NCBI GenBank assembly: GCA_028818695.1
Contig: JAPPNK010000015.1
Coordinates: 62,001 to 126,000, forward strand
Length of the DNA: 64,000 bases
Direction: 5' to 3'
Origin: Candidatus Poribacteria bacterium
GTDB lineage: Bacteria > Poribacteria > WGA-4E > GCA-2687025
Shown: piece after piece, positions 1 through 64,000 of the stretch
Position numbering within the stretch: position 1 is the stretch's first letter
Layout of the letters: each line of letters opens with the position of its first letter
Notes under the pieces: generated by a model
What the model saw: only the letters and a program-made list of their open reading frames with translations
Database searches by the model: none
What the model was told of the DNA's origin: nothing
Program-made: the position numbers and the translations under genes

Positions 1-75
1 GTTGAGCCGAGTCGAACGCTTTTCTATCTCAACAAAAAGGCGAGCGTTCTTCACGATCATTTATTGGAGAGATGA

Positions 76-573
76 ATGAGCATTGTATTCGAGGGCGTTT
101 TGAAACTCCGAGACGGGACGGATCGAGACATGTTCTCGCGCAAGATGATGGAGACCGCTCTCCACTTCGGCTACGGACTGCGTTTTGAACCTAGCAAACA
201 TGACGTTCAATGGGCATCCGAAGCGGTTGAAAAGCTGGGCGGCGGCGAAACTGCCATGTACTTTGAAGCGGTCAGCGAGCCGTCTAACATCAACGCGGAC
301 GCTATATACTGCCTTGAATTGTGGGAGCCGCTGGACTGGTCAAAAGTGCAGTTTCCGACCTTCCTGTTGAGGCTGTGGCAGTTGCCTGAGGTGGAAGCGG
401 CGCTGTTTGTCCGCTACGACGGCGACATGGAAAACCTAGAAAAAGAAGACGGGCTGCCCCAACCCATGTCTATCTACAAAGCGATGGAGGGGGTTGTTTC
501 GAACTGGGACGGCACTGCTCGGCAGTTTTATCTGGACAAGAAAAGTCCGGAGCCTGTTTGGCGGGGCGAATGA
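76..573 (+). CDS. Hypothetical cytoplasmic protein, 165 aa
   Basis: I do not recognise a family. The reading frame is intact and preceded by GGAGAG four bases upstream of the ATG. The protein has no signal peptide or membrane segment. It is acidic and rich in aromatic residues, with several tryptophans between residues 45 and 165, and reads like a compact soluble domain. No partner gene is visible: upstream is the window edge, and 167 bases without a recognisable signal follow before the next gene. I infer a real gene from the start signal and its natural composition; function unknown. Confidence 0.6.
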   Translation: MSIVFEGVLKLRDGTDRDMFSRKMMETALHFGYGLRFEPSKHDVQWASEAVEKLGGGETAMYFEAVSEPSNINADAIYCLELWEPLDWSKVQFPTFLLRLWQLPEVEAALFVRYDGDMENLEKEDGLPQPMSIYKAMEGVVSNWDGTARQFYLDKKSPEPVWRGE

Positions 574-740
574 GAATCTACTCCCCGGACGCCTTCGGGT
601 TGCCGTCGGACTTTTACTTCTGACATTGCGTCCGATTTGAACAGGATTTTCGTATATCGTCGTTTATAAAGAACACCCATCAAAAATTTCGTTGATGTCT
701 ATGTCAGCCGTTGTTATCATGGCGCGTCGGGAGGGCGTAC

Positions 741-1862
741 ATGGGCAAGGTTGGACGTTGGAAGCTGGTCGGTTATGCGGCGGCGCTTTTTTGGCTTCGA
801 CCCAACGCGTTCAAATCGGTTTCGCCGAGGATGGTCTTGCCTGGACATGCCGGCGGGGTCAAAACTGTCCTATTTTTACCAGATCATAAAACGCTCCTCA
901 GCGCAGGCGTTGACAACGCTATCCGCCTCTGGGACGCCGAATCTGGACGGCTTCTTCAAACAAAAAGGTTCGCCTCCGTCTCCGGCGCGTCGGTTTCGAG
1001 CGACGGTCGAACCATCGCCTTCGGCGGCGATTACGCAGAATTGCGTCTATGGGACGTCTCGACCGGCGAGATCAAAACCTTGAGACTGGCGAAAGCTGGT
1101 TCCATACACACGCCTAGGTTCTCCCCCGACGACCGAAAGATCGCCGCTGTCTTTGACGATGGCGGGACGCATTCGATCTATATTTGGGATGTCGAGACGG
1201 GAGCGCTGCTCCATACGCTCCATGGAAAGCGTCTTTATCCGCTTAGCTTCGCGTATTCGCCAGGCGAAAGCCAGACCGCTGGGACGCTTGCGGCTAGCGG
1301 TGAGGATCTTACAGTCAAGGTTTGGGATCTGAATACAGGCGCACTGCTCCATACGATTGGACACTCTGCCGCGATCAATTTTATCGCATATTCGCCGGAC
1401 GGGAAGAGCGTCGCCAGCGCCAGCCGCGACGATACCGTCAAGGTCTGGGATGTGAAGACGGGCGCGCTGATCCATAGGCTCAATGGGCATAGCGACTGGG
1501 TCTTTTGGGTCTCTTACTCGCCGGACGGGAAAAGAATTGTCAGCGTCAGCCGCGATAAGACCGTCAAAATATGGGACGCGGCTGCAGGCGTCCTGCTTCA
1601 AACGCTGAACGACAGCGGGAAGAACCTCTTTGCTGCCGTATATTTTCCGAACGGGAAGAAGCTGATCAGCTTCAGCCACAAAGCCGTCAAGATATGGGAC
1701 GCAAAGACAGGGGAGCGTCTTCAAACGTTTGCTCATTCTTCGAAATGGATCAATTACTACGCGTTTTCTATAGACGGAAAGGCGCTCGCCGGCTCCAACA
1801 ACAACGGCGAGATTCTGGTTTGGGACATTGAAGAGGAGCCGCTGCCGCAACAGCGCCGATAG
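741..1862 (+). CDS. WD40 repeat beta-propeller protein
   Basis: A protein of 373 aa built almost entirely of WD40 repeats. Eight copies of the (I/V)xxWD signature are visible (for example IRLWDAESG, LRLWDVSTG, VKVWDLNTG, VKVWDVKTG, VKIWDAKTG, ILVWDIEEE), each after an H/S-P-D-G-K-type turn, giving a seven- or eight-bladed propeller. Such propellers act as protein-interaction platforms, so the partner cannot be read from sequence. I chose the ATG at 741 because GGGAGGG lies just upstream; an in-frame ATG at 711 has no such signal. The first 20 residues are moderately hydrophobic but do not form a clear signal peptide. Neighbours give no functional hint. Confidence 0.85.
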   Translation: MGKVGRWKLVGYAAALFWLRPNAFKSVSPRMVLPGHAGGVKTVLFLPDHKTLLSAGVDNAIRLWDAESGRLLQTKRFASVSGASVSSDGRTIAFGGDYAELRLWDVSTGEIKTLRLAKAGSIHTPRFSPDDRKIAAVFDDGGTHSIYIWDVETGALLHTLHGKRLYPLSFAYSPGESQTAGTLAASGEDLTVKVWDLNTGALLHTIGHSAAINFIAYSPDGKSVASASRDDTVKVWDVKTGALIHRLNGHSDWVFWVSYSPDGKRIVSVSRDKTVKIWDAAAGVLLQTLNDSGKNLFAAVYFPNGKKLISFSHKAVKIWDAKTGERLQTFAHSSKWINYYAFSIDGKALAGSNNNGEILVWDIEEEPLPQQRR

Positions 1863-1906
1863 ACGACAGCATTCATCGCTTTCAGGTACTGTCAAAGGGA
1901 GAAGCC

Positions 1907-2010
1907 GACCTCGTCCCTTGAGTTAGAACAATTCTGAATGCGAATCCAGCGTCCAGCAGACAACGTCCGCGTTCGCATGCCGACATGTTCCAACTAAAGC
2001 GCTAAGGTCA
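1907..2010. repeat. MITE-like element, copy C (internally deleted)
   Basis: About 104 bp between the WD40 gene and pcrA. The left end GACCTCGTCCCTTGAGTTAG and the right end CCAACTAAAGCGCTAAGGTC match the ends of the fuller copies at 29659-29823 and 36703-36867. The central part, with the ATTCCCGC hairpin, is missing (about 60 bp shorter). The ends are imperfect inverted repeats of one another. Confidence 0.6.
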
Positions 2011-2084
2011 GCAGAAGGGATTCACCTGCGCGGCGAAAGGCGCTATCATCGGAGAAGCGCGGGTTACACACAACAGGACGCACA

Positions 2085-4343
2085 ATGGATTTGCTTGAAG
2101 GCTTGAACGAGGCGCAGCGCGAGGCGGTCATGCACACGGAGGGGCCGCTGCTGCTCCTGGCGGGCGCCGGAAGCGGCAAGACGCGCGCCCTCACCCACCG
2201 CATCGCCCATCTCATACAGGAGCATGGCGTCAAGCCTTGGCATATACTCGCCGTCACCTTCACGAACAAGGCGGCGGACGAGATGCGCTCGCGGCTTGAA
2301 AAGCTGACCGGACCCGAAGGCAGAAAGATCTGGGCGAAGACGTTCCACGCCACATGCGCGCAGATACTGCGCTGGGACATCGAAGAGCTGGGCGAATACA
2401 CCCGCGCCTTCACCATCTTCGATACATCCGACCAAGCGGCTGTCATGAAACGCGCCATTGAACATTGCCAGAGGTCGAACGACAAGACCTTTGAGCCGAA
2501 GCAGGTTCTGCGGGAGGTCAGCTCCGCCAAGAATGAGCTGATCACGCCGAGGGAGATGGAGAACTCCGCCTCCGACTTCTACCGCCGAGCCGTCGCAGAA
2601 TGTTACGCCGTTTACCAGAAGCTGCTTGTCGACAACAACGCGCTCGACTTTGACGATCTCATCAACCAGACCGTCCGCCTCTTCAAGGAGCGCCCCGACG
2701 TTTTAGAAAAATATCAAGATCGGTTTCGGTATATCCATGTGGACGAGTATCAGGACACGAACCACAGCCAGTATGAGTTGACGCGGATGCTCGCCAAAAA
2801 GAGGCGCAACATCTGCGTTGTCGGCGACGACGACCAGAGCATCTACTCCTGGCGCGGCGCGGACATCCGCAACATACTGGATTTTGAGCGCGACTATCAG
2901 AAGACGACCGTCCTTCATCTAGCGCAGAACTACCGCTCAACGCAGAACATACTGGAAGCGGCGCAGGAGATTGTGCGCTTCAACCGCCGGCGGCGTCCGA
3001 AGCAGCTGTTCACCGAAAACGCGGAAGGGTCCCTCATCCGTTTTTATGAGGCGTACGACGAGCGCGGAGAGGCGGAGTTTATCGCGGACGCAATCTCCGA
3101 AATGAAGGCGGAGGGGGAAGGGGAATATAAAGACGCCGCCGTCTTTTACCGCATCAACGCGATGTCGCGCAGTTTTGAGGAGGCGTTTGGCGCGCGGGGC
3201 ATTCCGTTTCAGATCATCGGCAGCGTCCGGTTTTATGAGCGGATGGAGGTGAAGGACATTCTTGCGTATCTGCGGCTGCTTGTGAATCCGTCCGACGCGG
3301 TGAGCCTGATGCGCGTCATCAACAAGCCGCCGCGCGGCATCGGCACGAAGACGCTGGAGCGCGTCCAGGCTTACGCCGAGGCGAACTATATCGACATGCT
3401 GACGGCGGTCAAGCGCGCCGCCGAAATATTGGAACTCGGAACGGCGGCGAAGCGGAACCTCGCGCAATTCATCCGTATCCTAAACCAGATTCCGATTGAC
3501 GAACCGCTGCCGCAGATTATTTTGGCGGCGCTTGAAAAGACGGGCTATCTGAAAAACCTCGAAGAGAGCCGAAAGATCGAAGACGAGGCGCGCATCGAAA
3601 ATCTGAACGAGCTGGTCGCGGCGGCGGCAGACTTTGAAGACAGGCGGGACGACGCCTCCATCGAGACCTTCTTGGAGTCGGTGACGCTCGCGTCTGACCA
3701 GGATTCGCTGGAAGAGGCGACCGACAAGGCGACGCTCATGACGCTCCACAGCGCAAAGGGGCTGGAATACCCGGTCGCGTTTTTGGCGGGCATGGAGGAG
3801 GGAATGTTCCCTCATCAGCGTTCGCTCAGCAAGGAGTCGGAGCTGGAGGAGGAACGGCGGCTATGCTATGTTGGAATGACGCGCGCGATGCGGCACCTAT
3901 ATTTGACGCGGGCGCGCGTTCGGCGCGTTCATGGGTATGCGCAGGAGACGCTGCGGTCCCGTTTTTTGAGCGAAATACCGCAGCGGCTTGTGGAGGAGCT
4001 GGAGTCGTGGGACGAGCCGGCTGTTTCAGGACAGCGGGATATCTCATGGTCGCGTCCGACAAGCGCCTTTCGCCGATTCGCCCAGACCGCTTCGCCGACG
4101 CGCCCGACCCCGTCCGCTGATCCGCCTCGTCCGCGCCGGTCGGTGTCGACCTTCGACGCGCCGCCGCAGACGGAAGCGCACAGCTTCATTCAGCAGGACG
4201 CGCGCGTGGAGCATCCGAGCTTCGGACCCGGGCGCATCATGCAGGTGGAGGGGCGGGGAGAGAACGCGCGCGTCGTCGTTCAATTCGATGACGGCTCCCA
4301 AAAAGCGCTTCTGGTTGAATTTGCCAACCTCAAACCGATCTAA
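2085..4343 (+). CDS. pcrA: ATP-dependent DNA helicase PcrA/UvrD (SF1A)
   Basis: A 3'-5' SF1 helicase used in repair and in removing replication/transcription blocks; 752 aa, the usual length. Motifs in order: Walker A AGAGSGKT (26-33), Ia VTFTNKAADEM, Walker B HVDEYQDTNHSQ (about 218), motif III VGDDDQSIYSWRGA, motif IV AQNYRST, motif V TLHSAKGLEYP and motif VI CYVGMTRAM. After a low-complexity linker, the C-terminus (HPSFGPGRIMQVEG...VVVQFDDGSQKALLVEF) matches the Tudor-like RNA-polymerase-binding tail of PcrA, which favours PcrA/UvrD over Rep. AGGA lies upstream of the ATG. The gene sits where atpA would be expected upstream of atpG. Confidence 0.96.
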   Translation: MDLLEGLNEAQREAVMHTEGPLLLLAGAGSGKTRALTHRIAHLIQEHGVKPWHILAVTFTNKAADEMRSRLEKLTGPEGRKIWAKTFHATCAQILRWDIEELGEYTRAFTIFDTSDQAAVMKRAIEHCQRSNDKTFEPKQVLREVSSAKNELITPREMENSASDFYRRAVAECYAVYQKLLVDNNALDFDDLINQTVRLFKERPDVLEKYQDRFRYIHVDEYQDTNHSQYELTRMLAKKRRNICVVGDDDQSIYSWRGADIRNILDFERDYQKTTVLHLAQNYRSTQNILEAAQEIVRFNRRRRPKQLFTENAEGSLIRFYEAYDERGEAEFIADAISEMKAEGEGEYKDAAVFYRINAMSRSFEEAFGARGIPFQIIGSVRFYERMEVKDILAYLRLLVNPSDAVSLMRVINKPPRGIGTKTLERVQAYAEANYIDMLTAVKRAAEILELGTAAKRNLAQFIRILNQIPIDEPLPQIILAALEKTGYLKNLEESRKIEDEARIENLNELVAAAADFEDRRDDASIETFLESVTLASDQDSLEEATDKATLMTLHSAKGLEYPVAFLAGMEEGMFPHQRSLSKESELEEERRLCYVGMTRAMRHLYLTRARVRRVHGYAQETLRSRFLSEIPQRLVEELESWDEPAVSGQRDISWSRPTSAFRRFAQTASPTRPTPSADPPRPRRSVSTFDAPPQTEAHSFIQQDARVEHPSFGPGRIMQVEGRGENARVVVQFDDGSQKALLVEFANLKPI

Positions 4344-4394
4344 AGGCGCTATGATTATATGCGGCATTCCAAACGCGCGAACGGAAGAGGCTGA

Positions 4395-5249
4395 ATGGCG
4401 ACCCTGAGGCAGATACGGCGCCGCATCAAAGGCGTCCAAAACATACAACGGATCACAAAAGCCATGCGCATGGTGGCGACAGCGCGGCTTCGCCGGGCGC
4501 AGGAGCGAGTCCTGAGCGCGAGACCCTACGCCGAAGCGCTGGACGCCCTGACGGAGCGGCTGATCAAGTCGGTTGAAGAATACGATCATCCGTACCTGCG
4601 GCAAGGGGAGAGCGGCGGCAGGCTGCTCATCGCCGTCACGGGAGACCGCGGGCTGTGCGGAGCCTTCAACAGCGTCATTGTGCGCGAGGCGATGGACCTC
4701 TCCGACGGCGAGGCGGAGATCGCCGCTGTCGGATCAAGAGGCGCGGACGCGCTGGAAAGGCGCGGAGCCAACGTCGTCTCCGCCAAGCGCGGCTTTTTTA
4801 AACAGCTGGAATTTGAAAACGCGCAGCAGATCGCCCAGGAAGCGGCGGACGCCTTCGCCGAGGAGCGGGTCGACGCGGTCGACGTCGTCTTCAATCGGTT
4901 CCGGTCGGCGCTGCATCAGGAGGTGACGGTGAAGCGGCTTCTGCCCGTTTCGCAGCCCGAAGAGAGCGCGGAGCTGGCGCCGCCTGAAATCGAGCATCTC
5001 TACGAGCCGTCGCGCGGGGAGGTTCTTGACCAGCTGCTGCCGAAACAGCTGGAGATACAGGTCTGGCAGGCGCTGCTGGAGTCGAACGCGGCGGAGCAGG
5101 CGGCGCGCATGAACGCGATGGAAAACGCCTCCAGAAGCGCGAGCGATATGATCGACGAGCTGATACTGGAACGCAACCGCGTCCGGCAGGCGGTCATCAC
5201 CAAAGAGATTTCGGAGATTGTCGGCGGAGCGGAAGCGCTGAAGAGCTGA
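4395..5249 (+). CDS. atpG: F-type ATP synthase gamma subunit
   Basis: The central rotor stalk of F1; 284 aa, the normal size. The N-terminal helix (LRQIRRRIKGVQNIQRITKA) and the C-terminal helix (RNRVRQAVITKEISEIVGGA) are the two conserved coiled-coil ends of the gamma family, and the ITGDRGLCGAFN-type motif is present as VTGDRGLCGAFNS. GGAAGAGG precedes the ATG. In most bacteria atpA lies directly upstream; here it is replaced by pcrA, and atpD follows only after an inserted lipoprotein gene. The ATP synthase locus is therefore split or rearranged. Confidence 0.97.
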   Translation: MATLRQIRRRIKGVQNIQRITKAMRMVATARLRRAQERVLSARPYAEALDALTERLIKSVEEYDHPYLRQGESGGRLLIAVTGDRGLCGAFNSVIVREAMDLSDGEAEIAAVGSRGADALERRGANVVSAKRGFFKQLEFENAQQIAQEAADAFAEERVDAVDVVFNRFRSALHQEVTVKRLLPVSQPEESAELAPPEIEHLYEPSRGEVLDQLLPKQLEIQVWQALLESNAAEQAARMNAMENASRSASDMIDELILERNRVRQAVITKEISEIVGGAEALKS

Positions 5250-5263
5250 ACACATTATATAAG

Positions 5264-5284
5264 GGCGTATCGATACGATACGCC
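5264..5284. promoter_or_regulatory. Perfect 9-bp inverted repeat after atpG
   Basis: GGCGTATCG-ATA-CGATACGCC is a perfect 9-bp stem with a 3-base loop, 14 bases after the atpG stop. No T-run follows, so it does not look like an intrinsic terminator. It could be an operator or an mRNA stability element. A weaker pair (GGCGC...GCGCC) lies at 5341-5356, just before the next gene. Confidence 0.4.
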
Positions 5285-5382
5285 AACTTAAGGAGCTATG
5301 TCAGAATTGACGGTGGAGAATTTGGTCGTTACACTACATAGGCGCGTAGATGCGCCATTCATCTCATGAAAAGGAGAACGGC

Positions 5383-5775
5383 ATGCATCGCTTCCGAGCC
5401 ATCATTTTGTCTGCCGCGTGCGCTTTAGCCGTCGCTTTCGGCGGATTCGGATGCTCAGACACGCCGACCGAACCAGGCGAAGGCGGCGCGCAGTATGCAA
5501 AATCGGAGACGGCTAAGGAGTCTCGCAGCGGCGTCAACCTGACCCTTAGTTTCGACAGCGCGCAGGAGGCGTTTACCGGCGAGCTCGAGAACACAACAGA
5601 TGCGACCGTCTCGCAGGTGCGCGTTGAAATTCATTTGTCGAACGGCGTTGAGCTTGGACCGACGCCCAACATCGATTTGGCGGCAGGGGAGACGGCGCCT
5701 GTCGAGCTGGACGCCTCAGGGCAGACGTTCACTCACTACAGCGCTCACATTGAGATCGGATCTTCAGGAAGTTGA
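5383..5775 (+). CDS. Small lipoprotein between atpG and atpD
   Basis: A 130-aa secreted protein. The start at 5383 is chosen because AAGGAG precedes it and it gives a classic signal peptide (MHRFRAIILSAACALAVAF) ending in a lipobox-like GGFGC; an upstream in-frame ATG at 5350 lacks both. After a short polar linker comes one domain of about 80 residues with alternating strands (NLTLSFDSAQEAFTGELENT, VEIHLSNGVELGPTP, APVELDASGQTFTHYSAHIE), which looks like a small beta-sandwich. I do not recognise a characterised family. Its position inside an ATP synthase locus is unusual, and no link to that complex is evident. Confidence 0.75.
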   Translation: MHRFRAIILSAACALAVAFGGFGCSDTPTEPGEGGAQYAKSETAKESRSGVNLTLSFDSAQEAFTGELENTTDATVSQVRVEIHLSNGVELGPTPNIDLAAGETAPVELDASGQTFTHYSAHIEIGSSGS

Positions 5776-5819
5776 GTAGGCTCTTCCTCGTCAAACGCGG
5801 GATGACGATAGGCGTTTAG

Positions 5820-7247
<1,428 letters not shown>

Positions 7248-7263
7248 AAAGCGAGAGGAATCT

Positions 7264-7341
7264 CGTCATTCCCGTGAAAACGGGAATCTTAGCAGCGGAC
7301 TCTGGATTCCCGCGCGTTTTACCGCAAGGACGGGAATGACG
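7264..7341. repeat. Hairpin repeat pair between atpD and atpC
   Basis: Two REP-like hairpins in opposite orientation: CGTCATTCCCGTGAAAACGG followed by GATTCCCGCGCG...GGACGGGAATGACG. The outer CGTCATTCCCG/CGGGAATGACG arms also pair with each other. The same ATTCCCGC core recurs at 7827-8035, 8428-8640 and inside the MITE-like elements. Confidence 0.8.
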
Positions 7342-7370
7342 GGTCGCTTGCGGCGTAGAAAGCGGACAGC

Positions 7371-7811
7371 ATGAGCGTCTATTCCACAACATTTCAATTG
7401 CGGATCGTCGCGCCCGACCGCGTCCTCTTTGAGGGCGGCGTTCTCGGCGTACGGCTGCCGGGGGCGGTCGCGCCGTTTGAGATACTGCCGAGGCACGCCC
7501 CGATTGTCAGCGCGCTGGAACCCGGCGAACTGCGCATCGCAAGCGGAGACCCCGACAACCCGCAATACCGCTACCTCGCCCTGTCGGACGGAGTGGTTGA
7601 ATCGACGCGGAGCGGGACCGATATACTGGTCAACGCCGCCGAAAACCCGGATGAGATCGACGTCGAACGCGCCGAAGCCTCCAAAGAACGCGCAAGGCGC
7701 CGATTGCTCGCCTCGGCGAAAGAGATCAACGCCGTCCGAGCCGAAGCGTCCCTTTCAAGAGCCGCCGCCCGACTCCGAACCGCCAAACGAACCGAAAGCG
7801 GCAGCGGATGA
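7371..7811 (+). CDS. atpC: F-type ATP synthase epsilon subunit
   Basis: Epsilon subunit, 146 aa, regulating F1 and joining the rotor. The N-terminal beta-sandwich is clear (FQLRIVAPDRVLFEGGV, LPGAVAPFEILPRHAPIVSA, YRYLALSDGVVE), followed by a helical pair (VERAEASKERARRRLLASAK). The ATG at 7371 follows directly after a hairpin repeat, with only weak ribosome-binding similarity, so translation may depend on atpD read-through. The last residues are basic and low in complexity as the gene runs into the next repeat cluster. Confidence 0.93.
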   Translation: MSVYSTTFQLRIVAPDRVLFEGGVLGVRLPGAVAPFEILPRHAPIVSALEPGELRIASGDPDNPQYRYLALSDGVVESTRSGTDILVNAAENPDEIDVERAEASKERARRRLLASAKEINAVRAEASLSRAAARLRTAKRTESGSG

Positions 7812-7826
7812 ACCGATTTTCCCCCC

Positions 7827-8035
7827 GCCCCGTTATTCCCGCGGCCCCTTCGTCATTCCCGCGCCCCGTTATTCCCGCGGCCCCTTCGTCATTCCCGCGC
7901 CGCCCCTCGTCATTCCCGCGAAAGCGGGAATCCAGAGTCCTCCCACAAAACATTCGCATTGGCAAACCAGCGTTACCCTGGCAAGCCGTTCCCCGCTTCC
8001 GCGAGGGCATGCATTCCGGCGCGCGGGAATCCAGA
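7827..8035. repeat. Clustered hairpin repeats with a 36-bp tandem duplication
   Basis: Five ATTCCCGC cores lie within about 110 bp. GCCCCGTTATTCCCGCGGCC and its following bases are repeated once with a 36-bp period (7827-7862 and 7863-7898). A full hairpin CATTCCCGCGAAAGCGGGAA follows, and a last half-site near 8010-8035 ends in GCGGGAATCCAG. The region lies between atpC and the GIY-YIG gene. Confidence 0.8.
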
Positions 8036-8106
8036 ATATTTGGGCGTACGGTCCGCATTGGCAAGACGGCGCTTGAAATAAAACAGAAAACCCTTAAACT
8101 AACCTT

Positions 8107-8415
8107 ATGAGACAGCCCTGCGCGTACATCATGGCGAGCAAAAGAAACGGCACAATATATGTCGGCGCGACCTCCGATCTGCCGTCTCGAGTATGGAAGC
8201 ATCGAAATGGCTTCTACGAGGGATTTACGAAGCGATACGGCGTTCAAAAACTGGTCTGGTATGAAACGCATACGACCATGCAAAGCGCAATCTTGAAAGA
8301 GAAACAGATCAAACGATGGCGGCGCAAATGGAAAATGGAGCTGATTCAAGAGGAGAATCCGCAATGGCGCGATCTATACGACGAAATCAGCGCATATGCG
8401 CCTCTCAGCGAGTGA
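8107..8415 (+). CDS. GIY-YIG domain protein (UvrC/YhbQ-like)
   Basis: A 102-aa protein consisting of one GIY-YIG nuclease domain. The family signature is present as YIMASKRNGTIYVGATS (tyrosines of both halves), followed by SRVWKHRNG with the conserved Arg and by AILKEKQIKRWRRKWK, holding the metal-binding Glu and the basic segment. Single-domain members are small, widespread and poorly characterised. The gene is flanked on both sides by hairpin-repeat clusters, an arrangement that suggests association with repeat DNA, although proximity alone proves nothing. The ATG is assigned from the family N-terminus; no strong ribosome-binding site is seen. Confidence 0.9.
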   Translation: MRQPCAYIMASKRNGTIYVGATSDLPSRVWKHRNGFYEGFTKRYGVQKLVWYETHTTMQSAILKEKQIKRWRRKWKMELIQEENPQWRDLYDEISAYAPLSE

Positions 8416-8427
8416 TGCAGAAGATGG

Positions 8428-8640
8428 CGGATGCGGGCGTTGTTGGTTCGCCTCTGGATTCCCGCGCGTTTTACCGCAGGGGCGGGAATGACGATCGGGG
8501 TTTGCGGATGCGAACCGCGTTGGGTTCGCCTCTGGATTCCCGCTTTCGCGGGAATGACGACCTGGGCAGACAACGGGGTTTGCGGATGCGAACCGCGTTG
8601 GGTTCGCCTCTGGATTCCCGCTTTCGCGGGAATGACGGCC
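8428..8640. repeat. Tandem array of hairpin-repeat units (78-bp period)
   Basis: Three units, each with TTCGCCTCTGGATTCCCGC...GGGAATGACG. Units 2 (from 8497) and 3 (from 8575) are nearly identical over GGGTTTGCGGATGCGAACCG and the following hairpin CCCGCTTTCGCGGG. The first unit is diverged, with its hairpin loop replaced by CGTTTTACCGCAGGGG. The short period and hairpin content indicate slippage or repeat-element amplification, not a CRISPR. Confidence 0.85.
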
Positions 8641-8681
8641 TGGGTCGGCGGGAATCTTTGCAGACGGGAGGCGCATTTTTG

Positions 8682-8710
8682 TTGACAACCGAATCGAATC
8701 GGTATATGAT
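8682..8710 (+). promoter_or_regulatory. Sigma-70-type promoter upstream of the giant secreted protein
   Basis: TTGACA (8682-8687), a 17-base spacer and TATGAT (8705-8710): a near-consensus promoter. Transcription would start near 8717, giving a leader of about 415 bases before the preferred start of the giant gene. That leader includes a 64-codon ORF. Confidence 0.8.
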
Positions 8711-8752
8711 AAGCATAACGCAAAAAAGTTGCGCTCCAGAAAAACGGAGGGT

Positions 8753-8947
8753 ATGATTTTACATGCGTTTCATGACAGGGCTCATGGCGGCAACGGCGCG
8801 CTTGATTTTCTGCGCCAAGAGCGCCATACTTGTAACCGCGCAAAAGACGCTGACGTTAATCAGCGTGTGGAGGCATGCGGAGAGTTTGTTCAACGGCGCT
8901 CCGAATTGCCGTATAGTTACGCAAGAAAGCGACATGCATGCAATTAG
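8753..8947 (+). CDS. Possible small protein in the long leader of the giant gene
   Basis: A 64-codon frame that starts with an ATG preceded by GGAGGG and lies just downstream of the promoter at 8682-8710. The product is polar, with three cysteines and many Arg/His residues, and I do not recognise it. A competing frame starts at 8764 and another lies on the minus strand, so coding is uncertain. It could be a leader ORF controlling the long gene downstream. Confidence 0.3.
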   Translation: MILHAFHDRAHGGNGALDFLRQERHTCNRAKDADVNQRVEACGEFVQRRSELPYSYARKRHACN

Positions 8948-9132
8948 ACGCATCCCAAGAGCGGCGGCGGCGAGCCGAAACGCTCCAGCATAGACCGAAA
9001 CGAAGCAAGGAGGTCTCTGTAGTGACCGATCAGAACGATTCTCTTCGGCGCCGAGCGCGCCCTCTTTTACCGCAAACGGCAAAGCATAAGGCATTCAGAA
9101 ACATGCATTTGAAACAACAGGATGGACACAAC

Positions 9133-12100
9133 ATGCGAACCATAAACCGATTCTTTGCGGCCGCGCGCATACTCGGCGCTTGCGCTGTTGCCGCGCTGCT
9201 CACGATCGCTGCCGCGCCGCAGGCGATGGCGCAGACAGACACCGATTTTAGCGCGATCACTACAACCCCAGCCGCCGGCACAACCGTGCCAGGCCTCTTC
9301 GAAGTGACGTACCAGTTCACGATCCCCGACGGCGACGATGACGACTCCGATCCCGACGTGGTTCAGGTGAGCGGTTTCGCGCCCTCGGACTTTACGGTTA
9401 CAGACACCAACGACGTGTCGGTCGGTACCGTTCAAAGCATTCGCCGCAGCCCGTCGACGAATACCTACACGGTAAGGATCCTAGCGAACAGCGACCATAA
9501 CGACGAAGCCACCGAAACCGGCGCTTTGACGGTCACCTTGTTGGCGAATTCGGTCGAAGGACCAACACTTGACCTCAACCCGACGCCAGGGGACGACACT
9601 CGATATGTCAACACCACCGCTACTACTCTTAGTTTGACGGTTGACCAGGCGAAGCCGACCGTGGAGTTTCAGGTGGAGGCGTTAGACGGCACAGACGATG
9701 CCGATAACTTGGTCAACGGCAAGTTTCAGGTGCAGTTCACCTTCAGCGAGGCGGTGACAGGCTTTGCGTTGAGCGACATATCGGCGCCAAACACAACGAA
9801 AAGCGATTTGATCGAAGTTACCCCTGGAACGGTCTACACGGCAGATTTTATGCCGAACAACGGCTTCAGCGGCGAGGTGAAGGTGATGATTCCCAGCGGA
9901 TCGGTCAACGACGTTGTCGGCAACCTGAACGAAGCGGACGAGATTGACGTCATGGTTGACCAGGCGAAGCCGACCGTGATGATTACGGCGCCCGCCCAAT
10001 GGGGCAACGAAAATTTCATGGCGACGATCACCTTCAGCGAGGCTGTGCAAAACTTTGAGGCGGCCGACATCACCCTTGCGCCAACCCCTACCGGAGAAAC
10101 AGGGCAATCGGCAGCCATTAGCGCCGGCGTTCTGAATTCGGACGGCAGCCAGACATACATCGCGACCATCTCAGGCGTAACCGCCGACACGACATCGTTG
10201 GATATCTCCATCGCGGCGGACGCTGTGGACGATCTGGCAGGCATCGGCGCCGCTGGCGCTGGCACTACAGGCAACGGCAACACGGCGTCGAATACCGCAA
10301 CCGTGGCGATTGACGCCGCCCGCCCGACAGCATCCATCACGGCTTTCTCGCCAACCGAAGACGACCCCACCGGCATAAATCTGTCGCCAGACAACGTTGA
10401 TTCGTTCACAGCGACGATCACGTTCAGCAACGGCCTGACTGATAATGATGTGGTCGGTTTCCAGCAAGGCGGCAGAGACATCTACGTCACATACGGAACC
10501 AGCACAACCCCAAATTACAACGACGTTACATTGGCGGGCGCGCTGCCCGGCACGGGATTCACGGCGACGATCACGCCGACCGCCGGCTACGAAGGGGAGA
10601 TGACGATTGTTATTCCCGCAAACGCCGCGCAATCGGAGGTTGACACTACAAAGGGCAACCCTAGGTTTGAGCGAACCGTGCGCATCAACCAGGGCGCGCC
10701 GACAGTGGCAGTCACTGCCGAAAAACCCCGAACGAACGGACCCTTCGGCATAACGATCACCTTCAGCGAGCCTGTGACAGGCTTCATGATGGATGAGATC
10801 ACGATTGCTGATACGGCAACCACCGACGCAGAGGTGAGCAATTTCGTCGCAGTCCCTGGTGGAACGACCTACACGGCGACCGTCACGCCGTCCGACGACG
10901 CTAACGACGATACGCCAGGATCAGAGACTGCGATCACCATCAGCGTCATCGCGGGCGTTGCGATGGACATCGTAGGCAACCCCAACGCGGCGTCGCCCGC
11001 TGTTGGCGCCGAAGAAAACCCCAACCCCGTCGTCACCTTCGACGATACGGCTCCGACTGTGATGACGATCAGCGCGCCAGGTTCGGCGAGCGAAGCGTTC
11101 GAGGCGCTCTTCACATTCAGTGAAAACATTGCGGAAGGCTCATTCACAGCGGACGATATAACGGTCGGGAACGGAAGCGCGTCCAATGTGGAAGGCAGAG
11201 ACGCTCAATACACAGCGACGATCACGCCGACCGCAGGCTTCAGCGGAACGCTGACAATCAATGTCGCGGCGGACAGATTGACCGACATCGCCGGCAACAA
11301 CAACATGGCGTACGACCGCGTCCCCGACGTTGAAATCGATCCCGCCACGCAGGGCAGCCAGCCGTTCGAGGTCACGATTGATCAGACGGCTCCGACCGTG
11401 GAGATTGAAGACCCCACTTTAGATGACCCGCCGGGTCCGCGACGGAAGGAGAACGACGCGTTCACGATCACGATCACCTTCGGCGAGGCGGTGACAGGTC
11501 TGACGACGGACGGCATTGCGGTATCGTCCTCGCCTACAGGCAAAGCGGACGACGCGACCACGATGGACGTGGACGAATCGATGCTGGCAGACGCGACGGT
11601 GACCTCCGTCAGCGGAGGCGGAACCGCTTGGACGGCGGTGATCACGCCGCGCGTCCCGGCGGATGGCGCCACTGACGCGGCAGACACGCCGCTTGTGGAC
11701 GAATCGATGCCGTTCCAGGGCAACCTGACGGTGCAGGTCAAAGCGGACGCCGCGGCGGACAGCTCCGGCGGCGGCAACACTGCGTCCAACACATTGACCG
11801 TCAATATCAACACGGTGAGGCCGACGCTGACGATCTCCACGGAAGGCACACACTTCAAAGAAGCGTTCACGGCGACCTTCACCTTCAACGAGCCGGTGAC
11901 AGGCTTTGATGCGACCAACATCTCGCTTGCCGGAGACACCGGGGCGACCGCAACAGAGTTTGCAGAGTCTGACGACGCTGGGGTGACCCCTGGGACAACC
12001 TATACGGCGACAATCACGCCATCCGAGACCTTCCCTGGCGATAACACGACTGGAGCGTTGACGATTACTGTCCTTGAGAACCTCGCGCAGGACGCGCATG

Positions 12101-15100
12101 GCAACGGCAACGAAGCCTACGACAGCGACGCCGACACGCCAGACGTTGATGAACCGTATTCGGTCACGATCGACAAGACGGCGCCGGTTCCGGCCATCTC
12201 GACGGTCCAGAATGCGGGAACTTTAACGGAGTTCGGCGACACGCAGGATCTTCAGTTCATCATATCCTTCACAAACGGGACTGGAGGCGCTGAAGAGGTG
12301 CCAGAGCTGACAGCGGCAAACATCCGATTCGGATATGTGCCTGTCACCCAAGTCGTGAACGACAACGCCACCCCTGACAACCCCGCCGATGACACCAATA
12401 TAACGTTTGACGACACGGCAACGGAAGTAGCCGGCGGGGCGTCCGTTGTCTCCCTCGTTGCCAGCCCGGCTGAAGATGATCACACCTACACGTTGACGAT
12501 CAATGCAGAGGACTTCGACCGAGATCCGCCCTCCGCTCCTATTGCCGACCCCGATGACACGCCGACGGGCGCAATGGATGTTAGAACGGATAACTATCGG
12601 AGAAATCTGCGAATCTACATTGATGCAGACGAGGTGATGGACCTCGCAGGCAACAACAACGCTGAATACGACAGCGACGCCGCAGAAGGCGTCCAAGGGC
12701 GCCAAGTCGTCATTGTTCCGGTTATCCCGTCCATCACGATTGAGACCCTCGCGAGCGATGGCGTGACCGGCGGGTTGACCAGAACCGCTTTCAACGACAA
12801 TCCGCTCAGCGACGGACCGGCGTTCCCTGTCAAGTTCACATTCTCCTCGTCTGTCGGCGTGTTCGACGCGGCCGACGTTACGCTCGGCGGAGACACCAGC
12901 GCGACCCTAACAGAGTTTAGCGGCGCTGACGAAACCTATACGGCGAAGGTCACGCCGCTCCAGCCCGTCGTTAACGAACAGACAGGCGATGTTACGACGC
13001 CAGGGTACACCGGCCCCTTGACGATCACCGTTGCCGCGAACATCAACAACCTCGGCAACTTTCCGATAACGCATACGGTCTATGTCGACCAAAACACGCC
13101 CGTTGCGAATGCCATTACGGGACCCTTCCCCCAGGACGATGAGGGAATGCGCGCCGACACGGCGTTGACTGGCGCGCCAACGATCGGCGGAGACCCGTTC
13201 TATGTGCAGGTCACGTTCAGCGAGCAGGTGGAAAATCTCGGTCCGTCAGGCTTCGATATCTATAATCTGACCGACCTCGGCGCTACGAAAATTCAGGTCG
13301 GGACAGCGTCCGAGATAATGGCAGAAGAGATGGCGGACGGCGTGACGACCCAAACGTGGACGGCAAAGATCACGCCGAACCCAGGCTTCAACGGCAATAT
13401 AGTGGTGGCGGTCAAGGAAGGCGCCGCGATGGACAGAGCGGGCAGAGCCTCCACCTTGGCAGACACCGCGCCTGTTCTTGGCGCTGCCGCCGGGAGCGAA
13501 ATCACGGTTGACCAGCGGGGACCGAAGCCGGTCATCTCCTTCCCCGAAGCGCGGACGGAAGAGCACAATGTGATTGTCGCGACAGACCTAGCAAGCGGCT
13601 TCGCTCTAAGGCTCCGGTTCCAAAACGGCGATCAGACCGACAACACCAACATGCCTATCTATGAGGCAGTGGGCGCAGGCACCGCTGACGATCCCAACTT
13701 CACGTTGGATGACGTCGTGGTCTCGCCGGCGGGGGCAGCGACGGTTACCGTCGCCACAGCCACCGATCCTGAATGGACGATAACGGTCATACCGAGACCG
13801 GACGATACGAATACAGACGATGTGAATGAGGCGTACGAGGGACCGATCACCATATCGATCCCCGCGATGCGCTTCGAGGACGGCGTCGGAAACATGAACG
13901 CCGCCTCCAACATGTTCATGGTGGTGATCGATAGGGGGGCTCCGCGCGCCACTTCCATCACCAGCGCGGACGCTATAGCGTTGGGGCGCCCGTTCGATTT
14001 GACGGTTATGTTCAACGAGGATGTGACCGGCTTTGAGACGGATCCCAACCTTACCATTGTCGGATATACAGGCGCGAGCTATGACGGCACCGGCGGTACG
14101 ACGATCACACCGACTGCAATCACGGTGGCTCCTGTCGGCGACAGCAAGCAGATGTACAAAGCCACGATCACACTTGGAACAACCGTGACCGAGGCTAAAG
14201 TGTTTGTGTTTGTGGCGGCGAGCGCTGTAACCGATCTCGCCGGCAACGCGAACCTTGTCTCTTGGGATGCCGAAGAGGAAGAGGCTGGCGATCCGATGGA
14301 TGTCTACTACGAGCAGACCATCAACAGAACCAGTCCGACCGTGGTAATCACCCGTGCCGAAAGCACTGAGACCGATCCTAATCCAGCGCCAGACGGCTCG
14401 CATAAATTCAATTTCGAGTTCAACAAGGTTGTCACGGGCTTCGATGCTGGCAATTCTCTCGATGTTTCGGTCACAAATGGAAGCTATGTGCCGGGCAGCT
14501 TCGAGGCGTCAACGACAAACACGAGGCTTTATTCGGCAAGCTACTTGCCGGATGGCAACGGCGACCTGATGCTGGTTGTCCTGGCGGAGGCTGCGATGGA
14601 CGCGGCTCAAAACCCATCGCTCGCAGCGATGTTTATGCTGGACTTGAGCCGCCCGACAGCGGAGATTGTTGTTGTCAGAGATGATGGCACTGGCACCTTC
14701 GTCGAAGACACGACTCCGCAGAACGAAGCGTTCATGGTGGAGGTTCGGTTCAACGAGCCGATAAATATCGCGACTACGGGCTCGCCTGTATCCTTTGATC
14801 TCGCAGTTCAGAATGGCACTGCGGCAGCTTTTGCTAGAGGTAACTGGCAGACTCCTGTGGCCATTCCGGGTGATACCGACGGCAATGAATCATCTGAAGT
14901 CTACAGAACAACAATCACGCCGAGCCCCAACTTCGATGGAATTCTGACAGTTGGCTTGGCGGCGAATTCGGTTCAAGACCTTAACGGCAACTGGAACGCT
15001 GGACCGGCGCAAAAGATGGTGATGATAGACCAGACCGCTCCTACGGTTATGATCATGCCGACAGCGATTGGCAGCGCTTTCGCCTCCAACGGGAGCAGCT

Positions 15101-18100
15101 TCACGGCGACCTTCACCTTCAGCGAGCCGGTGACAGGCTTTACCGAAGACGACCTCCCCGCTGGGAACGTGGTCGGCGGGACTCTGGTTGCGGGCAGTCT
15201 GAGGCGCATGCTCCTGAACGGAAGTACCGTCGTAACGAATCCGATGGAACCCGCTCAGATTCACACGGTCTTGATCACTCCGAACGCCAGCGTAGCGGAA
15301 ATCACCATTACCTGGCCGGCAGATGCCGTCATGGACTTGGCGGGCAACAACAACGCCGCCTACGACGGCGATCCTGAGACGGACACCCCTGATCCGCACA
15401 CAATAACGGTGGATACGGTGGCGCCGACGCCGGTCATCACAGGTCCTGCCAGTTACGCCGGCCCGATCGTGATCATGATCACGTTCGTAGACGACGCGAC
15501 TGCCACCCCCTTGGTCGAAGAGGAGGTTACAGGCTTTGATGCGGGCGATGTGGCGATAGTAGGCGGCGATAAAGGCAGCTTCATCGCGGTGAGCGAGTCG
15601 CAGTATCGGCTCAATATCACGCCGACACCCGGCGTGAATGAGATAACGGTTGATATTGCAGCGAACGCGGCTATGGACGGCGCTGGAAACCAAAGTCTCG
15701 TCGCAACGCAATACACTGCGGCTTACGACTCGGCTCTGCCGTATGTATCAAACATTGAGGCGCCTGATGTGACGAACGGCGATTTCACCGCGATGATCAA
15801 CTTCAGCGAAGCGGTGACAGGCTTCAGTGCGGCAGGTGTGGCGGTTACAGGCGGGACGGTGAAACCCGGCTCCCTTACCACCATAACAGCCTCCAGATAC
15901 AGCGTGGAGATTATGCCGAATCCGGCGGTGATGGACGATCCGTTGACGCTGGATATGGATGAATCGGCTCCGGCGTTTGAAGGAGATTTGACCGTCTCCG
16001 TGTTGGCGGACGCTGCAACTGCAGTCGCCGCCCCAGCGAGCCGGACTACGGTTGAGTCGAGTGTCTATATTGTCCGTATCGACTTGACGGCTCCGACGGC
16101 GACAGCGTTCACGCTGAACCCCGACACAAACGGCGTCGCGCAGCCGCTGCGCTTCAATCAGTTCAACTTCCAGGTTGTCATCACGTTTGACGAGGACATT
16201 GATCGGACGACCTGGGCTACGACCGATCTGACGGTCAGCAGCGGATCGACGGTTACCAGCGTGAGCAGCGCCGACGCTCGGACGCTGACCGCCATGATCA
16301 ACTCGCCGAATCAGCAGGCGACGGTCTCTCTCGGCGCGGGCATGGTGACCGACATTGGCGGCAACGGCAACGTCGCGCATGCGGGCGGTACTATTTCGCG
16401 CACGACGAAAGCTCCGACGGTGACAGCGTTCACGCTGAACGGCGGGCAGCCGCTGCGCTTCAATCAGTTCAACTTCCAGGTTGTCATCACGTTTGACGAG
16501 GACATAGATCTGACGACCTGGGCTGTGGGCGATCTGACGGTCAGCAGCGGATCGACGGTTACCAGCGTGGGCAACAACGGCGCTCGGACGCTGACCGCCA
16601 TGATCAGCTCGCCGCATCAGCTGACGACGGTCTCTCTCGGCGCGAATGTGGTGGACAACACGGACGGCGCCGGCAACGCCGCGCATGCGGGCGGCACTGT
16701 CGCGCGCGCGACGGGCGCTCCGACCGTGTCGCTGTTTGTGGCGGACGGCATCCTTACGCGCAACGCCTCTCCGTTCCAGGTTCGGATCGTGTTCAACCAG
16801 CCGGTGACCGGCTTTGTTCTAGACGATCTGAGCGTGGTGGGCGGAACGAAGGATCAGTTCCAGGCAGTGTCGGGTCAGATTTACACGGCTCGCATCACGC
16901 CGACAGCGGGTCAGTCGTCGGTTGTGATTTCGGTTAATGCGGGTGTCGCAATGAACAGCGGGAATATCGGCAACGCCGCCTCCGGCGCGTTGACCGTCAA
17001 CATCTCGATAAGCTCCAGGACGGTGAGCGTCACATCGCCGGCGCAGGGTCCTGTGACCGGTCCGTTCAATGTGAATATCTCGTTCAGCGTGGCCACGAGC
17101 GGCTTTGAGACGGGCGACATCACGGTGTTGAACGGGACGGTGACCTCGTTGGATCATGTGTCGCTGAGTCGGAACTGGGTTGCGTCGATCACACCGACCG
17201 GTCAGGAGGTGGCGGTGTATCTGGTTCAAAATGTTGTGAACGGCGGAAACGCTCCGTCGAATGTGTTCAGGATTCGGTCGGACGTCGGCTCGCCTGTTCC
17301 CTCAGGCTTGAGTGTGAGCCTCACGGGTCCGGCGGCTGTTAAGGCGGGCGCATCGACGATGAATATCCTGTTCACGCGGGACGACGTCGGCGTTCCTGTG
17401 ACCGGTTTAGCCTTGAGCGATCTGTCGGTGACGCCGAGTTCTATCGCGTTGACGAACTTGACGCCGCATGCGACGGACGCGGGCCGTTATATGGTGACAT
17501 TGACGCCCCCTAACGACTTTGAGGGCGACGTGACCGTTACTCTCGCTGCGAACGCGGCGATAGACGACCGCGGCAACAACAGCCCCGGAGGTTCGTTCCA
17601 GACGCGGGTGGACAGCACGCCTCCAACGGTTATGATTTCGGGTCCGACCGGCCCGTCGAACGGAGCCGTTGATTTGACGTTCACCTTCAGCGAGCCGGTG
17701 ACAGGCTTTGACGCCGCCGATTTGACGGTCAGCGGCGGAACAGCCGGCGCTATCACAGGCTCCGACGCAGTCTATATGGCGACCATAACGCCGGCGGCTG
17801 ATTACAACGGTGAGTTGACGGCGGATATCGCGGCGGAAGCTGCTATGGATGCCGCCGGCAATATGAGTACTGCCGCCGAGCAATACGCGGTGATGATTGA
17901 CCAGACGCCTCCGACAGTTGCCGTGACCGGTCCGGAAGGGCCGATCAAGGACGAAATGATCATGATCATGATCGCGTTCAGCGAAGCGGTGACTGGGTTT
18001 GAGTTGTCGGACATTGCTGTTGGGAACGGGTCTGCTTCCGATCTAGCAGCGGATGAGACGACGCCGGGCCGCTACACAGCGATGGTTCAAGCGGACAGCG

Positions 18101-19407
18101 GCTTTGAAGGCATGCTGACGGTCGACATTGCGGCGGGCGCGGCAGCCGACATGGCAACGAACGCAAGCATGGCGGCGGAACAGTACGCCGTTGAGGTTGT
18201 GCTGGATACGTCGTTCACGATTGCATTGAACCAAGGCTTGAACATGATCCATGTTCCTGTGAAGGTGGACGGTCTGGCGATGGTGAGCAATCTCTACGAC
18301 GCTCTCGGCGGTTCGTCGGATGTGCTGTATATTCTGTCTCTAGACGGCAGCAGAAACTTTGTAGCCTATGTCGGCATACCTGGTTCTTCGGGCGATACGG
18401 CGTTGTCGGATCAGACGGCGGTGGTTGTGAACATGCGGACGGCGAAGTCGGTGACCTTCACGGGCGGCTTGCTGGACGATACGGTTTCGCTGACGCAGGG
18501 CGTCAATCTGATCGGGGTTCCGCGCGCCGGAGTGGTGGCAATGGCGAGCGAGGTGGCTCCGGACGCGACGGCCGTTCTGGTTTTGACAACCAATTCGATT
18601 GGCGAGGCTCAGTTCACACTTGTCATTCCGAACACGCCTTCGGATGTGCCGGCGGCCGGCGGTCAGGGCTACATTGTGGTCGCTGCCGCGGACGATTCGA
18701 TAACCTACACGGGCGAGGCGTGGGAGGATCCTGAAGATACCGCGATGTCGGCAGCTTCGACAGAAGCGGTCAAGTATGACCCGACCTCAACGCCTGTTCT
18801 TCTGATTGAAGGCTCGTTTGCCCGCGAGGACACCCAGGAGCCTGTCAACGGGCTTCAGGTGACGATTAAGAATCTGCGGACGGGCGAGTCGGAAACCGAC
18901 ACGGCAGGCTTGACGGCCGGCAGCGGTCGGTTTGTGAAGCCGATGGTCGCTCTGCGCAGCGATCGTTATGAAGAGGGCGACATGCTTGAGGTGTCGGTCG
19001 TTGATCCGAGCGGAACGTTCGGCGGATTGACGCCTGTTCGAACGGTTGTCGGCAAGGATGAGATCGCCGTTGGGCGGATCAACATTGGGCGGCAGCTGCT
19101 GAGCGCGGTTCCGTATCGTTCAGATCTGCTGCCAAACTATCCGAACCCGTTCAACCCCGAAACATGGATCCCGTTCGACTTGGCTGAGGCGAGTCGGACA
19201 ACGGTGACCATTTACAACGCAGCCGGTCAAACGGTTCGCGTGTTGGAACTGGGTCAATTGCCTGCTGGTCAGTACCGCAGCCGTTCCAAGGCCGCCTACT
19301 GGGATGGTCGGAACGCTCTCGGCGAGCGGGTTTCCAGCGGTCTTTACTTCTACCGCATTGAAGCGGGGTCGTTCAGCGCATTGCGCCGAATGGTCATCTT
19401 GAAATAA
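9133..19407 (+). CDS. Giant secreted protein of tandem Ig-like domains with a PNPFNPE-type C-terminal domain
   Basis: About 3,424 aa. The ATG at 9133 gives a clear signal peptide (MRTINRFFAAARILGACAVA...QAMA|QT); the open frame extends up to 8938 without a better signal. Roughly 24 repeats of about 100 residues follow, most opening with D-x-T-A-P-T-V and carrying TITFSEPVTGF, a Y-T-A-T-I-T-P strand and an AGNxNxA turn, as in bacterial Ig-like domains of the Big_12 type. After them come two related domains (LNQGLNMIHVPV and LTQGVNLIGVPR), a domain with GLQVTIKN, and a C-terminal module with YPNPFNPETWIPFDLAEA, FlgD-Ig-like and ending SALRRMVILK. That ending resembles surface-sorting domains of type IX-like systems. 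I infer an exported adhesin or matrix protein. Confidence 0.93.
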   Translation: MRTINRFFAAARILGACAVAALLTIAAAPQAMAQTDTDFSAITTTPAAGTTVPGLFEVTYQFTIPDGDDDDSDPDVVQVSGFAPSDFTVTDTNDVSVGTVQSIRRSPSTNTYTVRILANSDHNDEATETGALTVTLLANSVEGPTLDLNPTPGDDTRYVNTTATTLSLTVDQAKPTVEFQVEALDGTDDADNLVNGKFQVQFTFSEAVTGFALSDISAPNTTKSDLIEVTPGTVYTADFMPNNGFSGEVKVMIPSGSVNDVVGNLNEADEIDVMVDQAKPTVMITAPAQWGNENFMATITFSEAVQNFEAADITLAPTPTGETGQSAAISAGVLNSDGSQTYIATISGVTADTTSLDISIAADAVDDLAGIGAAGAGTTGNGNTASNTATVAIDAARPTASITAFSPTEDDPTGINLSPDNVDSFTATITFSNGLTDNDVVGFQQGGRDIYVTYGTSTTPNYNDVTLAGALPGTGFTATITPTAGYEGEMTIVIPANAAQSEVDTTKGNPRFERTVRINQGAPTVAVTAEKPRTNGPFGITITFSEPVTGFMMDEITIADTATTDAEVSNFVAVPGGTTYTATVTPSDDANDDTPGSETAITISVIAGVAMDIVGNPNAASPAVGAEENPNPVVTFDDTAPTVMTISAPGSASEAFEALFTFSENIAEGSFTADDITVGNGSASNVEGRDAQYTATITPTAGFSGTLTINVAADRLTDIAGNNNMAYDRVPDVEIDPATQGSQPFEVTIDQTAPTVEIEDPTLDDPPGPRRKENDAFTITITFGEAVTGLTTDGIAVSSSPTGKADDATTMDVDESMLADATVTSVSGGGTAWTAVITPRVPADGATDAADTPLVDESMPFQGNLTVQVKADAAADSSGGGNTASNTLTVNINTVRPTLTISTEGTHFKEAFTATFTFNEPVTGFDATNISLAGDTGATATEFAESDDAGVTPGTTYTATITPSETFPGDNTTGALTITVLENLAQDAHGNGNEAYDSDADTPDVDEPYSVTIDKTAPVPAISTVQNAGTLTEFGDTQDLQFIISFTNGTGGAEEVPELTAANIRFGYVPVTQVVNDNATPDNPADDTNITFDDTATEVAGGASVVSLVASPAEDDHTYTLTINAEDFDRDPPSAPIADPDDTPTGAMDVRTDNYRRNLRIYIDADEVMDLAGNNNAEYDSDAAEGVQGRQVVIVPVIPSITIETLASDGVTGGLTRTAFNDNPLSDGPAFPVKFTFSSSVGVFDAADVTLGGDTSATLTEFSGADETYTAKVTPLQPVVNEQTGDVTTPGYTGPLTITVAANINNLGNFPITHTVYVDQNTPVANAITGPFPQDDEGMRADTALTGAPTIGGDPFYVQVTFSEQVENLGPSGFDIYNLTDLGATKIQVGTASEIMAEEMADGVTTQTWTAKITPNPGFNGNIVVAVKEGAAMDRAGRASTLADTAPVLGAAAGSEITVDQRGPKPVISFPEARTEEHNVIVATDLASGFALRLRFQNGDQTDNTNMPIYEAVGAGTADDPNFTLDDVVVSPAGAATVTVATATDPEWTITVIPRPDDTNTDDVNEAYEGPITISIPAMRFEDGVGNMNAASNMFMVVIDRGAPRATSITSADAIALGRPFDLTVMFNEDVTGFETDPNLTIVGYTGASYDGTGGTTITPTAITVAPVGDSKQMYKATITLGTTVTEAKVFVFVAASAVTDLAGNANLVSWDAEEEEAGDPMDVYYEQTINRTSPTVVITRAESTETDPNPAPDGSHKFNFEFNKVVTGFDAGNSLDVSVTNGSYVPGSFEASTTNTRLYSASYLPDGNGDLMLVVLAEAAMDAAQNPSLAAMFMLDLSRPTAEIVVVRDDGTGTFVEDTTPQNEAFMVEVRFNEPINIATTGSPVSFDLAVQNGTAAAFARGNWQTPVAIPGDTDGNESSEVYRTTITPSPNFDGILTVGLAANSVQDLNGNWNAGPAQKMVMIDQTAPTVMIMPTAIGSAFASNGSSFTATFTFSEPVTGFTEDDLPAGNVVGGTLVAGSLRRMLLNGSTVVTNPMEPAQIHTVLITPNASVAEITITWPADAVMDLAGNNNAAYDGDPETDTPDPHTITVDTVAPTPVITGPASYAGPIVIMITFVDDATATPLVEEEVTGFDAGDVAIVGGDKGSFIAVSESQYRLNITPTPGVNEITVDIAANAAMDGAGNQSLVATQYTAAYDSALPYVSNIEAPDVTNGDFTAMINFSEAVTGFSAAGVAVTGGTVKPGSLTTITASRYSVEIMPNPAVMDDPLTLDMDESAPAFEGDLTVSVLADAATAVAAPASRTTVESSVYIVRIDLTAPTATAFTLNPDTNGVAQPLRFNQFNFQVVITFDEDIDRTTWATTDLTVSSGSTVTSVSSADARTLTAMINSPNQQATVSLGAGMVTDIGGNGNVAHAGGTISRTTKAPTVTAFTLNGGQPLRFNQFNFQVVITFDEDIDLTTWAVGDLTVSSGSTVTSVGNNGARTLTAMISSPHQLTTVSLGANVVDNTDGAGNAAHAGGTVARATGAPTVSLFVADGILTRNASPFQVRIVFNQPVTGFVLDDLSVVGGTKDQFQAVSGQIYTARITPTAGQSSVVISVNAGVAMNSGNIGNAASGALTVNISISSRTVSVTSPAQGPVTGPFNVNISFSVATSGFETGDITVLNGTVTSLDHVSLSRNWVASITPTGQEVAVYLVQNVVNGGNAPSNVFRIRSDVGSPVPSGLSVSLTGPAAVKAGASTMNILFTRDDVGVPVTGLALSDLSVTPSSIALTNLTPHATDAGRYMVTLTPPNDFEGDVTVTLAANAAIDDRGNNSPGGSFQTRVDSTPPTVMISGPTGPSNGAVDLTFTFSEPVTGFDAADLTVSGGTAGAITGSDAVYMATITPAADYNGELTADIAAEAAMDAAGNMSTAAEQYAVMIDQTPPTVAVTGPEGPIKDEMIMIMIAFSEAVTGFELSDIAVGNGSASDLAADETTPGRYTAMVQADSGFEGMLTVDIAAGAAADMATNASMAAEQYAVEVVLDTSFTIALNQGLNMIHVPVKVDGLAMVSNLYDALGGSSDVLYILSLDGSRNFVAYVGIPGSSGDTALSDQTAVVVNMRTAKSVTFTGGLLDDTVSLTQGVNLIGVPRAGVVAMASEVAPDATAVLVLTTNSIGEAQFTLVIPNTPSDVPAAGGQGYIVVAAADDSITYTGEAWEDPEDTAMSAASTEAVKYDPTSTPVLLIEGSFAREDTQEPVNGLQVTIKNLRTGESETDTAGLTAGSGRFVKPMVALRSDRYEEGDMLEVSVVDPSGTFGGLTPVRTVVGKDEIAVGRINIGRQLLSAVPYRSDLLPNYPNPFNPETWIPFDLAEASRTTVTIYNAAGQTVRVLELGQLPAGQYRSRSKAAYWDGRNALGERVSSGLYFYRIEAGSFSALRRMVILK
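16090..16716 (+). repeat. Recent tandem duplication of one Ig-like repeat
   Basis: Two adjacent units (16090-16410 and 16411-16716) inside the giant gene. They share long identical stretches such as CTGCGCTTCAATCAGTTCAA and GTCAGCAGCGGATCGACGGT, with matching positions 306 bp apart. The second unit lacks five codons near its start. The other repeats of the gene are far more diverged, so this copy event is recent. Confidence 0.85.
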
Positions 19408-19428
19408 CCTTTCAAGGAGAATGCAGAG

Positions 19429-19468
19429 CCGCCGTTGCCTTTTATAGGGCAGCGGCGGTTTTGTTTTA
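19429..19468 (+). terminator. Intrinsic terminator after the giant gene
   Basis: An 11-bp stem CCGCCGTTGCC / GGCAGCGGCGG (one G-T pair) with an 8-base loop, followed by TTTTGTTTT. It lies 21 bases after the stop at 19407. Its T-tract ends two bases before the hisF ATG, leaving hisF no room for a ribosome-binding site downstream of the hairpin. Confidence 0.85.
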
Positions 19469-19470
19469 AT

Positions 19471-20226
19471 ATGCTGGCAAAACGGATCATACCCTGTCTG
19501 GATGTGAAGGGCGGGCGCGTCGTGAAGGGCGTCAACTTTGTGGGTCTGCGCGACGCGGGCGACCCTGTGGAGATTGCCGCCCTTTACGACCGTCAAGAGG
19601 CGGACGAGGTGGTGTTTTTAGACATTGCCGCGTCGCATGAGGAGCGCGGCATCATACTGGATGTGGTCGCGCGGACAGCCGACTGCGTTTTCATGCCGTT
19701 GACGGTTGGGGGCGGCGTTCGCTCGGTGGAGGATATTCGCAGGCTGTTGAATGTGGGCGCCGACAAGGTGGGCATCAACACGGCGGCTGTGCTGGATCCT
19801 GACCTGATTGCGCGGTCGGCGGACGCGGTCGGTTGCCAGTGCATCGTTGCGGCGATCGACGCAAAGCGTCGGCCAGGGGGCGGCTGGGAGGTGTACACGC
19901 ATGGCGGCCGGCGTCCGACCGGTCTTGACGCGGTAGAATGGGCGGCTAAGACGGCGGAGCTGGGCGCGGGCGAAATCCTGTTGACAAGCATGGATGGAGA
20001 CGGCGCGAAAGACGGGTACGACATCCTGCTGACGCGCGCCGTTTCAGAGGCGGTGTCGGTTCCGCTGATTGCGTCCGGCGGCGCAGGCAATTTGGAGCAT
20101 CTGCGGGAGGCGCTGGTGGAGGGAAAAGCGGACGCGGCGCTTGCCGCCTCCATTTTTCATTACCGCGAATACACGGTGGGCGAAGCGAAAAAATATCTAC
20201 GGGACCATGGCGTCCCTGTGCGGTAG
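19471..20226 (+). CDS. hisF: Imidazole glycerol phosphate synthase cyclase subunit
   Basis: HisF closes the imidazole ring in histidine synthesis, using ammonia from HisH to make IGP and AICAR. It is 251 aa, the family length. The (beta/alpha)8 signatures are all visible: [20 protein letters not shown] with catalytic Asp11, [18 protein letters not shown], the second catalytic Asp130 in [28 protein letters not shown] and SGGAGN. No other his gene is nearby. The ATG at 19471 follows directly after an intrinsic terminator with no Shine-Dalgarno sequence; a TTG at 19435 lies inside the hairpin and is less likely. Confidence 0.96.
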
Positions 20227-20241
20227 CAGATTGGGGAACAT

Positions 20242-20802
20242 ATGTTGACGGCAGAGTATGTGAAGTCGGTGAAAGAGCGGATCAACGCGGCGGCGGAGGC
20301 GGGCGACATTGAGGCGCTCATTGAGGCGTTGAAAGAGGAAGAGTGGAAGCTGCGCCAGGAGGCATGTTTTGCGCTTGGAAAGATGGGGGGCGCGGCGGTG
20401 GAGCCGCTGATTGCGGTTGTTCAAGACGCGGAGGCGGGGGATTACGCGCGCGGGCATGCGATTTTGGCGTTGGAGGCGCTAGGGGACGCGCGCGCTGTAG
20501 AACCGCTGCTGTCGGCGGCGGAGGATGAGGCGTGGCTGGTGCGCGGCTATGCGGCGAAGACTCTCCGCTCCTTTCAAGACGACCGCGCCGAAGCGGCTCT
20601 CATACAGGTGTATGAACGGGACGACAACGAGAAATGCACGGTTCGAAACGCTGCGGTGGAGTCGCTTGCGGCGCTGGGCTGCGTCGGGTCGCTGGAGTTT
20701 CTGCGCGGCGTGGTCGAGAACGATCCAGACAGGGGGGTCAAGGCGTCGGCGCGGCGGGCGGTCGCGGCGCTGGAAGCGGCGGAGACAGCGAACGGCGAAT
20801 AG
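20242..20802 (+). CDS. HEAT-repeat protein, 186 aa
   Basis: An all-helical protein of about five HEAT (PBS lyase-type) repeats, recognisable by the regular pattern ALGKMGGAAVEPLIAVV, ALEALGDARAVEPLLSA, LRSFQDDRAEAALIQVY and SLAALGCVGSLEFLRGV. Such solenoids bind other proteins; some are bilin lyase-like, but there is no sign of that here. It begins 15 bases after hisF with GGGGA before the ATG, so it is probably cotranscribed with hisF. Specific role unknown. Confidence 0.85.
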   Translation: MLTAEYVKSVKERINAAAEAGDIEALIEALKEEEWKLRQEACFALGKMGGAAVEPLIAVVQDAEAGDYARGHAILALEALGDARAVEPLLSAAEDEAWLVRGYAAKTLRSFQDDRAEAALIQVYERDDNEKCTVRNAAVESLAALGCVGSLEFLRGVVENDPDRGVKASARRAVAALEAAETANGE

Positions 20803-20825
20803 AAGCGCAGGATGCGCCGTTCCGT

Positions 20826-21773
20826 TTAATCGGCGTAAAGCGCGAGCGCGGCAGCGGCATGGTCGCCGACCAGCTCGCCAAGACCGGCAGGTTCGATGCG
20901 CAGCTGTTCTCCGATAGCGGGGAAAACGAACCGTTTGAGATGCTCGCGCAGCGGTTTGAGAAGAAGATCGCCCGCCGCGACAGCGACCGTGCCGAGCAGC
21001 GCGATCTCTGGACTAAGGACATTCGCCAGCGACGCGACGCCCCATGCCATATACATGGCGGTTTCTTCTAGGTGCGCGAGCGCGAATCGGTTGCCGTTTT
21101 GCGCCTCTATAACGAGATGCTCCATTTTGAGCGCGTTCAGATCAATGCCGGCGTTTTGGAGCAGTCCGTCGTCTGCCATTCCGAGCGCCAGTTTATCGCG
21201 CGCTCGCCGGGCGGCGGCAGGTCCAGAGCAGAACGCTTCAAGGCATCCTCGCTTGCCGCATCCGCAGACGGGTCCGTCGGGGACGAGGCAGATGTGTCCG
21301 ATTTCGCCGGCAGCGTTGCTTTGACCGCGCAAGAGGCGACCGTTCACAATCGCGCCTGCGCCGATGCCGGTTCCCATTGTGAGATAAACGATATTTTGAA
21401 AGCCGCGTCCGGCTCCGAGTTTCCATTCGGCGAGCGCGGCCGCATTCGCGTCGTTGTCGATGACAATCTTTCTGCCCGGGAAGGCGGAGCTCAACGCCTC
21501 TCGGAGCGGCAGATCTTTCCAACCTGGCATGTTTGGGACGTCTCCGACACGCCCGGTTTCAACATCATACGGGCCGCCGAAGCTGACGCCGATCGGTTCC
21601 GTTCCTTCTTTTTTGGAGAGTCGGCGCGCCATATTGATGACATCGCGCAGTACAGCGTCCGGTCCGCGATTGGAATTGGTCGGTCGGACAGATTTTTGAA
21701 AAATGCGTCCAGACGCGTCGGCGAATGCGGCCGCCAGTTTTGTGCCTCCGATATCGATGCCAATAACATTCAT
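20826..21773 (-). CDS. ROK family sugar kinase (glucokinase-like)
   Basis: A 315-aa sugar kinase or ROK regulator without a DNA-binding domain. The start at 21773 is chosen because AAAGGAA precedes it and it begins NVIGIDIGGTKLA, the phosphate-binding motif. Further motifs: VIDNDANAAALAEWKLGAG with the catalytic Asp, LTMGTGIGAGAI, the zinc-binding GEIGH and CGCGKRGCLEAFCSG, and a C-terminal ALLGTVAVAAG. These favour a glucokinase-type ROK enzyme phosphorylating glucose or an N-acylhexosamine; the exact sugar cannot be told. It is convergent with the HEAT gene and divergent from the TlpA-like gene. Confidence 0.9.
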   Translation of the reverse strand: MNVIGIDIGGTKLAAAFADASGRIFQKSVRPTNSNRGPDAVLRDVINMARRLSKKEGTEPIGVSFGGPYDVETGRVGDVPNMPGWKDLPLREALSSAFPGRKIVIDNDANAAALAEWKLGAGRGFQNIVYLTMGTGIGAGAIVNGRLLRGQSNAAGEIGHICLVPDGPVCGCGKRGCLEAFCSGPAAARRARDKLALGMADDGLLQNAGIDLNALKMEHLVIEAQNGNRFALAHLEETAMYMAWGVASLANVLSPEIALLGTVAVAAGDLLLKPLREHLKRFVFPAIGEQLRIEPAGLGELVGDHAAAALALYAD

Positions 21774-21838
21774 TGCGTTCCTTTCAATGACAGCGCGGCT
21801 CATGCTACCGAGTTTTGAGGCGATGCGCATGGGAGTTG

Positions 21839-21867
21839 TTGACGCATCTGATTGTTTCCATTATCAT
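21839..21867 (+). promoter_or_regulatory. Sigma-70-type promoter for the TlpA-like lipoprotein
   Basis: TTGACG (21839-21844), a 17-base spacer and TATCAT (21862-21867). Transcription would start near 21874, about 19 bases before the ATG at 21893. Confidence 0.7.
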
Positions 21868-21892
21868 AGAAACGTAGGTTGAGGAGGGGTGT

Positions 21893-22540
21893 ATGAAAAA
21901 CTCGATTACATGTGCGGCAGCGGCATTTACTCTGGTCATGGCGGCGGCGTTGTGGTTCGCAGGATGCGGAAGATCGTCCGACGAGAAGCCGTCGGGAGAA
22001 ACTCCGAGCTCCGAGAGCGGGATGAACAATGGATCGTCCGGCGGGTCGCTCACGACGTCCAATACGGTGACCGAATTTTATCCGCCCGGCGGCCCGGTCG
22101 AGGTGGCGGAGGAAGATCTCGTTGGCGATTTCTCGACAACGGACATCAACGGCAAACCCATCAGGTTATCCGACTACAAGGGCAAGGTTGTGCTGCTTGA
22201 TTTTTGGGCGTCATGGTGTCCGCCCTGTGAGCGAGAGGTGCCGAACATGAAGAAGGTGTACAAGAAATACCGCGATAAGGGTTTTGAGATCATCGGCGTC
22301 AGTCTAGACAATGATTCAGACGATCTGCGCGAATTTATTAAAGAGACCGGCATCGATTGGCCGCAGATTTTCACAGGCCATGGCTGGGAAACGCCGATTG
22401 TCATTCACTATTCAGTCAATGAGATTCCAGAGCCTTGGCTGATTGGAAAGGACGGTCGGCTGATCACCAAGGAGGCTCGCGGGGAATATCTTGAGCCGCT
22501 TGTGAAAAAGGCGCTGAAGGAGGAGGTGGAGGAGGAGTAG
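21893..22540 (+). CDS. TlpA/ResA-like thioredoxin-fold lipoprotein
   Basis: 215 aa. The signal peptide (MKNSITCAAAAFTLVMAAAL) ends in a lipobox WFAGC; a serine/glycine-rich linker and then an AhpC/TSA-Redoxin domain follow (GDFSTTDINGKPIRLSDYKG, VVLLDFWASWCPPC at about residues 101-112, FEIIGVSLD). WCPPC is the redox-active site. The usual cis-proline stretch reads NEIPEPWLIGKDG. I infer a membrane-tethered periplasmic thiol reductant, as used in cytochrome c maturation or oxidative stress. The C-terminus is a run of Lys/Glu. GGAGG lies upstream of the ATG; the gene stands alone. Confidence 0.9.
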   Translation: MKNSITCAAAAFTLVMAAALWFAGCGRSSDEKPSGETPSSESGMNNGSSGGSLTTSNTVTEFYPPGGPVEVAEEDLVGDFSTTDINGKPIRLSDYKGKVVLLDFWASWCPPCEREVPNMKKVYKKYRDKGFEIIGVSLDNDSDDLREFIKETGIDWPQIFTGHGWETPIVIHYSVNEIPEPWLIGKDGRLITKEARGEYLEPLVKKALKEEVEEE

Positions 22541-22547
22541 GCGTCAA

Positions 22548-22576
22548 TTGACACGCGGGCAGGCGCGCTTTATGAT
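22548..22576 (+). promoter_or_regulatory. Near-consensus sigma-70 promoter for the sigma-region-4 protein
   Basis: TTGACA (22548-22553), a 17-base spacer and TATGAT (22571-22576), starting seven bases after the stop of the TlpA-like gene. The predicted transcript would begin near 22583, with a leader of about 75 bases. Confidence 0.75.
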
Positions 22577-22657
22577 ATGGACAGCGGGATTACGCAATGC
22601 ATGACCGACAATTGAGAGCGGCAATCAGCCTTTAAGCGAACCGATGAAATCGTTCCG

Positions 22658-24910
22658 GTGTTAAACCATCCGCAGACTAGCGAATCCAGGGACGGCTCTT
22701 ATTCGAGCGCTGCTTCAGGGGGCTTCAACGCAGACAGCGCCTCCGCTCCGGTGCGCGATTTTTTGCGCAAAGCGGCGTTTCATAACCCTGCGCATCTGAA
22801 AGTGGTGGCGCGCCTTGAAAAAGTGACAGATCGAAACTGGACAATCGGCGATGTTTTGCGGATCAAGCCGGAGGAGATCAACGGGCATAAGGGCATCGGC
22901 TCCACCTATGTGCGCTATTTTGCCGAGTTGCAGGAGCTTCTCAAGGCGTATGCCAGAGGCGAGAGCGGTAAAACCTGCAGCCCCTACAACGCGCCTCAGA
23001 TACTTAAATGGCTGCAGAGCGGCGGGTATGAGCTGAACTGGGCTTGTCTATCGCTCTCGGAGCGGCGCGCTCTTCGCAAGTTGGAGAGCGGCCGCGAGCA
23101 AAAAGCGAGCGCCGCCGATGTGGCTCATGTCTCGATTTCCGCGCCGATTCAGAAAACGAACGGATTGATTGACCAGATCGGGGAGCGGATATTGCAAGAA
23201 GCGGCTCCGTTTTTAGAGCAGCCTCCGTCGGAGTATGAGCCGGCGGCCGGCTCTCTTCTGGTTCGCGCCGACGTTCCCGATCTTTCCCTTGCGCAGTTCT
23301 GCGGCATTGTTATGGAAGATATTCATCGCTTCATTGTCGCTTTGGAAGAGCCGCAGCGGGACATCTTTGCGACGCGGTTTGGGATTGATCGGCCGGCCGA
23401 TTCGCTCACATCGCTTGGAAAGAAGCATGGTCGTACGCGGGAGCGAATTCGGCAGATAGAAGCGGAGACGATTCTATTTTTGAACCGCAGCTTTAGCTTG
23501 AGCCGGCGGACGCGGGAGCGCATCGGGCGCGAAAATGAACGCGAGGATCCTGCCGTTGCCTACGCCCCCCTGATGAAGCGTTTCAGCGGCCCTCGGGAGT
23601 TTTACCGTTTTCTTGAGATCTGCGTCGGGATCGACGCCTCGGCTTATTCGTGTGAGTCGTTGGCGAAAATGGCGCGAGAGAGCCGAAAGCTGCTTCGACC
23701 GATACTGTGTGAAAATCCGTCGCCGCTGTCCCGCGAGCTGTTAACGAAGGAGCTGGTTCGCCGAAACGGGTTGAGCGGCGACCGCGCGAAGGCGCTTGTG
23801 TCGGCGGGCGAGCGTTCGGGTCAGCTGTTCGCGGGGGAGGGCGGGCTGTATCCGCGCGGCATGACGAAGCGGGACGCCGTTGCGCATCTTCTAGCCGGTT
23901 ATCCAGAGGGGCTTGCGTGGAGGCGCGCTGGAGTCCAGCTCAAGCGCAGCGGGGCATGCAAAACGCCGGTTCTTTCGTCTCAGCCGACGCAGGAATTCAG
24001 CCATAATTCGTACCTCTATCTGATGGGACCTGGACGGTACCGTCACCGCCGTTTTCTGGACGCATCCACTATAGATGTGCCGCAGATGCTGGGCGCAATA
24101 CGCGCGTTCATCGTTGAGAACGACATGTCAAGCGCCAATCTTCAAACGATTCATCACAATGTGCCGGCGTGCGCGGCTCTGGACTATTTCATTTTGCGCC
24201 ATCTGGTTTCTGTTCATGGGGAGGCGGCGAATCTCTATTTTGACGGGCGTTCGCGCTCCGATTCGGTCGGTCTTGAAATCGGCCCCGACAGGGCGTCTCA
24301 AAAGCGGCATGTGTTCGATACGCTGCGGCTGGCGGGGAAGCCGGTGCCGTTCAAGCGCATCGCGGAGTCGGTGCTGGCGCAGAACGAGTCGTCGGCGCGG
24401 CAGCTTCTAGACCGCCTGCGGCGGGAGGGGCTTGCGGCGCGGACGGAGGTTTCAACCTACGCGACGATTGAGGTGGCGCGCGGCATTCATGATTTTGAGG
24501 CGCTGGCGGATTGCATTGACGAGGAGCTGGAGCGGATCGGCAAGCCGCTTGATCTGCGCGCGGTGCGGGAGCGGTATATGGGTCCCTCCAAGTCGAGTTT
24601 GGATGGGCAGCGGCGGTTGTTTACGTTTGCGGCTCCGCTCTGTTTTCTTTACGACTTTGTGCATGTGGAGCGGGATCGGCGGGGCTGGCATGCGTCGCGC
24701 GATCTGATTGGCAAGGAGCCGCTGCCGTATTCTAGCGTGAAGCGCGCCTATGAGGCTCTCCGCAAGCCGCATGATTCGGTGGAGGATGCGGTGGCGTCGT
24801 TGTCTGAAGCGGTGGAATTATCGATGAATGCGCAGCGGGTGTTGATTCCGCGCTGGGTTGCCGCCGATTTAAAAAAAGAACGCGAGGCGGAAAACGAGCG
24901 GAGCGGTTGA
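22658..24910 (+). CDS. Large DNA-binding protein with sigma-70 region 4-like HTH and a helix-hairpin-helix segment
   Basis: About 750 aa, from a GTG at 22658 (start uncertain; no clear ribosome-binding site). Residues about 62-90 (TIGDVLRIKPEEINGHKGIG) resemble the helix-hairpin-helix of RNA polymerase alpha C-terminal domains. Residues about 240-275 include SLGKKHGRTRERIRQIEAET, a strong match to the sigma-70 region 4.2 helix-turn-helix. The remaining 480 residues contain winged-helix-like stretches (VPFKRIAESVLAQNESSARQ, LLDRLRREGLAARTE) but no sigma region 2. It is therefore not a standard sigma factor; I infer a transcription regulator that contacts promoter DNA or RNA polymerase. It stands alone behind a strong promoter. 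Confidence 0.75.
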   Translation: MLNHPQTSESRDGSYSSAASGGFNADSASAPVRDFLRKAAFHNPAHLKVVARLEKVTDRNWTIGDVLRIKPEEINGHKGIGSTYVRYFAELQELLKAYARGESGKTCSPYNAPQILKWLQSGGYELNWACLSLSERRALRKLESGREQKASAADVAHVSISAPIQKTNGLIDQIGERILQEAAPFLEQPPSEYEPAAGSLLVRADVPDLSLAQFCGIVMEDIHRFIVALEEPQRDIFATRFGIDRPADSLTSLGKKHGRTRERIRQIEAETILFLNRSFSLSRRTRERIGRENEREDPAVAYAPLMKRFSGPREFYRFLEICVGIDASAYSCESLAKMARESRKLLRPILCENPSPLSRELLTKELVRRNGLSGDRAKALVSAGERSGQLFAGEGGLYPRGMTKRDAVAHLLAGYPEGLAWRRAGVQLKRSGACKTPVLSSQPTQEFSHNSYLYLMGPGRYRHRRFLDASTIDVPQMLGAIRAFIVENDMSSANLQTIHHNVPACAALDYFILRHLVSVHGEAANLYFDGRSRSDSVGLEIGPDRASQKRHVFDTLRLAGKPVPFKRIAESVLAQNESSARQLLDRLRREGLAARTEVSTYATIEVARGIHDFEALADCIDEELERIGKPLDLRAVRERYMGPSKSSLDGQRRLFTFAAPLCFLYDFVHVERDRRGWHASRDLIGKEPLPYSSVKRAYEALRKPHDSVEDAVASLSEAVELSMNAQRVLIPRWVAADLKKEREAENERSG

Positions 24911-24916
24911 GCGGTT

Positions 24917-25052
24917 TTGACGCGGACCGTTTCTGCGGATTCCCGCCCCGCGTTGAGCGTCGCGCGCTGTCTTGCTTGGGAGCGGCGGTCTGGCAGGCGG
25001 ACATTCCCAAAAAATAAAGGCGGCGTCCGTTCAGGCGTCCCAACTTAATGGT
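24917..25052. repeat. Degenerate MITE-like copy E
   Basis: GCGGACCGTTTCTGCGG and ATTCCCGC match the middle of the copy at 36703-36867 (GCGGACGGTTTCTGCGG, ATTCCCGC), and GTCCCAACTTAATGG matches its right-hand end. The rest is eroded. I call it a decayed relative with modest confidence. Confidence 0.4.
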
Positions 25053-25071
25053 TCTGTCTGGAAAGAGGCTA

Positions 25072-25100
25072 TCGACAGGCGCGGCGATTCGCGCTATTAT
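25072..25100 (+). promoter_or_regulatory. Promoter for the DUF948-like/YtxH/larB/trmJ-like run
   Basis: TCGACA (25072-25077), a 17-base spacer and TATTAT (25095-25100). Transcription would start near 25107, 26 bases before the first ATG. Confidence 0.6.
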
Positions 25101-25132
25101 ATGAGGCATGGGTTTGGCTGAGGAGATGCCGG

Positions 25133-25639
25133 ATGACGGGGCTGGGCGCGACGCTTGAGATGATCCGAGACTGCATGGTGATTGTGGCGGGTCCGATCTT
25201 GATCGTCATCATGATTGTGACATTGCGGCGTTTGGTTCCGCTTTTGATTGACCTTCACCAATTGAGCCGCGAGATGACGACAGCGCTCAAGTCGTTTCAG
25301 GAGATGTCCGCCGAGCTGGAGGACACGATCGTTTCGGCGCGGGCTTTGACCGACGCGATTTCGGAGACGCATCGGAAATCGATGGAGCCTGTCATGCGCA
25401 ATGTGGAGGAGATGACGCGGGAGCTGAATTTGGCAAGCCGTCAGTTGGCGGATGCGGTGGATGAGGGGGTTCAGTTTTCTCGCTCCACCGTGCGGCAGGC
25501 AACCTTTTATCGGGACAAGATATTTCGACCGCTCATTGAAGCGGCGAGTCTGTGGAGCGGGGCGAGGGCGGTACTGAAAGCCCTGCCTACAGGACGGTTT
25601 CGGAGATTAAAACGATCCAGAAAGGAGCGATCTAAATGA
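25133..25639 (+). CDS. Membrane-anchored coiled-coil protein (DUF948-like)
   Basis: 168 aa with one N-terminal membrane helix (CMVIVAGPILIVIMIVTLRR) followed by a long amphipathic helical region (residues about 45-130) and a basic C-terminus. This layout resembles DUF948/YtxG-type general stress proteins, which in Firmicutes lie next to YtxH, exactly as here. GAGGAG precedes the ATG. The stop overlaps the next start (ATGA), so the two genes are translationally coupled. Confidence 0.7.
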   Translation: MTGLGATLEMIRDCMVIVAGPILIVIMIVTLRRLVPLLIDLHQLSREMTTALKSFQEMSAELEDTIVSARALTDAISETHRKSMEPVMRNVEEMTRELNLASRQLADAVDEGVQFSRSTVRQATFYRDKIFRPLIEAASLWSGARAVLKALPTGRFRRLKRSRKERSK

Positions 25640-26061
25640 GCAGTGACAATGGACGTTCTGTCGTTGGAGCCGCCGCGCTTGGCGTGCTGATTGGCGGAGC
25701 GATCGGCGCCTTGGCGGGGATACTGTTTGCGCCGGCGTCTGGCCAGCAGACTCGACGGCGCATCCGCGAAAAGTCGGCGGAGATCAAGGACAGCGCGGTG
25801 GACTTGGTGGATGAGGGCCGCGCGCGCGTCGAAGATTTCATCGACGAAAGCCGCGACCGCATCGGCGACTTTATCCGAGAGAGCCGTTCCGAGTTCCGCG
25901 ACCTCACGGCGAAGGTGCGCGACGCGGTTGATGAAGGCAAACGGGCATACTCGCGCCGGCGGGATGAGCTGAGCGACGATTCCGAAGAAGAACCCGAAGA
26001 CGAGGCGGAAGACCAGGGCGCCCCCCAGGCGTCTCCGTCCGACGAAGCGCTTTCGACATAA
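25636..26061 (+). CDS. YtxH domain protein
   Basis: 141 aa. The N-terminal glycine-zipper helix and its exit motif (GVLIGGAIGALAGILFAPAS, then GQQTRRRIREKSAEIK) are the YtxH signature. A long charged helix with about eight-residue spacing follows (DEGRARVEDFIDESRDRIGD), and the tail is acidic. YtxH proteins are small membrane-associated stress proteins of unclear mechanism. It overlaps the preceding DUF948-like gene by four bases and lies three bases before larB. Confidence 0.88.
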   Translation: MSSDNGRSVVGAAALGVLIGGAIGALAGILFAPASGQQTRRRIREKSAEIKDSAVDLVDEGRARVEDFIDESRDRIGDFIRESRSEFRDLTAKVRDAVDEGKRAYSRRRDELSDDSEEEPEDEAEDQGAPQASPSDEALST

Positions 26062-26064
26062 TCG

Positions 26065-26832
26065 ATGGACTCCGGACCGCTTCGCCGTCTGCTTGAAGAG
26101 GTGCGTCAAGGCGCGCTGTCTATCGACGACGCTCTTTCGTCGCTGCGCGGGCTGCCTTATGAGGACCTTGGTTTTGCGAAGGTGGACCATCACCGGGAGC
26201 TGCGCAACGGGTTTCCAGAGGTGATCTATTGCCCCGGCAAGACGCCCGAGGAGACGGCGGCGATTGCGCAGGCGATACTCGCGCGGGGGAGCGATCTGTT
26301 CGGCACCCGCGCGGAGCCGGATGTGTTTGAGGCGGTTCAAAAGGCGGCGCCCAGCGCCGAATACAACGCGCGCGCGAAGACCTTTCGGCTCATTCAGAAC
26401 CCTGTTGAGCCGCAGGAAGGCGTTTTGATTGTCAGCGCCGGCACGGCAGACCTGCAGGTCGCCGAGGAGGCGTATGAGACAGCGTCGGCGATGGGTCAGC
26501 GCGCGGAGCGTCTATACGATGTCGGCGTCGCAGGTCTTCATCGGCTGCTAGACAATGCGCCGGCGCTTCATTCAGCGCGCGTCATCGTTGTGGCGGCGGG
26601 GATGGAGGGGGCGCTTCCGAGCGTCGTCGGCGGCTTGGTGAGCGTTCCCGTGATCGCCGTTCCGACGAGCGCGGGTTACGGCGCCAACTTGGGCGGCGTC
26701 GCAGCTCTGCTTGCGATGTTGAACTCGTGCGCTTCGGGGGTGACGGTCGTCAATATCGACAACGGGTTTGGAGCAGGTTACGCTGCCGCGTTGATGAATC
26801 GGCTGTCGGCGAAGGGCGGGGGCGGCGAATGA
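26065..26832 (+). CDS. larB: Nickel-pincer nucleotide biosynthesis protein LarB
   Basis: 255 aa. LarB carboxylates and hydrolyses nicotinic acid adenine dinucleotide in the first step of the nickel-pincer cofactor of lactate racemase-type enzymes. The N-terminus (GFAKVDHHRELRNGFPEVIY) and the PurE-like C-terminal domain (VIVVAAGMEGALPSVVGGLV, VPVIAVPTSAGYGANLGGVA, SCASGVTVVNIDNGFGAGY) are diagnostic. No larC, larE or larA is seen in the window, so the rest of the pathway must lie elsewhere. The stop overlaps the next start (ATGA). Confidence 0.93.
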   Translation: MDSGPLRRLLEEVRQGALSIDDALSSLRGLPYEDLGFAKVDHHRELRNGFPEVIYCPGKTPEETAAIAQAILARGSDLFGTRAEPDVFEAVQKAAPSAEYNARAKTFRLIQNPVEPQEGVLIVSAGTADLQVAEEAYETASAMGQRAERLYDVGVAGLHRLLDNAPALHSARVIVVAAGMEGALPSVVGGLVSVPVIAVPTSAGYGANLGGVAALLAMLNSCASGVTVVNIDNGFGAGYAAALMNRLSAKGGGGE

Positions 26833-27626
26833 GAGACCGTATGACGCCCGATCAGGAACGCGCGCTTCGAGTGGAGGTCCCGCCAAATCTGTCGAACATT
26901 CGGTTTGCGCTGATGGAGACGCTTGAGCCGGGCAATATCGGCTCGGCGGCGCGCGCGATGAAGGGCATGGGCATCTCAGACCTGCGATTGATCAATCCGC
27001 CCCCTGGGTGGAACGAATCGGCGGAGGCGCGCAAGTTTGCAATGAACTCCAAAGATGTGCTGTATTCAGCGCAGACAGCCGAGTCGCTGGAGGAAGCGAT
27101 TGGCGACGCGCATTTTGTGGTGGGGACGACGCACCGTCGGCGGTCGCGCCGTATGGCGGAGCCGGCGTCGGCGCGGGAGGCGGCCGTTGAGATTGCGCGG
27201 GCGTCGCAGTCGCATCAGGCGGCGGTCCTGTTTGGGCGGGAGGATTTTGGCCTCTGCAACGAGGATCTGGCGCGGTGCGATCTGATTGCGAGCATTCCGA
27301 TGGCGACAAAGAACCCGTCTTTGAATTTGGCGCAGGCGGCGCAGATTTTTGCCTATGAGATCTTCATGGCGAGCGTTGGCGAGATTGAGCCGTTTCAGCG
27401 GAAGCCGGCGCCGCACCGCGATGTGCAGGCGGCGGTGCGCTGCATCGAGGAGATGCTTCGCGCGGTTGAATTTCGTCCAATGAACGGGGATTGGGGCGCG
27501 GTGACGCTTGCGTTGAAGCGCGTGATGGCGCGCGCGTCGCTTGAAACGCGCGATTTAGAGGTGGCAATGAAGATTTGCCGCAGCGTAGAGTATTTTGCCA
27601 ACGAAACCAAAACGGGAACAGCATAG
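26829..27626 (+). CDS. SpoU/TrmH-family RNA methyltransferase, TrmJ-like
   Basis: 265 aa from the ATG overlapping the larB stop. SPOUT fold motifs are present: FALMETLEPGNIGSAARAM (motif 1, with the Asn and Arg), GREDFGLCNEDLARCD (motif 2) and NPSLNLAQAAQIFAYEIF (motif 3). The order and wording of motifs 2 and 3 resemble TrmJ, which 2'-O-methylates tRNA position 32, more than TrmH or RlmB. The C-terminal 90 residues are helical, as in TrmJ. Substrate assignment is by family resemblance only. Confidence 0.88.
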   Translation: MRDRMTPDQERALRVEVPPNLSNIRFALMETLEPGNIGSAARAMKGMGISDLRLINPPPGWNESAEARKFAMNSKDVLYSAQTAESLEEAIGDAHFVVGTTHRRRSRRMAEPASAREAAVEIARASQSHQAAVLFGREDFGLCNEDLARCDLIASIPMATKNPSLNLAQAAQIFAYEIFMASVGEIEPFQRKPAPHRDVQAAVRCIEEMLRAVEFRPMNGDWGAVTLALKRVMARASLETRDLEVAMKICRSVEYFANETKTGTA

Positions 27627-27739
27627 AATTAATCGTCTTTTCAAAGGCGCAGGGGCTAAAGGCGTTGACTCGGACGGCGAGATTTAGTAAGGTTTGGCTC
27701 ACAGCGTCAGGAACTCCTAATCGCGAGACCGCAACCGAG

Positions 27740-28864
27740 ATGACACACCATCCATACAGCATACGAAACGGCCGAGTAGTCATTCAACCTCCTCCCCGCA
27801 AGAAGCCGCCTAATAGAAAGCGCCGGCGCGTTGGGGAGCTGGCGGCGCATCTGCTGATGCGCCTGAGACTGCTTTGGATGAAATGGCGAAGCCGTCAAAA
27901 GCGCATGAGAAGCGCTGCGGTCAGCTCTACCTCGTTCTTTTTCCGCGTCGCGGGTGAATGGGCGCTCGTGCTGACGGTTCCGCTGGCGATACTGGTCGCC
28001 GCGGCGCATAATGCGAATGTGATTGATCTGAACAGGACGGGCCCGGTTCTGAAATCTGCCTTCATCTCGCCGAGCGGGGGGTTGACCTACCCCGAAGCGG
28101 CTGAGGCTGACTCCCAAGACGCCGACATCCCGACGCTGGACGCTCAGGCGTACGAGGTGAAAGCGGGCGACACGTTGTCTCATATTGGGCGTCGATACGG
28201 TTTGAAAGTCGACACGATCGTGAGCGTCAATCAGCTTGGCAACTCGCGCGACATCCACCCTGGCGACCGGCTGCGCATCCCCTCCGCAGACGGGCTTCTT
28301 CGAGTGGTGCGTAAAAACGACACGATTGAGGACATCGCGCTCGATTATGACGTATCGATCAATTCTATAGTGAGAGCCAATTCTATCAGCGACCCGAACA
28401 CGATCTATGTTGGGCAGGAGCTGTTTTTGCCGAACGCGAAGAAGCCTCGCGTTTCAAGCGGCTGGTCGCGTACGGGGCAGCCTGTGTTTGCGCGGCCGGC
28501 GGCCGGCAGGATTTCGTCGCGCTACGGGCAGCGGAAGCATCCAGTCACCGGCAAATGGCATCTGCATACGGGCATCGACTTTGCGTGCGGGGCTGGGGGG
28601 AGGATTGTCGCGGCGCGCGGCGGCGTCGTCATCCGCGCAGAATGGTTAGGCGGATACGGCAACCTCATTGTGATTCAGCATGAGAACGGCTACACAACCC
28701 GCTACGGGCATCTCTCGCGGTTCAAGGTGAAGCGCGGGCAGAGGGTGCGCCAAGGGCAGGAGATTGGACGCGCCGGCTCAACAGGCGTCTCCACCGGCCC
28801 GCATCTGCACTTTGAGGTGAGGCGCAACGGCAAGTCGATCAATCCGCTGACGGTTCTCAAGTAG
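27740..28864 (+). CDS. LysM-LysM-M23 peptidoglycan endopeptidase, membrane anchored
   Basis: 374 aa. After a basic N-terminus comes a membrane helix (LVLTVPLAILVAAAHNANVI, about residues 80-100), LysM 1 (from YEVKAGDTLSHIGRRYG, about 137), LysM 2 (from LRVVRKNDTIEDIALDY, about 186) and an M23 domain. The M23 zinc ligands are intact: HTGIDFA (about 275) and HLHFE (about 354), with the second motif GNLIVIQHENG. It probably cleaves peptide crosslinks in the periplasm; its presumed activity is like that of NlpD- or MepM-type enzymes, but here the domain is catalytic. The start at 27740 is the first Met outside the upstream gene; its ribosome-binding site is weak. Confidence 0.88.
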   Translation: MTHHPYSIRNGRVVIQPPPRKKPPNRKRRRVGELAAHLLMRLRLLWMKWRSRQKRMRSAAVSSTSFFFRVAGEWALVLTVPLAILVAAAHNANVIDLNRTGPVLKSAFISPSGGLTYPEAAEADSQDADIPTLDAQAYEVKAGDTLSHIGRRYGLKVDTIVSVNQLGNSRDIHPGDRLRIPSADGLLRVVRKNDTIEDIALDYDVSINSIVRANSISDPNTIYVGQELFLPNAKKPRVSSGWSRTGQPVFARPAAGRISSRYGQRKHPVTGKWHLHTGIDFACGAGGRIVAARGGVVIRAEWLGGYGNLIVIQHENGYTTRYGHLSRFKVKRGQRVRQGQEIGRAGSTGVSTGPHLHFEVRRNGKSINPLTVLK

Positions 28865-29585
28865 CGTTCCGGGAGACGCGGCGGCGCAGCCCTGAGACGA
28901 TTTCGCCGTATGCGCGGCGCGCTTCGACAAGCGACGCCTCAGACGGGTCGTCCCGCAGCGGTTCGATCAAGATCGCTTCCGCTTTCATAAAGTCGTCTCC
29001 GATGTCGGCGACCTCTGCGGCGATCTCCTTCGGGACGGAGGCGACGCCGTTGCAGTCCGCATGGAGCATATCGTCAGGATAAACCGTTAATCCGCCGACG
29101 CGGACGGGAACTCCAATCTGCGGGATGTGGTTGTATCCGTGCGAGCAGACGGTTCCGCCTGTGAAGACGGGAAACCCGATGGCGCGCACCTGGTCAAGGT
29201 CTCTGCCGGCGCCGCTTGTGATGAGGCCGACAGCTCCGAACGCTTTGTAGGTTGAACACATCACCTCGCCGAAGGTGGCGCCGGCGGCGGGGTCGTCCAG
29301 GTCTTGAAACACAACGACAGCGGGTCCTGAGAGATCTTTGAACCCCTCCGTCTGCTGGCTTAAGCCGCTGTAGGCGCCGCCGGCGCGCGGCGGTTTGGCG
29401 GAGCGGAATGTCGCCGTCGACGCGAAGCCGACGATTGGCGCCATCTCTGGAAAGCAGGCGCGGATGCGGGCGTCCATATATCCTTCGTTGCGCGGACGCA
29501 TTTCAAACAGCTCAATTAGGTTGCAGACGGTCGGCGTGTCGAACTCGCGCAGCTTTGACAGGACGCCAGCGGCAATGGACGCCAT
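28857..29585 (-). CDS. RraA-like / HMG aldolase-family protein
   Basis: 242 aa with the RraA/dimethylmenaquinone methyltransferase-like fold. The signature AGRDLDQVRAIGFPVFTGG holds the conserved Arg-Asp-x-Asp, and VPVRVGGLTVYPDDMLHADC with NGVASVPKEI follows, as in 4-hydroxy-4-methyl-2-oxoglutarate/oxaloacetate aldolases. True RraA is about 160 aa, so this longer form more likely acts as an aldolase or lyase. CTGGAGA precedes the ATG. Its end overlaps the end of the convergent M23 gene by eight bases. Confidence 0.85.
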   Translation of the reverse strand: MASIAAGVLSKLREFDTPTVCNLIELFEMRPRNEGYMDARIRACFPEMAPIVGFASTATFRSAKPPRAGGAYSGLSQQTEGFKDLSGPAVVVFQDLDDPAAGATFGEVMCSTYKAFGAVGLITSGAGRDLDQVRAIGFPVFTGGTVCSHGYNHIPQIGVPVRVGGLTVYPDDMLHADCNGVASVPKEIAAEVADIGDDFMKAEAILIEPLRDDPSEASLVEARRAYGEIVSGLRRRVSRNAT

Positions 29586-29658
29586 GGAATTCTCCAGAAC
29601 AGGTTGATCGCAGGCTTAATATGCGCTTTTTGCGGAGATAAATCAAGCGCTTGTTCCT

Positions 29659-29823
29659 AGCCTCATGCGTAAAGTTGGGACATTTGAGCGATTGATCGCT
29701 CTATTTATGGGGAAAAGGCTCCGCCCACCAAAGCGTCATTCCCGCGAAAGCGGGAATCTATAGGCGCCGCAGACGCCGCTTGCGTTCGCATGTCGATATG
29801 TCCCAACTAAAGACGTAAGGTCA
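29659..29823. repeat. MITE-like element, copy A
   Basis: About 165 bp. Ends: CCTCATGCGTAAAGTTGGGA on the left and TCCCAACTAAAGACGTAAGG on the right, which are imperfect inverted repeats. The middle holds the hairpin CATTCCCGCGAAAGCGGGAA. The reverse complement of 36703-36867 aligns along the whole length, including the shared inner words CTCTATTTATGG and GGCGCCGCAGA. Confidence 0.8.
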
Positions 29824-29992
29824 GCTTGTTCATGAGCCGGTACGCTCAAACGGAGTTATGGGCGGCGATGGCGTTTGATCGGAAGGTATGTTTTAAGATT
29901 CCCGCTTGTGCGGGAATGACGGCGCGGCGGCTTTCCGCTGATCATCGCGGTTCTTTCGTCATAGCGTCCTTACTTTAGGCATGAGGTCAGTG
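29824..29992. repeat. Diverged MITE-like copy D
   Basis: Directly after copy A. It keeps the hairpin GATTCCCGCTTGTGCGGGAA (about 29898) and a right end CTTTAGGCATGAGGTCAG matching the copy at 36703-36867, but the left end is not recognisable. The 416-bp gap between the RraA-like gene and the ROK gene is otherwise filled by copies A and D. Confidence 0.6.
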
Positions 29993-30000
29993 TGGAGAGC

Positions 30001-30029
30001 TTGATGGACGGGCAGATCCGCAGTAAAAT
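30001..30029 (+). promoter_or_regulatory. Promoter for the ROK kinase/DUF624-like pair
   Basis: TTGATG (30001-30006), a 17-base spacer and TAAAAT (30024-30029). The transcript would start near 30036, which disfavours translation from the ATG at 30039 and supports the ATG at 30063. Confidence 0.6.
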
Positions 30030-30062
30030 GAGCCGTCTATGAGGACTGGAAGAGGCGGCGCG

Positions 30063-30944
30063 ATGGCTCTCTGGGGCGGAATCGAAGCGGGCGGAACCAA
30101 GTTTGTATGCGCCGTTGGAACGGGCCCGGACGACATCCGCCATGAAATCCGTTATCCGACAGGCTCGCCTGACGAGACGCTGGCAACGGCGGTTGAATTT
30201 TTTAAACTGCGCGGACCGGCGGACGCTGTCGGCATCGCCTCCTTTGGACCGATCGATCCAAACCCCGCCTCATCCGCCTACGGGCATATCACGACGACGC
30301 CGAAAGAGGGATGGGCGAACGTCGACTTTGTCGGCGCCGTTCAGTCCGCTCTTGATGTCCCCGTCGGCTTCGACACGGATGTGAACGCGGCGGCGCTAGG
30401 CGAATGGAAATGGGGAGCCGCGCAGGGGCTTGACACGTTTCTATATCTAACCGTCGGGACAGGGATCGGCGGCGGAGGGCTGGCGAACGGCAAGCCGATG
30501 CGCGGGCTGCTTCACCCTGAAATGGGGCATATCGCTTTGCCGCGCGATCCGTCCGTCGATCCGTTCGAAGGCGTCTGTCCCTACCATGGCGACTGTTTAG
30601 AGGGGCTTGCAAGCGGTCCTGCTATTCAAGCGCGGTGGGGAACGCCCGTTGAAGAGCTGCTTGACGAGCATCCCGCTTGGGAGCTGGAAGCGCATTATCT
30701 TGGGGCGGCTCTTGCGTCGTTCATCTGCGTTCTGTCGCCGCAGCGCATCGTTTTGGGCGGGGGCGTCATGAAGCATGCGCCGCTCATTCGCGCGGTTCGA
30801 AAGGAGACGCGCGCCCGCCTGAACGGGTATATCCAAAGCCCGGCGATTTTAGAGGAGATGGAGCGGTATATCGCCGCGCCTGCGCTGGGGGATCGGTCTG
30901 GAGTTCTCGGCGCCATCGCGCTTGCGCAGGGAGCCGCTTCTTGA
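30063..30944 (+). CDS. ROK family fructokinase-like sugar kinase
   Basis: 293 aa from the ATG at 30063. It opens with [17 protein letters not shown] (phosphate-binding motif) and carries [18 protein letters not shown] with the catalytic Asp, [12 protein letters not shown] and a zinc-site GHIALPRD...[14 protein letters not shown]. The CPYHGDC zinc motif and the C-terminal [11 protein letters not shown] are typical of bacterial ROK fructokinases (YdhR/GmuE type). This differs from the ROK protein at 20826-21773, whose motif is CGCGKRGC. It overlaps the downstream membrane-protein gene (TTGA), so the two are probably translated together. Confidence 0.88.
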
Positions 30945-31762
30945 CGCTTCGCCGCGCGCTTTCCCGTTCGCTGTGGAGCCTGTACGACTCGCTCGGCATG
31001 CTTATAATCGCCAATCTGCTCTGGTTTTTGTTGACGCTTCCGTTCTTGCTGTTGGTCGTTCTCGTCAGTATGCCGCTGTTTGGGGCGGTTCCGTTGGCGG
31101 CGTATTTGGCGGGGGCTGCGGCGATTTTCCATAACCCCGCCGGTCTGGCGCTGGCGGAGACGGCGCAGCGGCTCGCGGAAACGGACGGCGCCTCGCTGGG
31201 CGATTTTTGGCGGGGGCTGCGCGTTCACTTTTTTCGCGGTATGCTGCTCATGACGGCCGCGGCGCTGATCTCGGTCGCGTTGTGCGCCAGCTTTCTTTTT
31301 TACGCGGGGCGCGTCTGGAGCGGTCTTGGGCTGGTTGGGAATATGCTTGCCGCTGGGTTGACGGTATGGGCGTTCGCGTTTTTTGCGGCGTCTGCGTGTT
31401 ACTGGTCTCCCGTCGCTGTGCGGGTTGAGGGCGATTCGCCGCGCGTTTTGTTTACATTGAAGCGCGCCGCGCTGCTCACCTTGGAAAGTCCGCTCTTCAC
31501 CTTCGGAGCCGCTTGTGTTACTCTAATCATGGCGGTTTTCTGGTTGGCGACGGTCGTCGGCGTCCCGCTGATGGGCATGAGCTGCATACGGCTTTTTCAT
31601 GCGCATGCGCGGTTGACGCTGCATGAACGGCGGGAGGCGGCGGAGGCGCTGTCCGCCCGCGGGGAAACTGTTACGCGGCGCGCTGTCATGGAGGAGCTGC
31701 GGCGAAAATGGGCAGAGGAACCGAAACGGCGGCTGCGCGATTTAGCAAAACCATGGGATTGA
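30941..31762 (+). CDS. DUF624-like polytopic membrane protein
   Basis: 273 aa with about five hydrophobic segments (for example [60 protein letters not shown] and a last one near residue 195). The layout and the opening [20 protein letters not shown] resemble DUF624/YesL proteins, which often sit in carbohydrate-use loci; that fits the overlapping sugar kinase gene. I chose the TTG at 30941 because it sits on the kinase stop codon (TTGA) with AGGGAG eight bases upstream; no ATG lies near. Exact role unknown. Confidence 0.75.
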
Positions 31763-31811
31763 AAAGCCTGAGCAGAACAGGCAGTGTCTTTCAACCGAAA
31801 CGGAGCGACGA

Positions 31812-32315
31812 ATGATACATGTCAACGAGATCAACCATGTCACGCTCATTGTGGACGACCTGGAGAAGGCGCGCGATTTTTACACGAATGTTCTCAACCT
31901 AGAAGAGCTGCCAGCGCTCGCGTTCGACTATCCGGTCATGTTTTACAAGATCAACGAGCGGCAGCAGCTGCATCTGAGCGAATGGGAGGACACGCCCAGT
32001 TTTCGCGGGCATCTGTGCGTCCGGGTGGACGACTTCACCGCCTGCTTCCATAAATTCAAGGAGATGGGGATCATCGACACGTCGCCTTGGGGCAAGGTTC
32101 GCGAGCTGAAAGACAATGTGATGCAGATGTTTATCCGCGACCCGTCGGGCAACCTGATTGAAATTTCCGATCCGCGCGGCGAGCGTGTCGGCGACGATGT
32201 GCGGAAAGACGCGCTGTTCGATTCGGGCGATATTTATGTCTCTGGGCGAGCCGACGCCCGCGGCGTTCGCGGCGAAAACGCGACGCTTTACCACGGCGGA
32301 AAGCCGACCAGCTGA
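31812..32315 (+). CDS. VOC-family (glyoxalase/dioxygenase-like) protein
   Basis: 167 aa. Classic VOC features: NHVTLIVDDLEKARDFYTNV with the first metal-binding His, LHLSEW, GHLCVRVDDFTACF in the second half with another His, and RDPSGNLIEISDP with the terminal Glu. Metal ligands H/E appear conserved, so it is probably a metalloenzyme such as a glyoxalase or dioxygenase, but the substrate is not deducible. A tail of about 40 residues after the domain is polar. Its stop overlaps the next ATG (TGATG), starting a tightly coupled four-gene run. Confidence 0.87.
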   Translation: MIHVNEINHVTLIVDDLEKARDFYTNVLNLEELPALAFDYPVMFYKINERQQLHLSEWEDTPSFRGHLCVRVDDFTACFHKFKEMGIIDTSPWGKVRELKDNVMQMFIRDPSGNLIEISDPRGERVGDDVRKDALFDSGDIYVSGRADARGVRGENATLYHGGKPTS

Positions 32316-33253
32316 TGCGGATTCTGCTGTTGGAGTCGCTGCATTTGGAGGCGGAGGCGCTGCTGGAGGCGGAGGCGGAGGTTCGGCGCGCGGCGTTGCC
32401 GTCCTCGCCTGACAACGCCGCGCTGGCGAAGGACGCCGACGCGGTCATCACGCGCGGACGGGGGACAATCGACGCGGAGATGCTTTCGGCGAATTCCGAC
32501 CTGAAATGCGTCGCCCGCGCCGGCTCCGGGCTTGACAATGTGGATGTGAAGGCGGCTGTTGAGCGGGGCGTCAACGTCATCTACGCGCCCGACGCGGTGA
32601 CGGAAACGACTGCGGAGCATGCGGCGGCTCTTATGCTGGCGGCGGGAAGGCGCATACCGTCTTGGACGGCGCGCGTCAAAAACGGCGAATGGGATTCTCG
32701 CCAGACGGAGCCTCCCGCATTCGACCTCGCGGGGCGGACGCTTGGCATTGTCGGTTTAGGGCGCATCGGAGCGCGCGTCGCCGAGATCGCTTCCGCGCTC
32801 AACATGCATGTTCTCTACTCGACCCGCTCTTCCATTGACGCGCGGTTTGAGCGGGTTTCGTTTGAGGAGCTGCTTCGGCGTTCCGATGTCGTTTCGATTC
32901 ATGTGGATCTGAACGACTCGACGCGCGGGATGATGGACGCGGCGGCGTTTGACGCGATGAAAGAGGGCGCCGTTCTAGTGAACTGCGCGCGCGGCGCCGT
33001 TGTGGACGAGTCGGCGCTGATACAGGCGTTGAAATCGGGGAAGTTGCGCGCCTTTGCGGCGGATGTGATGGCGGATGAGCCGCCTCCCCCCGATCATCCG
33101 CTCTTTGCGTTTGAGCAGGCGGTGCTGACCCCCCATTCGGCGGCGTTGGCAGAGGGGGCTTACAGGCGCCTCTGCGTCGAGACGGCGGAGAATGTCCTGC
33201 GCGTGTTGAACGGCGAGCCGCCCAATCCGCGCAATGTGTGGAGGGGTTCCTGA
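32315..33253 (+). CDS. D-isomer-specific 2-hydroxyacid dehydrogenase
   Basis: 312 aa NAD-dependent dehydrogenase of the SerA/GhrA fold. Nucleotide-binding motif GIVGLGRIGARVAEIA, catalytic Arg in NCARGAVVDE, catalytic Glu in ADVMADEPPP and catalytic His in LTPHSAALAEGAYRR are all present. ARAGSGLDNVDVKAA is the substrate-side signature seen in phosphoglycerate dehydrogenase. There is no C-terminal ACT domain, so it is more likely a general 2-hydroxyacid or phosphoglycerate-type enzyme than a regulated SerA. Its stop overlaps the next ATG. Confidence 0.93.
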   Translation: MRILLLESLHLEAEALLEAEAEVRRAALPSSPDNAALAKDADAVITRGRGTIDAEMLSANSDLKCVARAGSGLDNVDVKAAVERGVNVIYAPDAVTETTAEHAAALMLAAGRRIPSWTARVKNGEWDSRQTEPPAFDLAGRTLGIVGLGRIGARVAEIASALNMHVLYSTRSSIDARFERVSFEELLRRSDVVSIHVDLNDSTRGMMDAAAFDAMKEGAVLVNCARGAVVDESALIQALKSGKLRAFAADVMADEPPPPDHPLFAFEQAVLTPHSAALAEGAYRRLCVETAENVLRVLNGEPPNPRNVWRGS

Positions 33254-34788
33254 TGCGGCGTTTTACGGCAGTCGCCTTTGCAGCGTTTTTTTTGATGTTC
33301 GGGCGCGGTTGTTACCGTCCAGCTGTGGAGCCGACGCCGCCCATCCAGTCGACGCCCGGCGAGACGCGCCCTCCCCGCGGCGCCTACATCGCGCATAGCA
33401 GCGCGCAGAACGTCTTCACACTCGGAAACGGCTGGGCGGAACGCCAGCTGTGGCTCCATGACGAGAAGAAAGGAGTCGTCACCGGGTCCTTCCGCCTGAA
33501 AAAGGGAGGATATGAGGCGGTCGCGTCGTTGTCGGATGAATGGCTGTTGGACATCGGCGGCGCAAAGCGGCAAGGGTACGGCGGCGGCATGATGTATGTT
33601 TCCCATGAAAAGCGGGCGGGGCGAGACGGATCGCAGCAGCTGCGCCTCGTCTTTGAGAACGACGCGCCTGGAATGCGCGTTGAGCTTTACTATGAAGCGC
33701 ATCCGGACGCGCCGCTTTTCGGCAAACGCATTGTGTTGACGAACACGGGCGAGGCGCCGTTTGAACTGCGCCGGGCGGAGACGGAGCGGTTGAATCTTCA
33801 TCCTGTTTTGTCGGCGCGGCGGTGGGTGAGCGCTCGTTCGCTTGTTCAGACGAATCTTCCGATCATAGGCGGAGAGGAGAGCGGGCTGGTCTGGCTTCGG
33901 GCGGAGAAGGCATGGGTCGGCGTTGTGAACGGGGCGCCGGGGCCGTTGAAGCGGTTGTCTGTAGGCAGGAACGGCGCGCTGTCGGTCGGCTTAAACGGCT
34001 CCGTTTGGCTTCATCCGGGAGAGACGGCGCATCTTCCGCCGACGTACCTTTGGTTGAGTTCGGAGGCGGCGCCGGAAAGCGCGAACGCGGAATGGACGGC
34101 GCTGTTTGACGCGTCGCGGCGGGCGAATCATCTCGCGGCGGACGCAGGGAACGTGGTTGTGTTGGAAAGCCGAAATCCGAGCGAACAGGAGCTGTTGAAT
34201 CTGCCGGCGGGGTCGCTTGTGTTTGTCCCGTACGCTTGGCAACAGGGACGGGATGAAGGGCGCGAGGCGTGGATTGAATTGACAGCGACAGCGGAACGGG
34301 CGCGGGCGGCGGGCTTGCGCTTCGGGCTGTGGACGCCGGCGGCATGGCTTCCAGACGGCGGCTCCCTGCTTGAACAGAACCCTGAATGGAGCGCAGGACA
34401 GCCGATGGAATGGCGCGGGCAGAGCGGCGTTCTCGCGCAGATCGACTCGGAATACGGGCAATACTTGGAGCAGACGCTGCTGGGGCTGACGCAAGACCTG
34501 GCGCTGGACGGCCTCATACTGGACGGGCAGATCGCGCCGAAGCCCGACGCGGAGAAGCCGCCCGACATCATCGACCCGCGCTGGGGCGCATGGAATCGGC
34601 TCATCGACCTGATCGCGCGTTTGAAGCGGAGCCGCCCGCAGCTGGCGGCAGGCGTCGGGCAGGAGACGTACGGAATGAAGGAAGGTTTTGACGCGGCGCT
34701 GTATCCATGGGCGTTTGTATGGTCGCAAAACGGGGCGGACGATGGAGCGTTCTGGCGCTCCGCCCGTTCTTTAGAGGACGGATTATGA
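33253..34788 (+). CDS. Lipoprotein with a glycosidase-like (alpha-galactosidase-type) domain
   Basis: 511 aa. The ATG at 33253 overlaps the dehydrogenase stop and has GAGGGG upstream. The signal peptide (MRRFTAVAFAAFFLMFGRGC) ends at a lipobox-like GRGC. The first half is beta-rich. The second half reads like a TIM barrel of the GH36/GH27 clan: LVFVPYAWQQG, ARAAGLRFGLWTPAAWLPDG (the loop typical of alpha-galactosidases), LALDGLILDGQIAPKP (acidic residues where a nucleophile would lie), then a GWGTW-like stretch WGAWNRLIDLIARL. I infer a cell-surface glycosidase; the sugar is unknown and the family call is tentative. Confidence 0.6.
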   Translation: MRRFTAVAFAAFFLMFGRGCYRPAVEPTPPIQSTPGETRPPRGAYIAHSSAQNVFTLGNGWAERQLWLHDEKKGVVTGSFRLKKGGYEAVASLSDEWLLDIGGAKRQGYGGGMMYVSHEKRAGRDGSQQLRLVFENDAPGMRVELYYEAHPDAPLFGKRIVLTNTGEAPFELRRAETERLNLHPVLSARRWVSARSLVQTNLPIIGGEESGLVWLRAEKAWVGVVNGAPGPLKRLSVGRNGALSVGLNGSVWLHPGETAHLPPTYLWLSSEAAPESANAEWTALFDASRRANHLAADAGNVVVLESRNPSEQELLNLPAGSLVFVPYAWQQGRDEGREAWIELTATAERARAAGLRFGLWTPAAWLPDGGSLLEQNPEWSAGQPMEWRGQSGVLAQIDSEYGQYLEQTLLGLTQDLALDGLILDGQIAPKPDAEKPPDIIDPRWGAWNRLIDLIARLKRSRPQLAAGVGQETYGMKEGFDAALYPWAFVWSQNGADDGAFWRSARSLEDGL

Positions 34789-35858
34789 CAACGAGATCGA
34801 TCTTTTACAAAACAGCCCCCAACTCAACCGTCATTCATCGGACGTTGAGGCGCGTTGTTCTCGGTTTGGGCGCGCTGGCTCTGATTGCCGCATTTGGATG
34901 CGGCGAGCTGCCGGACGATCTGGGCGGGAAAGAGCCGCCCACCGTTACGTTTGTCGGACCGCTTCCGCGCTGGATATCTTGGTCAAAGCAGAGCGACGCG
35001 ATCGTTTTTGAGCAGGCCGGCAGGCTTGTTGTCGCGCGGGGGGACGATCTGAAGGACGCGCGCGCCATCACCGGTTACAGCGAGTACAACCATCCGTCCT
35101 GGTCGCCGGACGGGCGCTGGATTGTGCATGACCATCCGATGGACGGTTTTCGCGGCGACGACATCTGGGCGCGTTCCGCGACGCAGGACGCGCTTCCGGT
35201 TCGTTTCACCATGTCTCATTTGAGAGATTATATGCCGAAATGGTCTGCCGACGGGCGCTGGATCGCGTTTCATTCGCGCCGCAACCCGACGGGGCATGTG
35301 TGGATGATTTCTGCCGATGTGGAGGCGGATGAGCGCATTCCGGAACCGGTCGCGCCGGCGTTGGACAGGGAAGACAGCCTCGCGTGGTCTCCGACGGGCG
35401 CGCGCCTCGCCTTTGTCGCGCTTGTCAACCAATCTATCGACATCTGGGTTGTGGACGGTCCGGATGGGGAGGCGTCGCTGCTGGGCGGGACGTCGGTATC
35501 GGACAATCAGCCGCGCTGGACGCCGGACGGAACCGCCGTCGGTTTCATCTCCGGGTCAGGGGCGGGCGCGAACGTGTGGGTACAAGAAGACCGCCCCGGC
35601 GCACAGCCGCGCAAGCTAACGGATGTTGGCGGGATAAAGCGGTTTTATTGGCTCATGGACGGCAAGGCGCTGGCGTATCTGACCGACGACAATGCGCTGT
35701 ACGCGCTGTCGCTGGAGGAGGGGGCGGCGCCCGTTCATTTGCGCGACACGGTCGATTTTGCCGCGAGTCCGGACGGACGCCGGTATGTGTACGTGGAGCG
35801 GGTCGACAATGTGTACCGCCATTTTGCCGATCGTTTTCCGCCGCCGTTTCAGCCTTAA
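34785..35858 (+). CDS. TolB-like beta-propeller lipoprotein
   Basis: 357 aa, starting in the stop codon of the preceding gene (ATGA). The N-terminal hydrophobic segment ends at LIAAFGCGE, a lipobox. Six or more PD40/WD40-like strands follow: PSWSPDGRWIVHDHP, PKWSADGRWIAFHSR, LAWSPTGARLAFVAL, PRWTPDGTAVGFISG, FYWLMDGKALAYLTD and FAASPDGRRYVYVER. This is the propeller part of TolB without its N-terminal domain, and no tol genes are near. As part of the glycosidase-like run, it may bind sugar or a partner protein at the surface. Confidence 0.82.
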   Translation: MTTRSIFYKTAPNSTVIHRTLRRVVLGLGALALIAAFGCGELPDDLGGKEPPTVTFVGPLPRWISWSKQSDAIVFEQAGRLVVARGDDLKDARAITGYSEYNHPSWSPDGRWIVHDHPMDGFRGDDIWARSATQDALPVRFTMSHLRDYMPKWSADGRWIAFHSRRNPTGHVWMISADVEADERIPEPVAPALDREDSLAWSPTGARLAFVALVNQSIDIWVVDGPDGEASLLGGTSVSDNQPRWTPDGTAVGFISGSGAGANVWVQEDRPGAQPRKLTDVGGIKRFYWLMDGKALAYLTDDNALYALSLEEGAAPVHLRDTVDFAASPDGRRYVYVERVDNVYRHFADRFPPPFQP

Positions 35859-36631
35859 TCCGAACGCTTGAGCCTTCCCCATGCGACGGAGGCTTTGCCT
35901 GTCGGGGAGACGGAGGCGCCGCCGGCTGCATGGTTGGGGATGTCGTCCCCTGTCGCCGAGAAGTCGTCAAACTCCGCCGAAATGCCGCGCACATAAAGCG
36001 CCAAGGAGCCAGAACGGTACGGGTCGTCCGATTCCATCGTCACGGGCGGCATGTCGTTCACCTGAAACTGTACCGTTTCGGAGATTTCAGTTGAGGACAC
36101 GGAAGCGCGCAGTTGAATCCACACGCCGCGCTCCGCCTGAAACGGCTGCGAGACGGCAAGCCGTTCCACATCTTCAACGTCGCCGTCTTCCGCTAAGGGT
36201 CGGCTGATTGCCGCTTCTCCGCCCTTCACCTTGATTCCGAGCCAGTAACGCGGGTTGCCGCGCGCCATCTGCGCGTCGTACACGGTGATTCCGAACTGCG
36301 GGGCGTCGTCTTCATGGTCGGAAAATTCATCTATAAACTCCGTCCAGCGCGCTCGGACATTCACCTCGTAATTTGCCCATTCGAGCGGATTCGCTTCTTC
36401 TGGATGCAGAAAAAGCCAAGAATAGTAGCCTGTAAAGGCGATCCATCCTTTTAAGACGCCGTCTTCTTGCGACCATCCCTCAATGCTCGGATCGTAGTTG
36501 TAGATCACCCAGTTGGGCGGATATTCTCCATCGACGCTGAAATTTTCTTCCCAGGTTCCGGCGCAGACGATGGAGGCGGCGAAAAACAGCGCGGCAGACA
36601 TGATCAGCGCCGCAGATCGAATGATCGTCAT
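35855..36631 (-). CDS. Secreted beta-sandwich protein (DUF1080/LamG-like)
   Basis: 258 aa with a signal peptide (MTIIRSAALIMSAALFFAAS ... VCA|GT). The mature part begins WEENFSVDGEYPPNWVIYNY and continues with YEVNVRARW and WIQLRASVSSTEIS, then SGSLALYVRGISAEFDDFSA. These are marks of concanavalin-like jelly-roll domains such as 3-keto-disaccharide hydrolase (DUF1080) or LamG. No catalytic residue can be named. GAAGGGAG lies upstream of the ATG. It overlaps the convergent TolB-like gene by four bases at the stops, which suggests a tight but independent unit. Confidence 0.7.
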   Translation of the reverse strand: MTIIRSAALIMSAALFFAASIVCAGTWEENFSVDGEYPPNWVIYNYDPSIEGWSQEDGVLKGWIAFTGYYSWLFLHPEEANPLEWANYEVNVRARWTEFIDEFSDHEDDAPQFGITVYDAQMARGNPRYWLGIKVKGGEAAISRPLAEDGDVEDVERLAVSQPFQAERGVWIQLRASVSSTEISETVQFQVNDMPPVTMESDDPYRSGSLALYVRGISAEFDDFSATGDDIPNHAAGGASVSPTGKASVAWGRLKRSD

Positions 36632-36702
36632 GTTGATGACGCTCCCTTCTTCAGAACTGTTAAGAGTAACGTTCGAAAGCGGCGGTTGGCAACGGCGTTC
36701 TT

Positions 36703-36867
36703 CTGACCTTAATCTTTAGTCGGGACATATCGGCGGGGAATGCGGACGGTTTCTGCGGCGCCTCTAGATTCCCGCTTGCGCGGGAATGACGGTTTGGTTG
36801 GCGACGCCTCTTTCCATAAATAGAGAGATCATTCGTTCAATTGTCCCAACATTAGGCATGAGGTCAG
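36703..36867. repeat. MITE-like element, copy B
   Basis: About 165 bp in reverse orientation relative to copy A. Left end CTGACCTTAATCTTTAGTCG, right end CCAACATTAGGCATGAGGTC, hairpin GATTCCCGCTTGCGCGGGAA in the middle. It occupies most of the gap between the secreted beta-sandwich gene and the methyltransferase gene. Confidence 0.8.
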
Positions 36868-36908
36868 CGTTCTTGTCATCGGCGGGGCGGCTGTGTAAGG
36901 TAACGGGC

Positions 36909-37538
36909 ATGCAATGTCCTTTGTGCGATGGGGTTGGCGCGTTCATGCTTCGGCGGGGGGAACGCTCCTTATACCGCTGCCCGACTTGCGATCTCGTGTT
37001 TTTGCCGCCCGAATTTCACCCGACCGAAGAAGAGGCGCGCCGCGAATACCTGCTCCACGACAACACGATGGAATGCGAGGGGTATGTGCTTATGTTTGAG
37101 GAGAAGATCGACCTGCTGGAGCGGCATTGCGCAGGAATCCGCGCGGCGCTCGATTACGGGTGCGGACCGGGGCCGGTGCTGGTGGAGCTGCTGCGCCGGC
37201 GCGGATATGAGGCGTCAGGCTACGACCCGCTTTTTTTCCCGGACGCCGACACGAAAGGACCGTACGACTGCGTCATCTCCACCGAGGCGTTTGAGCATTT
37301 TGAGAACCCGCGCCTTGAGCTGGAGCGCATTGGAAAGATGCTGCGTTCAGGGGGTTATCTCGCCGTCATGACGTTGACGCACAGCGCGGAGACCGATTTT
37401 AACGAGTGGTGGTATCTCAACATTCCGTCGCATATCGCGTTTTACTCGGATCGAACCTTTCGGTGGATTGAGCGGGAGTTTGGGTATGAGCGGGTTTATT
37501 ATGACGGGACGCGCTTTTTGATTTTGAAGAAGCGGTAA
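36909..37538 (+). CDS. Class I SAM-dependent methyltransferase with N-terminal zinc ribbon
   Basis: 209 aa. The ATG at 36909 has AAGG nine bases upstream and puts the zinc ribbon at the start: C3, C6 (CPLC) and C24, C27 (CPTC). The methyltransferase core follows with ALDYGCGPGPVLVELLRRRG (motif I), YDCVISTEAFEHFENPRLEL (motif IV-like) and MLRSGGYLAVMTLTH. This zinc ribbon plus methyltransferase arrangement is common in enzymes annotated as polysaccharide or O-antigen related methyltransferases. Substrate unknown. Frames reaching into copy B upstream are not credible. Confidence 0.85.
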   Translation: MQCPLCDGVGAFMLRRGERSLYRCPTCDLVFLPPEFHPTEEEARREYLLHDNTMECEGYVLMFEEKIDLLERHCAGIRAALDYGCGPGPVLVELLRRRGYEASGYDPLFFPDADTKGPYDCVISTEAFEHFENPRLELERIGKMLRSGGYLAVMTLTHSAETDFNEWWYLNIPSHIAFYSDRTFRWIEREFGYERVYYDGTRFLILKKR

Positions 37539-37835
37539 TGTTGTCCGCGCGCCTCCAAAAAAACATAGCATGCGGGCGCTCAGAGTATGCCGCGATCCGA
37601 TTTCGCGATATAATTGTTAGCTATTCATGCGGCTATCGTCTTCAGTTTGGAACCGAAACCCAAAATGCAAGCTGTGCAATAGCTTCAAAAGTCCAAATTG
37701 AGCGGGCGCTGCGCAACAGGAGGCGTCCAGTCGCGCGCGGCGAAACGGCTTTACATTACTGAACGAGGGCTGCGGTATAAACTTAAAAAATACAAGATCG
37801 GTCCCGATGGCAATTCAACCGACGAGACGTCCTAG

Positions 37836-37871
37836 TCGACCATACGGTCGAAATTTCGACTATATCGTCGA
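37836..37871. promoter_or_regulatory. Tandem palindromic operators, module 1
   Basis: Two 16-bp inverted repeats, TCGACCATACGGTCGA (37836-37851) and TCGACTATATCGTCGA (37856-37871), 20 bp apart. They match the three sites at 57590-57647 as TCGAC-N6-GTCGA. The spacing of two helical turns puts them on one DNA face. They end two bases before a leader shared with module 2. Their distance from a possible TTGGGG-17-TAGGTT promoter (37889-37917) would fit activator binding near -60 and -80. The gap 37539-37835 holds nothing I recognise. Confidence 0.75.
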
Positions 37872-37873
37872 GG

Positions 37874-38020
37874 ATTGGTTGGGCGGTTTTGGGGAGAACC
37901 CGCATGGTTGCTAGGTTTTCAAAGTTGGCGCCGTATTTGCTTTAAGGGAGGCGTGTCGCAATGGTGCGGCGGAACAAAATGAAACGGAGAAACGGATGCG
38001 ACGAACGCTGAACGCCCTGA
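37874..38020 (+). repeat. Shared 147-bp leader, copy 1
   Basis: From ATTGGTTGGGCGGTTTTGGG to ACGCTGAACGCCCTG. It aligns without gaps to 57649-57795 with about seven substitutions, and covers the putative promoter, the leader ORF and the first eight codons of the downstream gene. Downstream of the leader the two genes show no similarity. Confidence 0.9.
37961..38011 (+). CDS. Conserved 16-codon leader ORF, module 1
   Basis: Encodes MVRRNKMKRRNGCDER. GGGAGG lies ten bases upstream of its ATG, a good ribosome-binding site. It overlaps the start of the main gene (37996) in another frame, with its stop TGA at 38009-38011. The partner at 57736-57786 encodes MMRRNKMKRRNECDER with the same stop position. 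The role could be translational coupling or attenuation. Confidence 0.55.
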   Translation: MVRRNKMKRRNGCDER

Positions 38021-38679
38021 CGACGAAACTTGCTGGACGAGTCAAACCCTTCCTGAACATCCCGACGGCACTCATGACGGCGCTCGCTGTCGGAGGCTTT
38101 GGTCTCTCGCTTTGGATGGTTGAAGATTCGATGCTGTCCATGGATCGCGATGTCCTGACCGCTGTTGCCGACACAGACTCCGACAACGACAACGCCACAT
38201 TTGAAGGGTTTCTCGTGAAGGCGCACGTGCATACTGATGCAAACGGCTCCGTCAAGCCCGGTCTAATTTATGGAGGATCATCTTCCGTTGATGCTGGGGC
38301 GAACTGTGGCGTCTGGCTCAAGGGAATTCCAATTCTCAGCAGGCATGACTTCGCCCTCAGCGGTTACACTTTTTGCCAAACCTTTGATGTGTTTTCCCGG
38401 CACGGTGTAGGCGGAGAATTTTTTGGAGAGCCGCTGAAAGGTTCCTTGTTGTGTTGGCGTGAGTGGTGGGTTTTCGCTGATGGAACCGTCCAGGTGGTGT
38501 GGAAATGGACAGGCTACCGAGGGCTTGTTATAAAGCGCGCTTCACAGGAAGTCGGGGTAGTGGACAATGGCCACTCTGCCAATTCATGGTCGAAGGTTGA
38601 GATTACATACTCATCGCCTGCGCCGGACAACGGTTCCGTCAAGTGCGACAGCAGTCATGGTAATGGGTTCTTGCAATGA
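37996..38679 (+). CDS. Module 1 secreted/anchored protein, unknown family
   Basis: 227 aa. The ATG at 37996 has ACGGAGA upstream. The first eight residues MRRTLNAL are shared with the gene at 57771. A hydrophobic stretch (IPTALMTALAVGGFGLSLWM) then serves as signal or anchor. The mature part is beta-rich and includes four cysteines (in ANCGVW, FCQTF, LLCWRE, VKCDSS). I recognise no family. The final residues VKCDSSHGNGFLQ run into, and may come from, the transposase remnant that starts at 38675, so the true C-terminus may have been replaced. An anchored family protein follows at 38879. Confidence 0.7.
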   Translation: MRRTLNALTTKLAGRVKPFLNIPTALMTALAVGGFGLSLWMVEDSMLSMDRDVLTAVADTDSDNDNATFEGFLVKAHVHTDANGSVKPGLIYGGSSSVDAGANCGVWLKGIPILSRHDFALSGYTFCQTFDVFSRHGVGGEFFGEPLKGSLLCWREWWVFADGTVQVVWKWTGYRGLVIKRASQEVGVVDNGHSANSWSKVEITYSSPAPDNGSVKCDSSHGNGFLQ

Positions 38680-38867
38680 TTAACGGCAAAGGCCGCGGAA
38701 AGCAAACATACCTTTGCCGAGATTGCAATACCCGACACACTCCGTCGGGAAAGCGCTGCTAGTATTCGAAAGAGTTCCATGAAAAAGCGGTGAAAATGTA
38801 TGAGAATGTGACCAGCGGTTGCGCAGTCGCCGCATTCCTGGGTGGGGTAAATCCCAAGTCATTGATT
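38675..38867 (+). pseudogene. IS1-like transposase N-terminal fragment
   Basis: In the frame from 38675 the translation reads NGKGRGKQTYLCRDCNTRHT, then PSGKRC, a stop codon, YSKEFHEKAVKMYENVTSGC and AVAAFLGGVNPKSLI. This is the zinc ribbon plus helix-turn-helix order of InsA-type (IS1 family) transposases. It has at least one internal stop and no catalytic domain. It sits between the two genes of module 1, where modules 2 and 3 have only 14-20 bases, so it marks an insertion followed by decay. Confidence 0.7.
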
Positions 38868-38878
38868 GGAGGAACAAC

Positions 38879-39724
38879 ATGGGTAGAAAACTTTGGATTG
38901 TATGCGGAGCTGTTTGCGTTCTCGCATTTGCTGTCTGGATGATCATGAAGAGCTCAGTGTCGGATGAGAAAAGCCCTTCGTCTGAAACAACGCCGCCTTC
39001 AATCTCTCCGCTGACGCATGACAGCCAATCGCCCCGCATTTCAACGGAACCCGGGCATGAGATCATAGCCGCAGAAGATTCGATTCAGGCGTCCTCCCCA
39101 GCGCCCGCCTCTGCGCCCAGCGAGCCTGACAGCCTTGTCGAGTTGAATACCGTGGACGAGACGCTTGACGAGTACGCGCGTCTGGTTGGAGAGCGATACG
39201 ATCTGTTGCTTCAGACGATGGATGAACATGAAGCAAGCATATACGCGCACGATCAAATTTCCCTAGAAATTATAAAGGGAAAACACCCGCGCTTGTTCGA
39301 TGCAATCCGGCGGTTTCAAGGGCAGTTTCCACCCGAATCTAGAAGCCCAGGGGCTTTGCTTGCGAGAGCGGGGCGCATACCCAATGAAAACTTGTGGACG
39401 CTTCCAAATGGAGAAGTGGTAGAGGTCCAACCGAACACAGAGGTGGTTGTCACATTCTATAAGCGGGGAAAGATCACTGCCGAAGGACTGCGCAAATTGG
39501 AAGCGTCTGAAAAAGAAGAGCGGGAAATTCTAGATCGTCTTGAAGCGGCGGATGTTTCCGAAGAAGAACGAGCGTCGCTGCAGACAAAGTTGGAAGAGAC
39601 GCGCCAGTTTCAAAAAACGATCCTAGAGAGGGAGCCTTCGCCCTTTGAAATAACGCGGATCCATGGAGATCGCGAGGATCCTGATTTTAAAACGATCAGG
39701 ATCAATGTGGGAATCGTCGACTAA
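38879..39724 (+). CDS. Module 1 membrane-anchored protein, LVGxxYD family
   Basis: 281 aa. TTGGAGGAAC precedes the ATG. One N-terminal membrane helix (LWIVCGAVCVLAFAVWMIMK) is followed by a Ser/Pro-rich linker to about residue 80 and a helical domain. Conserved with the proteins at 58691 and 62213: YARLVGERYDLLLQ, LLARAGRIPNENLW, LPNGEVVEVQ and the C-terminal DPDFKTIRINVGIVD. Between these, residues about 195-250 form a charged coiled coil missing from the 62213 copy. It is probably a periplasm- or surface-facing protein working with the upstream secreted partner. No known family recognised. Confidence 0.75.
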   Translation: MGRKLWIVCGAVCVLAFAVWMIMKSSVSDEKSPSSETTPPSISPLTHDSQSPRISTEPGHEIIAAEDSIQASSPAPASAPSEPDSLVELNTVDETLDEYARLVGERYDLLLQTMDEHEASIYAHDQISLEIIKGKHPRLFDAIRRFQGQFPPESRSPGALLARAGRIPNENLWTLPNGEVVEVQPNTEVVVTFYKRGKITAEGLRKLEASEKEEREILDRLEAADVSEEERASLQTKLEETRQFQKTILEREPSPFEITRIHGDREDPDFKTIRINVGIVD

Positions 39725-39766
39725 AGCGACGTTGACGCCGCCACGGCTGGCTCCCATGATCATGAT

Positions 39767-39799
39767 TCCCGCGGGTCAAGCAAACGCTTACCCGCGGGA
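39767..39799. terminator. Strong hairpin between convergent genes
   Basis: TCCCGCGGGT (39767-39776) pairs perfectly with ACCCGCGGGA (39790-39799), with an inner AAGC/GCTT stem and an AAAC loop; TTCTTGTCTT follows. Each arm is itself a near-palindrome. It lies between the module 1 gene and the convergent DNA methyltransferase gene and may terminate both. Confidence 0.65.
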
Positions 39800-39807
39800 T
39801 TCTTGTC

Positions 39808-40608
39808 TTAACTCGCCCGTAAGCGGGAATGTCTCCATGCCTTCAACCGCTCATTCCCCAACTCCACATACTCCGCATTGATCTCAACCGCGATAAAGTC
39901 TCTGCCGAGCCGTTGACACACGAGCGGGCATGTCCCGACGCCCGCAAAAGGGTCGTACACCAGATCGCCTTCGTCAGAGCTTGCCAACACAATCCGCTCC
40001 ATCAGCTTTTCAGGTTTCTGGATCGTATTGAGCGCGTCGCGCCGCGCGAGCTCCTTGGATTTGTAGGTGAGCTGCTTGATGTCGCCCCAGACGTCGCCAG
40101 GGTTTTTGCCCTTTTCGTTGAATTTTGTTCCGCCGAATTTTCCGCTTTGGACGGACGGAACCTGTTCGCAGCGAAGGCGATGCTCCAGCTCCACCAGCTG
40201 CGGGACTCGAATGGCGTCCAGGTTGTACCGCCGCGGCCTGTCTCCCTTGATGAAGTAGCAAATGATGTCGTAATTGTTCGTATAACTGATCCTGCCTTGA
40301 GACAGCCTGCTCGGCTGATACCAGACGATGCGCGATTTCAGATTGAGATAGGGGCGGTAATCGATGAAGTCGATGCAGTTCGGCTTCCCGAACAGATACA
40401 ACGCGCCGCCCTTTTTCAGTTTCGGAGCGAACCGCCTGATGAGGTCAAGGTTGTACTTCTGGATGTTTGGGATTTGGTCCCATGGATGGCGCGTGACGCC
40501 GTATGGACCGTCGCACACAATGAGATCGACCGATTCGTCTGGAAGCTGCGCCGTCAGCTTCAACGAATCGCCGTGAACGATGCGGTTTCTCTCAAGCGCG
40601 GGCTTCAT
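39808..40608 (-). CDS. Orphan DNA (adenine-N6 or cytosine-N4) methyltransferase, beta-type order
   Basis: 266 aa. The catalytic motif IV comes first (DLIVCDGPYGVT, residues 29-38) and the SAM-binding motif I near the C-terminus (LVYDPFAGVGTCPLVCQRLG, then FIAVEINAEY), the order of beta-group enzymes. Motif IV reads D-G-P-Y rather than the usual D-P-P-Y; the Asp, Pro and Tyr are kept, so activity is plausible. KPEKLMERIV is the conserved motif X-side helix. No restriction gene is near, so it is an orphan methyltransferase that may act in regulation or phage protection. It lies 27 bases after mqnE on the same strand. Confidence 0.88.
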   Translation of the reverse strand: MKPALERNRIVHGDSLKLTAQLPDESVDLIVCDGPYGVTRHPWDQIPNIQKYNLDLIRRFAPKLKKGGALYLFGKPNCIDFIDYRPYLNLKSRIVWYQPSRLSQGRISYTNNYDIICYFIKGDRPRRYNLDAIRVPQLVELEHRLRCEQVPSVQSGKFGGTKFNEKGKNPGDVWGDIKQLTYKSKELARRDALNTIQKPEKLMERIVLASSDEGDLVYDPFAGVGTCPLVCQRLGRDFIAVEINAEYVELGNERLKAWRHSRLRAS

Positions 40609-40635
40609 GAACTGGCCTGAAAATGTTGAGTCGCG

Positions 40636-41769
40636 TTAGTCGGCGGAGACGGCCGCGGCAGTAGCCCCCTCCGTTGAGATGACGTTATATAGGGTGTCGC
40701 GCTCCACAGGCTCTCTTCCCGCCTCGACGATCATATCGATCAGCTGCTGTTTTGTGAGAGCCTGCCGCGTGTCCGTCTCAGGATCGCGCGTGATCTCATA
40801 CTCATGGATGGTGCCGTCCGTGTCGTCGGCGCCGTACCAGAGAGCCGCCTGCGTCACAGCCGCCGTGTTCATGATCCAGAACGACTTCACATGCGGCACA
40901 TTGTCAAACATGAGCCGCCCGACGGCAATGTTGCGCAGATCGTCAAAGCCTGTGACGGTCGGGCAATGCGTCAGGTCGGTGCCTTCCGGATGGAACGAGA
41001 GCGGGATGAAGGTCAAGAAGCCGCCCGTTTCGTCCTGCAGCTCCCGCAGCTTCACAAGATGCTCAACCCGCTCTTCGGGCCGCTCCACATGCCCGTACAG
41101 CATCGTGACGTTGGAGCGGAAGCCGACGTTGTGGGCGGCGCGCGCCGTCTCAAGCCACTCTTCGCCGTCCAGTTTTCGGTCAAACAGCTCCTCATGCAGT
41201 CGGTCGCTCAACACCTCAACGCCGCCGCCGGGCAGCGAGCCGAGTCCCGCTTCGCGCAGCTCTATCAGTATCTCCTCCATCGGCTTTTGCGCGACTTTCT
41301 GTATCTGCTGCAGCTCAATCATCGTGAACGCCTTGATGTGCGCGTCGGGGCGAACCTCCCGCACCGTCTCCAACAGCTCCAGGTAATACGCATACGGCAG
41401 GCGCGGGTGTATTCCTCCGACGATATGAATCTCGGTGATGGGCTGTTCAATATGCGCGTAAAGCCGCTCGCGCACCTGCTCCATATTGAGCGTGTAGGCT
41501 TTCGGTCCGTTCTTTTTAGCATAGAAAGAGCAAAACTTACAGAATTTGTCGCATATATTGGTGTAATTGATGTGTTGATTGCGCACCCAGTACGCTTTGT
41601 TTCCGTTTTTGCGCTCGCGGACGATGTTTGCCATGTAGCCGACGCCGTTCAGGTCGTTCGTGTCGTAGAGCGTCATGCCGTCCTCAAAGGAGAGGCGGCG
41701 TTCGTCCATCACCTTTTCGTGGATGGGAAACAGGCGTTTGTCGCGTATGGGCAGATGTTCGCTGTTCAT
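40636..41769 (-). CDS. mqnE: Aminofutalosine synthase MqnE (radical SAM)
   Basis: 377 aa. MqnE adds SAM to the enolpyruvyl group of chorismate-derived 3-[(1-carboxyvinyl)oxy]benzoate to give aminofutalosine in the futalosine route to menaquinone. The radical SAM cluster motif is C73-x3-C77-x2-C80 (CDKFCKFCSFYAKK), followed by EIHIVGGIHPRLPYAYYLEL and AGLGSLPGGGVEVLSD, both typical of the MqnE/MqnC/CofH group. MTLYGHVE...HLVKLRELQDETGGF also fits MqnE. Its start overlaps the map stop by four bases. Other mqn genes are not in the window. Confidence 0.93.
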   Translation of the reverse strand: MNSEHLPIRDKRLFPIHEKVMDERRLSFEDGMTLYDTNDLNGVGYMANIVRERKNGNKAYWVRNQHINYTNICDKFCKFCSFYAKKNGPKAYTLNMEQVRERLYAHIEQPITEIHIVGGIHPRLPYAYYLELLETVREVRPDAHIKAFTMIELQQIQKVAQKPMEEILIELREAGLGSLPGGGVEVLSDRLHEELFDRKLDGEEWLETARAAHNVGFRSNVTMLYGHVERPEERVEHLVKLRELQDETGGFLTFIPLSFHPEGTDLTHCPTVTGFDDLRNIAVGRLMFDNVPHVKSFWIMNTAAVTQAALWYGADDTDGTIHEYEITRDPETDTRQALTKQQLIDMIVEAGREPVERDTLYNVISTEGATAAAVSAD

Positions 41770-42527
41770 AAGGCTTGATCCCAGTTCGTGAGTATTTCGA
41801 CGCCGTCCGAGAGCAGGACGACCGTATGTTCAAAGTGGGCTGACAGCTTCCTGTCGGCGGTGACGACTGTCCAGCCGTCCGAGAGCGATTCGACATCGGG
41901 GACGCCTTCGTTGATCATCGGCTCAACGGCGAGGATCGTTCCGGGGCGCAGGATCGGTCCGTCTTGAGGGCGTCCGTAGTTGGGTACGGTCGGCGGTTCG
42001 TGCAGCTTTTTTCCGATGCCATGTCCCGCATAGACGCGCACGACGGAGAAGCCTCGGCTTTCGGCGCGCGTTTGTACGGCGTGGGAATAGGCTCCGAGCG
42101 GGGCGTTCGGTTTGAGCGCGTCGATTCCGCAGTAGAGCGATTCGCGCGTCGTTTTGAGCAGGCGGGCGGCTTGCGGCTTTACATTTCCGACAGCGTATGT
42201 TTTGGCGTTGTCGCCGTGGTAGCCTTTATAGACGGCTCCGACGTCGATGCCGACAATGTTGCCGTCTTTTAGGACGCGCTCTTTGGAGGGTATGCCGTGG
42301 ACGACCTCTTCGTTGATGGAGGCGCAGATGGAGGCGGGGAATCCCTCATATCCGAGAAACGCCGGGTAGGCTCCCGCTTTGAGGATCGTTTCCCGCGCTG
42401 CCGCGTCCAGCTCATGCGTGGAGACGCCAGGGGCGATTTTATCCTCTACGGCTAGAAGCGCTTCGGAGGCGATCCTGCCCGCTTGTTTCATCATGCGTAT
42501 GTCGCGCGGTTTTTTGCGTTTGATCAT
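41766..42527 (-). CDS. map: Methionine aminopeptidase, type I
   Basis: About 253 aa. It removes the initiator Met from new proteins. Metal and catalytic residues are all present: His77 in NEEVVHGIPS, Asp residues in GIDVGAVYKGYHGD, His in AGHGIGKKLHEPP, Glu in LAVEPMIN and Glu in AHFEHTVVL. The start is taken at 42527 (MIKRKKPRDI) because a promoter -10 box lies directly upstream (42534-42539), so the mRNA would begin at about this ATG; an in-frame ATG at 42533 would fall upstream of the transcript start. It is the first gene of a map-mqnE-methyltransferase run. Confidence 0.95.
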   Translation of the reverse strand: MIKRKKPRDIRMMKQAGRIASEALLAVEDKIAPGVSTHELDAAARETILKAGAYPAFLGYEGFPASICASINEEVVHGIPSKERVLKDGNIVGIDVGAVYKGYHGDNAKTYAVGNVKPQAARLLKTTRESLYCGIDALKPNAPLGAYSHAVQTRAESRGFSVVRVYAGHGIGKKLHEPPTVPNYGRPQDGPILRPGTILAVEPMINEGVPDVESLSDGWTVVTADRKLSAHFEHTVVLLSDGVEILTNWDQAL

Positions 42528-42533
42528 GTCCAT

Positions 42534-42562
42534 ATGATATGCCGAAAGCGGCGCGCTGGCAA
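42534..42562 (-). promoter_or_regulatory. Promoter giving a leaderless map transcript
   Basis: On the minus strand, TTGCCA (42562-42557), a 17-base spacer and TATCAT (42539-42534). The ATG at 42527 lies seven bases past the -10 box, where transcription should begin. Confidence 0.6.
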
Positions 42563-42613
42563 CGAATCCATGCGGAGCTCGCCCTTGAGTAAAGCATGAG
42601 TGGAGCATCCGAC

Positions 42614-42641
42614 TTGCGCTTTTGCGTTGAGGCGCTATAAT
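42614..42641 (+). promoter_or_regulatory. Promoter for the aldo/keto reductase-heme gene run
   Basis: TTGCGC (42614-42619), a 16-base spacer and a consensus TATAAT (42636-42641), about 30 bases before the predicted start codon at 42678. Confidence 0.65.
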
Positions 42642-42677
42642 CATGTCTTGAGTGGCAATGAAACAGAAGGGCTGACG

Positions 42678-43775
42678 ATGAAATACCGCGCCGTGCCAAA
42701 CAGCGACCTGACCGTCTCCGAGATCGGATTTGGCGTGTGGACGCTCAGCGCAGGCTGGTGGGGGGACTATACGGACGCCGAAGCCTCGCGCCTGCTGAAC
42801 CGCGCGCTCGACCGAGGCATTAACTTCTTCGACACGGCAGACACCTACGGAAGCGGCAAAGGCGAAACGATACTTGCCAAAGCGTTTGAAACGCGCCAAG
42901 ATGAAATCGTTGTCGGAACGAAGTTTGGATACGACATCTACGCATACGGCGACGGACCCCGCGGACAACGCGAGCTTCCCCAAAACTGGACCCCCGACTA
43001 CATACGATACGCATGCGAACAAAGCTTGAAACGGCTTGAGCGAAGCGCGATCGATCTTTACCAGGCGCATAACCTGAAAGCCGACTCGGTCATGAACGAC
43101 GACATCTACGAAACGCTGGAGCGGCTCAAGGAGGAGGGCAAGATACGCTCTTACGGCGCCGCTCTCGGTCCGTCGAACGGATGGCTGGTGGAGGGGTCGG
43201 CGGCTCTGCGCCGGCGCCGCCTCAACTCGATACAGATCATCCACAACCTGTTTGAGCAATACCCTGGGAAGCGTTTGGCGGAAGAAGCGGCGGAGGCGGG
43301 AACGGGCGTTCTCGTCCGCGTGCCGCACTCGTCCGGTCTCCTGGAGGGCCGTTATACGGAAAACACCGTTTTTGACAAAAACGACCACCGGCGGCATCGT
43401 CCGCGCTCTTGGCTCATCAACGGCCTGAAAAAACTTGAAACGGTGCGTTTTTTAACCGAAAATCGAAAAGGGGCGACCATCGGGCAGATGGCGTTGAAGT
43501 GGCTGCTTGCCGATCCGAACGTCATGTCGACGCTGCCGAACATTTACAACGCGGAGCAGATTGAGGAGTTTGCCGCGGCTCCGAATCAGGAGGATGTGTC
43601 GGCAGAAGAATTGTCCGCGCTGGAGACGCTCTACGCCGAAAACTTTGGCGTTGACGAGGAGCCGATGAAATTCAAAGGCGTTGAGGAAGGTTCCGAAGAA
43701 GCGCGCGCGTTGCTGGAAATCTCCGCGGCGGAACCGTCGGCAGCCTCCGCTGCGGCGTCAAGAGTCTCCACATGA
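42678..43775 (+). CDS. Aldo/keto reductase
   Basis: 365 aa NADPH-dependent oxidoreductase, (beta/alpha)8 barrel. Catalytic tetrad: Asp in NFFDTADTYGSGKGE with Tyr, Lys in IVVGTKFGYD and His in DLYQAHNLKAD; the cofactor-binding C-terminal part ends near NAEQIEEFAAAP. YRAVPNSDLTVSEIGFGVWT is the YghZ/Tas-type N-terminus. AAGGGCTG precedes the ATG. A 60-residue Ala/Glu-rich tail is longer than usual. Its stop overlaps an in-frame start of the next gene (ATGA), linking it to the heme genes, although its substrate is unknown. Confidence 0.92.
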   Translation: MKYRAVPNSDLTVSEIGFGVWTLSAGWWGDYTDAEASRLLNRALDRGINFFDTADTYGSGKGETILAKAFETRQDEIVVGTKFGYDIYAYGDGPRGQRELPQNWTPDYIRYACEQSLKRLERSAIDLYQAHNLKADSVMNDDIYETLERLKEEGKIRSYGAALGPSNGWLVEGSAALRRRRLNSIQIIHNLFEQYPGKRLAEEAAEAGTGVLVRVPHSSGLLEGRYTENTVFDKNDHRRHRPRSWLINGLKKLETVRFLTENRKGATIGQMALKWLLADPNVMSTLPNIYNAEQIEEFAAAPNQEDVSAEELSALETLYAENFGVDEEPMKFKGVEEGSEEARALLEISAAEPSAASAAASRVST

Positions 43776-43786
43776 AAGGAGCGGGG

Positions 43787-44494
43787 ATGAACCGCCCTGA
43801 TGAGCCGCAGAAGCGGCAATTTGTGAACTTTGTTTACTACAAGCTGGATCCCGCTTTCCGCCTTCTCCCAAAAGAGGAACGGGAGGCGGCGACAGCCGAA
43901 TGGCTCGCCGTTTACCGCGAATTTGAAGGCAAGCTGCTGCTCTACCCCTACACGCTCTTCGGTTTGCGCGCCGAGGTCGATTTCATGCTCTGGCGCATCA
44001 GCTACCGGCTGGAAGATTTTGTGGAGATGTCGACGGCGCTGGCGCGCGCGGGACTGGGGCGTTATTTGAGCGTTCCGCATTCGCAGTTGGCGATGACGAA
44101 GCGCTCCGTCTATGTCGACAAGCATACGCATGAAGGGCAGGAAGGTTCGCGTCTCACGATCTCGGTGAGCGACCGCAAATATCTGGTCGTGTACCCGTTT
44201 GAGAAAACGCGCGACTGGTACAAGCTCACTGCGCATGCGCGTCAAGGGATGATGAACGAGCATATCGAGATTGGGCATAAGTATCCGAGCGTCAAACTCA
44301 ACACGACCTATTCGTTCGGGCTGGACGATCAGGAGTTTGTGGTGGCGTTTGAGACCGATCGGCTGGACGATTTTTTAGACCTTGTCATGGAGCTGCGGCA
44401 TTCTGAAGCGAGCCAGTACACCAAGCGGGATGTTCCGATCTTCACATGCGCGCGCGGCGGCATTGAAGAGGTGATCGACACGCTGGGAGGATAA
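43787..44494 (+). CDS. hemQ: HemQ-like protein (coproheme decarboxylase, chlorite dismutase family)
   Basis: 235 aa. The ATG at 43787 has AAGGAG at a good distance; an earlier in-frame ATG at 43772 has none. The dimeric alpha/beta-barrel family is recognisable from FVNFVYYKLDPAFRLLP, DFMLWRISYRLEDF, FEKTRDWYKLTAHARQGMMN and EHIEIGHKYPSVKLNTTYSF with the proximal heme His, then EFVVAFETD. Members of this branch convert coproheme III to heme b; true chlorite dismutases are a minority branch with a distal Arg that I cannot verify here. The following ahb-like and hemA genes support a heme role. Confidence 0.85.
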   Translation: MNRPDEPQKRQFVNFVYYKLDPAFRLLPKEEREAATAEWLAVYREFEGKLLLYPYTLFGLRAEVDFMLWRISYRLEDFVEMSTALARAGLGRYLSVPHSQLAMTKRSVYVDKHTHEGQEGSRLTISVSDRKYLVVYPFEKTRDWYKLTAHARQGMMNEHIEIGHKYPSVKLNTTYSFGLDDQEFVVAFETDRLDDFLDLVMELRHSEASQYTKRDVPIFTCARGGIEEVIDTLGG

Positions 44495-44516
44495 CGGAAG
44501 CGAATGGAAGGAAACG

Positions 44517-45584
44517 ATGAAACAACCGCAAGTTGAAGAAATCGACGGGCTTTTACTGAACATCATGCAGGACGATTTCCCGCTTGCGGAGCGTCCATTT
44601 TTACAGATGGCGGAGCAGACGGGCGTCTCGGAGCGGGAGGCGATTGATCGGGCGGAGGCGATGCATCGCAGCGGCATTGTGCGTCAGGTGAGCGCCATTT
44701 TTGACACGCGCGCGCTAGGGTATAAGAGCAGCCTTGTCGCGTTTCATGTCCCCCCAGAGCGCGTCAATTCCGCCGCGCGCGTCATCAATCAGCACCCAGG
44801 CGTCAGCCACAATTACGAACGCAACCATGAGTACAATATCTGGTTCACCATTGCGACGCCGCCGGAGAAAGACCCCGAAGAGGATGTTGTCTATCTGGCG
44901 GAAGCGTGCGGCGGCGCCCCTGCTGTGCGGTACCGCATGCTGCCGACGCTGATCCTGTATAAGATCGGGGTGAAGTTGGACATGACGGGCAAGATGTCGG
45001 CGACGGTCAAGTCGAAAGACAAAGGGTTTCGACGGCCGATACAGGCGCAGAATCCTCGTCTCACCGAAAAAGAGAAGCGGTTTGTGCGCGAGATGCAGAA
45101 GCAGATTGAGTATGTGCCTGAACCGTTTGCGAAGCCGGCTGAAACGGCGGGGATAACGCAGCCGGAGCTGTTTGCGATGGCGGACGACATGAAAGAGCGC
45201 AAGATGCTTCGCCGGTTTGCGGCGATTTTGCGGCATCAAAAGGCGGGGTACAGATCGAACGCGATGGGGGTCTGGGCAGTTCCGCCGGAGGACGCCGACC
45301 GGTGCGGCGACATCATGTCCGAGTTTCGCAACATCAGCCACTGCTATTTGCGGCCGACCTATCCTGACTGGCCTTACAACCTGTTCTCGATGATTCACGG
45401 GAAATCGAAGGAGGATTGCGAGACGATTGCGCGGGAGGTTCAGAAGAAGACGGGCATTGAGAACTACGCGATGCTGTACTCGACCCGCGAGTTCAAAAAA
45501 ACCCGCGTGGAGTATTTCACGGAAGATTACGACGCTTGGGCGGCTCAGCAACGCGGCGACCGCGCCGCGTCCGCAGGCTCTTAG
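44517..45584 (+). CDS. Fused AhbA-AhbB-like siroheme decarboxylase
   Basis: 355 aa made of two Lrp/AsnC-related halves. Each half has a helix-turn-helix part (AEQTGVSEREAIDRAEAMHR; AETAGITQPELFAMADDMKE) and a RAM-like domain. Half 1 carries the signature HNYERNHEYNIWFTI and half 2 SHCYLRPTYPDWPYNLFSMI, as in AhbA and AhbB (and NirD/L/G/H), which decarboxylate siroheme to 12,18-didecarboxysiroheme. The halves are usually separate proteins of about 150-170 aa; a fusion keeps them at equal amounts. Its place between hemQ-like and hemA argues for heme rather than heme d1. GGAAGG precedes the ATG. Confidence 0.87.
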   Translation: MKQPQVEEIDGLLLNIMQDDFPLAERPFLQMAEQTGVSEREAIDRAEAMHRSGIVRQVSAIFDTRALGYKSSLVAFHVPPERVNSAARVINQHPGVSHNYERNHEYNIWFTIATPPEKDPEEDVVYLAEACGGAPAVRYRMLPTLILYKIGVKLDMTGKMSATVKSKDKGFRRPIQAQNPRLTEKEKRFVREMQKQIEYVPEPFAKPAETAGITQPELFAMADDMKERKMLRRFAAILRHQKAGYRSNAMGVWAVPPEDADRCGDIMSEFRNISHCYLRPTYPDWPYNLFSMIHGKSKEDCETIAREVQKKTGIENYAMLYSTREFKKTRVEYFTEDYDAWAAQQRGDRAASAGS

Positions 45585-45596
45585 GGCGTAAGCCGC

Positions 45597-46835
45597 GTGC
45601 AGTGCTATTTTCGAGGCATCAATTATCGGACAGCCCCCGTGGAGGCGCGGGAGCGTTTTGCGTTGACTTCCGACGAAGCGGGGAAGGTCATGCGCGCCCT
45701 GCAGCGCGCCGGCGCGCCGGAGGCTTTGACGGTCTCCACATGCAACCGGTCCGAGTTTTATCTTGCGGGGCTGCCTATTCCGCAGCTGAAGCGGATTCTT
45801 GATTCTGCGTTGAGCCAATTCAGCGGCGCGAATGTGAGCGCCTACTGGATGGAACTGGAGAATCGAGCGGCGGTGTCGCATCTGTTCCGCGTTGCGTCCG
45901 GCTTGGATTCAATGCTTCTGGGCGAAACCGAGGTGCTGGGTCAGGTGAAAGAGGCGTTTCAGCGGGCGCGGGAGATCGGCGCCGCAGGCATCTTCTTCAA
46001 CGAGGTGTTCAACCGCGCGCTCCATGCGGCGAAGCGCGTCCGCTCCGAGACCGCTGTCGGCGTCGGCACGGTCTCCCTTGCTTCCATCGCGCGGGGGACG
46101 CTCCAGCGCGATCTGGGCGATCTGTCCGAGAAGCGCGTTTTGCTGATCGGAACGGGCGAGATTGGGGAGCAGGTTGCGCGTTGTTTCGTTTCGGGGGGCG
46201 CCGGTCGGTTGACGATACTGAGCCGGACGCTTGCCCGCGCGGAGCGTTTGGCGGCTGAAGTGGGCGGCGAGGCGGCAGACATTTCCCAAAAATGCGCGCT
46301 GTTTGCGGCATCGGACGGGATCGTGTGCGCCAGCGCGGCTCCCTACTACCTGGTTCGGCGGGGCGAAGCGGAAGCGTCGCTGCGTTCGCGCCCTGTGTCG
46401 ATGGTCGATTTGAGCCATCCGCGCAACATCGACCCTGAGATACGCGAGATGGAGAATGTGCGACTCTACGCGATGGACGATCTGCGGGCGGAGATCGATC
46501 GGAACCTTGAGCGGCGGCGTCAAGAGCTGCCGGCGGCGGAGGCGATCGTTCAGCAGGAGACAGCGCAGTTGAGCCGCTGGCACGCCGCGCTGCCGTTGGC
46601 GGAAACGGTCAAGCAGCTGCGGAGTCGGCTTGAACAGGTGCGTCAGGCGGAGCTGGAGCGGGTTGCGGGTCGTTTGTCGGAGGCGGAGGCGCAGGCGGTG
46701 GATGAGGCGACGCGGCGCATCCTTCAGAAGCTGCTCCATGACCCGACGCTCGCGTTGAAGTCGTTTGACGCAAACGACCCTAGCCATGCGCATAAAATCG
46801 CGCTGTTTCGACAGATTTTTGGGTTAAAAGAGTAA
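45597..46835 (+). CDS. hemA: Glutamyl-tRNA reductase
   Basis: 412 aa. HemA reduces glutamyl-tRNA to glutamate-1-semialdehyde, the first step of C5-pathway tetrapyrrole synthesis. The GTG at 45597 begins the typical QCYFRGINYRTAPVEAR. The catalytic Cys49 lies in STCNRSEFY; ASGLDSMLLGETEVLGQVKE is the family signature, RVLLIGTGEIGEQVARC-like the NADPH site, and the C-terminal helix ATRRILQKLLHDPTLALK the dimerisation domain. It follows the ahbAB-like gene by 12 bases. No hemL, hemB or hemC follows before the next unit, so the remaining genes are elsewhere. Confidence 0.95.
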   Translation: MQCYFRGINYRTAPVEARERFALTSDEAGKVMRALQRAGAPEALTVSTCNRSEFYLAGLPIPQLKRILDSALSQFSGANVSAYWMELENRAAVSHLFRVASGLDSMLLGETEVLGQVKEAFQRAREIGAAGIFFNEVFNRALHAAKRVRSETAVGVGTVSLASIARGTLQRDLGDLSEKRVLLIGTGEIGEQVARCFVSGGAGRLTILSRTLARAERLAAEVGGEAADISQKCALFAASDGIVCASAAPYYLVRRGEAEASLRSRPVSMVDLSHPRNIDPEIREMENVRLYAMDDLRAEIDRNLERRRQELPAAEAIVQQETAQLSRWHAALPLAETVKQLRSRLEQVRQAELERVAGRLSEAEAQAVDEATRRILQKLLHDPTLALKSFDANDPSHAHKIALFRQIFGLKE

Positions 46836-47018
46836 GCGCTTCTTTCTCCTCTTGTCCGCTCGGCGCATACAGGTCTTCATTCCCGCGCAGCGTCCCCGCT
46901 TCATCCCCGCCAATGCTGTCGCTTTTAGACGCTGCCAAACGGACGCGGCGATTGATAATGGAGCGATATTTTGATAGACTAAACATGGCTCACATCGGCA
47001 GGAGCGGAGCTGCGGCGT

Positions 47019-50000
47019 ATGGGACAAATCGGTAGGCGCATCTTTGGAGCTGCGGTCATCGGGCTGCTGGGGGCGTCGCTTTTGGCGGCAGAATTAACCC
47101 AGGAAGAAGCGGCGTATTTTGAAACGCATATACGTCCGGTTCTGGCGGAGCGTTGCCTCAGCTGCCATTCTGCCGAGGGCGGCTCGCTTGGCGGCGTTTC
47201 GCTCGACACGGCTGAAGGAGCCGCCGCGGTTCTCATACCTGGCAATCCAGACGAGAGCCGTCTGATACGCGCCCTCCGCCATGAGTCGGACATCCACATG
47301 CCGCCAGGCGGAAAGCTGCCGGACGCGGCGATCGCGCGCTTTGAAGAGTGGGTCAAAATGGGCGCGCCCGACCCGCGCGGCGCAAGCGGACCTGCGCCGT
47401 TAAAGACGTTCAACCTGCAGGAGCGAGCGCAGTTCTGGTGTTTTCAGCCAAGACAAGACCCCGACCCGCCTATGACGCGCCGTCAGGATTGGGCGTCCAA
47501 CGCCATTGACCAGTTCATACTGGCGAGGCTGGAGCGGGAGGGCTTGGAGCCGGCGCCTGAAGCGGACCGGCGGACGCTCATACGCCGCCTGTCTTTCGCG
47601 CTGACAGGGCTGCCGCCGACGCCCGAAGAGACGGCAGCCTTTTTAAACGACGCATCGCCCCGCGCCTACGAAACGCTTGTCGACAGGCTTTTAGCGTCGC
47701 CCCACTTCGGCGAGCGGTGGGCGCGCCACTGGATGGACCTTGCGCGGTACGCCGAATCGCGGGGACATGAAAGCGACGGCAGCATCGTGAACGCATGGAT
47801 GTACCGCGATTATCTCATTCGCGCGTTCAACGCCGATCTGCCGTATGATCGGCTGACGATGGAGCATCTGGCAGGCGATCTGCTGCCCGATCCGCGCCTT
47901 CATCCGACGGAGCGGTACAACGAATCGCCCATCGGAACGGCGTTTTACCATCTCGGCGACACGACGCACAGCCCGGTCGACATACGGCAAAACGAGGCGG
48001 AACGGCTTGACAATATGATCGATGTGGCGACGAAGACGTTTTTGAGTTTGACGGTCGCCTGCGCCCGCTGCCATGACCATAAATTCGACGCCGTTTCGAC
48101 GAAGGATTACTACGCGCTTCACACAATTCTTGCGAGCTCGCGTTTTGCGAATCATGACCTGTATCCGGTTGAAGAGACGCGCGCTTGGGTTGAACAGCTG
48201 GACGCGGTTCGTCCGCGGCTGCGGGAGAGTTTTTTGAAGACGCGGACGGCGGAGGCGGAAGCGTTTGAGGCGTATCTGTCCGCGGCGGCGGAGGCGGTTT
48301 TGGCGGACGAATCGGCGCGCGCCGAGAGAGAAGCTCCCGCGGCGGAACCTGTCCTGTTCGCCGATTTTGAAAACGAGGCATGGGGCGCCGCCGGATGGAC
48401 GGCGCAGGGAGAGGCGTTCGGCGCCGGCCCGGCGCAAGGCAATCTAGAAGGGCAGGCGGGAGTCGGCGGTTTCCAAGGCAAGCGGTTTGCGAACAGCTTC
48501 CACGGCGGTCTAGAGGCGACGGGCGCGCTGCTGTCGCCGTCGTTTGTCATTGAGCATGATTTCGTCAACCTGCGCGTCGGCGGCGGCGCGTATGAGGAAG
48601 AGACGGGCGCGCTGTTAGTCGTTGGCGGGCGGGTTGTTCGGTCGTCGGTCGGCGCGGGGTCTGGCTCCCTGCGCATGACGACGTGGGACGTCTCGGCGCT
48701 CCGCGGTCAGACGGCGCATCTGGAGCTGGTCGACTGGCGCGGAGGCAAGGACGGGTATGTTCTGGTCGACCATATCGAAATGAGCGCGCGTCCAGCAGTC
48801 AACTATGAACTGGACGGCAACTTTATTGCTGAGTCCGCGAAGAAACGGGGCTTGGACGCGGAGCGTCTGGGCGGTCTGGCAAAGGCGTTTGCGCGGCTTT
48901 ACCGTCTTCGGAACAGCGAGAAGCCGCCGAAGCGGACGGCGCATGAGCAGGCGCTGTATCCGTTGTTTGAGCGGGCGGCAGCCGCTTCAAAAGGCGAACA
49001 GAAGAGCGCGCCCCGCCCGTCTGACGCCGCCGGCGAACCGATACTGCTCGCCGATTTCAGGACGGGCGGCTGGGAAGGCTGGTATGCGTCCGGAGAGGCG
49101 TTTGGCGGCAAGCCGTCGACGCAGGGCGGCTTTGCAATGCGTTCAGACGGGACGGTCGACAGGTTTACTGGAGCCGGGTTGATGAGCGCTCGTTCGTCTC
49201 GTCTGCCGGGGGCGGTCCGCTCGCCGACGTTTGTCGTTGAGCGCGACTTCATCAGCGTTGAGGCGATGGGGCGCGGGGCGCAGCTGCGCGTCATTCTCAA
49301 CAACTTCCAGCTCATACGCGACCCTCTGTACGGGCAGCTGGACTTTAGAAAATTGAACGCGAACCGACCTGAATGGCGCCGTTTCGACATGAGCAGATGG
49401 AAGGGGCAGCGGGCGTATGTGGAGATTCTGCATAACGCCGGCGAGGCGCATTTTGTGAATGTCGGTCGGGTTGTCGCGCATGACGGCGGATGGCTCCCTC
49501 CCGCTTTCCGTTTTGACGGAGGCGCGGCAGAGGCGTTGTCTGCATGGGCTGAAGGGCGCATCGGGGCGGAGGAGTTGGGCGTTTTGAACGCGCTGCTGGA
49601 AAACGGCTTTTTAGGGCGCGGCGCGGGAGAGGACGGCGAGGCGTATGGACGTCTAGAGAGGCAGATCCCGCTCGCGCTCGGGGCTGCTTCCTCCTACGGT
49701 CTGCGGAGCCGACTGCAGGCGCCGGGCATGGAGGACGGAAACGGACTGAACGGACGAACGCATGTGCGCGGGCGGTACGATCTGCTGGGCGAGCCTGTTG
49801 AACGGCGCTTTCTGGAGGCGCTGCAGGAGATGGAGAGGCTTGCGCCAAACGACAAGCCGAGCCGAAGCGGACGCTTGGAGTGGGCGCGCGCCGTGGCGAA
49901 CCCCGACAACCCGCTCACAGCGCGCTCCATGACAAACCGCGTCTGGAGCCATCTGTTCGGGAGAGGCATCGTCGCGACGGTCGACAATTTCGGCCTTCTG

Positions 50001-50750
50001 GGCGAGCGTCCGACGCATCCTGAACTGCTTGATTATCTTGCGTCCCGCTTTGTGGAGGACGGCTGGTCTGTTAAAAAGCTGATACGACGGATCGTTCTAT
50101 CGAGCGCCTACCGCATGTCGAGCGTCCGTTCCGCCCGCGCGGTTGAGATCGATCCTGAGAATCGACTGCTGCAGAGCATGCGGGTTCGCCGTTTGGAAGG
50201 CGAAGCGGCGCGGGACGCTGTTTTGGCGGCGTCGGGGCGTTTAGACCGAACGCTCTACGGCAAGAGCGTTCCCGTCCACCTGACCCGTTTTATGAACGGC
50301 AAGGGGCGTCCGCCGGGCGGCAGCGGGCCGCTGGATGGAAACGGACGGCGAAGCTTGTATATTGCGGTTCGGGGCAACTTTTTGCCGTCGATGCTGGTCG
50401 CGTTCGATTACCCGACGCCGTTTTCGACGTTCGGGCGGCGGAACGTGACGAATGTGCCGGCGCAGTCGTTGACTTTCATGAACGATCCGTTTGTGCTTGG
50501 TCAGGCGGCGCATTGGGGCAATGAGGCGTTGAAGCAGACGCTTGGCGCAGAGGAGCGCGTCGTCTGGATGTATGAGCGGGCGTTTGCGCGTCCTCCGAGC
50601 GAGGGGGAGCTGGAGGCGGCTCTGTCGTTTTTGCGGCGGCAGGCGGCGGCGCGCGGCTTAGAGGCGGGCGCTCCGTTTGAAGACGCGCGCGTGTGGGCGG
50701 ATTTGGCGCATGCGCTGTTCAACTCAAAAGAATTCATCTATATTTTTTAA
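47019..50750 (+). CDS. Planctomycete-type cytochrome c/DUF1549/DUF1553 secreted protein
   Basis: 1,243 aa with a signal peptide (QIGRRIFGAAVIGLLGASLL). PSCyt1 has one c-type heme site CLSCH (46-50) and HMPPGGKLPD as the likely distal Met region. DUF1549 follows (DWASNAIDQFILARLEREGL ... LTGLPPTPEE), with ACARCHDHKFD in it. Two related jelly-roll-like inserts lie between (from VLFADFENEAWGAAGW and from ILLADFRTGGWEGWYASGEA), and DUF1553 fills the end (from about residue 946). Such proteins are common in Planctomycetes and relatives, paired with DUF1501, and are linked to polysaccharide breakdown without a proven activity. GGAG is upstream of the ATG. Confidence 0.93.
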   Translation: MGQIGRRIFGAAVIGLLGASLLAAELTQEEAAYFETHIRPVLAERCLSCHSAEGGSLGGVSLDTAEGAAAVLIPGNPDESRLIRALRHESDIHMPPGGKLPDAAIARFEEWVKMGAPDPRGASGPAPLKTFNLQERAQFWCFQPRQDPDPPMTRRQDWASNAIDQFILARLEREGLEPAPEADRRTLIRRLSFALTGLPPTPEETAAFLNDASPRAYETLVDRLLASPHFGERWARHWMDLARYAESRGHESDGSIVNAWMYRDYLIRAFNADLPYDRLTMEHLAGDLLPDPRLHPTERYNESPIGTAFYHLGDTTHSPVDIRQNEAERLDNMIDVATKTFLSLTVACARCHDHKFDAVSTKDYYALHTILASSRFANHDLYPVEETRAWVEQLDAVRPRLRESFLKTRTAEAEAFEAYLSAAAEAVLADESARAEREAPAAEPVLFADFENEAWGAAGWTAQGEAFGAGPAQGNLEGQAGVGGFQGKRFANSFHGGLEATGALLSPSFVIEHDFVNLRVGGGAYEEETGALLVVGGRVVRSSVGAGSGSLRMTTWDVSALRGQTAHLELVDWRGGKDGYVLVDHIEMSARPAVNYELDGNFIAESAKKRGLDAERLGGLAKAFARLYRLRNSEKPPKRTAHEQALYPLFERAAAASKGEQKSAPRPSDAAGEPILLADFRTGGWEGWYASGEAFGGKPSTQGGFAMRSDGTVDRFTGAGLMSARSSRLPGAVRSPTFVVERDFISVEAMGRGAQLRVILNNFQLIRDPLYGQLDFRKLNANRPEWRRFDMSRWKGQRAYVEILHNAGEAHFVNVGRVVAHDGGWLPPAFRFDGGAAEALSAWAEGRIGAEELGVLNALLENGFLGRGAGEDGEAYGRLERQIPLALGAASSYGLRSRLQAPGMEDGNGLNGRTHVRGRYDLLGEPVERRFLEALQEMERLAPNDKPSRSGRLEWARAVANPDNPLTARSMTNRVWSHLFGRGIVATVDNFGLLGERPTHPELLDYLASRFVEDGWSVKKLIRRIVLSSAYRMSSVRSARAVEIDPENRLLQSMRVRRLEGEAARDAVLAASGRLDRTLYGKSVPVHLTRFMNGKGRPPGGSGPLDGNGRRSLYIAVRGNFLPSMLVAFDYPTPFSTFGRRNVTNVPAQSLTFMNDPFVLGQAAHWGNEALKQTLGAEERVVWMYERAFARPPSEGELEAALSFLRRQAAARGLEAGAPFEDARVWADLAHALFNSKEFIYIF

Positions 50751-50772
50751 AACAGAGAGGGCGGAGGCGCAT

Positions 50773-52206
50773 ATGAACTCAACGCGAACGTTCTGCAGTG
50801 GACCGACGCGCAAGATGACGCGGCGCGAGATGTTGACGCGATGCTCAACCGGCTTCGGCGCGCTGGCGCTGCTCGGATTGACAGGCTCTTTCCGCTCCGA
50901 GGACGCCGCTGCAAACATTCTACAGAACAGCCAGCCGCATTTTGAGCCGAAGGCGAAGAGCGTCATCTTTCTGTATATGGACGGCGGACCGTCGCAGGTG
51001 GACACCTTCGATCCGAAGCCGCGCCTGCGCGAAGAGAACGGAAAGCCGTTCGGCCTCTCCGTCGAGCCGACGCAGTTCAACAGCGTCGGCGGCTCTCTTG
51101 GCAGCCCGTGGGAGTTCAAAAAATACGGGGAAAGCGGCATCCCTGTGAGCGGTCTGTTTCCGCATATCGGCTCCTGCGCCGACGACATCGCCGTCATCCG
51201 CTCCATGTATTCGGAGTTTTCGGAGCATACGAACGGCATCTACTTTCTCCACACGGGGCATGGGCTTCAGGGGCGGCCGAGCATAGGGGCATGGGTTACA
51301 TACGGCCTCGGCAGCGAGAACGAGAACCTGCCAGGCTTTGTCGTCTTGGACGGCGGGATGATTCCGCCCGGCGGGCTGGATGTCTTCACAAACGGCTTTC
51401 TTCCTGCGACGTATCAAGGTTCCATCTTCCACACGGGCGACCAGCCGATTGCAAATGTGATTCCGCCCGGTGAGAGCGCCGAAATTCAACAAAACAAGCG
51501 CGATCTCGTGAAGCGCATGGACGACGGGCTATTGAATCGGCTTGGACATGCGGAGGAGGTGGAAGCGGCGATCGCCAATTACGAGCTGGCGTTCCGCATG
51601 CAGTCGGCGGTTCCTGAGCTGGCTGACTTGAGCGGCGAAACGGCGGCGACGAAGCGTCTCTACGGGTTCGAGGCGGAGTATGCGCATACGCGCAGCTACG
51701 CCGCGCAGTGCCTTCTGGCGCGCCGCCTTGTAGAGCGGGGGACGCGGTTCATCGAATTGACCTGCCCAAAGACGGAGGCGAACCGATGGGATCAGCACAG
51801 CGGGCTGACAAAGGGGCATGCGCAGAACGCGCTGGCGATTGACCAGCCGATCGCGGGGCTGCTGAAAGATTTGAAATCGCGCGGGTTGCTGGACGAAACG
51901 CTCGTTGTCTGGGCGGGCGAATTTGGACGCACGCCGTTTTCGCAGGGAAACGACGGGCGCGACCATAACCCGTGGGGCTTCTCCATCTGGATGGCGGGCG
52001 CGGGAATCAAGGGGGGAACGGTCTACGGCGCGACGGACGAATACGGCTATAAAGCGGTCGAAAACCGCGTCTCGGTCCATGACCTCCACGCGACGATACT
52101 GCGGCTGCTCGGAATTGACCATGAACGATTGACCTACCGGTTCAGCGGACGCGACATACGGCTGACCGATGTGTACGGAAACATAATTGAAGGAGTATTG
52201 ACATGA
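50773..52206 (+). CDS. DUF1501 protein (alkaline-phosphatase-like fold)
   Basis: 477 aa. The N-terminus TRREMLTRCSTGFGALALLG resembles a twin-arginine signal. The core is DUF1501: KSVIFLYMDGGPSQVDTFDP, VSGLFPHIGSCADDIAVIRS, HTNGIYFLHTG, TRFIELTCPK, LDETLVVWAGEFGRTP and GRDHNPWGFSIWMAGAGIKG. The metal-binding-like Asp/His residues of the alkaline-phosphatase superfamily can be seen in MDGG, EFGRTP and GRDHNP. GGAGG precedes the ATG, 22 bases after the DUF1553 gene stop. The pair of DUF1553 and DUF1501 genes is a known conserved neighbourhood. Substrate unproven. Confidence 0.93.
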   Translation: MNSTRTFCSGPTRKMTRREMLTRCSTGFGALALLGLTGSFRSEDAAANILQNSQPHFEPKAKSVIFLYMDGGPSQVDTFDPKPRLREENGKPFGLSVEPTQFNSVGGSLGSPWEFKKYGESGIPVSGLFPHIGSCADDIAVIRSMYSEFSEHTNGIYFLHTGHGLQGRPSIGAWVTYGLGSENENLPGFVVLDGGMIPPGGLDVFTNGFLPATYQGSIFHTGDQPIANVIPPGESAEIQQNKRDLVKRMDDGLLNRLGHAEEVEAAIANYELAFRMQSAVPELADLSGETAATKRLYGFEAEYAHTRSYAAQCLLARRLVERGTRFIELTCPKTEANRWDQHSGLTKGHAQNALAIDQPIAGLLKDLKSRGLLDETLVVWAGEFGRTPFSQGNDGRDHNPWGFSIWMAGAGIKGGTVYGATDEYGYKAVENRVSVHDLHATILRLLGIDHERLTYRFSGRDIRLTDVYGNIIEGVLT

Positions 52207-52589
52207 CGCTGAAGGTTCCGCCGGTGATCTACCATTTCACGCTTGCGAGCTATTTTGACATGACCGATCCGTCGGAGGATTACTACCCTGTGTACTATGA
52301 GGAGGAAGGTTTTATCCACAGCACGGCGGAGCCTGAATGGGTGGAGCGCATGGCGAACAAGATACTGGGCGAATGCAGGGACGGAGCGTATCTGCTGGAG
52401 ATTGAGACGGCAAAGATCAAGCCGAAGACGATCATGGAGCAGGCGAAGAACGGGCATTGGTTTCCGCACATCTTCGGCGGTTTGAACAGGGACGCAATAC
52501 TGCGGAAGACGACGCTGGAACGCGGCGCGGACGGCTTGTATATGTTTCCGTCCGAGTGGCTTGAGGAATCTGAAGAGGAGAGCGCGTGA
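52203..52589 (+). CDS. DUF952 family protein
   Basis: 128 aa. The ATG overlaps the DUF1501 stop by four bases. DUF952 signatures are clear: VIYHFTLASYFDM, EEEGFIHSTAEPEWVERMAN, YLLEIETAKIKPKTIMEQAK and HWFPHIFGGLNRDAILRKT. The conserved His residues of IYH, GFIHST and FPHIFG suggest an ADP-ribosyltransferase-like or RES/Tpt1-like fold, as proposed for this family, but function is not known. Its position inside a polysaccharide-type run is unexplained. Confidence 0.88.
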   Translation: MTLKVPPVIYHFTLASYFDMTDPSEDYYPVYYEEEGFIHSTAEPEWVERMANKILGECRDGAYLLEIETAKIKPKTIMEQAKNGHWFPHIFGGLNRDAILRKTTLERGADGLYMFPSEWLEESEEESA

Positions 52590-55500
52590 TGGACGCCGAG
52601 ATCGGTTACGCGGAGTCGGTTTTTGATTTCACGGCGGCGTTTGAGGGCGCGTCTGTGGAGAACTCGCCGTCGGCTGAGGCGTCCATGGCTGAAACGAGCG
52701 GCGGCGAGACGACGCCCGGCATTTTTCTACATCCGCCGCGGGAGGGGGACGCGCGCGTCGAGTTTCAGGCGGAGTTCCCGACGCTGGCGAGCGGAGAGAG
52801 GCTGTATCTCGTCTTCGCGCTCGGCTTGCGGGACGGGGTTAAATTCGATGAGCCGGACATTCATGTGGACGGGGTCCTGTGCGGCGTTGAGCTGAACGGC
52901 GTCCGCTTTTTTGAGGCGGTTGTCGACCAGATTGGCTGGCGCACCTTTATATTGGACGTCGGCGCCTTCACAGGCGAGACGGTCTCCGTCGCATTCATGA
53001 CAAACGCGCTGGACAATTCCAACTACGACTGGCTGCTGTGGGGCAATCCGCGGCTTTACCGGGTATGGGGCGCCGGCGGCAAGTCTCGGCCGCTGCGTTT
53101 CACGGGCGGGCTGTCGATTGCGCGGACGGTTGATCAGCGGCTCTGCGCCCAGCGGTTTCGATATGACAGGTCGGTCGAAGCGGAGGAGGCGGTTCAGGGC
53201 GCGCTGGAAGGTTTTAAAAAGCTGCCGGCGGAGCGGACAGGGGTTTACGCCTTCACGCCGAAGGTGTCGATACGCAGTTTGGCGTCCAGCTCGGACCTTC
53301 TTTTTTCAGGTAAAAATTACGACATGCGCTGCGTCATTGAGAACGCGCGCGAGGCGGCTGTCGAGGATTTCCACCAAATACAGATCGGAATCAGCGGCGC
53401 CGCTATACGCCGAGGGCGCGCCGACCAGAAGACGGCGGGGCTTCAGGCGGGAGAAACATCGGTCGTCTCCTGGCAGATGCGCCCCATCAACCGCCGCAAC
53501 TCGGTCGATGTCGCCGCGGCCGTCAAGTGCCAGTCGAAGCGTTTCATCGGGGAAGAGAGCGAGGCGTCCGCCGATGTGCGCTTCCTTCGGTCGATGCCGT
53601 CCATGCCGGGGCGCATATCGTCCGAAACGCGCAGCATTGTTCACCACGATTATGCGCTGATGGAGAGCGGGAGTTTTCGTCTCGCGTTCATTCGGGAGCG
53701 CGGCGCTTTTGAGTATATCGCTCTATTTGCCGAGAAAGCGGGCAGTTTGACGATGGCCGCCGCCAGCCGTCCGTTTTCGCGCGCCGTTTATCTGGGTTCC
53801 GACGGACAGGAGCGGTCGATTCGGTTTGCGCCTGCGGATGTGTCGATGGGCGGCTCCAGCTCAGGCGAGGCGTCGCTGCATTTCGCCGACGCGCAGACGG
53901 ACGACGAGGGGGTTGAATGGCGTTATGAGGCGTCGTTCACGATGGAGCCTATGACGAACCGGGCGCAGGCAGAGTATGCGCTTTACTCAAGCGAGCCGCG
54001 CGGGCTGCTTCACTTTGCAGGTCCGACGCTCCGCGCCGGCGATGGCGGCCCGAGCGGCAAAAAAGAGTTCGCGCTGTTCCCTGGGCTTGAGATGCTGGAA
54101 GGTTCCGAGACGAGTTCCAGCCCCAGAGACGCCGCTCCGCCCATCTGCGACCGTCTCGCCCCGCACCCGTATAAGATCACCGCGCCGTTGATGGCGGCGC
54201 AGCGGGCGGGCGTGACGACAGGCTTGCTGTGGAACCCGTTGGAGGAGTGGAACGCGGAAGGGGAGCGCGGTTTGAGCGCCTGTTTTTCGTCGCCGAATCT
54301 GCTGGACGGGCAGGACAACCATCTGATGAGTCTCTTTTTGCCGACGATACCGGACTATACGGCGGAGAATCGGTTGAAGGCGGAGACGCCGTTTCAGATC
54401 GACAGCCGGGGGGTTCGTCTGCGGGCGCAGCTGTTTGCGTTGACGCATGGGACGATCTTCGACGCGCCGGCTCTCTGGACGGAGGCGTACGGTTTTCCAG
54501 AGCCGCTGTATCCCGAACGGACGGATGAGGAATCGCTTCTTCTGTCCCGTTACGGCTTTATGGAGACGACATGGGACGAGTCGACCGGGAAGTCGCGCCA
54601 CTGCGTCGATTGGGAGCCGCGCAACGCCCCCGGTTTTGCGACGCTGCTCTGGTACGATTATCTGGCGACGAACGACGCGGCGGTGCGGCAGCGCATTGAC
54701 CATATCGCCCGCAGCGCGATGGAGGAGTCGGGGCCGGAGGGGCTGGCGTCGCCGGCGAATTGCCACATCATGCGCTGGGAGTTTCCGTTCTACTACGGGC
54801 ATGTGGAAGCGGGAATCGAGGGCGCGCGGCGGCAGGCGGAGGCGGTCATGCGCTCTCAAAAGAAGGACGGCGGCTGGAGCTTTGAGCCGTCGGACGATCG
54901 GCAGGCGTCGCTCGGAAAAGCGGGCGAGTCGGTTCTTGGGACATGCGCGCGCAACGCGCTGCTTCTGTTGAAGTTTGCGCGCGTGACGGGGGACGACGAG
55001 ACGGGGTCGGCGGGCTTGCGCGCGCTTCGGTTTATGGAGCAGTTTGCCGTGCCGCGCGGCGCGCAGGGCTGGGAATGCCCGCTCCATGCGCCGGATATTC
55101 TGGCGGCGGCGCATGCCGTCGGAGCGTATATGGAGGCGCATCAGCTGACCGGCGACCGCGCCCATATAGAACGCGCCGAGTATTGGGCGAAGACGGGCTT
55201 GCCGTTTCTTTACTTCTGGAATCTCCCGGATCGGCCGGGCATGCGCTACGCCTCCATACCGATCTTCGGCGCGACGTTCCATACGCATTCCTGGTTCGGC
55301 GTGCCTGTTCAGTGGAACGGCTTGGTGTACGCCTACTACGCGCAGCGGCTGTCCGGTTTCAGCGAGTTTCCTTGGAAAACGATCGCGGAGGGCGTCACGG
55401 CGAGCGCGCTGCATCAGCAGTGGGAAGAGGGGGAGCTGAAAGGGTCGTACCCCGACGGATTTTACGATTACTGTTTGGACAGGCGGGGACCGCACTTGAA

Positions 55501-55903
55501 CCCCGAAAATATCATGGCAAACCTGTTTGCGCTTCGAGGCCATGATCCAGACATCTCGACAGGGCTTGTGCGCGTTGCCGGGTCGCGCATTCATGTCAGC
55601 TCCGGCGCCCGTGTGGGCGGTTTGGAGTCGTCCGAAGAGTCGTTTCGGTTCACATTGACAGGTTCCAAGGGGCATGACACGTATGTGTATATCGGCAATG
55701 CGCCTCCGTTGGAATCGGCGGAGCTGGGCGGGCGGCCGTTGCGGCGTCTGGATGAGCTGTCCGAATACGGCTGGGTTTACTCAAGGGAGAAGGCGATCGC
55801 GACGATGCGCATTCCGCAGCGAGAAGAGACGGAGCATGTGTCGGCGCAGCTGTCGCCAGGTTTTCGAAAAGGCGAGAAGAATCGGGAGGACGATGGTGAA
55901 TAG
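52586..55903 (+). CDS. Large (alpha/alpha)-toroid-like protein, possible glycosidase or lyase
   Basis: 1,105 aa, starting in the DUF952 stop (ATGATGG). No signal peptide is seen. Residues 1-170 form a beta-sandwich resembling a carbohydrate-binding domain (RVEFQAEFPTLASGERLYLV, DWLLWGNPRLYRVWG). The middle is a long beta-rich region, and residues about 650-1000 are an alpha-helical repeat domain (KKDGGWSFEPSDDRQASLGK, ARNALLLLKFARVTGD, WECPLHAPDILAAAHAVGAY) of the kind found in six-hairpin glycosidases and polysaccharide lyases. I cannot name catalytic residues. The gene order suggests carbohydrate breakdown; the assignment is inferred from fold-like features only. Confidence 0.6.
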   Translation: MMDAEIGYAESVFDFTAAFEGASVENSPSAEASMAETSGGETTPGIFLHPPREGDARVEFQAEFPTLASGERLYLVFALGLRDGVKFDEPDIHVDGVLCGVELNGVRFFEAVVDQIGWRTFILDVGAFTGETVSVAFMTNALDNSNYDWLLWGNPRLYRVWGAGGKSRPLRFTGGLSIARTVDQRLCAQRFRYDRSVEAEEAVQGALEGFKKLPAERTGVYAFTPKVSIRSLASSSDLLFSGKNYDMRCVIENAREAAVEDFHQIQIGISGAAIRRGRADQKTAGLQAGETSVVSWQMRPINRRNSVDVAAAVKCQSKRFIGEESEASADVRFLRSMPSMPGRISSETRSIVHHDYALMESGSFRLAFIRERGAFEYIALFAEKAGSLTMAAASRPFSRAVYLGSDGQERSIRFAPADVSMGGSSSGEASLHFADAQTDDEGVEWRYEASFTMEPMTNRAQAEYALYSSEPRGLLHFAGPTLRAGDGGPSGKKEFALFPGLEMLEGSETSSSPRDAAPPICDRLAPHPYKITAPLMAAQRAGVTTGLLWNPLEEWNAEGERGLSACFSSPNLLDGQDNHLMSLFLPTIPDYTAENRLKAETPFQIDSRGVRLRAQLFALTHGTIFDAPALWTEAYGFPEPLYPERTDEESLLLSRYGFMETTWDESTGKSRHCVDWEPRNAPGFATLLWYDYLATNDAAVRQRIDHIARSAMEESGPEGLASPANCHIMRWEFPFYYGHVEAGIEGARRQAEAVMRSQKKDGGWSFEPSDDRQASLGKAGESVLGTCARNALLLLKFARVTGDDETGSAGLRALRFMEQFAVPRGAQGWECPLHAPDILAAAHAVGAYMEAHQLTGDRAHIERAEYWAKTGLPFLYFWNLPDRPGMRYASIPIFGATFHTHSWFGVPVQWNGLVYAYYAQRLSGFSEFPWKTIAEGVTASALHQQWEEGELKGSYPDGFYDYCLDRRGPHLNPENIMANLFALRGHDPDISTGLVRVAGSRIHVSSGARVGGLESSEESFRFTLTGSKGHDTYVYIGNAPPLESAELGGRPLRRLDELSEYGWVYSREKAIATMRIPQREETEHVSAQLSPGFRKGEKNREDDGE

Positions 55904-57428
55904 AGCTGTAATCAGGGCGGTATGGGCGGCGGCGTTTCTTTTGGCGCCGTTCTATGCGCCGGCGCAGGACAACTTGACGACGGTCGACCAACGCGCATAC
56001 GACATTTCGGTAGATATGGAGCAGCAGCGCATCGGTCCCATCAACTTCTTGGGGCTTACCATACCTGAAGAATTTCCTGTGCGGCTGAACCTGACCATCT
56101 CAAACAAGGTCAGCCTTGATGTGTGCGGGAACATGTTTGAGGGGGAAGGAAAGGGCGGAACGTTCGCCGCTGCAAGCGACGCCGTGACCGTGACGGCGGG
56201 GGAGGTATGCTCCGTCGTGGAGCGTTATACGATCAACATCGACATCGATTCGCTGCTTGTGAGCGCTGAGCTCGCTTTTCAGCATGAAGAGACGTGGAAC
56301 TGGACGCCTGAACACACAGGAACCTACCGTTTTTCGATGAACGGAAAGTTGGTGGACGGGAAGTTTGAGATGACGGGCGATGCCGCCGGTTCTGTTGCGC
56401 AGGCTGTCGTCGGAACGACCGCTGTTCTGGATTTGAAGACGACCCGCGCGCTTCCGCCGGACGATTTTGCGGTGGTTGACGGCAAGTTTACGGCGACTTT
56501 GAACCGCACGGCGGAGATGACGCTGTTGACGCCGCCGATCCCGCCGGAGGATCTGAACGAGGACGGGCGCGTCGACACGTCGGACCTTGTTCTCATCGCG
56601 CGCGATTTCGGCAAGACGGGCGCGAACCTGACGGGCGATCTGACAGGCGACGGCGCGGTCGACATTGCCGATCTGGTGTATGCGGCGGTGCGCTTTTCAA
56701 ATGCGGGCGGGGCGCAGGCTCCGGCGCTGCGCGTTGGGGGGGCGCGTTTGTGGCTTGTTGAGAGCCGTTTGCCGTCCGGGATGCTGCGCGTGGACATAAA
56801 GGCGCGGTCGCCCGCCGCGGTCGCTGCGTTTGACATCGAGTTGGATTACGACGCGGCGGCGTGGGAGTTGGCGGCGGCGCGGAGCGGGGGAAGGTTGCCG
56901 TCCGCGGCGGCGATCCCGATCCGGTCAAAGGCGGGAACGGCGCGTCTGGCAGGCGTTTCGATCCCGCTCGGCGTTCCGGAGCGTTTAGACCGTCCGCTGG
57001 CGTCGTTCTGGTTTCGTCCGTTGACGCAGGAGGCGTCGGTCGGCTCCGTTCGCTGGCGGGGCGGTCAGTTGAGCGGGCTGGACGCGCGGCGCATCCCTGT
57101 CGGTTCGCTCAGCTCCGTTCCGCATATGTATCGGGACCGCCCGTTCATTGGGCGCAGCTATCCGAATCCGTTCAACCCGGAGGTATGGATACCGTTTGAG
57201 CTGTTGGAGCCTTCGCCGGTGCGCGTGTCCATTTATGCGTCGAACGGCCGTTTGGCGCGCGTGTTGGATTTGGGGCGCCTGCCGGCGGGGCTGTATCTTC
57301 AGCCGGGGCGGGCGGCGCATTGGGACGGCAGGAACGCGCTTGGAGAGCCGATGGGCAGCGGGCTGTACTTTTATCGGATAGAGGCGGGGGGAACGTCGCG
57401 CGTCGGGCGGATGCTGATGGTGAAGTGA
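55893..57428 (+). CDS. Secreted dockerin/cohesin-like protein with a PNPFNPE-type C-terminal domain
   Basis: 511 aa. The ATG at 55893 has GGGAGGA just upstream and overlaps the previous gene's end. Signal peptide MVNRAVIRAVWAAAFLLAPF to about residue 27. Residues about 230-275 are a dockerin type I-like pair of calcium loops (DLNEDGRVDTSDLVLIARDF, LTGDGAVDIADLVYAAVRFS). A cohesin-like beta domain follows (SRLPSGMLRVDIKARSPAAV, AFDIELDYDAAAW). The C-terminus has YPNPFNPEVWIPFELLEP and ends RVGRMLMVK, matching the giant protein at 9133. It is likely exported and attached at the surface by the same route. It ends the five-gene run. Confidence 0.87.
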   Translation: MVNRAVIRAVWAAAFLLAPFYAPAQDNLTTVDQRAYDISVDMEQQRIGPINFLGLTIPEEFPVRLNLTISNKVSLDVCGNMFEGEGKGGTFAAASDAVTVTAGEVCSVVERYTINIDIDSLLVSAELAFQHEETWNWTPEHTGTYRFSMNGKLVDGKFEMTGDAAGSVAQAVVGTTAVLDLKTTRALPPDDFAVVDGKFTATLNRTAEMTLLTPPIPPEDLNEDGRVDTSDLVLIARDFGKTGANLTGDLTGDGAVDIADLVYAAVRFSNAGGAQAPALRVGGARLWLVESRLPSGMLRVDIKARSPAAVAAFDIELDYDAAAWELAAARSGGRLPSAAAIPIRSKAGTARLAGVSIPLGVPERLDRPLASFWFRPLTQEASVGSVRWRGGQLSGLDARRIPVGSLSSVPHMYRDRPFIGRSYPNPFNPEVWIPFELLEPSPVRVSIYASNGRLARVLDLGRLPAGLYLQPGRAAHWDGRNALGEPMGSGLYFYRIEAGGTSRVGRMLMVK

Positions 57429-57589
57429 GCGGGAGCTCTTGACCCGCGCGCCTTTAAGTCATGGCGGTTTGAAACGGCGCGCCGTTAAGCCGTCCATTGC
57501 CTGGAGTTGAAGTCTGTCCGAGCCATCCTGCCGGCCGATCCGGCGACGCTTCACGGACTAGTTGCAGTGCATTTAGTGACAGGTCAGAC

Positions 57590-57647
57590 TCGACATATAT
57601 GGCGAATAGTTCGACATATGTGTCGATTATCTCGACCTATATGTCGA
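57590..57647. promoter_or_regulatory. Triple palindromic operators, module 2
   Basis: Three 16-bp sites: TCGACATATATGGCGA (57590-57605, one mismatch), TCGACATATGTGTCGA (57611-57626) and TCGACCTATATGTCGA (57632-57647), each 21 bp apart. Consensus with module 1: TCGAC-N-TAT-N2-GTCGA. They end one base before the shared leader. Bases 57429-57589 before the array contain nothing I recognise. Confidence 0.8.
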
Positions 57648-57648
57648 T

Positions 57649-57795
57649 ATTGGTTGGGCGGTTTTGGGGAGAACCCGCACGGTTACTAGGTTTTCAAAGT
57701 TGGCGCCGTATTTGCTTTAAGGGAGGCGCGCCGCAATGATGCGGCGGAACAAAATGAAACGGAGAAACGAATGCGACGAACGCTGAACGCCCTGC
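57649..57795 (+). repeat. Shared 147-bp leader, copy 2
   Basis: Gap-free, near-identical match to 37874-38020 (about 95%). It includes the conserved TTGGGG-17-TAGGTT pair (a weak promoter candidate, -10 box at 57687-57692), the GGGAGG ribosome site, the leader ORF and the first eight codons of the main gene. Confidence 0.9.
57736..57786 (+). CDS. Conserved 16-codon leader ORF, module 2
   Basis: Encodes MMRRNKMKRRNECDER with GGGAGG nine bases upstream; it overlaps the main gene start at 57771 and stops at 57784-57786. It differs from the module 1 peptide at two positions only. Confidence 0.55.
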   Translation: MMRRNKMKRRNECDER

Positions 57796-58676
57796 TGTCA
57801 AGAAAAGTGAACGCCATGACGACCATCCGAACGGAACGAACAACGAAAACCGCCCAAACGAAAGGGAACGACATGACAACGCAAAACGATTCTCGCGCCA
57901 CTGCTTCCAACGCAACGAACCGCGCCCGCCAAGTCCGTACAGCGAAAGGGAACGAAATGATCAACCGACGCGATTCTTACACAGCGACCGCATTGACCAG
58001 CCGCAACGGAAAAGGCGTCGGCATGATGAAGCGCATCCTTTTCGCAGGCATGGCGACGGCGAGCCTGTTCATCTTTTCGCACGGCGCAGGCGGACATGAC
58101 AAATACGAATTCAAGCGGAATCCAGAGGAGGACGGAGAGTACAATTCATACCGAGTATCTTTTTCAGGATTGTATATCGAAGGTTCACACCATTCGCTTA
58201 CGAATGTACAAGGGAGCGCTGCTTATAGCACTTTATCTCTGTATGCAAGCGCTAGCTCTAAGATGAGATGGAATATGCGTACTTATCCTGATGAGTATAT
58301 TGCGCAATGCATAGTGGGCGAAGGAAGCTTTGAATATAATTTATATGCGAACGCAGAAGTGTGGGCGGCATCTACGGGAAGAGATAGAGGCAAGACAGGG
58401 GATGAAACCAAGTGTAATGGTACTATGTGGACATCTCTTACATATAAAATAAACATAGATGGCGATATGATCCCACATTTTGACTGGGGTGGGGGCGGGT
58501 CTATATGGGACACCGCATCTGCGTCGGGAACAGCAGGAGGAAGTTACTTCCATCCTCTAGCGCACTACGCGTACGCGGCTTCGAGAGCGATTCTTAAAAG
58601 AACAAGTGGAGAGTATGTAATGGATGACGGTATGTTATGGTCGGTACACAAACACCCATCGAGGCTGAAGTTCTAA
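57771..58676 (+). CDS. Module 2 secreted protein with repeated N-terminal start-like segments
   Basis: 301 aa from the ATG at 57771, whose first residues MRRTLNAL equal those of the module 1 gene. Before the signal peptide (MKRILFAGMATASLFIFSHG, from about residue 86) lie three basic, Thr/Asn-rich segments of about 23-28 residues, each ending in a Met whose codon is preceded by AAAGGGAAC or a variant. True translation could therefore begin at 57771, 57873, 57957 or 58023. The mature part is rich in Tyr, Ser and Gly (SLYASASSKMRWNMRTYPDE) with two cysteines, and its DNA is visibly lower in GC than its surroundings. Family unknown. Confidence 0.7.
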   Translation: MRRTLNALLSRKVNAMTTIRTERTTKTAQTKGNDMTTQNDSRATASNATNRARQVRTAKGNEMINRRDSYTATALTSRNGKGVGMMKRILFAGMATASLFIFSHGAGGHDKYEFKRNPEEDGEYNSYRVSFSGLYIEGSHHSLTNVQGSAAYSTLSLYASASSKMRWNMRTYPDEYIAQCIVGEGSFEYNLYANAEVWAASTGRDRGKTGDETKCNGTMWTSLTYKINIDGDMIPHFDWGGGGSIWDTASASGTAGGSYFHPLAHYAYAASRAILKRTSGEYVMDDGMLWSVHKHPSRLKF

Positions 58677-58690
58677 ACCTAAGGGGGACT

Positions 58691-59623
58691 ATGATGCGAA
58701 GAAAAGTTGGGATCGCGTCGGTTGTATTAGGATGCATACTTGCCGTCGTCATTGGATGGATGCTGACATCAAACGAAAAGGGCGCGCTTAGACCGTCTCA
58801 TGATACAGCATCGCCGACGACGGAACGGTCGATGTCTCCTGTCGTTCAGATTTCGCCAACGATTGAGAGTCTTGAAAAAGAAGACGAGGCGGCTGAAGTA
58901 CAGCCAGCCGCTCGTCAGCCGTCTGTAGTTGCCGCTGCTGGGAAATACAATTTCACCAAATGGCAAGATGCGGTGGACGAATTTGCAAAGTTGGTCGGCA
59001 TTGAATACGACCGACTTTGGGAAGAAGGGCATAGATCGCCCGCTTCCCTTGCAGTCATGAATGTTTCTTTTCGTATCTTCAGGGACAACGAATATCCGGA
59101 GTTGCTAGAAGCGATGAAGGACTTTGTTCCGTTCGATTCCAGCATGACAGAGGAGCAGCGTCGGACCTTTCCAAACTGGAACCGTCGCATACCAGAAGAG
59201 ATTTGGCGCAATCCTCGTTGGATAGCAGTTTGGGCAGGTAAAATGCCTGAAGGCAGCCAATTCACAAAGCTTCATTTGCCGAACGGTACGACCATGCATC
59301 TCAAGGAATTTCAGAGGGCTAAGGTTTCTTGGGAAGAACGCTATATTCCAGCGCAAACTCGAACCGGGCAGATCGAAATGGGTTTTTTGCGCCAATATGC
59401 AAAAAAGCTAGAAACCAATCTGGAAACAGCCCAAGATGAGCAGTTTGACAGTACGTTCTTGGAATTAGAGCGGGTCAAAGCGCAAATTGACGATCTGTCT
59501 AAGGAAAAGATCGTTCCGCGTGAAATGGAGGCTGGCGCCCTTGAGGAATTCAGCGGCCATCCTGAATTTGAAATCATAGAGGTTGATTTGGGAATCATTG
59601 ACCGAACTCAAGAAGAGGATTAA
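58691..59623 (+). CDS. Module 2 membrane-anchored protein, LVGxxYD family
   Basis: 310 aa. AAGGGGG lies directly before the ATG, 14 bases after the secreted partner. One N-terminal membrane helix (VGIASVVLGCILAVVIGWML) leads to a Ser/Thr/Glu linker to about residue 90. The conserved domain then follows: DEFAKLVGIEYDRLWEE, WAGKMPEGSQFTKLHLPNGT, and the C-terminal HPEFEIIEVDLGIIDRT. A predicted coiled coil (QYAKKLETNLETAQDEQFDS) lies near residues 225-285, as in the module 1 homologue. I recognise no database family. Probably periplasmic or surface-exposed, acting with the upstream secreted protein. Confidence 0.75.
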   Translation: MMRRKVGIASVVLGCILAVVIGWMLTSNEKGALRPSHDTASPTTERSMSPVVQISPTIESLEKEDEAAEVQPAARQPSVVAAAGKYNFTKWQDAVDEFAKLVGIEYDRLWEEGHRSPASLAVMNVSFRIFRDNEYPELLEAMKDFVPFDSSMTEEQRRTFPNWNRRIPEEIWRNPRWIAVWAGKMPEGSQFTKLHLPNGTTMHLKEFQRAKVSWEERYIPAQTRTGQIEMGFLRQYAKKLETNLETAQDEQFDSTFLELERVKAQIDDLSKEKIVPREMEAGALEEFSGHPEFEIIEVDLGIIDRTQEED

Positions 59624-59842
59624 CGGAGCTGTCGGGCAGTCAGGGCTTCATTCATGATCGCGGCGATTCGGACGGCGCAAACCGTTCTCATACCTCCTGA
59701 CAGCAGCGCCGCGCCGATCATGGATCCTTTGAGAGCCGCATACCCGTTCTTCTCCGACGCGGCGGGTCTGGGCTGTCCAGCTCCGCCGCGTTTTTGTTCG
59801 AAGCGCAAGCAGCGAGGCGCCTCCAGCTGTCAGAAAATTGTC

Positions 59843-59871
59843 TTGCAACGGCGCGGCGCGTCGGCTATCAT
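59843..59871 (+). promoter_or_regulatory. Promoter for the coiled secreted protein gene
   Basis: TTGCAA (59843-59848), a 17-base spacer and TATCAT (59866-59871), 41 bases before the ATG at 59912. The 288-base gap 59624-59911 otherwise shows nothing. Confidence 0.6.
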
Positions 59872-59911
59872 GAGAAGCGTCAACCTTACTGAGTCGCTTT
59901 GAAGGAGCTGT

Positions 59912-60556
59912 ATGAGTACTCGACGCATCATCCTGTTGTCTGCCGCGCTTTTGTCCGCGGTAGCGGCTGGCGCCGTTTATGTTGCCGCGCCAGATCTTTG
60001 GTCCAATCATGAAGACGCCTTTCCCCTGAGCGGCGAAGCGCTTGAATCGGAGCAATCGCCCATCCTCCAAACGACCGATCCGACCTTGACCGCCCCCGTT
60101 TCCCAATCAGAAAAGCTGCCCCCGTCCTCCGCTTCTGGCGCCGCTTCATTTGAAGAGTCTGCGTCTATGGAGGCTTCCGCCGCTTCTGTTGAGATTGCCG
60201 TTCCGTTGGAGGATACGGCGGGGACGGAGTCTTCTGCGTCCGCCTTTGCCGCGCCTATTGAGTCGAGCGGTTCCGAACGCGCAAGAGAAACGAGGAGAGC
60301 GGAACGGAAGGCGCGCGTTGCGGCTGATCAAAAAGAGGCAGAAAGGATCGACTCCCTGCTTCGAAAAGAGAGCCGCGCCGTTTCAAGAAAAATAGAAAAA
60401 GAAAAGAGGCGCGCCGCCACATCAACCGACCGGGCGGTCGAAAAAGCGGCTCGAAAAGTCGAATCTGCCGCCAAAAAAGAGGTCATCAAGCAGAACCCCG
60501 ACCTTCGCCAAGCCGCAAAAACCGAACGTCAAATTAAAAAAGCCGGTAAGCAATGA
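59912..60556 (+). CDS. Secreted Ala/Ser/Glu-rich coiled-coil protein
   Basis: 214 aa. AAGGAG precedes the ATG. A signal peptide or anchor (RRIILLSAALLSAVAAGAVY) is followed by about 90 residues of Ser/Ala/Glu/Pro low-complexity sequence. A highly basic helical end (ERARETRRAERKARVAADQK, then IEKEKRRAATSTDRAVEKAA) follows. It resembles a periplasmic linker or cell-wall-binding protein, but I recognise no family. It overlaps the next start by four bases (ATGA), so it shares an operon with the sugar isomerase-like gene. Low complexity makes any homology call unsafe. Confidence 0.65.
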   Translation: MSTRRIILLSAALLSAVAAGAVYVAAPDLWSNHEDAFPLSGEALESEQSPILQTTDPTLTAPVSQSEKLPPSSASGAASFEESASMEASAASVEIAVPLEDTAGTESSASAFAAPIESSGSERARETRRAERKARVAADQKEAERIDSLLRKESRAVSRKIEKEKRRAATSTDRAVEKAARKVESAAKKEVIKQNPDLRQAAKTERQIKKAGKQ

Positions 60557-61374
60557 AGCTCGCTGTCTGCAACGAATTTTTTGAAAACTGGGAGATTGGC
60601 GACGTCTTCGCCTTCGCCAAAGAGATCGGCTTCGACGCCGTTGAGATCGCCCCCTACACGCTTGCCGACAGCGTTGAGCAGATACCGGCAAGCGAACGGC
60701 AGCGCATCCGAAAAGCGGCAGAAGATTGCGGCGTTGAAATTGTCGGGCTGCACTGGCTGTTTGTGAAGCCTGAAGGGCTGCATCTCACCCTCCCCGATGA
60801 AGCGACGCGCCAAAAAACGCGCGATTACCTGCTGGAGCTGACGCGCTTCTGCGCCGACATCGGCGGGAAGCTCATGGTGATCGGATCGCCCCAGCAGCGC
60901 AACATTGAGGAGGGGGTTGATGATCAGCAGGGGTTTGAATGGGCGGTTGACGCCTTCAAAGACGCCGCAGACCTGGCGGGCGAGCTGGATGTCATGCTCT
61001 GCTTTGAACCGCTCAACTCGAACGTCACCAACTTCATCCGCAACCCGGACGAGGCGCAGGAACTGATCAACGCCGTCGATCATCCGAACTTTCAGATGAT
61101 CGTGGATGTTTGCAGCTCCTCCATTGAGGGTCTCGATATTCCCGCCGAGATACGCAAGCATGCCGCGCATATCCGCCACATCCACGCGAACGACGACAAC
61201 CTTTATGTTCCCGGCTCCGGCGGCGCCGACTATCCGCCCATCATCCAAGCGCTGAAAGAGGTCGGATACGACGGGTATCTGTCCGTCGAGGTGTTCAAGT
61301 TTGAGCCGGACCCCAAAACAATCGCCCGCGCCAGCGTCCATTTCCTGAACCAGATGCTGTCTGAATATGCCTGA
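60553..61374 (+). CDS. Sugar phosphate isomerase/epimerase (AP endonuclease 2 fold)
   Basis: 273 aa TIM barrel of the xylose isomerase-like group. Signatures: FAKEIGFDAVEIAPYTLADS, AEDCGVEIVGLHWLFV with the first metal ligand region, VMLCFEPLNSNVTNFI with the Glu ligand, FQMIVDVCSS with Asp, HIRHIHANDDN with His/Asp and GYDGYLSVEVFKFEPDP with the last Glu. Metal-binding residues look complete. Members isomerise or epimerise keto sugars, inositols or hydroxypyruvate; the substrate is not deducible. It overlaps the PmoA-like gene by eight bases, suggesting a shared sugar-catabolic pathway. Confidence 0.9.
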   Translation: MKLAVCNEFFENWEIGDVFAFAKEIGFDAVEIAPYTLADSVEQIPASERQRIRKAAEDCGVEIVGLHWLFVKPEGLHLTLPDEATRQKTRDYLLELTRFCADIGGKLMVIGSPQQRNIEEGVDDQQGFEWAVDAFKDAADLAGELDVMLCFEPLNSNVTNFIRNPDEAQELINAVDHPNFQMIVDVCSSSIEGLDIPAEIRKHAAHIRHIHANDDNLYVPGSGGADYPPIIQALKEVGYDGYLSVEVFKFEPDPKTIARASVHFLNQMLSEYA

Positions 61375-62209
61375 AATCCGCCTCATCGAAGAGGAGCTGC
61401 GGTTCAAGTTTTACCGCGGCTCCCAGTTCTGCCTCGCCTACAACAAGGGCTTCCTGCGCTACGGCGACTTCTACCTGTCGCGCCCGAATTTCTATCCTGT
61501 CTATTCTCCCAGCGGGCGCCAAGCGACGGCAGCGAGCGCCTACCGCTTCAACCACCACAGGTCGATCTTCATCGGACACGCGAACGTCAACGGCGTCAAT
61601 TTTTTCCACGACAACAACCCGACGCGCAACAACCTCGGCGACATTCGGCTTGTTGAGGCGGACTGGGAGGCGGACGGGACGCGCGCCGTGTTGCGGACGC
61701 AGAATCTGTGGACGGCGAAGGGAGGCGCGGAGATGCTGTCTGAACGGCGGGACATCGTCTGGACGGCAGATGAGCAGGCGTATGCGCTGGACATCTCAAG
61801 CGCTCTTGCGTCAAAGGTCGGGGAGGTCGTTTTTGGCAAGGACACGCACTCCTATATCGGCATACGGGTGGCGGACACGATGGATATAGAGGACGGAGGG
61901 CGCGCCGTCAACTCAAACGGCGAAGAGAACGAAGAGGGCGCCATGAACAGGTACGCCGACTGGGTCGATTACAGCGGCGAGGTCGCCGGGAAAACGATCG
62001 GGGCGGCGCTCATTCCGCATCCTGACAATCCGCCGTCTCCATTTTTTGTGCGGAACTACGGAACGTTCCTGTCCAACTTCACGCTGCGGGAGCCGTATGT
62101 CTTAAAAGAGGGCGAGACGCTGACGCAGCGGTTCCGCATCGTCGTTCACGAAGGCGGCGCGGACGATGTGGATCTGGAGGCGTATCGGCGGGAGTTTGCG
62201 GCGTCTTAG
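61367..62209 (+). CDS. PmoA family (DUF6807-like) protein
   Basis: 280 aa, with no signal peptide. The conserved core reads FIGHANVNGVNFFHDNN, LRTQNLWTAKGGAEMLSERR, SYIGIRVADTMDIEDGGRAV, ADWVDYSGEVAGKTIGAALI and HPDNPPSPFFVRNYGTF. These are marks of the PmoA family (DUF6807), a beta-rich fold named for similarity to methane oxygenase but usually found next to sugar isomerase and oxidoreductase genes. The upstream TIM-barrel gene fits that. Its end lies three bases from the end of the convergent module 3 gene. Confidence 0.8.
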   Translation: MPEIRLIEEELRFKFYRGSQFCLAYNKGFLRYGDFYLSRPNFYPVYSPSGRQATAASAYRFNHHRSIFIGHANVNGVNFFHDNNPTRNNLGDIRLVEADWEADGTRAVLRTQNLWTAKGGAEMLSERRDIVWTADEQAYALDISSALASKVGEVVFGKDTHSYIGIRVADTMDIEDGGRAVNSNGEENEEGAMNRYADWVDYSGEVAGKTIGAALIPHPDNPPSPFFVRNYGTFLSNFTLREPYVLKEGETLTQRFRIVVHEGGADDVDLEAYRREFAAS

Positions 62210-62212
62210 CCG

Positions 62213-62806
62213 TTATTCTATCTGTCCCAGGTCCTGCGTCAACGCTTGAATGTCGGGATGAGCGCGCGACGTTGACGACTGTATCATCCACCTGTATGCG
62301 AATCCGTTTGGCCGCTTATAGACTGCGTTGATGCGTCTGTTTTTCTCAAGGCGCAGCGTTTCTCCGTTCGGCAGCTGTATCTGAACGCCGACTTGATCTG
62401 GAGAGACGCGCCCGGCGCGCGCCAACAGGCTGTCGGGCCGCTGTGCGTCTTTTGGAAAGTCAGCCACAAAACGCTCTATCCCAGCCCTTAAATATGCAAA
62501 GGCGGCGTCTTTGGAGATGAGATCAATGGCGGCTTCATGCGCCTGAATGACCGCCGCGTCATGCGTTTCGCTTTGAATGCGGCGGTCGTACCCTTCCCCT
62601 ACAAGACGCGCCCACTCGTTCAATACCGCTTCCGCTGTTGAGACGTCGGCGGACGGGTTCGGTTTGGGACCTTTGCGCGCGCTTGCCTGACGGGGCGATT
62701 GCTCTTTTTCCGTTAAAGGCGCGGAAGAGCGGTTGTCGAAATAAATCCAAAATGCGGCAGCCCCAGCCAACACAGCCAGAGCTGCCCATAGAATCCAACG
62801 GCGCAT
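62213..62806 (-). CDS. Module 3 membrane-anchored protein, LVGxxYD family
   Basis: 197 aa, the shortest of the three homologues. GGAGGG precedes the ATG. One membrane helix (WILWAALAVLAGAAAFWIYF) and a short linker lead to the conserved core: NEWARLVGEGYDRRIQ, DSLLARAGRVSPDQVG, QLPNGETLRLEKNRR and the C-terminal HPDIQALTQDLGQIE. The charged coiled coil between core and C-terminus, present in the 38879 and 58691 proteins, is absent. It follows the secreted gene of the same module by 20 bases. Confidence 0.75.
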   Translation of the reverse strand: MRRWILWAALAVLAGAAAFWIYFDNRSSAPLTEKEQSPRQASARKGPKPNPSADVSTAEAVLNEWARLVGEGYDRRIQSETHDAAVIQAHEAAIDLISKDAAFAYLRAGIERFVADFPKDAQRPDSLLARAGRVSPDQVGVQIQLPNGETLRLEKNRRINAVYKRPNGFAYRWMIQSSTSRAHPDIQALTQDLGQIE

Positions 62807-62826
62807 ATGAACGCCCTCCTACTGCC

Positions 62827-63378
62827 TCAATGTTGGTGTTTCGCCTCGTCATGGACGGAGCCGCCGTCTTGGACGACGAGACCCAGCTCCACGCGCGCTT
62901 CATGGTCGTTGATCCGCTCCGTTCCGTCGCCGATGCCCGCAAGACCGAACGAAAACCAGAAGGCGGGCGTCCATTCTAGAACCAGTTCGCCTTGTTTCGT
63001 TTTGCCGAATTCGCGCCAGTTGCCGGCGGAAACGAAGCCCTTGATCGTCTCCGGCTGCTCTTTGGGACCGATGCGCCCGAACGTCTTGCCCTCCAGCTGC
63101 GCGGAAATGTACGCCGCTTTCGGATCGCCGTCGGCCGGCATCCATACGTCCCTATCCAGCAGCAAGACCGTCTCGGCGATGAACGACGCCCTGAAGGTTT
63201 TTTCATCCGGCGTGATGGGACCCACCGCGGCGACCGTCTCCGCCTTCATGAAGTACCCCTCGCCTTTATACTGATCGCGCGGGCCGAAGTCGGCGTCGTC
63301 ATGGGCGATTCCCCCAGACGACGCCAACAAGACGGCTGCGGCTGTAAAGCCGACCCAGAACCGAGCTGCGCTTTTCAT
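62827..63378 (-). CDS. Module 3 secreted protein, unknown family
   Basis: 183 aa with a signal peptide (FWVGFTAAAVLLASSGGIAH). The mature part is predicted beta-rich (GEGYFMKAETVAAVGPITPD, RASFIAETVLLLDRDVW, GELVLEWTPAFWFSFGLAGI, ARVELGLVVQDGG). I recognise no family, and no convincing similarity to the secreted partners at 37996 or 57771 is seen beyond a related layout and genomic position. It overlaps the upstream gene by four bases and lies 20 bases before the anchored protein gene. It lacks the shared leader of modules 1 and 2. Confidence 0.75.
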   Translation of the reverse strand: MKSAARFWVGFTAAAVLLASSGGIAHDDADFGPRDQYKGEGYFMKAETVAAVGPITPDEKTFRASFIAETVLLLDRDVWMPADGDPKAAYISAQLEGKTFGRIGPKEQPETIKGFVSAGNWREFGKTKQGELVLEWTPAFWFSFGLAGIGDGTERINDHEARVELGLVVQDGGSVHDEAKHQH

Positions 63379-64000
63379 CTTCGCCGCTCCACAGGCGGCT
63401 CTGAACGCGGGCGCATTTCAAGCCACAGCTGGTATGCGTCCTGCTGCCGTTTGATCAGCTCGCGCGTTTCAGGGTCTAGCTGCGGGTTGCTTTCAATAAA
63501 GGCGTCCATGATCATCTCGTAAGCGGCCGCCTGCTCCTCGCGCGTCTCAAACGGACGCCGCGGCGGAGGAGGCGGAGCCTCATGGACGCCAGGATCAGAC
63601 GGTCCGACCGGCTCCTGCGACGGAGCGGCAGGCGCATCGGCAGAGGAAGCGGAGCCAGACGCATCTCTGCCCGGCGCGGCGCCTGAAGGCGGAGGAGTTG
63701 AAGGGCGCGTCGGCCAGGACCGTTCTCCCTTTTCTATTGCTCTCAACAGCGCCGCTGAATAGTCTAAAAAAACCATCCATTTCACCGTGTCCCACTCCTC
63801 TTCTTCGGCGACCGCCGGCGTCCAATTTTCCAAACGGCGCATGGCTCCTTTCCATCCGCGGTCAGTCAGCTTAGCGACTCGGTCGTCGTAGTTGTAAAAC
63901 TGGACCTCCTCCGGCGGAAGAACGTTGTCATCATCATCCACATAGAAGATCTTCACGCCTTCGGGGGCGACCCCGTAATGCGTGATGAGATACTTCTGAT
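63375..64000 (-). CDS. Acidic/Pro-rich protein, 5' end beyond the window
   Basis: At least 208 codons. The frame is open from the window edge: upstream of an in-frame GTG at 63956 the translation continues as YLITHYGVAPEGVKIFYVDD without a stop, so the true start probably lies outside. DDDDNVLPPEEVQFYNYDD opens the visible part; a Pro/Ala/Ser-rich linker (about 70 residues) and a helical end (AYEMIMDAFIESNPQLDPET) follow. No family recognised. Its stop overlaps the module 3 secreted gene by four bases (ATGA), so this gene belongs to that operon. Confidence 0.65.
   Translation of the reverse strand, partial: QKYLITHYGVAPEGVKIFYVDDDDNVLPPEEVQFYNYDDRVAKLTDRGWKGAMRRLENWTPAVAEEEEWDTVKWMVFLDYSAALLRAIEKGERSWPTRPSTPPPSGAAPGRDASGSASSADAPAAPSQEPVGPSDPGVHEAPPPPPRRPFETREEQAAAYEMIMDAFIESNPQLDPETRELIKRQQDAYQLWLEMRPRSEPPVERRR

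Follow-up and report, generated by a model that had tools for sequence, protein, structure and literature searches.

What kind of system is built from a gene for a secreted protein followed by a gene for a membrane-anchored one, and repeated several times over a short distance, is the question raised by a 64,000-nucleotide stretch of a Candidatus Poribacteria genome (GenBank assembly GCA_028818695.1, contig JAPPNK010000015.1, positions 62,001 to 126,000 of the forward strand), hereafter the window. Poribacteria are uncultured bacteria, abundant in sponges and marine habitats, that encode many lineage-specific secreted proteins. A preliminary description of the window proposed three copies of a two-gene module in which a constant anchored protein (A) accompanies a variable secreted protein (S), a pattern known from secretion/immunity, surface display and sensory systems. 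The genome is a 91%-complete metagenome-assembled genome (MAG) of 35 contigs with several repeats at contig ends, and the copy numbers given below are therefore lower bounds.

The three loci in the window

The proposed order, a secreted gene and then an anchored gene, was found at all three positions. Secreted genes were called as open frames with signal peptides, and their codon support is weak. In module 1 the secreted frame (37996-38679, +) precedes an anchored gene whose best start is the ATG at 38879 and which ends at 39724 (+), encoding a 281-aa protein with a transmembrane (TM) helix at residues 4-25, a QSPR linker (residues 50-53) and the LVGxxYD domain. A gene for an N6/N4 DNA methyltransferase (39808-40608, -) lies directly after this module. 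The secreted gene of module 2 (57771-58676, +) likely begins at its second ATG, at 58023 (MMKRILFAG...), which gives a better signal peptide, and is followed by a gene for a 310-aa anchored protein (58691-59623, +) assigned by family alignment and profile. Directly past it lies a gene (59912-60556, +) for a protein with the same kind of tether and an EQSPI linker, otherwise carrying only a charged helical tail. Module 3 lies on the minus strand, with the secreted gene at 62827-63378 and a 197-aa anchored protein, with TM helix, EQSPR linker and LVGxxYD domain, encoded at 62213-62806. This pair is real, but it is not a locus of its own: it makes up the last two genes of an operon of four that leaves the window, in the order secreted, anchored (class B), secreted, anchored (class A). 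The C-terminal part of the class B protein (487 aa in full) is encoded at 63375-64000 (-), its gene continues beyond the window, and another secreted gene precedes it there.

Elsewhere in the window, a single repetitive secreted protein of 3461 aa with many repeats of the F-x-F-S/N-E-x-VTGF type is encoded at 9022-19407, and REP-like dispersed palindromic repeats (GATTCCCGC...GCGGGAATGACG) occur at 7300-8640, 29734-29923 and 36728-36798.

One family of anchored proteins

The three anchored proteins can be aligned from end to end and belong to one family, as the preliminary description had supposed from their motifs. The LVGxxYD segment reads YARLVGERYD, FAKLVGIEYD and WARLVGEGYD in modules 1, 2 and 3, respectively; LLARAG is present in modules 1 and 3, WAGKMP in module 2, and LPNGE/LPNGT was also recovered. 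The GI[VI]D-type C-terminal end was found as GIVD and GIID, but module 3 ends in GQIE. A profile built from the three sequences retrieved further paralogues from the same genome at E-values of 3e-47 to 1e-14, far above chance, and reached about 20 places in the 3.57 Mb; 18 of these genes could be aligned into a single family, called class A below. In one of the 18 (C35:10 kb) the domain is fused to the C-terminus of an ECF sigma factor.

Neither the 83 other genomes searched from the phylum nor the 144 relatives examined contain class A. Scans with short-peptide patterns, which can miss distant relatives, gave no match in 84,980 GTDB species or in the IMG/VR viral collection, so that the latter offers no sign of a viral origin. 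On these sequence comparisons, class A is restricted to its lineage. No member gave a supported Pfam match for the domain, and a PDB sequence search returned no relative. For the module proteins as a whole, searches of Pfam, NCBIfam, PHROGs, padloc and PDB sequences yielded no supported family, and matches to DUF6509, CdiI, BamI, Zot-like and LtrA entries, all weak and far below the cut-offs, were discarded.

Structure prediction was confined to window sequences, and each model was built from three sequences and is confident only in part. The features common to the two anchored-protein models are a single helix at the N-terminus, a disordered linker, a helical part and a small stretch of strands. 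With the module 1 model, Foldseek and VIA-align gave no supported fold match for the class A domain, the matches being limited to coiled-coil hairpins (residues 195-258); this does not count as evidence for a new fold.

How regular is the pairing?

Leaving aside the sigma fusion and one gene at a contig edge, 16 class A loci could be tested for a secreted gene directly upstream. It is present at five (window modules 1-3, C2:31 kb and C29:61 kb) and absent at the other 11. Under the refuting condition set in the preliminary description, secreted genes missing upstream at most homologous loci, an obligate two-gene module is refuted, and A has to be able to act by itself or in trans as well. Upstream of one of the class A genes (C32:136 kb), remnants of a secreted gene were sought and not found. 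In the second anchored class, B, all three genes (C21, C13 and C32:127 kb) have a secreted gene upstream, although the grouping is uneven, with C21 matching C32:127 kb at E 1e-28 and C13 matching at only E 0.1-0.2. A constant anchored protein beside a variable secreted one is thus found at 5/16 class A and 3/3 class B loci and fails as a general rule; what survives, at the level of gene order and homology, is a looser reading in which the S-A pair recurs at at least eight loci, three of them with the second anchored-domain class. The gap between the two genes is 14-36 nt at seven loci and 199 nt at module 1, and gene order is reversed in the C35 module.

The secreted partners are mutually unlike, as had been described: wherever one precedes an anchored gene it is mostly a different one. 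The S proteins of C21 and C32:127 kb are related (E ~4e-4), and both have class B partners, an example in which S families appear to track A classes. Most S genes have a host codon-usage score near zero and several are AT-rich (0.44-0.53 vs 0.596); the module 3 gene, with normal codon usage and a GC content of 0.61, is the exception.

Several related loci were noted in passing. At C26:56 kb (L059:12098-13300) a secreted Ig-like protein follows a header that has decayed, the activator there being frameshifted; the protein has a 40%-identical paralogue at C3:23 kb, with a class A gene 5 kb away. Upstream of the secreted gene at C2:33 kb (L065) there are tandem TTGAC...TA(C/T)GAT repeats resembling repeated sigma70-type promoters.

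A sigma54-type header and its activator

Modules 1 and 2 share a 5' header of 146 nt, absent from the preliminary description, that is 96% identical between 37874-38019 (+) and 57649-57794 (+). It comprises a leader and a sigma54 -24/-12 promoter, TTGGCGCCGTATTTGCT, at 37925-37941 (+) and 57700-57716; this canonical pattern has just these two matches in the window, against a chance expectation of 0.16. It is preceded by candidate upstream activator sites, namely two 16-bp palindromes TCGAC-N6-GTCGA at 37836-37871 in module 1, proposed from pairing and position, and three palindromes about 21 bp apart at 57590-57647 in module 2, the first imperfect, proposed from spacing and pattern. The window holds four TCGAC-N6-GTCGA palindromes where chance would give 0.11, and paired ones occur at four places in the 3.57 Mb, each before these promoters, with none for the reversed control pattern.

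Six header copies were found in the genome, and at up to six loci the layout is activator gene or its remnant, 16-bp palindromes about 20-21 bp apart, and TTGGCGCCGTATTTGCT. Immediately before four of the copies lies an intact or damaged gene for a sigma54 activator lacking a receiver domain. The activator (Pfam PF00158, E 5.6e-63; HTH_8, E 2.8e-15) is intact at C13:55938-56969 alone. In module 1 only the last ~42 codons are left (37707-37832, +), comprising the Fis-type HTH with ITERGLRYKL and 83% identical to residues 303-344 of the C13 protein, the remainder of the gene being absent; the C26 copy is frameshifted and two others are cut by contig ends. The genome encodes rpoN, that is, sigma54 itself (PF04552, E 4.4e-59). 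The C35 copy combines a CCAAC half-site with the recognition helix ITERKLQTRI, and TCGAC goes with ITERGLRYKL, a co-variation that would follow if every activator recognised sites of its own. From position and this co-variation, the activator may act on the promoter by binding to the palindromes. The header is absent at the C32:127 kb and C2:31 pairs; sigma54 control is therefore not general.

Cargo exchange between constant flanks

Comparison of the header loci points to exchange of what lies behind the header. Module 1 and the C13 module (55.7 kb) have in common the header and the first 46 residues of the secreted protein, which include the signal peptide and are 91% identical; after these the S sequences are unrelated and the anchored proteins belong to different classes. 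Module 2 and the C35 module have in common the header and a 3' flank (59756-59832, +; 88% identical over 78 nt to C35:223996-224072) that bears an intrinsic-terminator-like hairpin and T-run (-27.8 kcal/mol, z -3.1), and the cargo between them differs. Apart from the C35 module end, this 3' repeat recurs only as a fragment within a gene that lies 2.9 kb beyond the C13 module. By alignment, then, the header is kept and the S/A cargo swapped, as if the sigma54 header served as an expression slot that can be used again. The sequences give no sign of a mobile element of the transposon or integron type: no recombinase gene was noticed adjoining the modules, and the 3' repeat is confined to the places named.

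Outside the six header loci, the signal peptide and A of C2:31 and C29 are recent duplicates (dS 0.20-0.26), whereas dS is 0.82 for mature S; these are Nei-Gojobori estimates from single pairs and indicative only. With flanks of recent origin around a much older mature S, the flanks were probably kept while S between them was replaced.

A tether shared with membrane-bound ECF sigma factors

Nearly all anchored proteins begin with a short basic segment and one TM helix, followed ~20-30 residues later by LTxExQ[ST]P[RVPI]. A model of this tether alone matched 43 places in the genome at E<=0.01, including by construction the sequences from which it was built, whereas ten other genomes yielded only weak matches, E 1e-4 at best and chiefly in the TM part. 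No fewer than 11 copies are part of ECF sigma proteins, where they join the sigma part to differing C-terminal domains: the class A domain at C35:10 kb, class C at C3:131 kb and further domains on others. Both alignment and the genome census match the single TM helix and LTxExQSPR linker of the window anchored proteins to those of the sigma fusions. Sigma-70 regions 2 and 4 were not detected by Pfam in the window anchored proteins, being confined among their paralogues to C35:10 kb. Some of the fusions are arrayed next to sigma-less tethers that belong to their own class, and at C21:250-256 kb sigma-less copies stand beside sigma fusions with near-identical tethers. The simplest reading of these relationships is that the anchored proteins are sensor halves of membrane-tethered sigma factors made free-standing, or that the change went the other way.

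The layout of sigma part, TM helix and variable C-terminus also occurs in other Poribacteria of the family, where the eight such proteins examined lack the QSP motif. The nearest named relatives with a tethered sigma-factor layout are Candidatus Poribacteria MAGs. Two further arrays were observed: at C19:28.5-36 kb (L161) one sigma-less copy lies among four membrane-tethered ECF sigma factors whose C-terminal domains are related, and at C13:248-252.4 kb (L178) six sigma-less tethers carry the domain of the C21 sigma fusions.

Possible functions of the pairs

The recurring pairs and the sigma-factor tether suggest a lineage-private recognition or signalling system. Of the three roles envisaged in the preliminary description, the link between tether and ECF factors favours a sensory or recognition role, without deciding the matter. 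The explanation tentatively preferred here, with somewhat less than even confidence, is that S is a rapidly changing exported protein and A its tethered recognition partner, that the sigma-fused versions signal, and that modules 1 and 2 are sigma54-switched. Each module would produce a Sec-exported, fast-changing S and a partner A held by its single N-terminal helix, with the LVGxxYD domain probably in the periplasm. There A may bind its own S, thereby receiving, holding or neutralising it, a function for which Pfam, NCBIfam, PDB sequence, Foldseek and VIA-align searches gave no backing fold or family match. The sigma-fused versions would turn recognition into transcription, probably through release of the sigma part. 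In modules 1 and 2 a receiver-less sigma54 activator, acting through the TCGAC palindromes on the -24/-12 promoter, would switch on expression, and the S/A cargo would be exchanged behind the retained header. The anatomy as a whole, with an exported S, a tethered A, a sensor-type domain, a dedicated switch and swapped cargo, suits a secreted protein that diversifies and has its recognition partner in the membrane. Effector-immunity and pure signalling are close rivals.

In the first of these, which is considered unlikely, S would be a secreted antibacterial protein, A its tethered periplasmic immunity protein, and the tethers with neither S nor sigma part orphan immunity genes. The order of S first and A second with short gaps, the joint swapping of both behind a fixed header, their fast diversification (dN/dS of ~0.75 for mature S and ~0.9 for the A domain) and the orphan tethers in arrays would all be expected, and at C1:59.5 kb a class E tether comes after a secreted frame and one of M15 type (D-Ala-D-Ala peptidase-like) with a possible wall-cutting activity. 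Pfam, however, recognises no toxin domain in any of the S proteins proper, the M15 frame and the S reading frame are distinct, padloc returned a single weak and unrelated match for the module proteins, and the presence of the same domains on ECF sigma factors is unusual for immunity proteins. The C1 locus (L181:5521-6595), with its secreted frame, M15 domain in another frame and tether, is possibly one frameshifted gene.

The second rival, a signalling accessory without killing, ranks just behind and is likewise improbable. S would be a periplasmic or extracellular sensor or ligand, and A a co-receptor or decoy acting on tethered ECF factors through the TM helix and linker. Such a role would account for a tether and domains held in common with at least 11 sigma fusions, and proteolytic activation has a precedent in the TM-fused ECF factor IutY and is expected for ECF48/52/53 (PMC8999054); but the extreme divergence of S and the swapping of cargo are atypical for the ligand of a fixed receptor, and no ECF gene adjoins the S-A loci of the window.

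Quite doubtful is a lineage-private self/non-self recognition, with swappable S proteins, cognate tethered receptors and ECF-fused receptor domains that report foreign variants. Least probable is a surface or envelope structure, with S displayed or assembled outside, A serving as anchor or export helper, and variation serving to escape phage, predators or host: by eye, the S proteins at C35 and C26 resemble beta repeats of the Ig type, sigma54-controlled exported proteins are known from PEP-CTERM systems (PMC1569441) and an STT3-type oligosaccharyltransferase gene comes after the C13 module, but the S proteins scanned with Pfam and NCBIfam have no sorting domain, A has no homology to export machinery and S is missing at most class A genes.

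With the recognition partnership as the preferred reading, the wider interest lies in an expanded tether family (~43 genes) in one genome, undetected in other Poribacteria, that physically joins variable periplasmic domains to sigma factors or secreted partners. If A recognises S, the system would offer a testable model for how such bacteria distinguish variants of an exported protein, and a route from the sensor halves of sigma factors to free-standing proteins.

Comparison with known systems

In polymorphic effector-immunity loci a fixed 5' part is followed by a swapped secreted product and a swapped downstream partner, and the loci described here have the same arrangement. They differ in that no toxin domain is recognised, bar the M15 frame at one locus, and in that the partner domain is found on sigma factors too.

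ECF sigma factors fused to a TM helix are known, including IutY/ECF243 of Pseudomonas putida and ECF48, ECF52 and ECF53 of Actinobacteria (PMC8999054). At least 11 proteins of the present genome likewise combine an N-terminal sigma2-sigma4 part, a TM helix and a periplasmic C-terminal part in one chain. The window anchored proteins, in contrast, are without the sigma part, and it is the tether that is common to the fusions, the class A domain occurring on one of them.

In the PrsK/PrsR regulation of PEP-CTERM proteins, a conserved upstream element and a sigma54 promoter precede many exported proteins (PMC1569441), much as a repeated candidate activator site and a -24/-12 promoter do here. The PEP-CTERM signal itself was not found in the S proteins scanned; the activator here is receiver-less and encoded at the module itself, and the header is copied together with the signal peptide while the cargo behind them varies.
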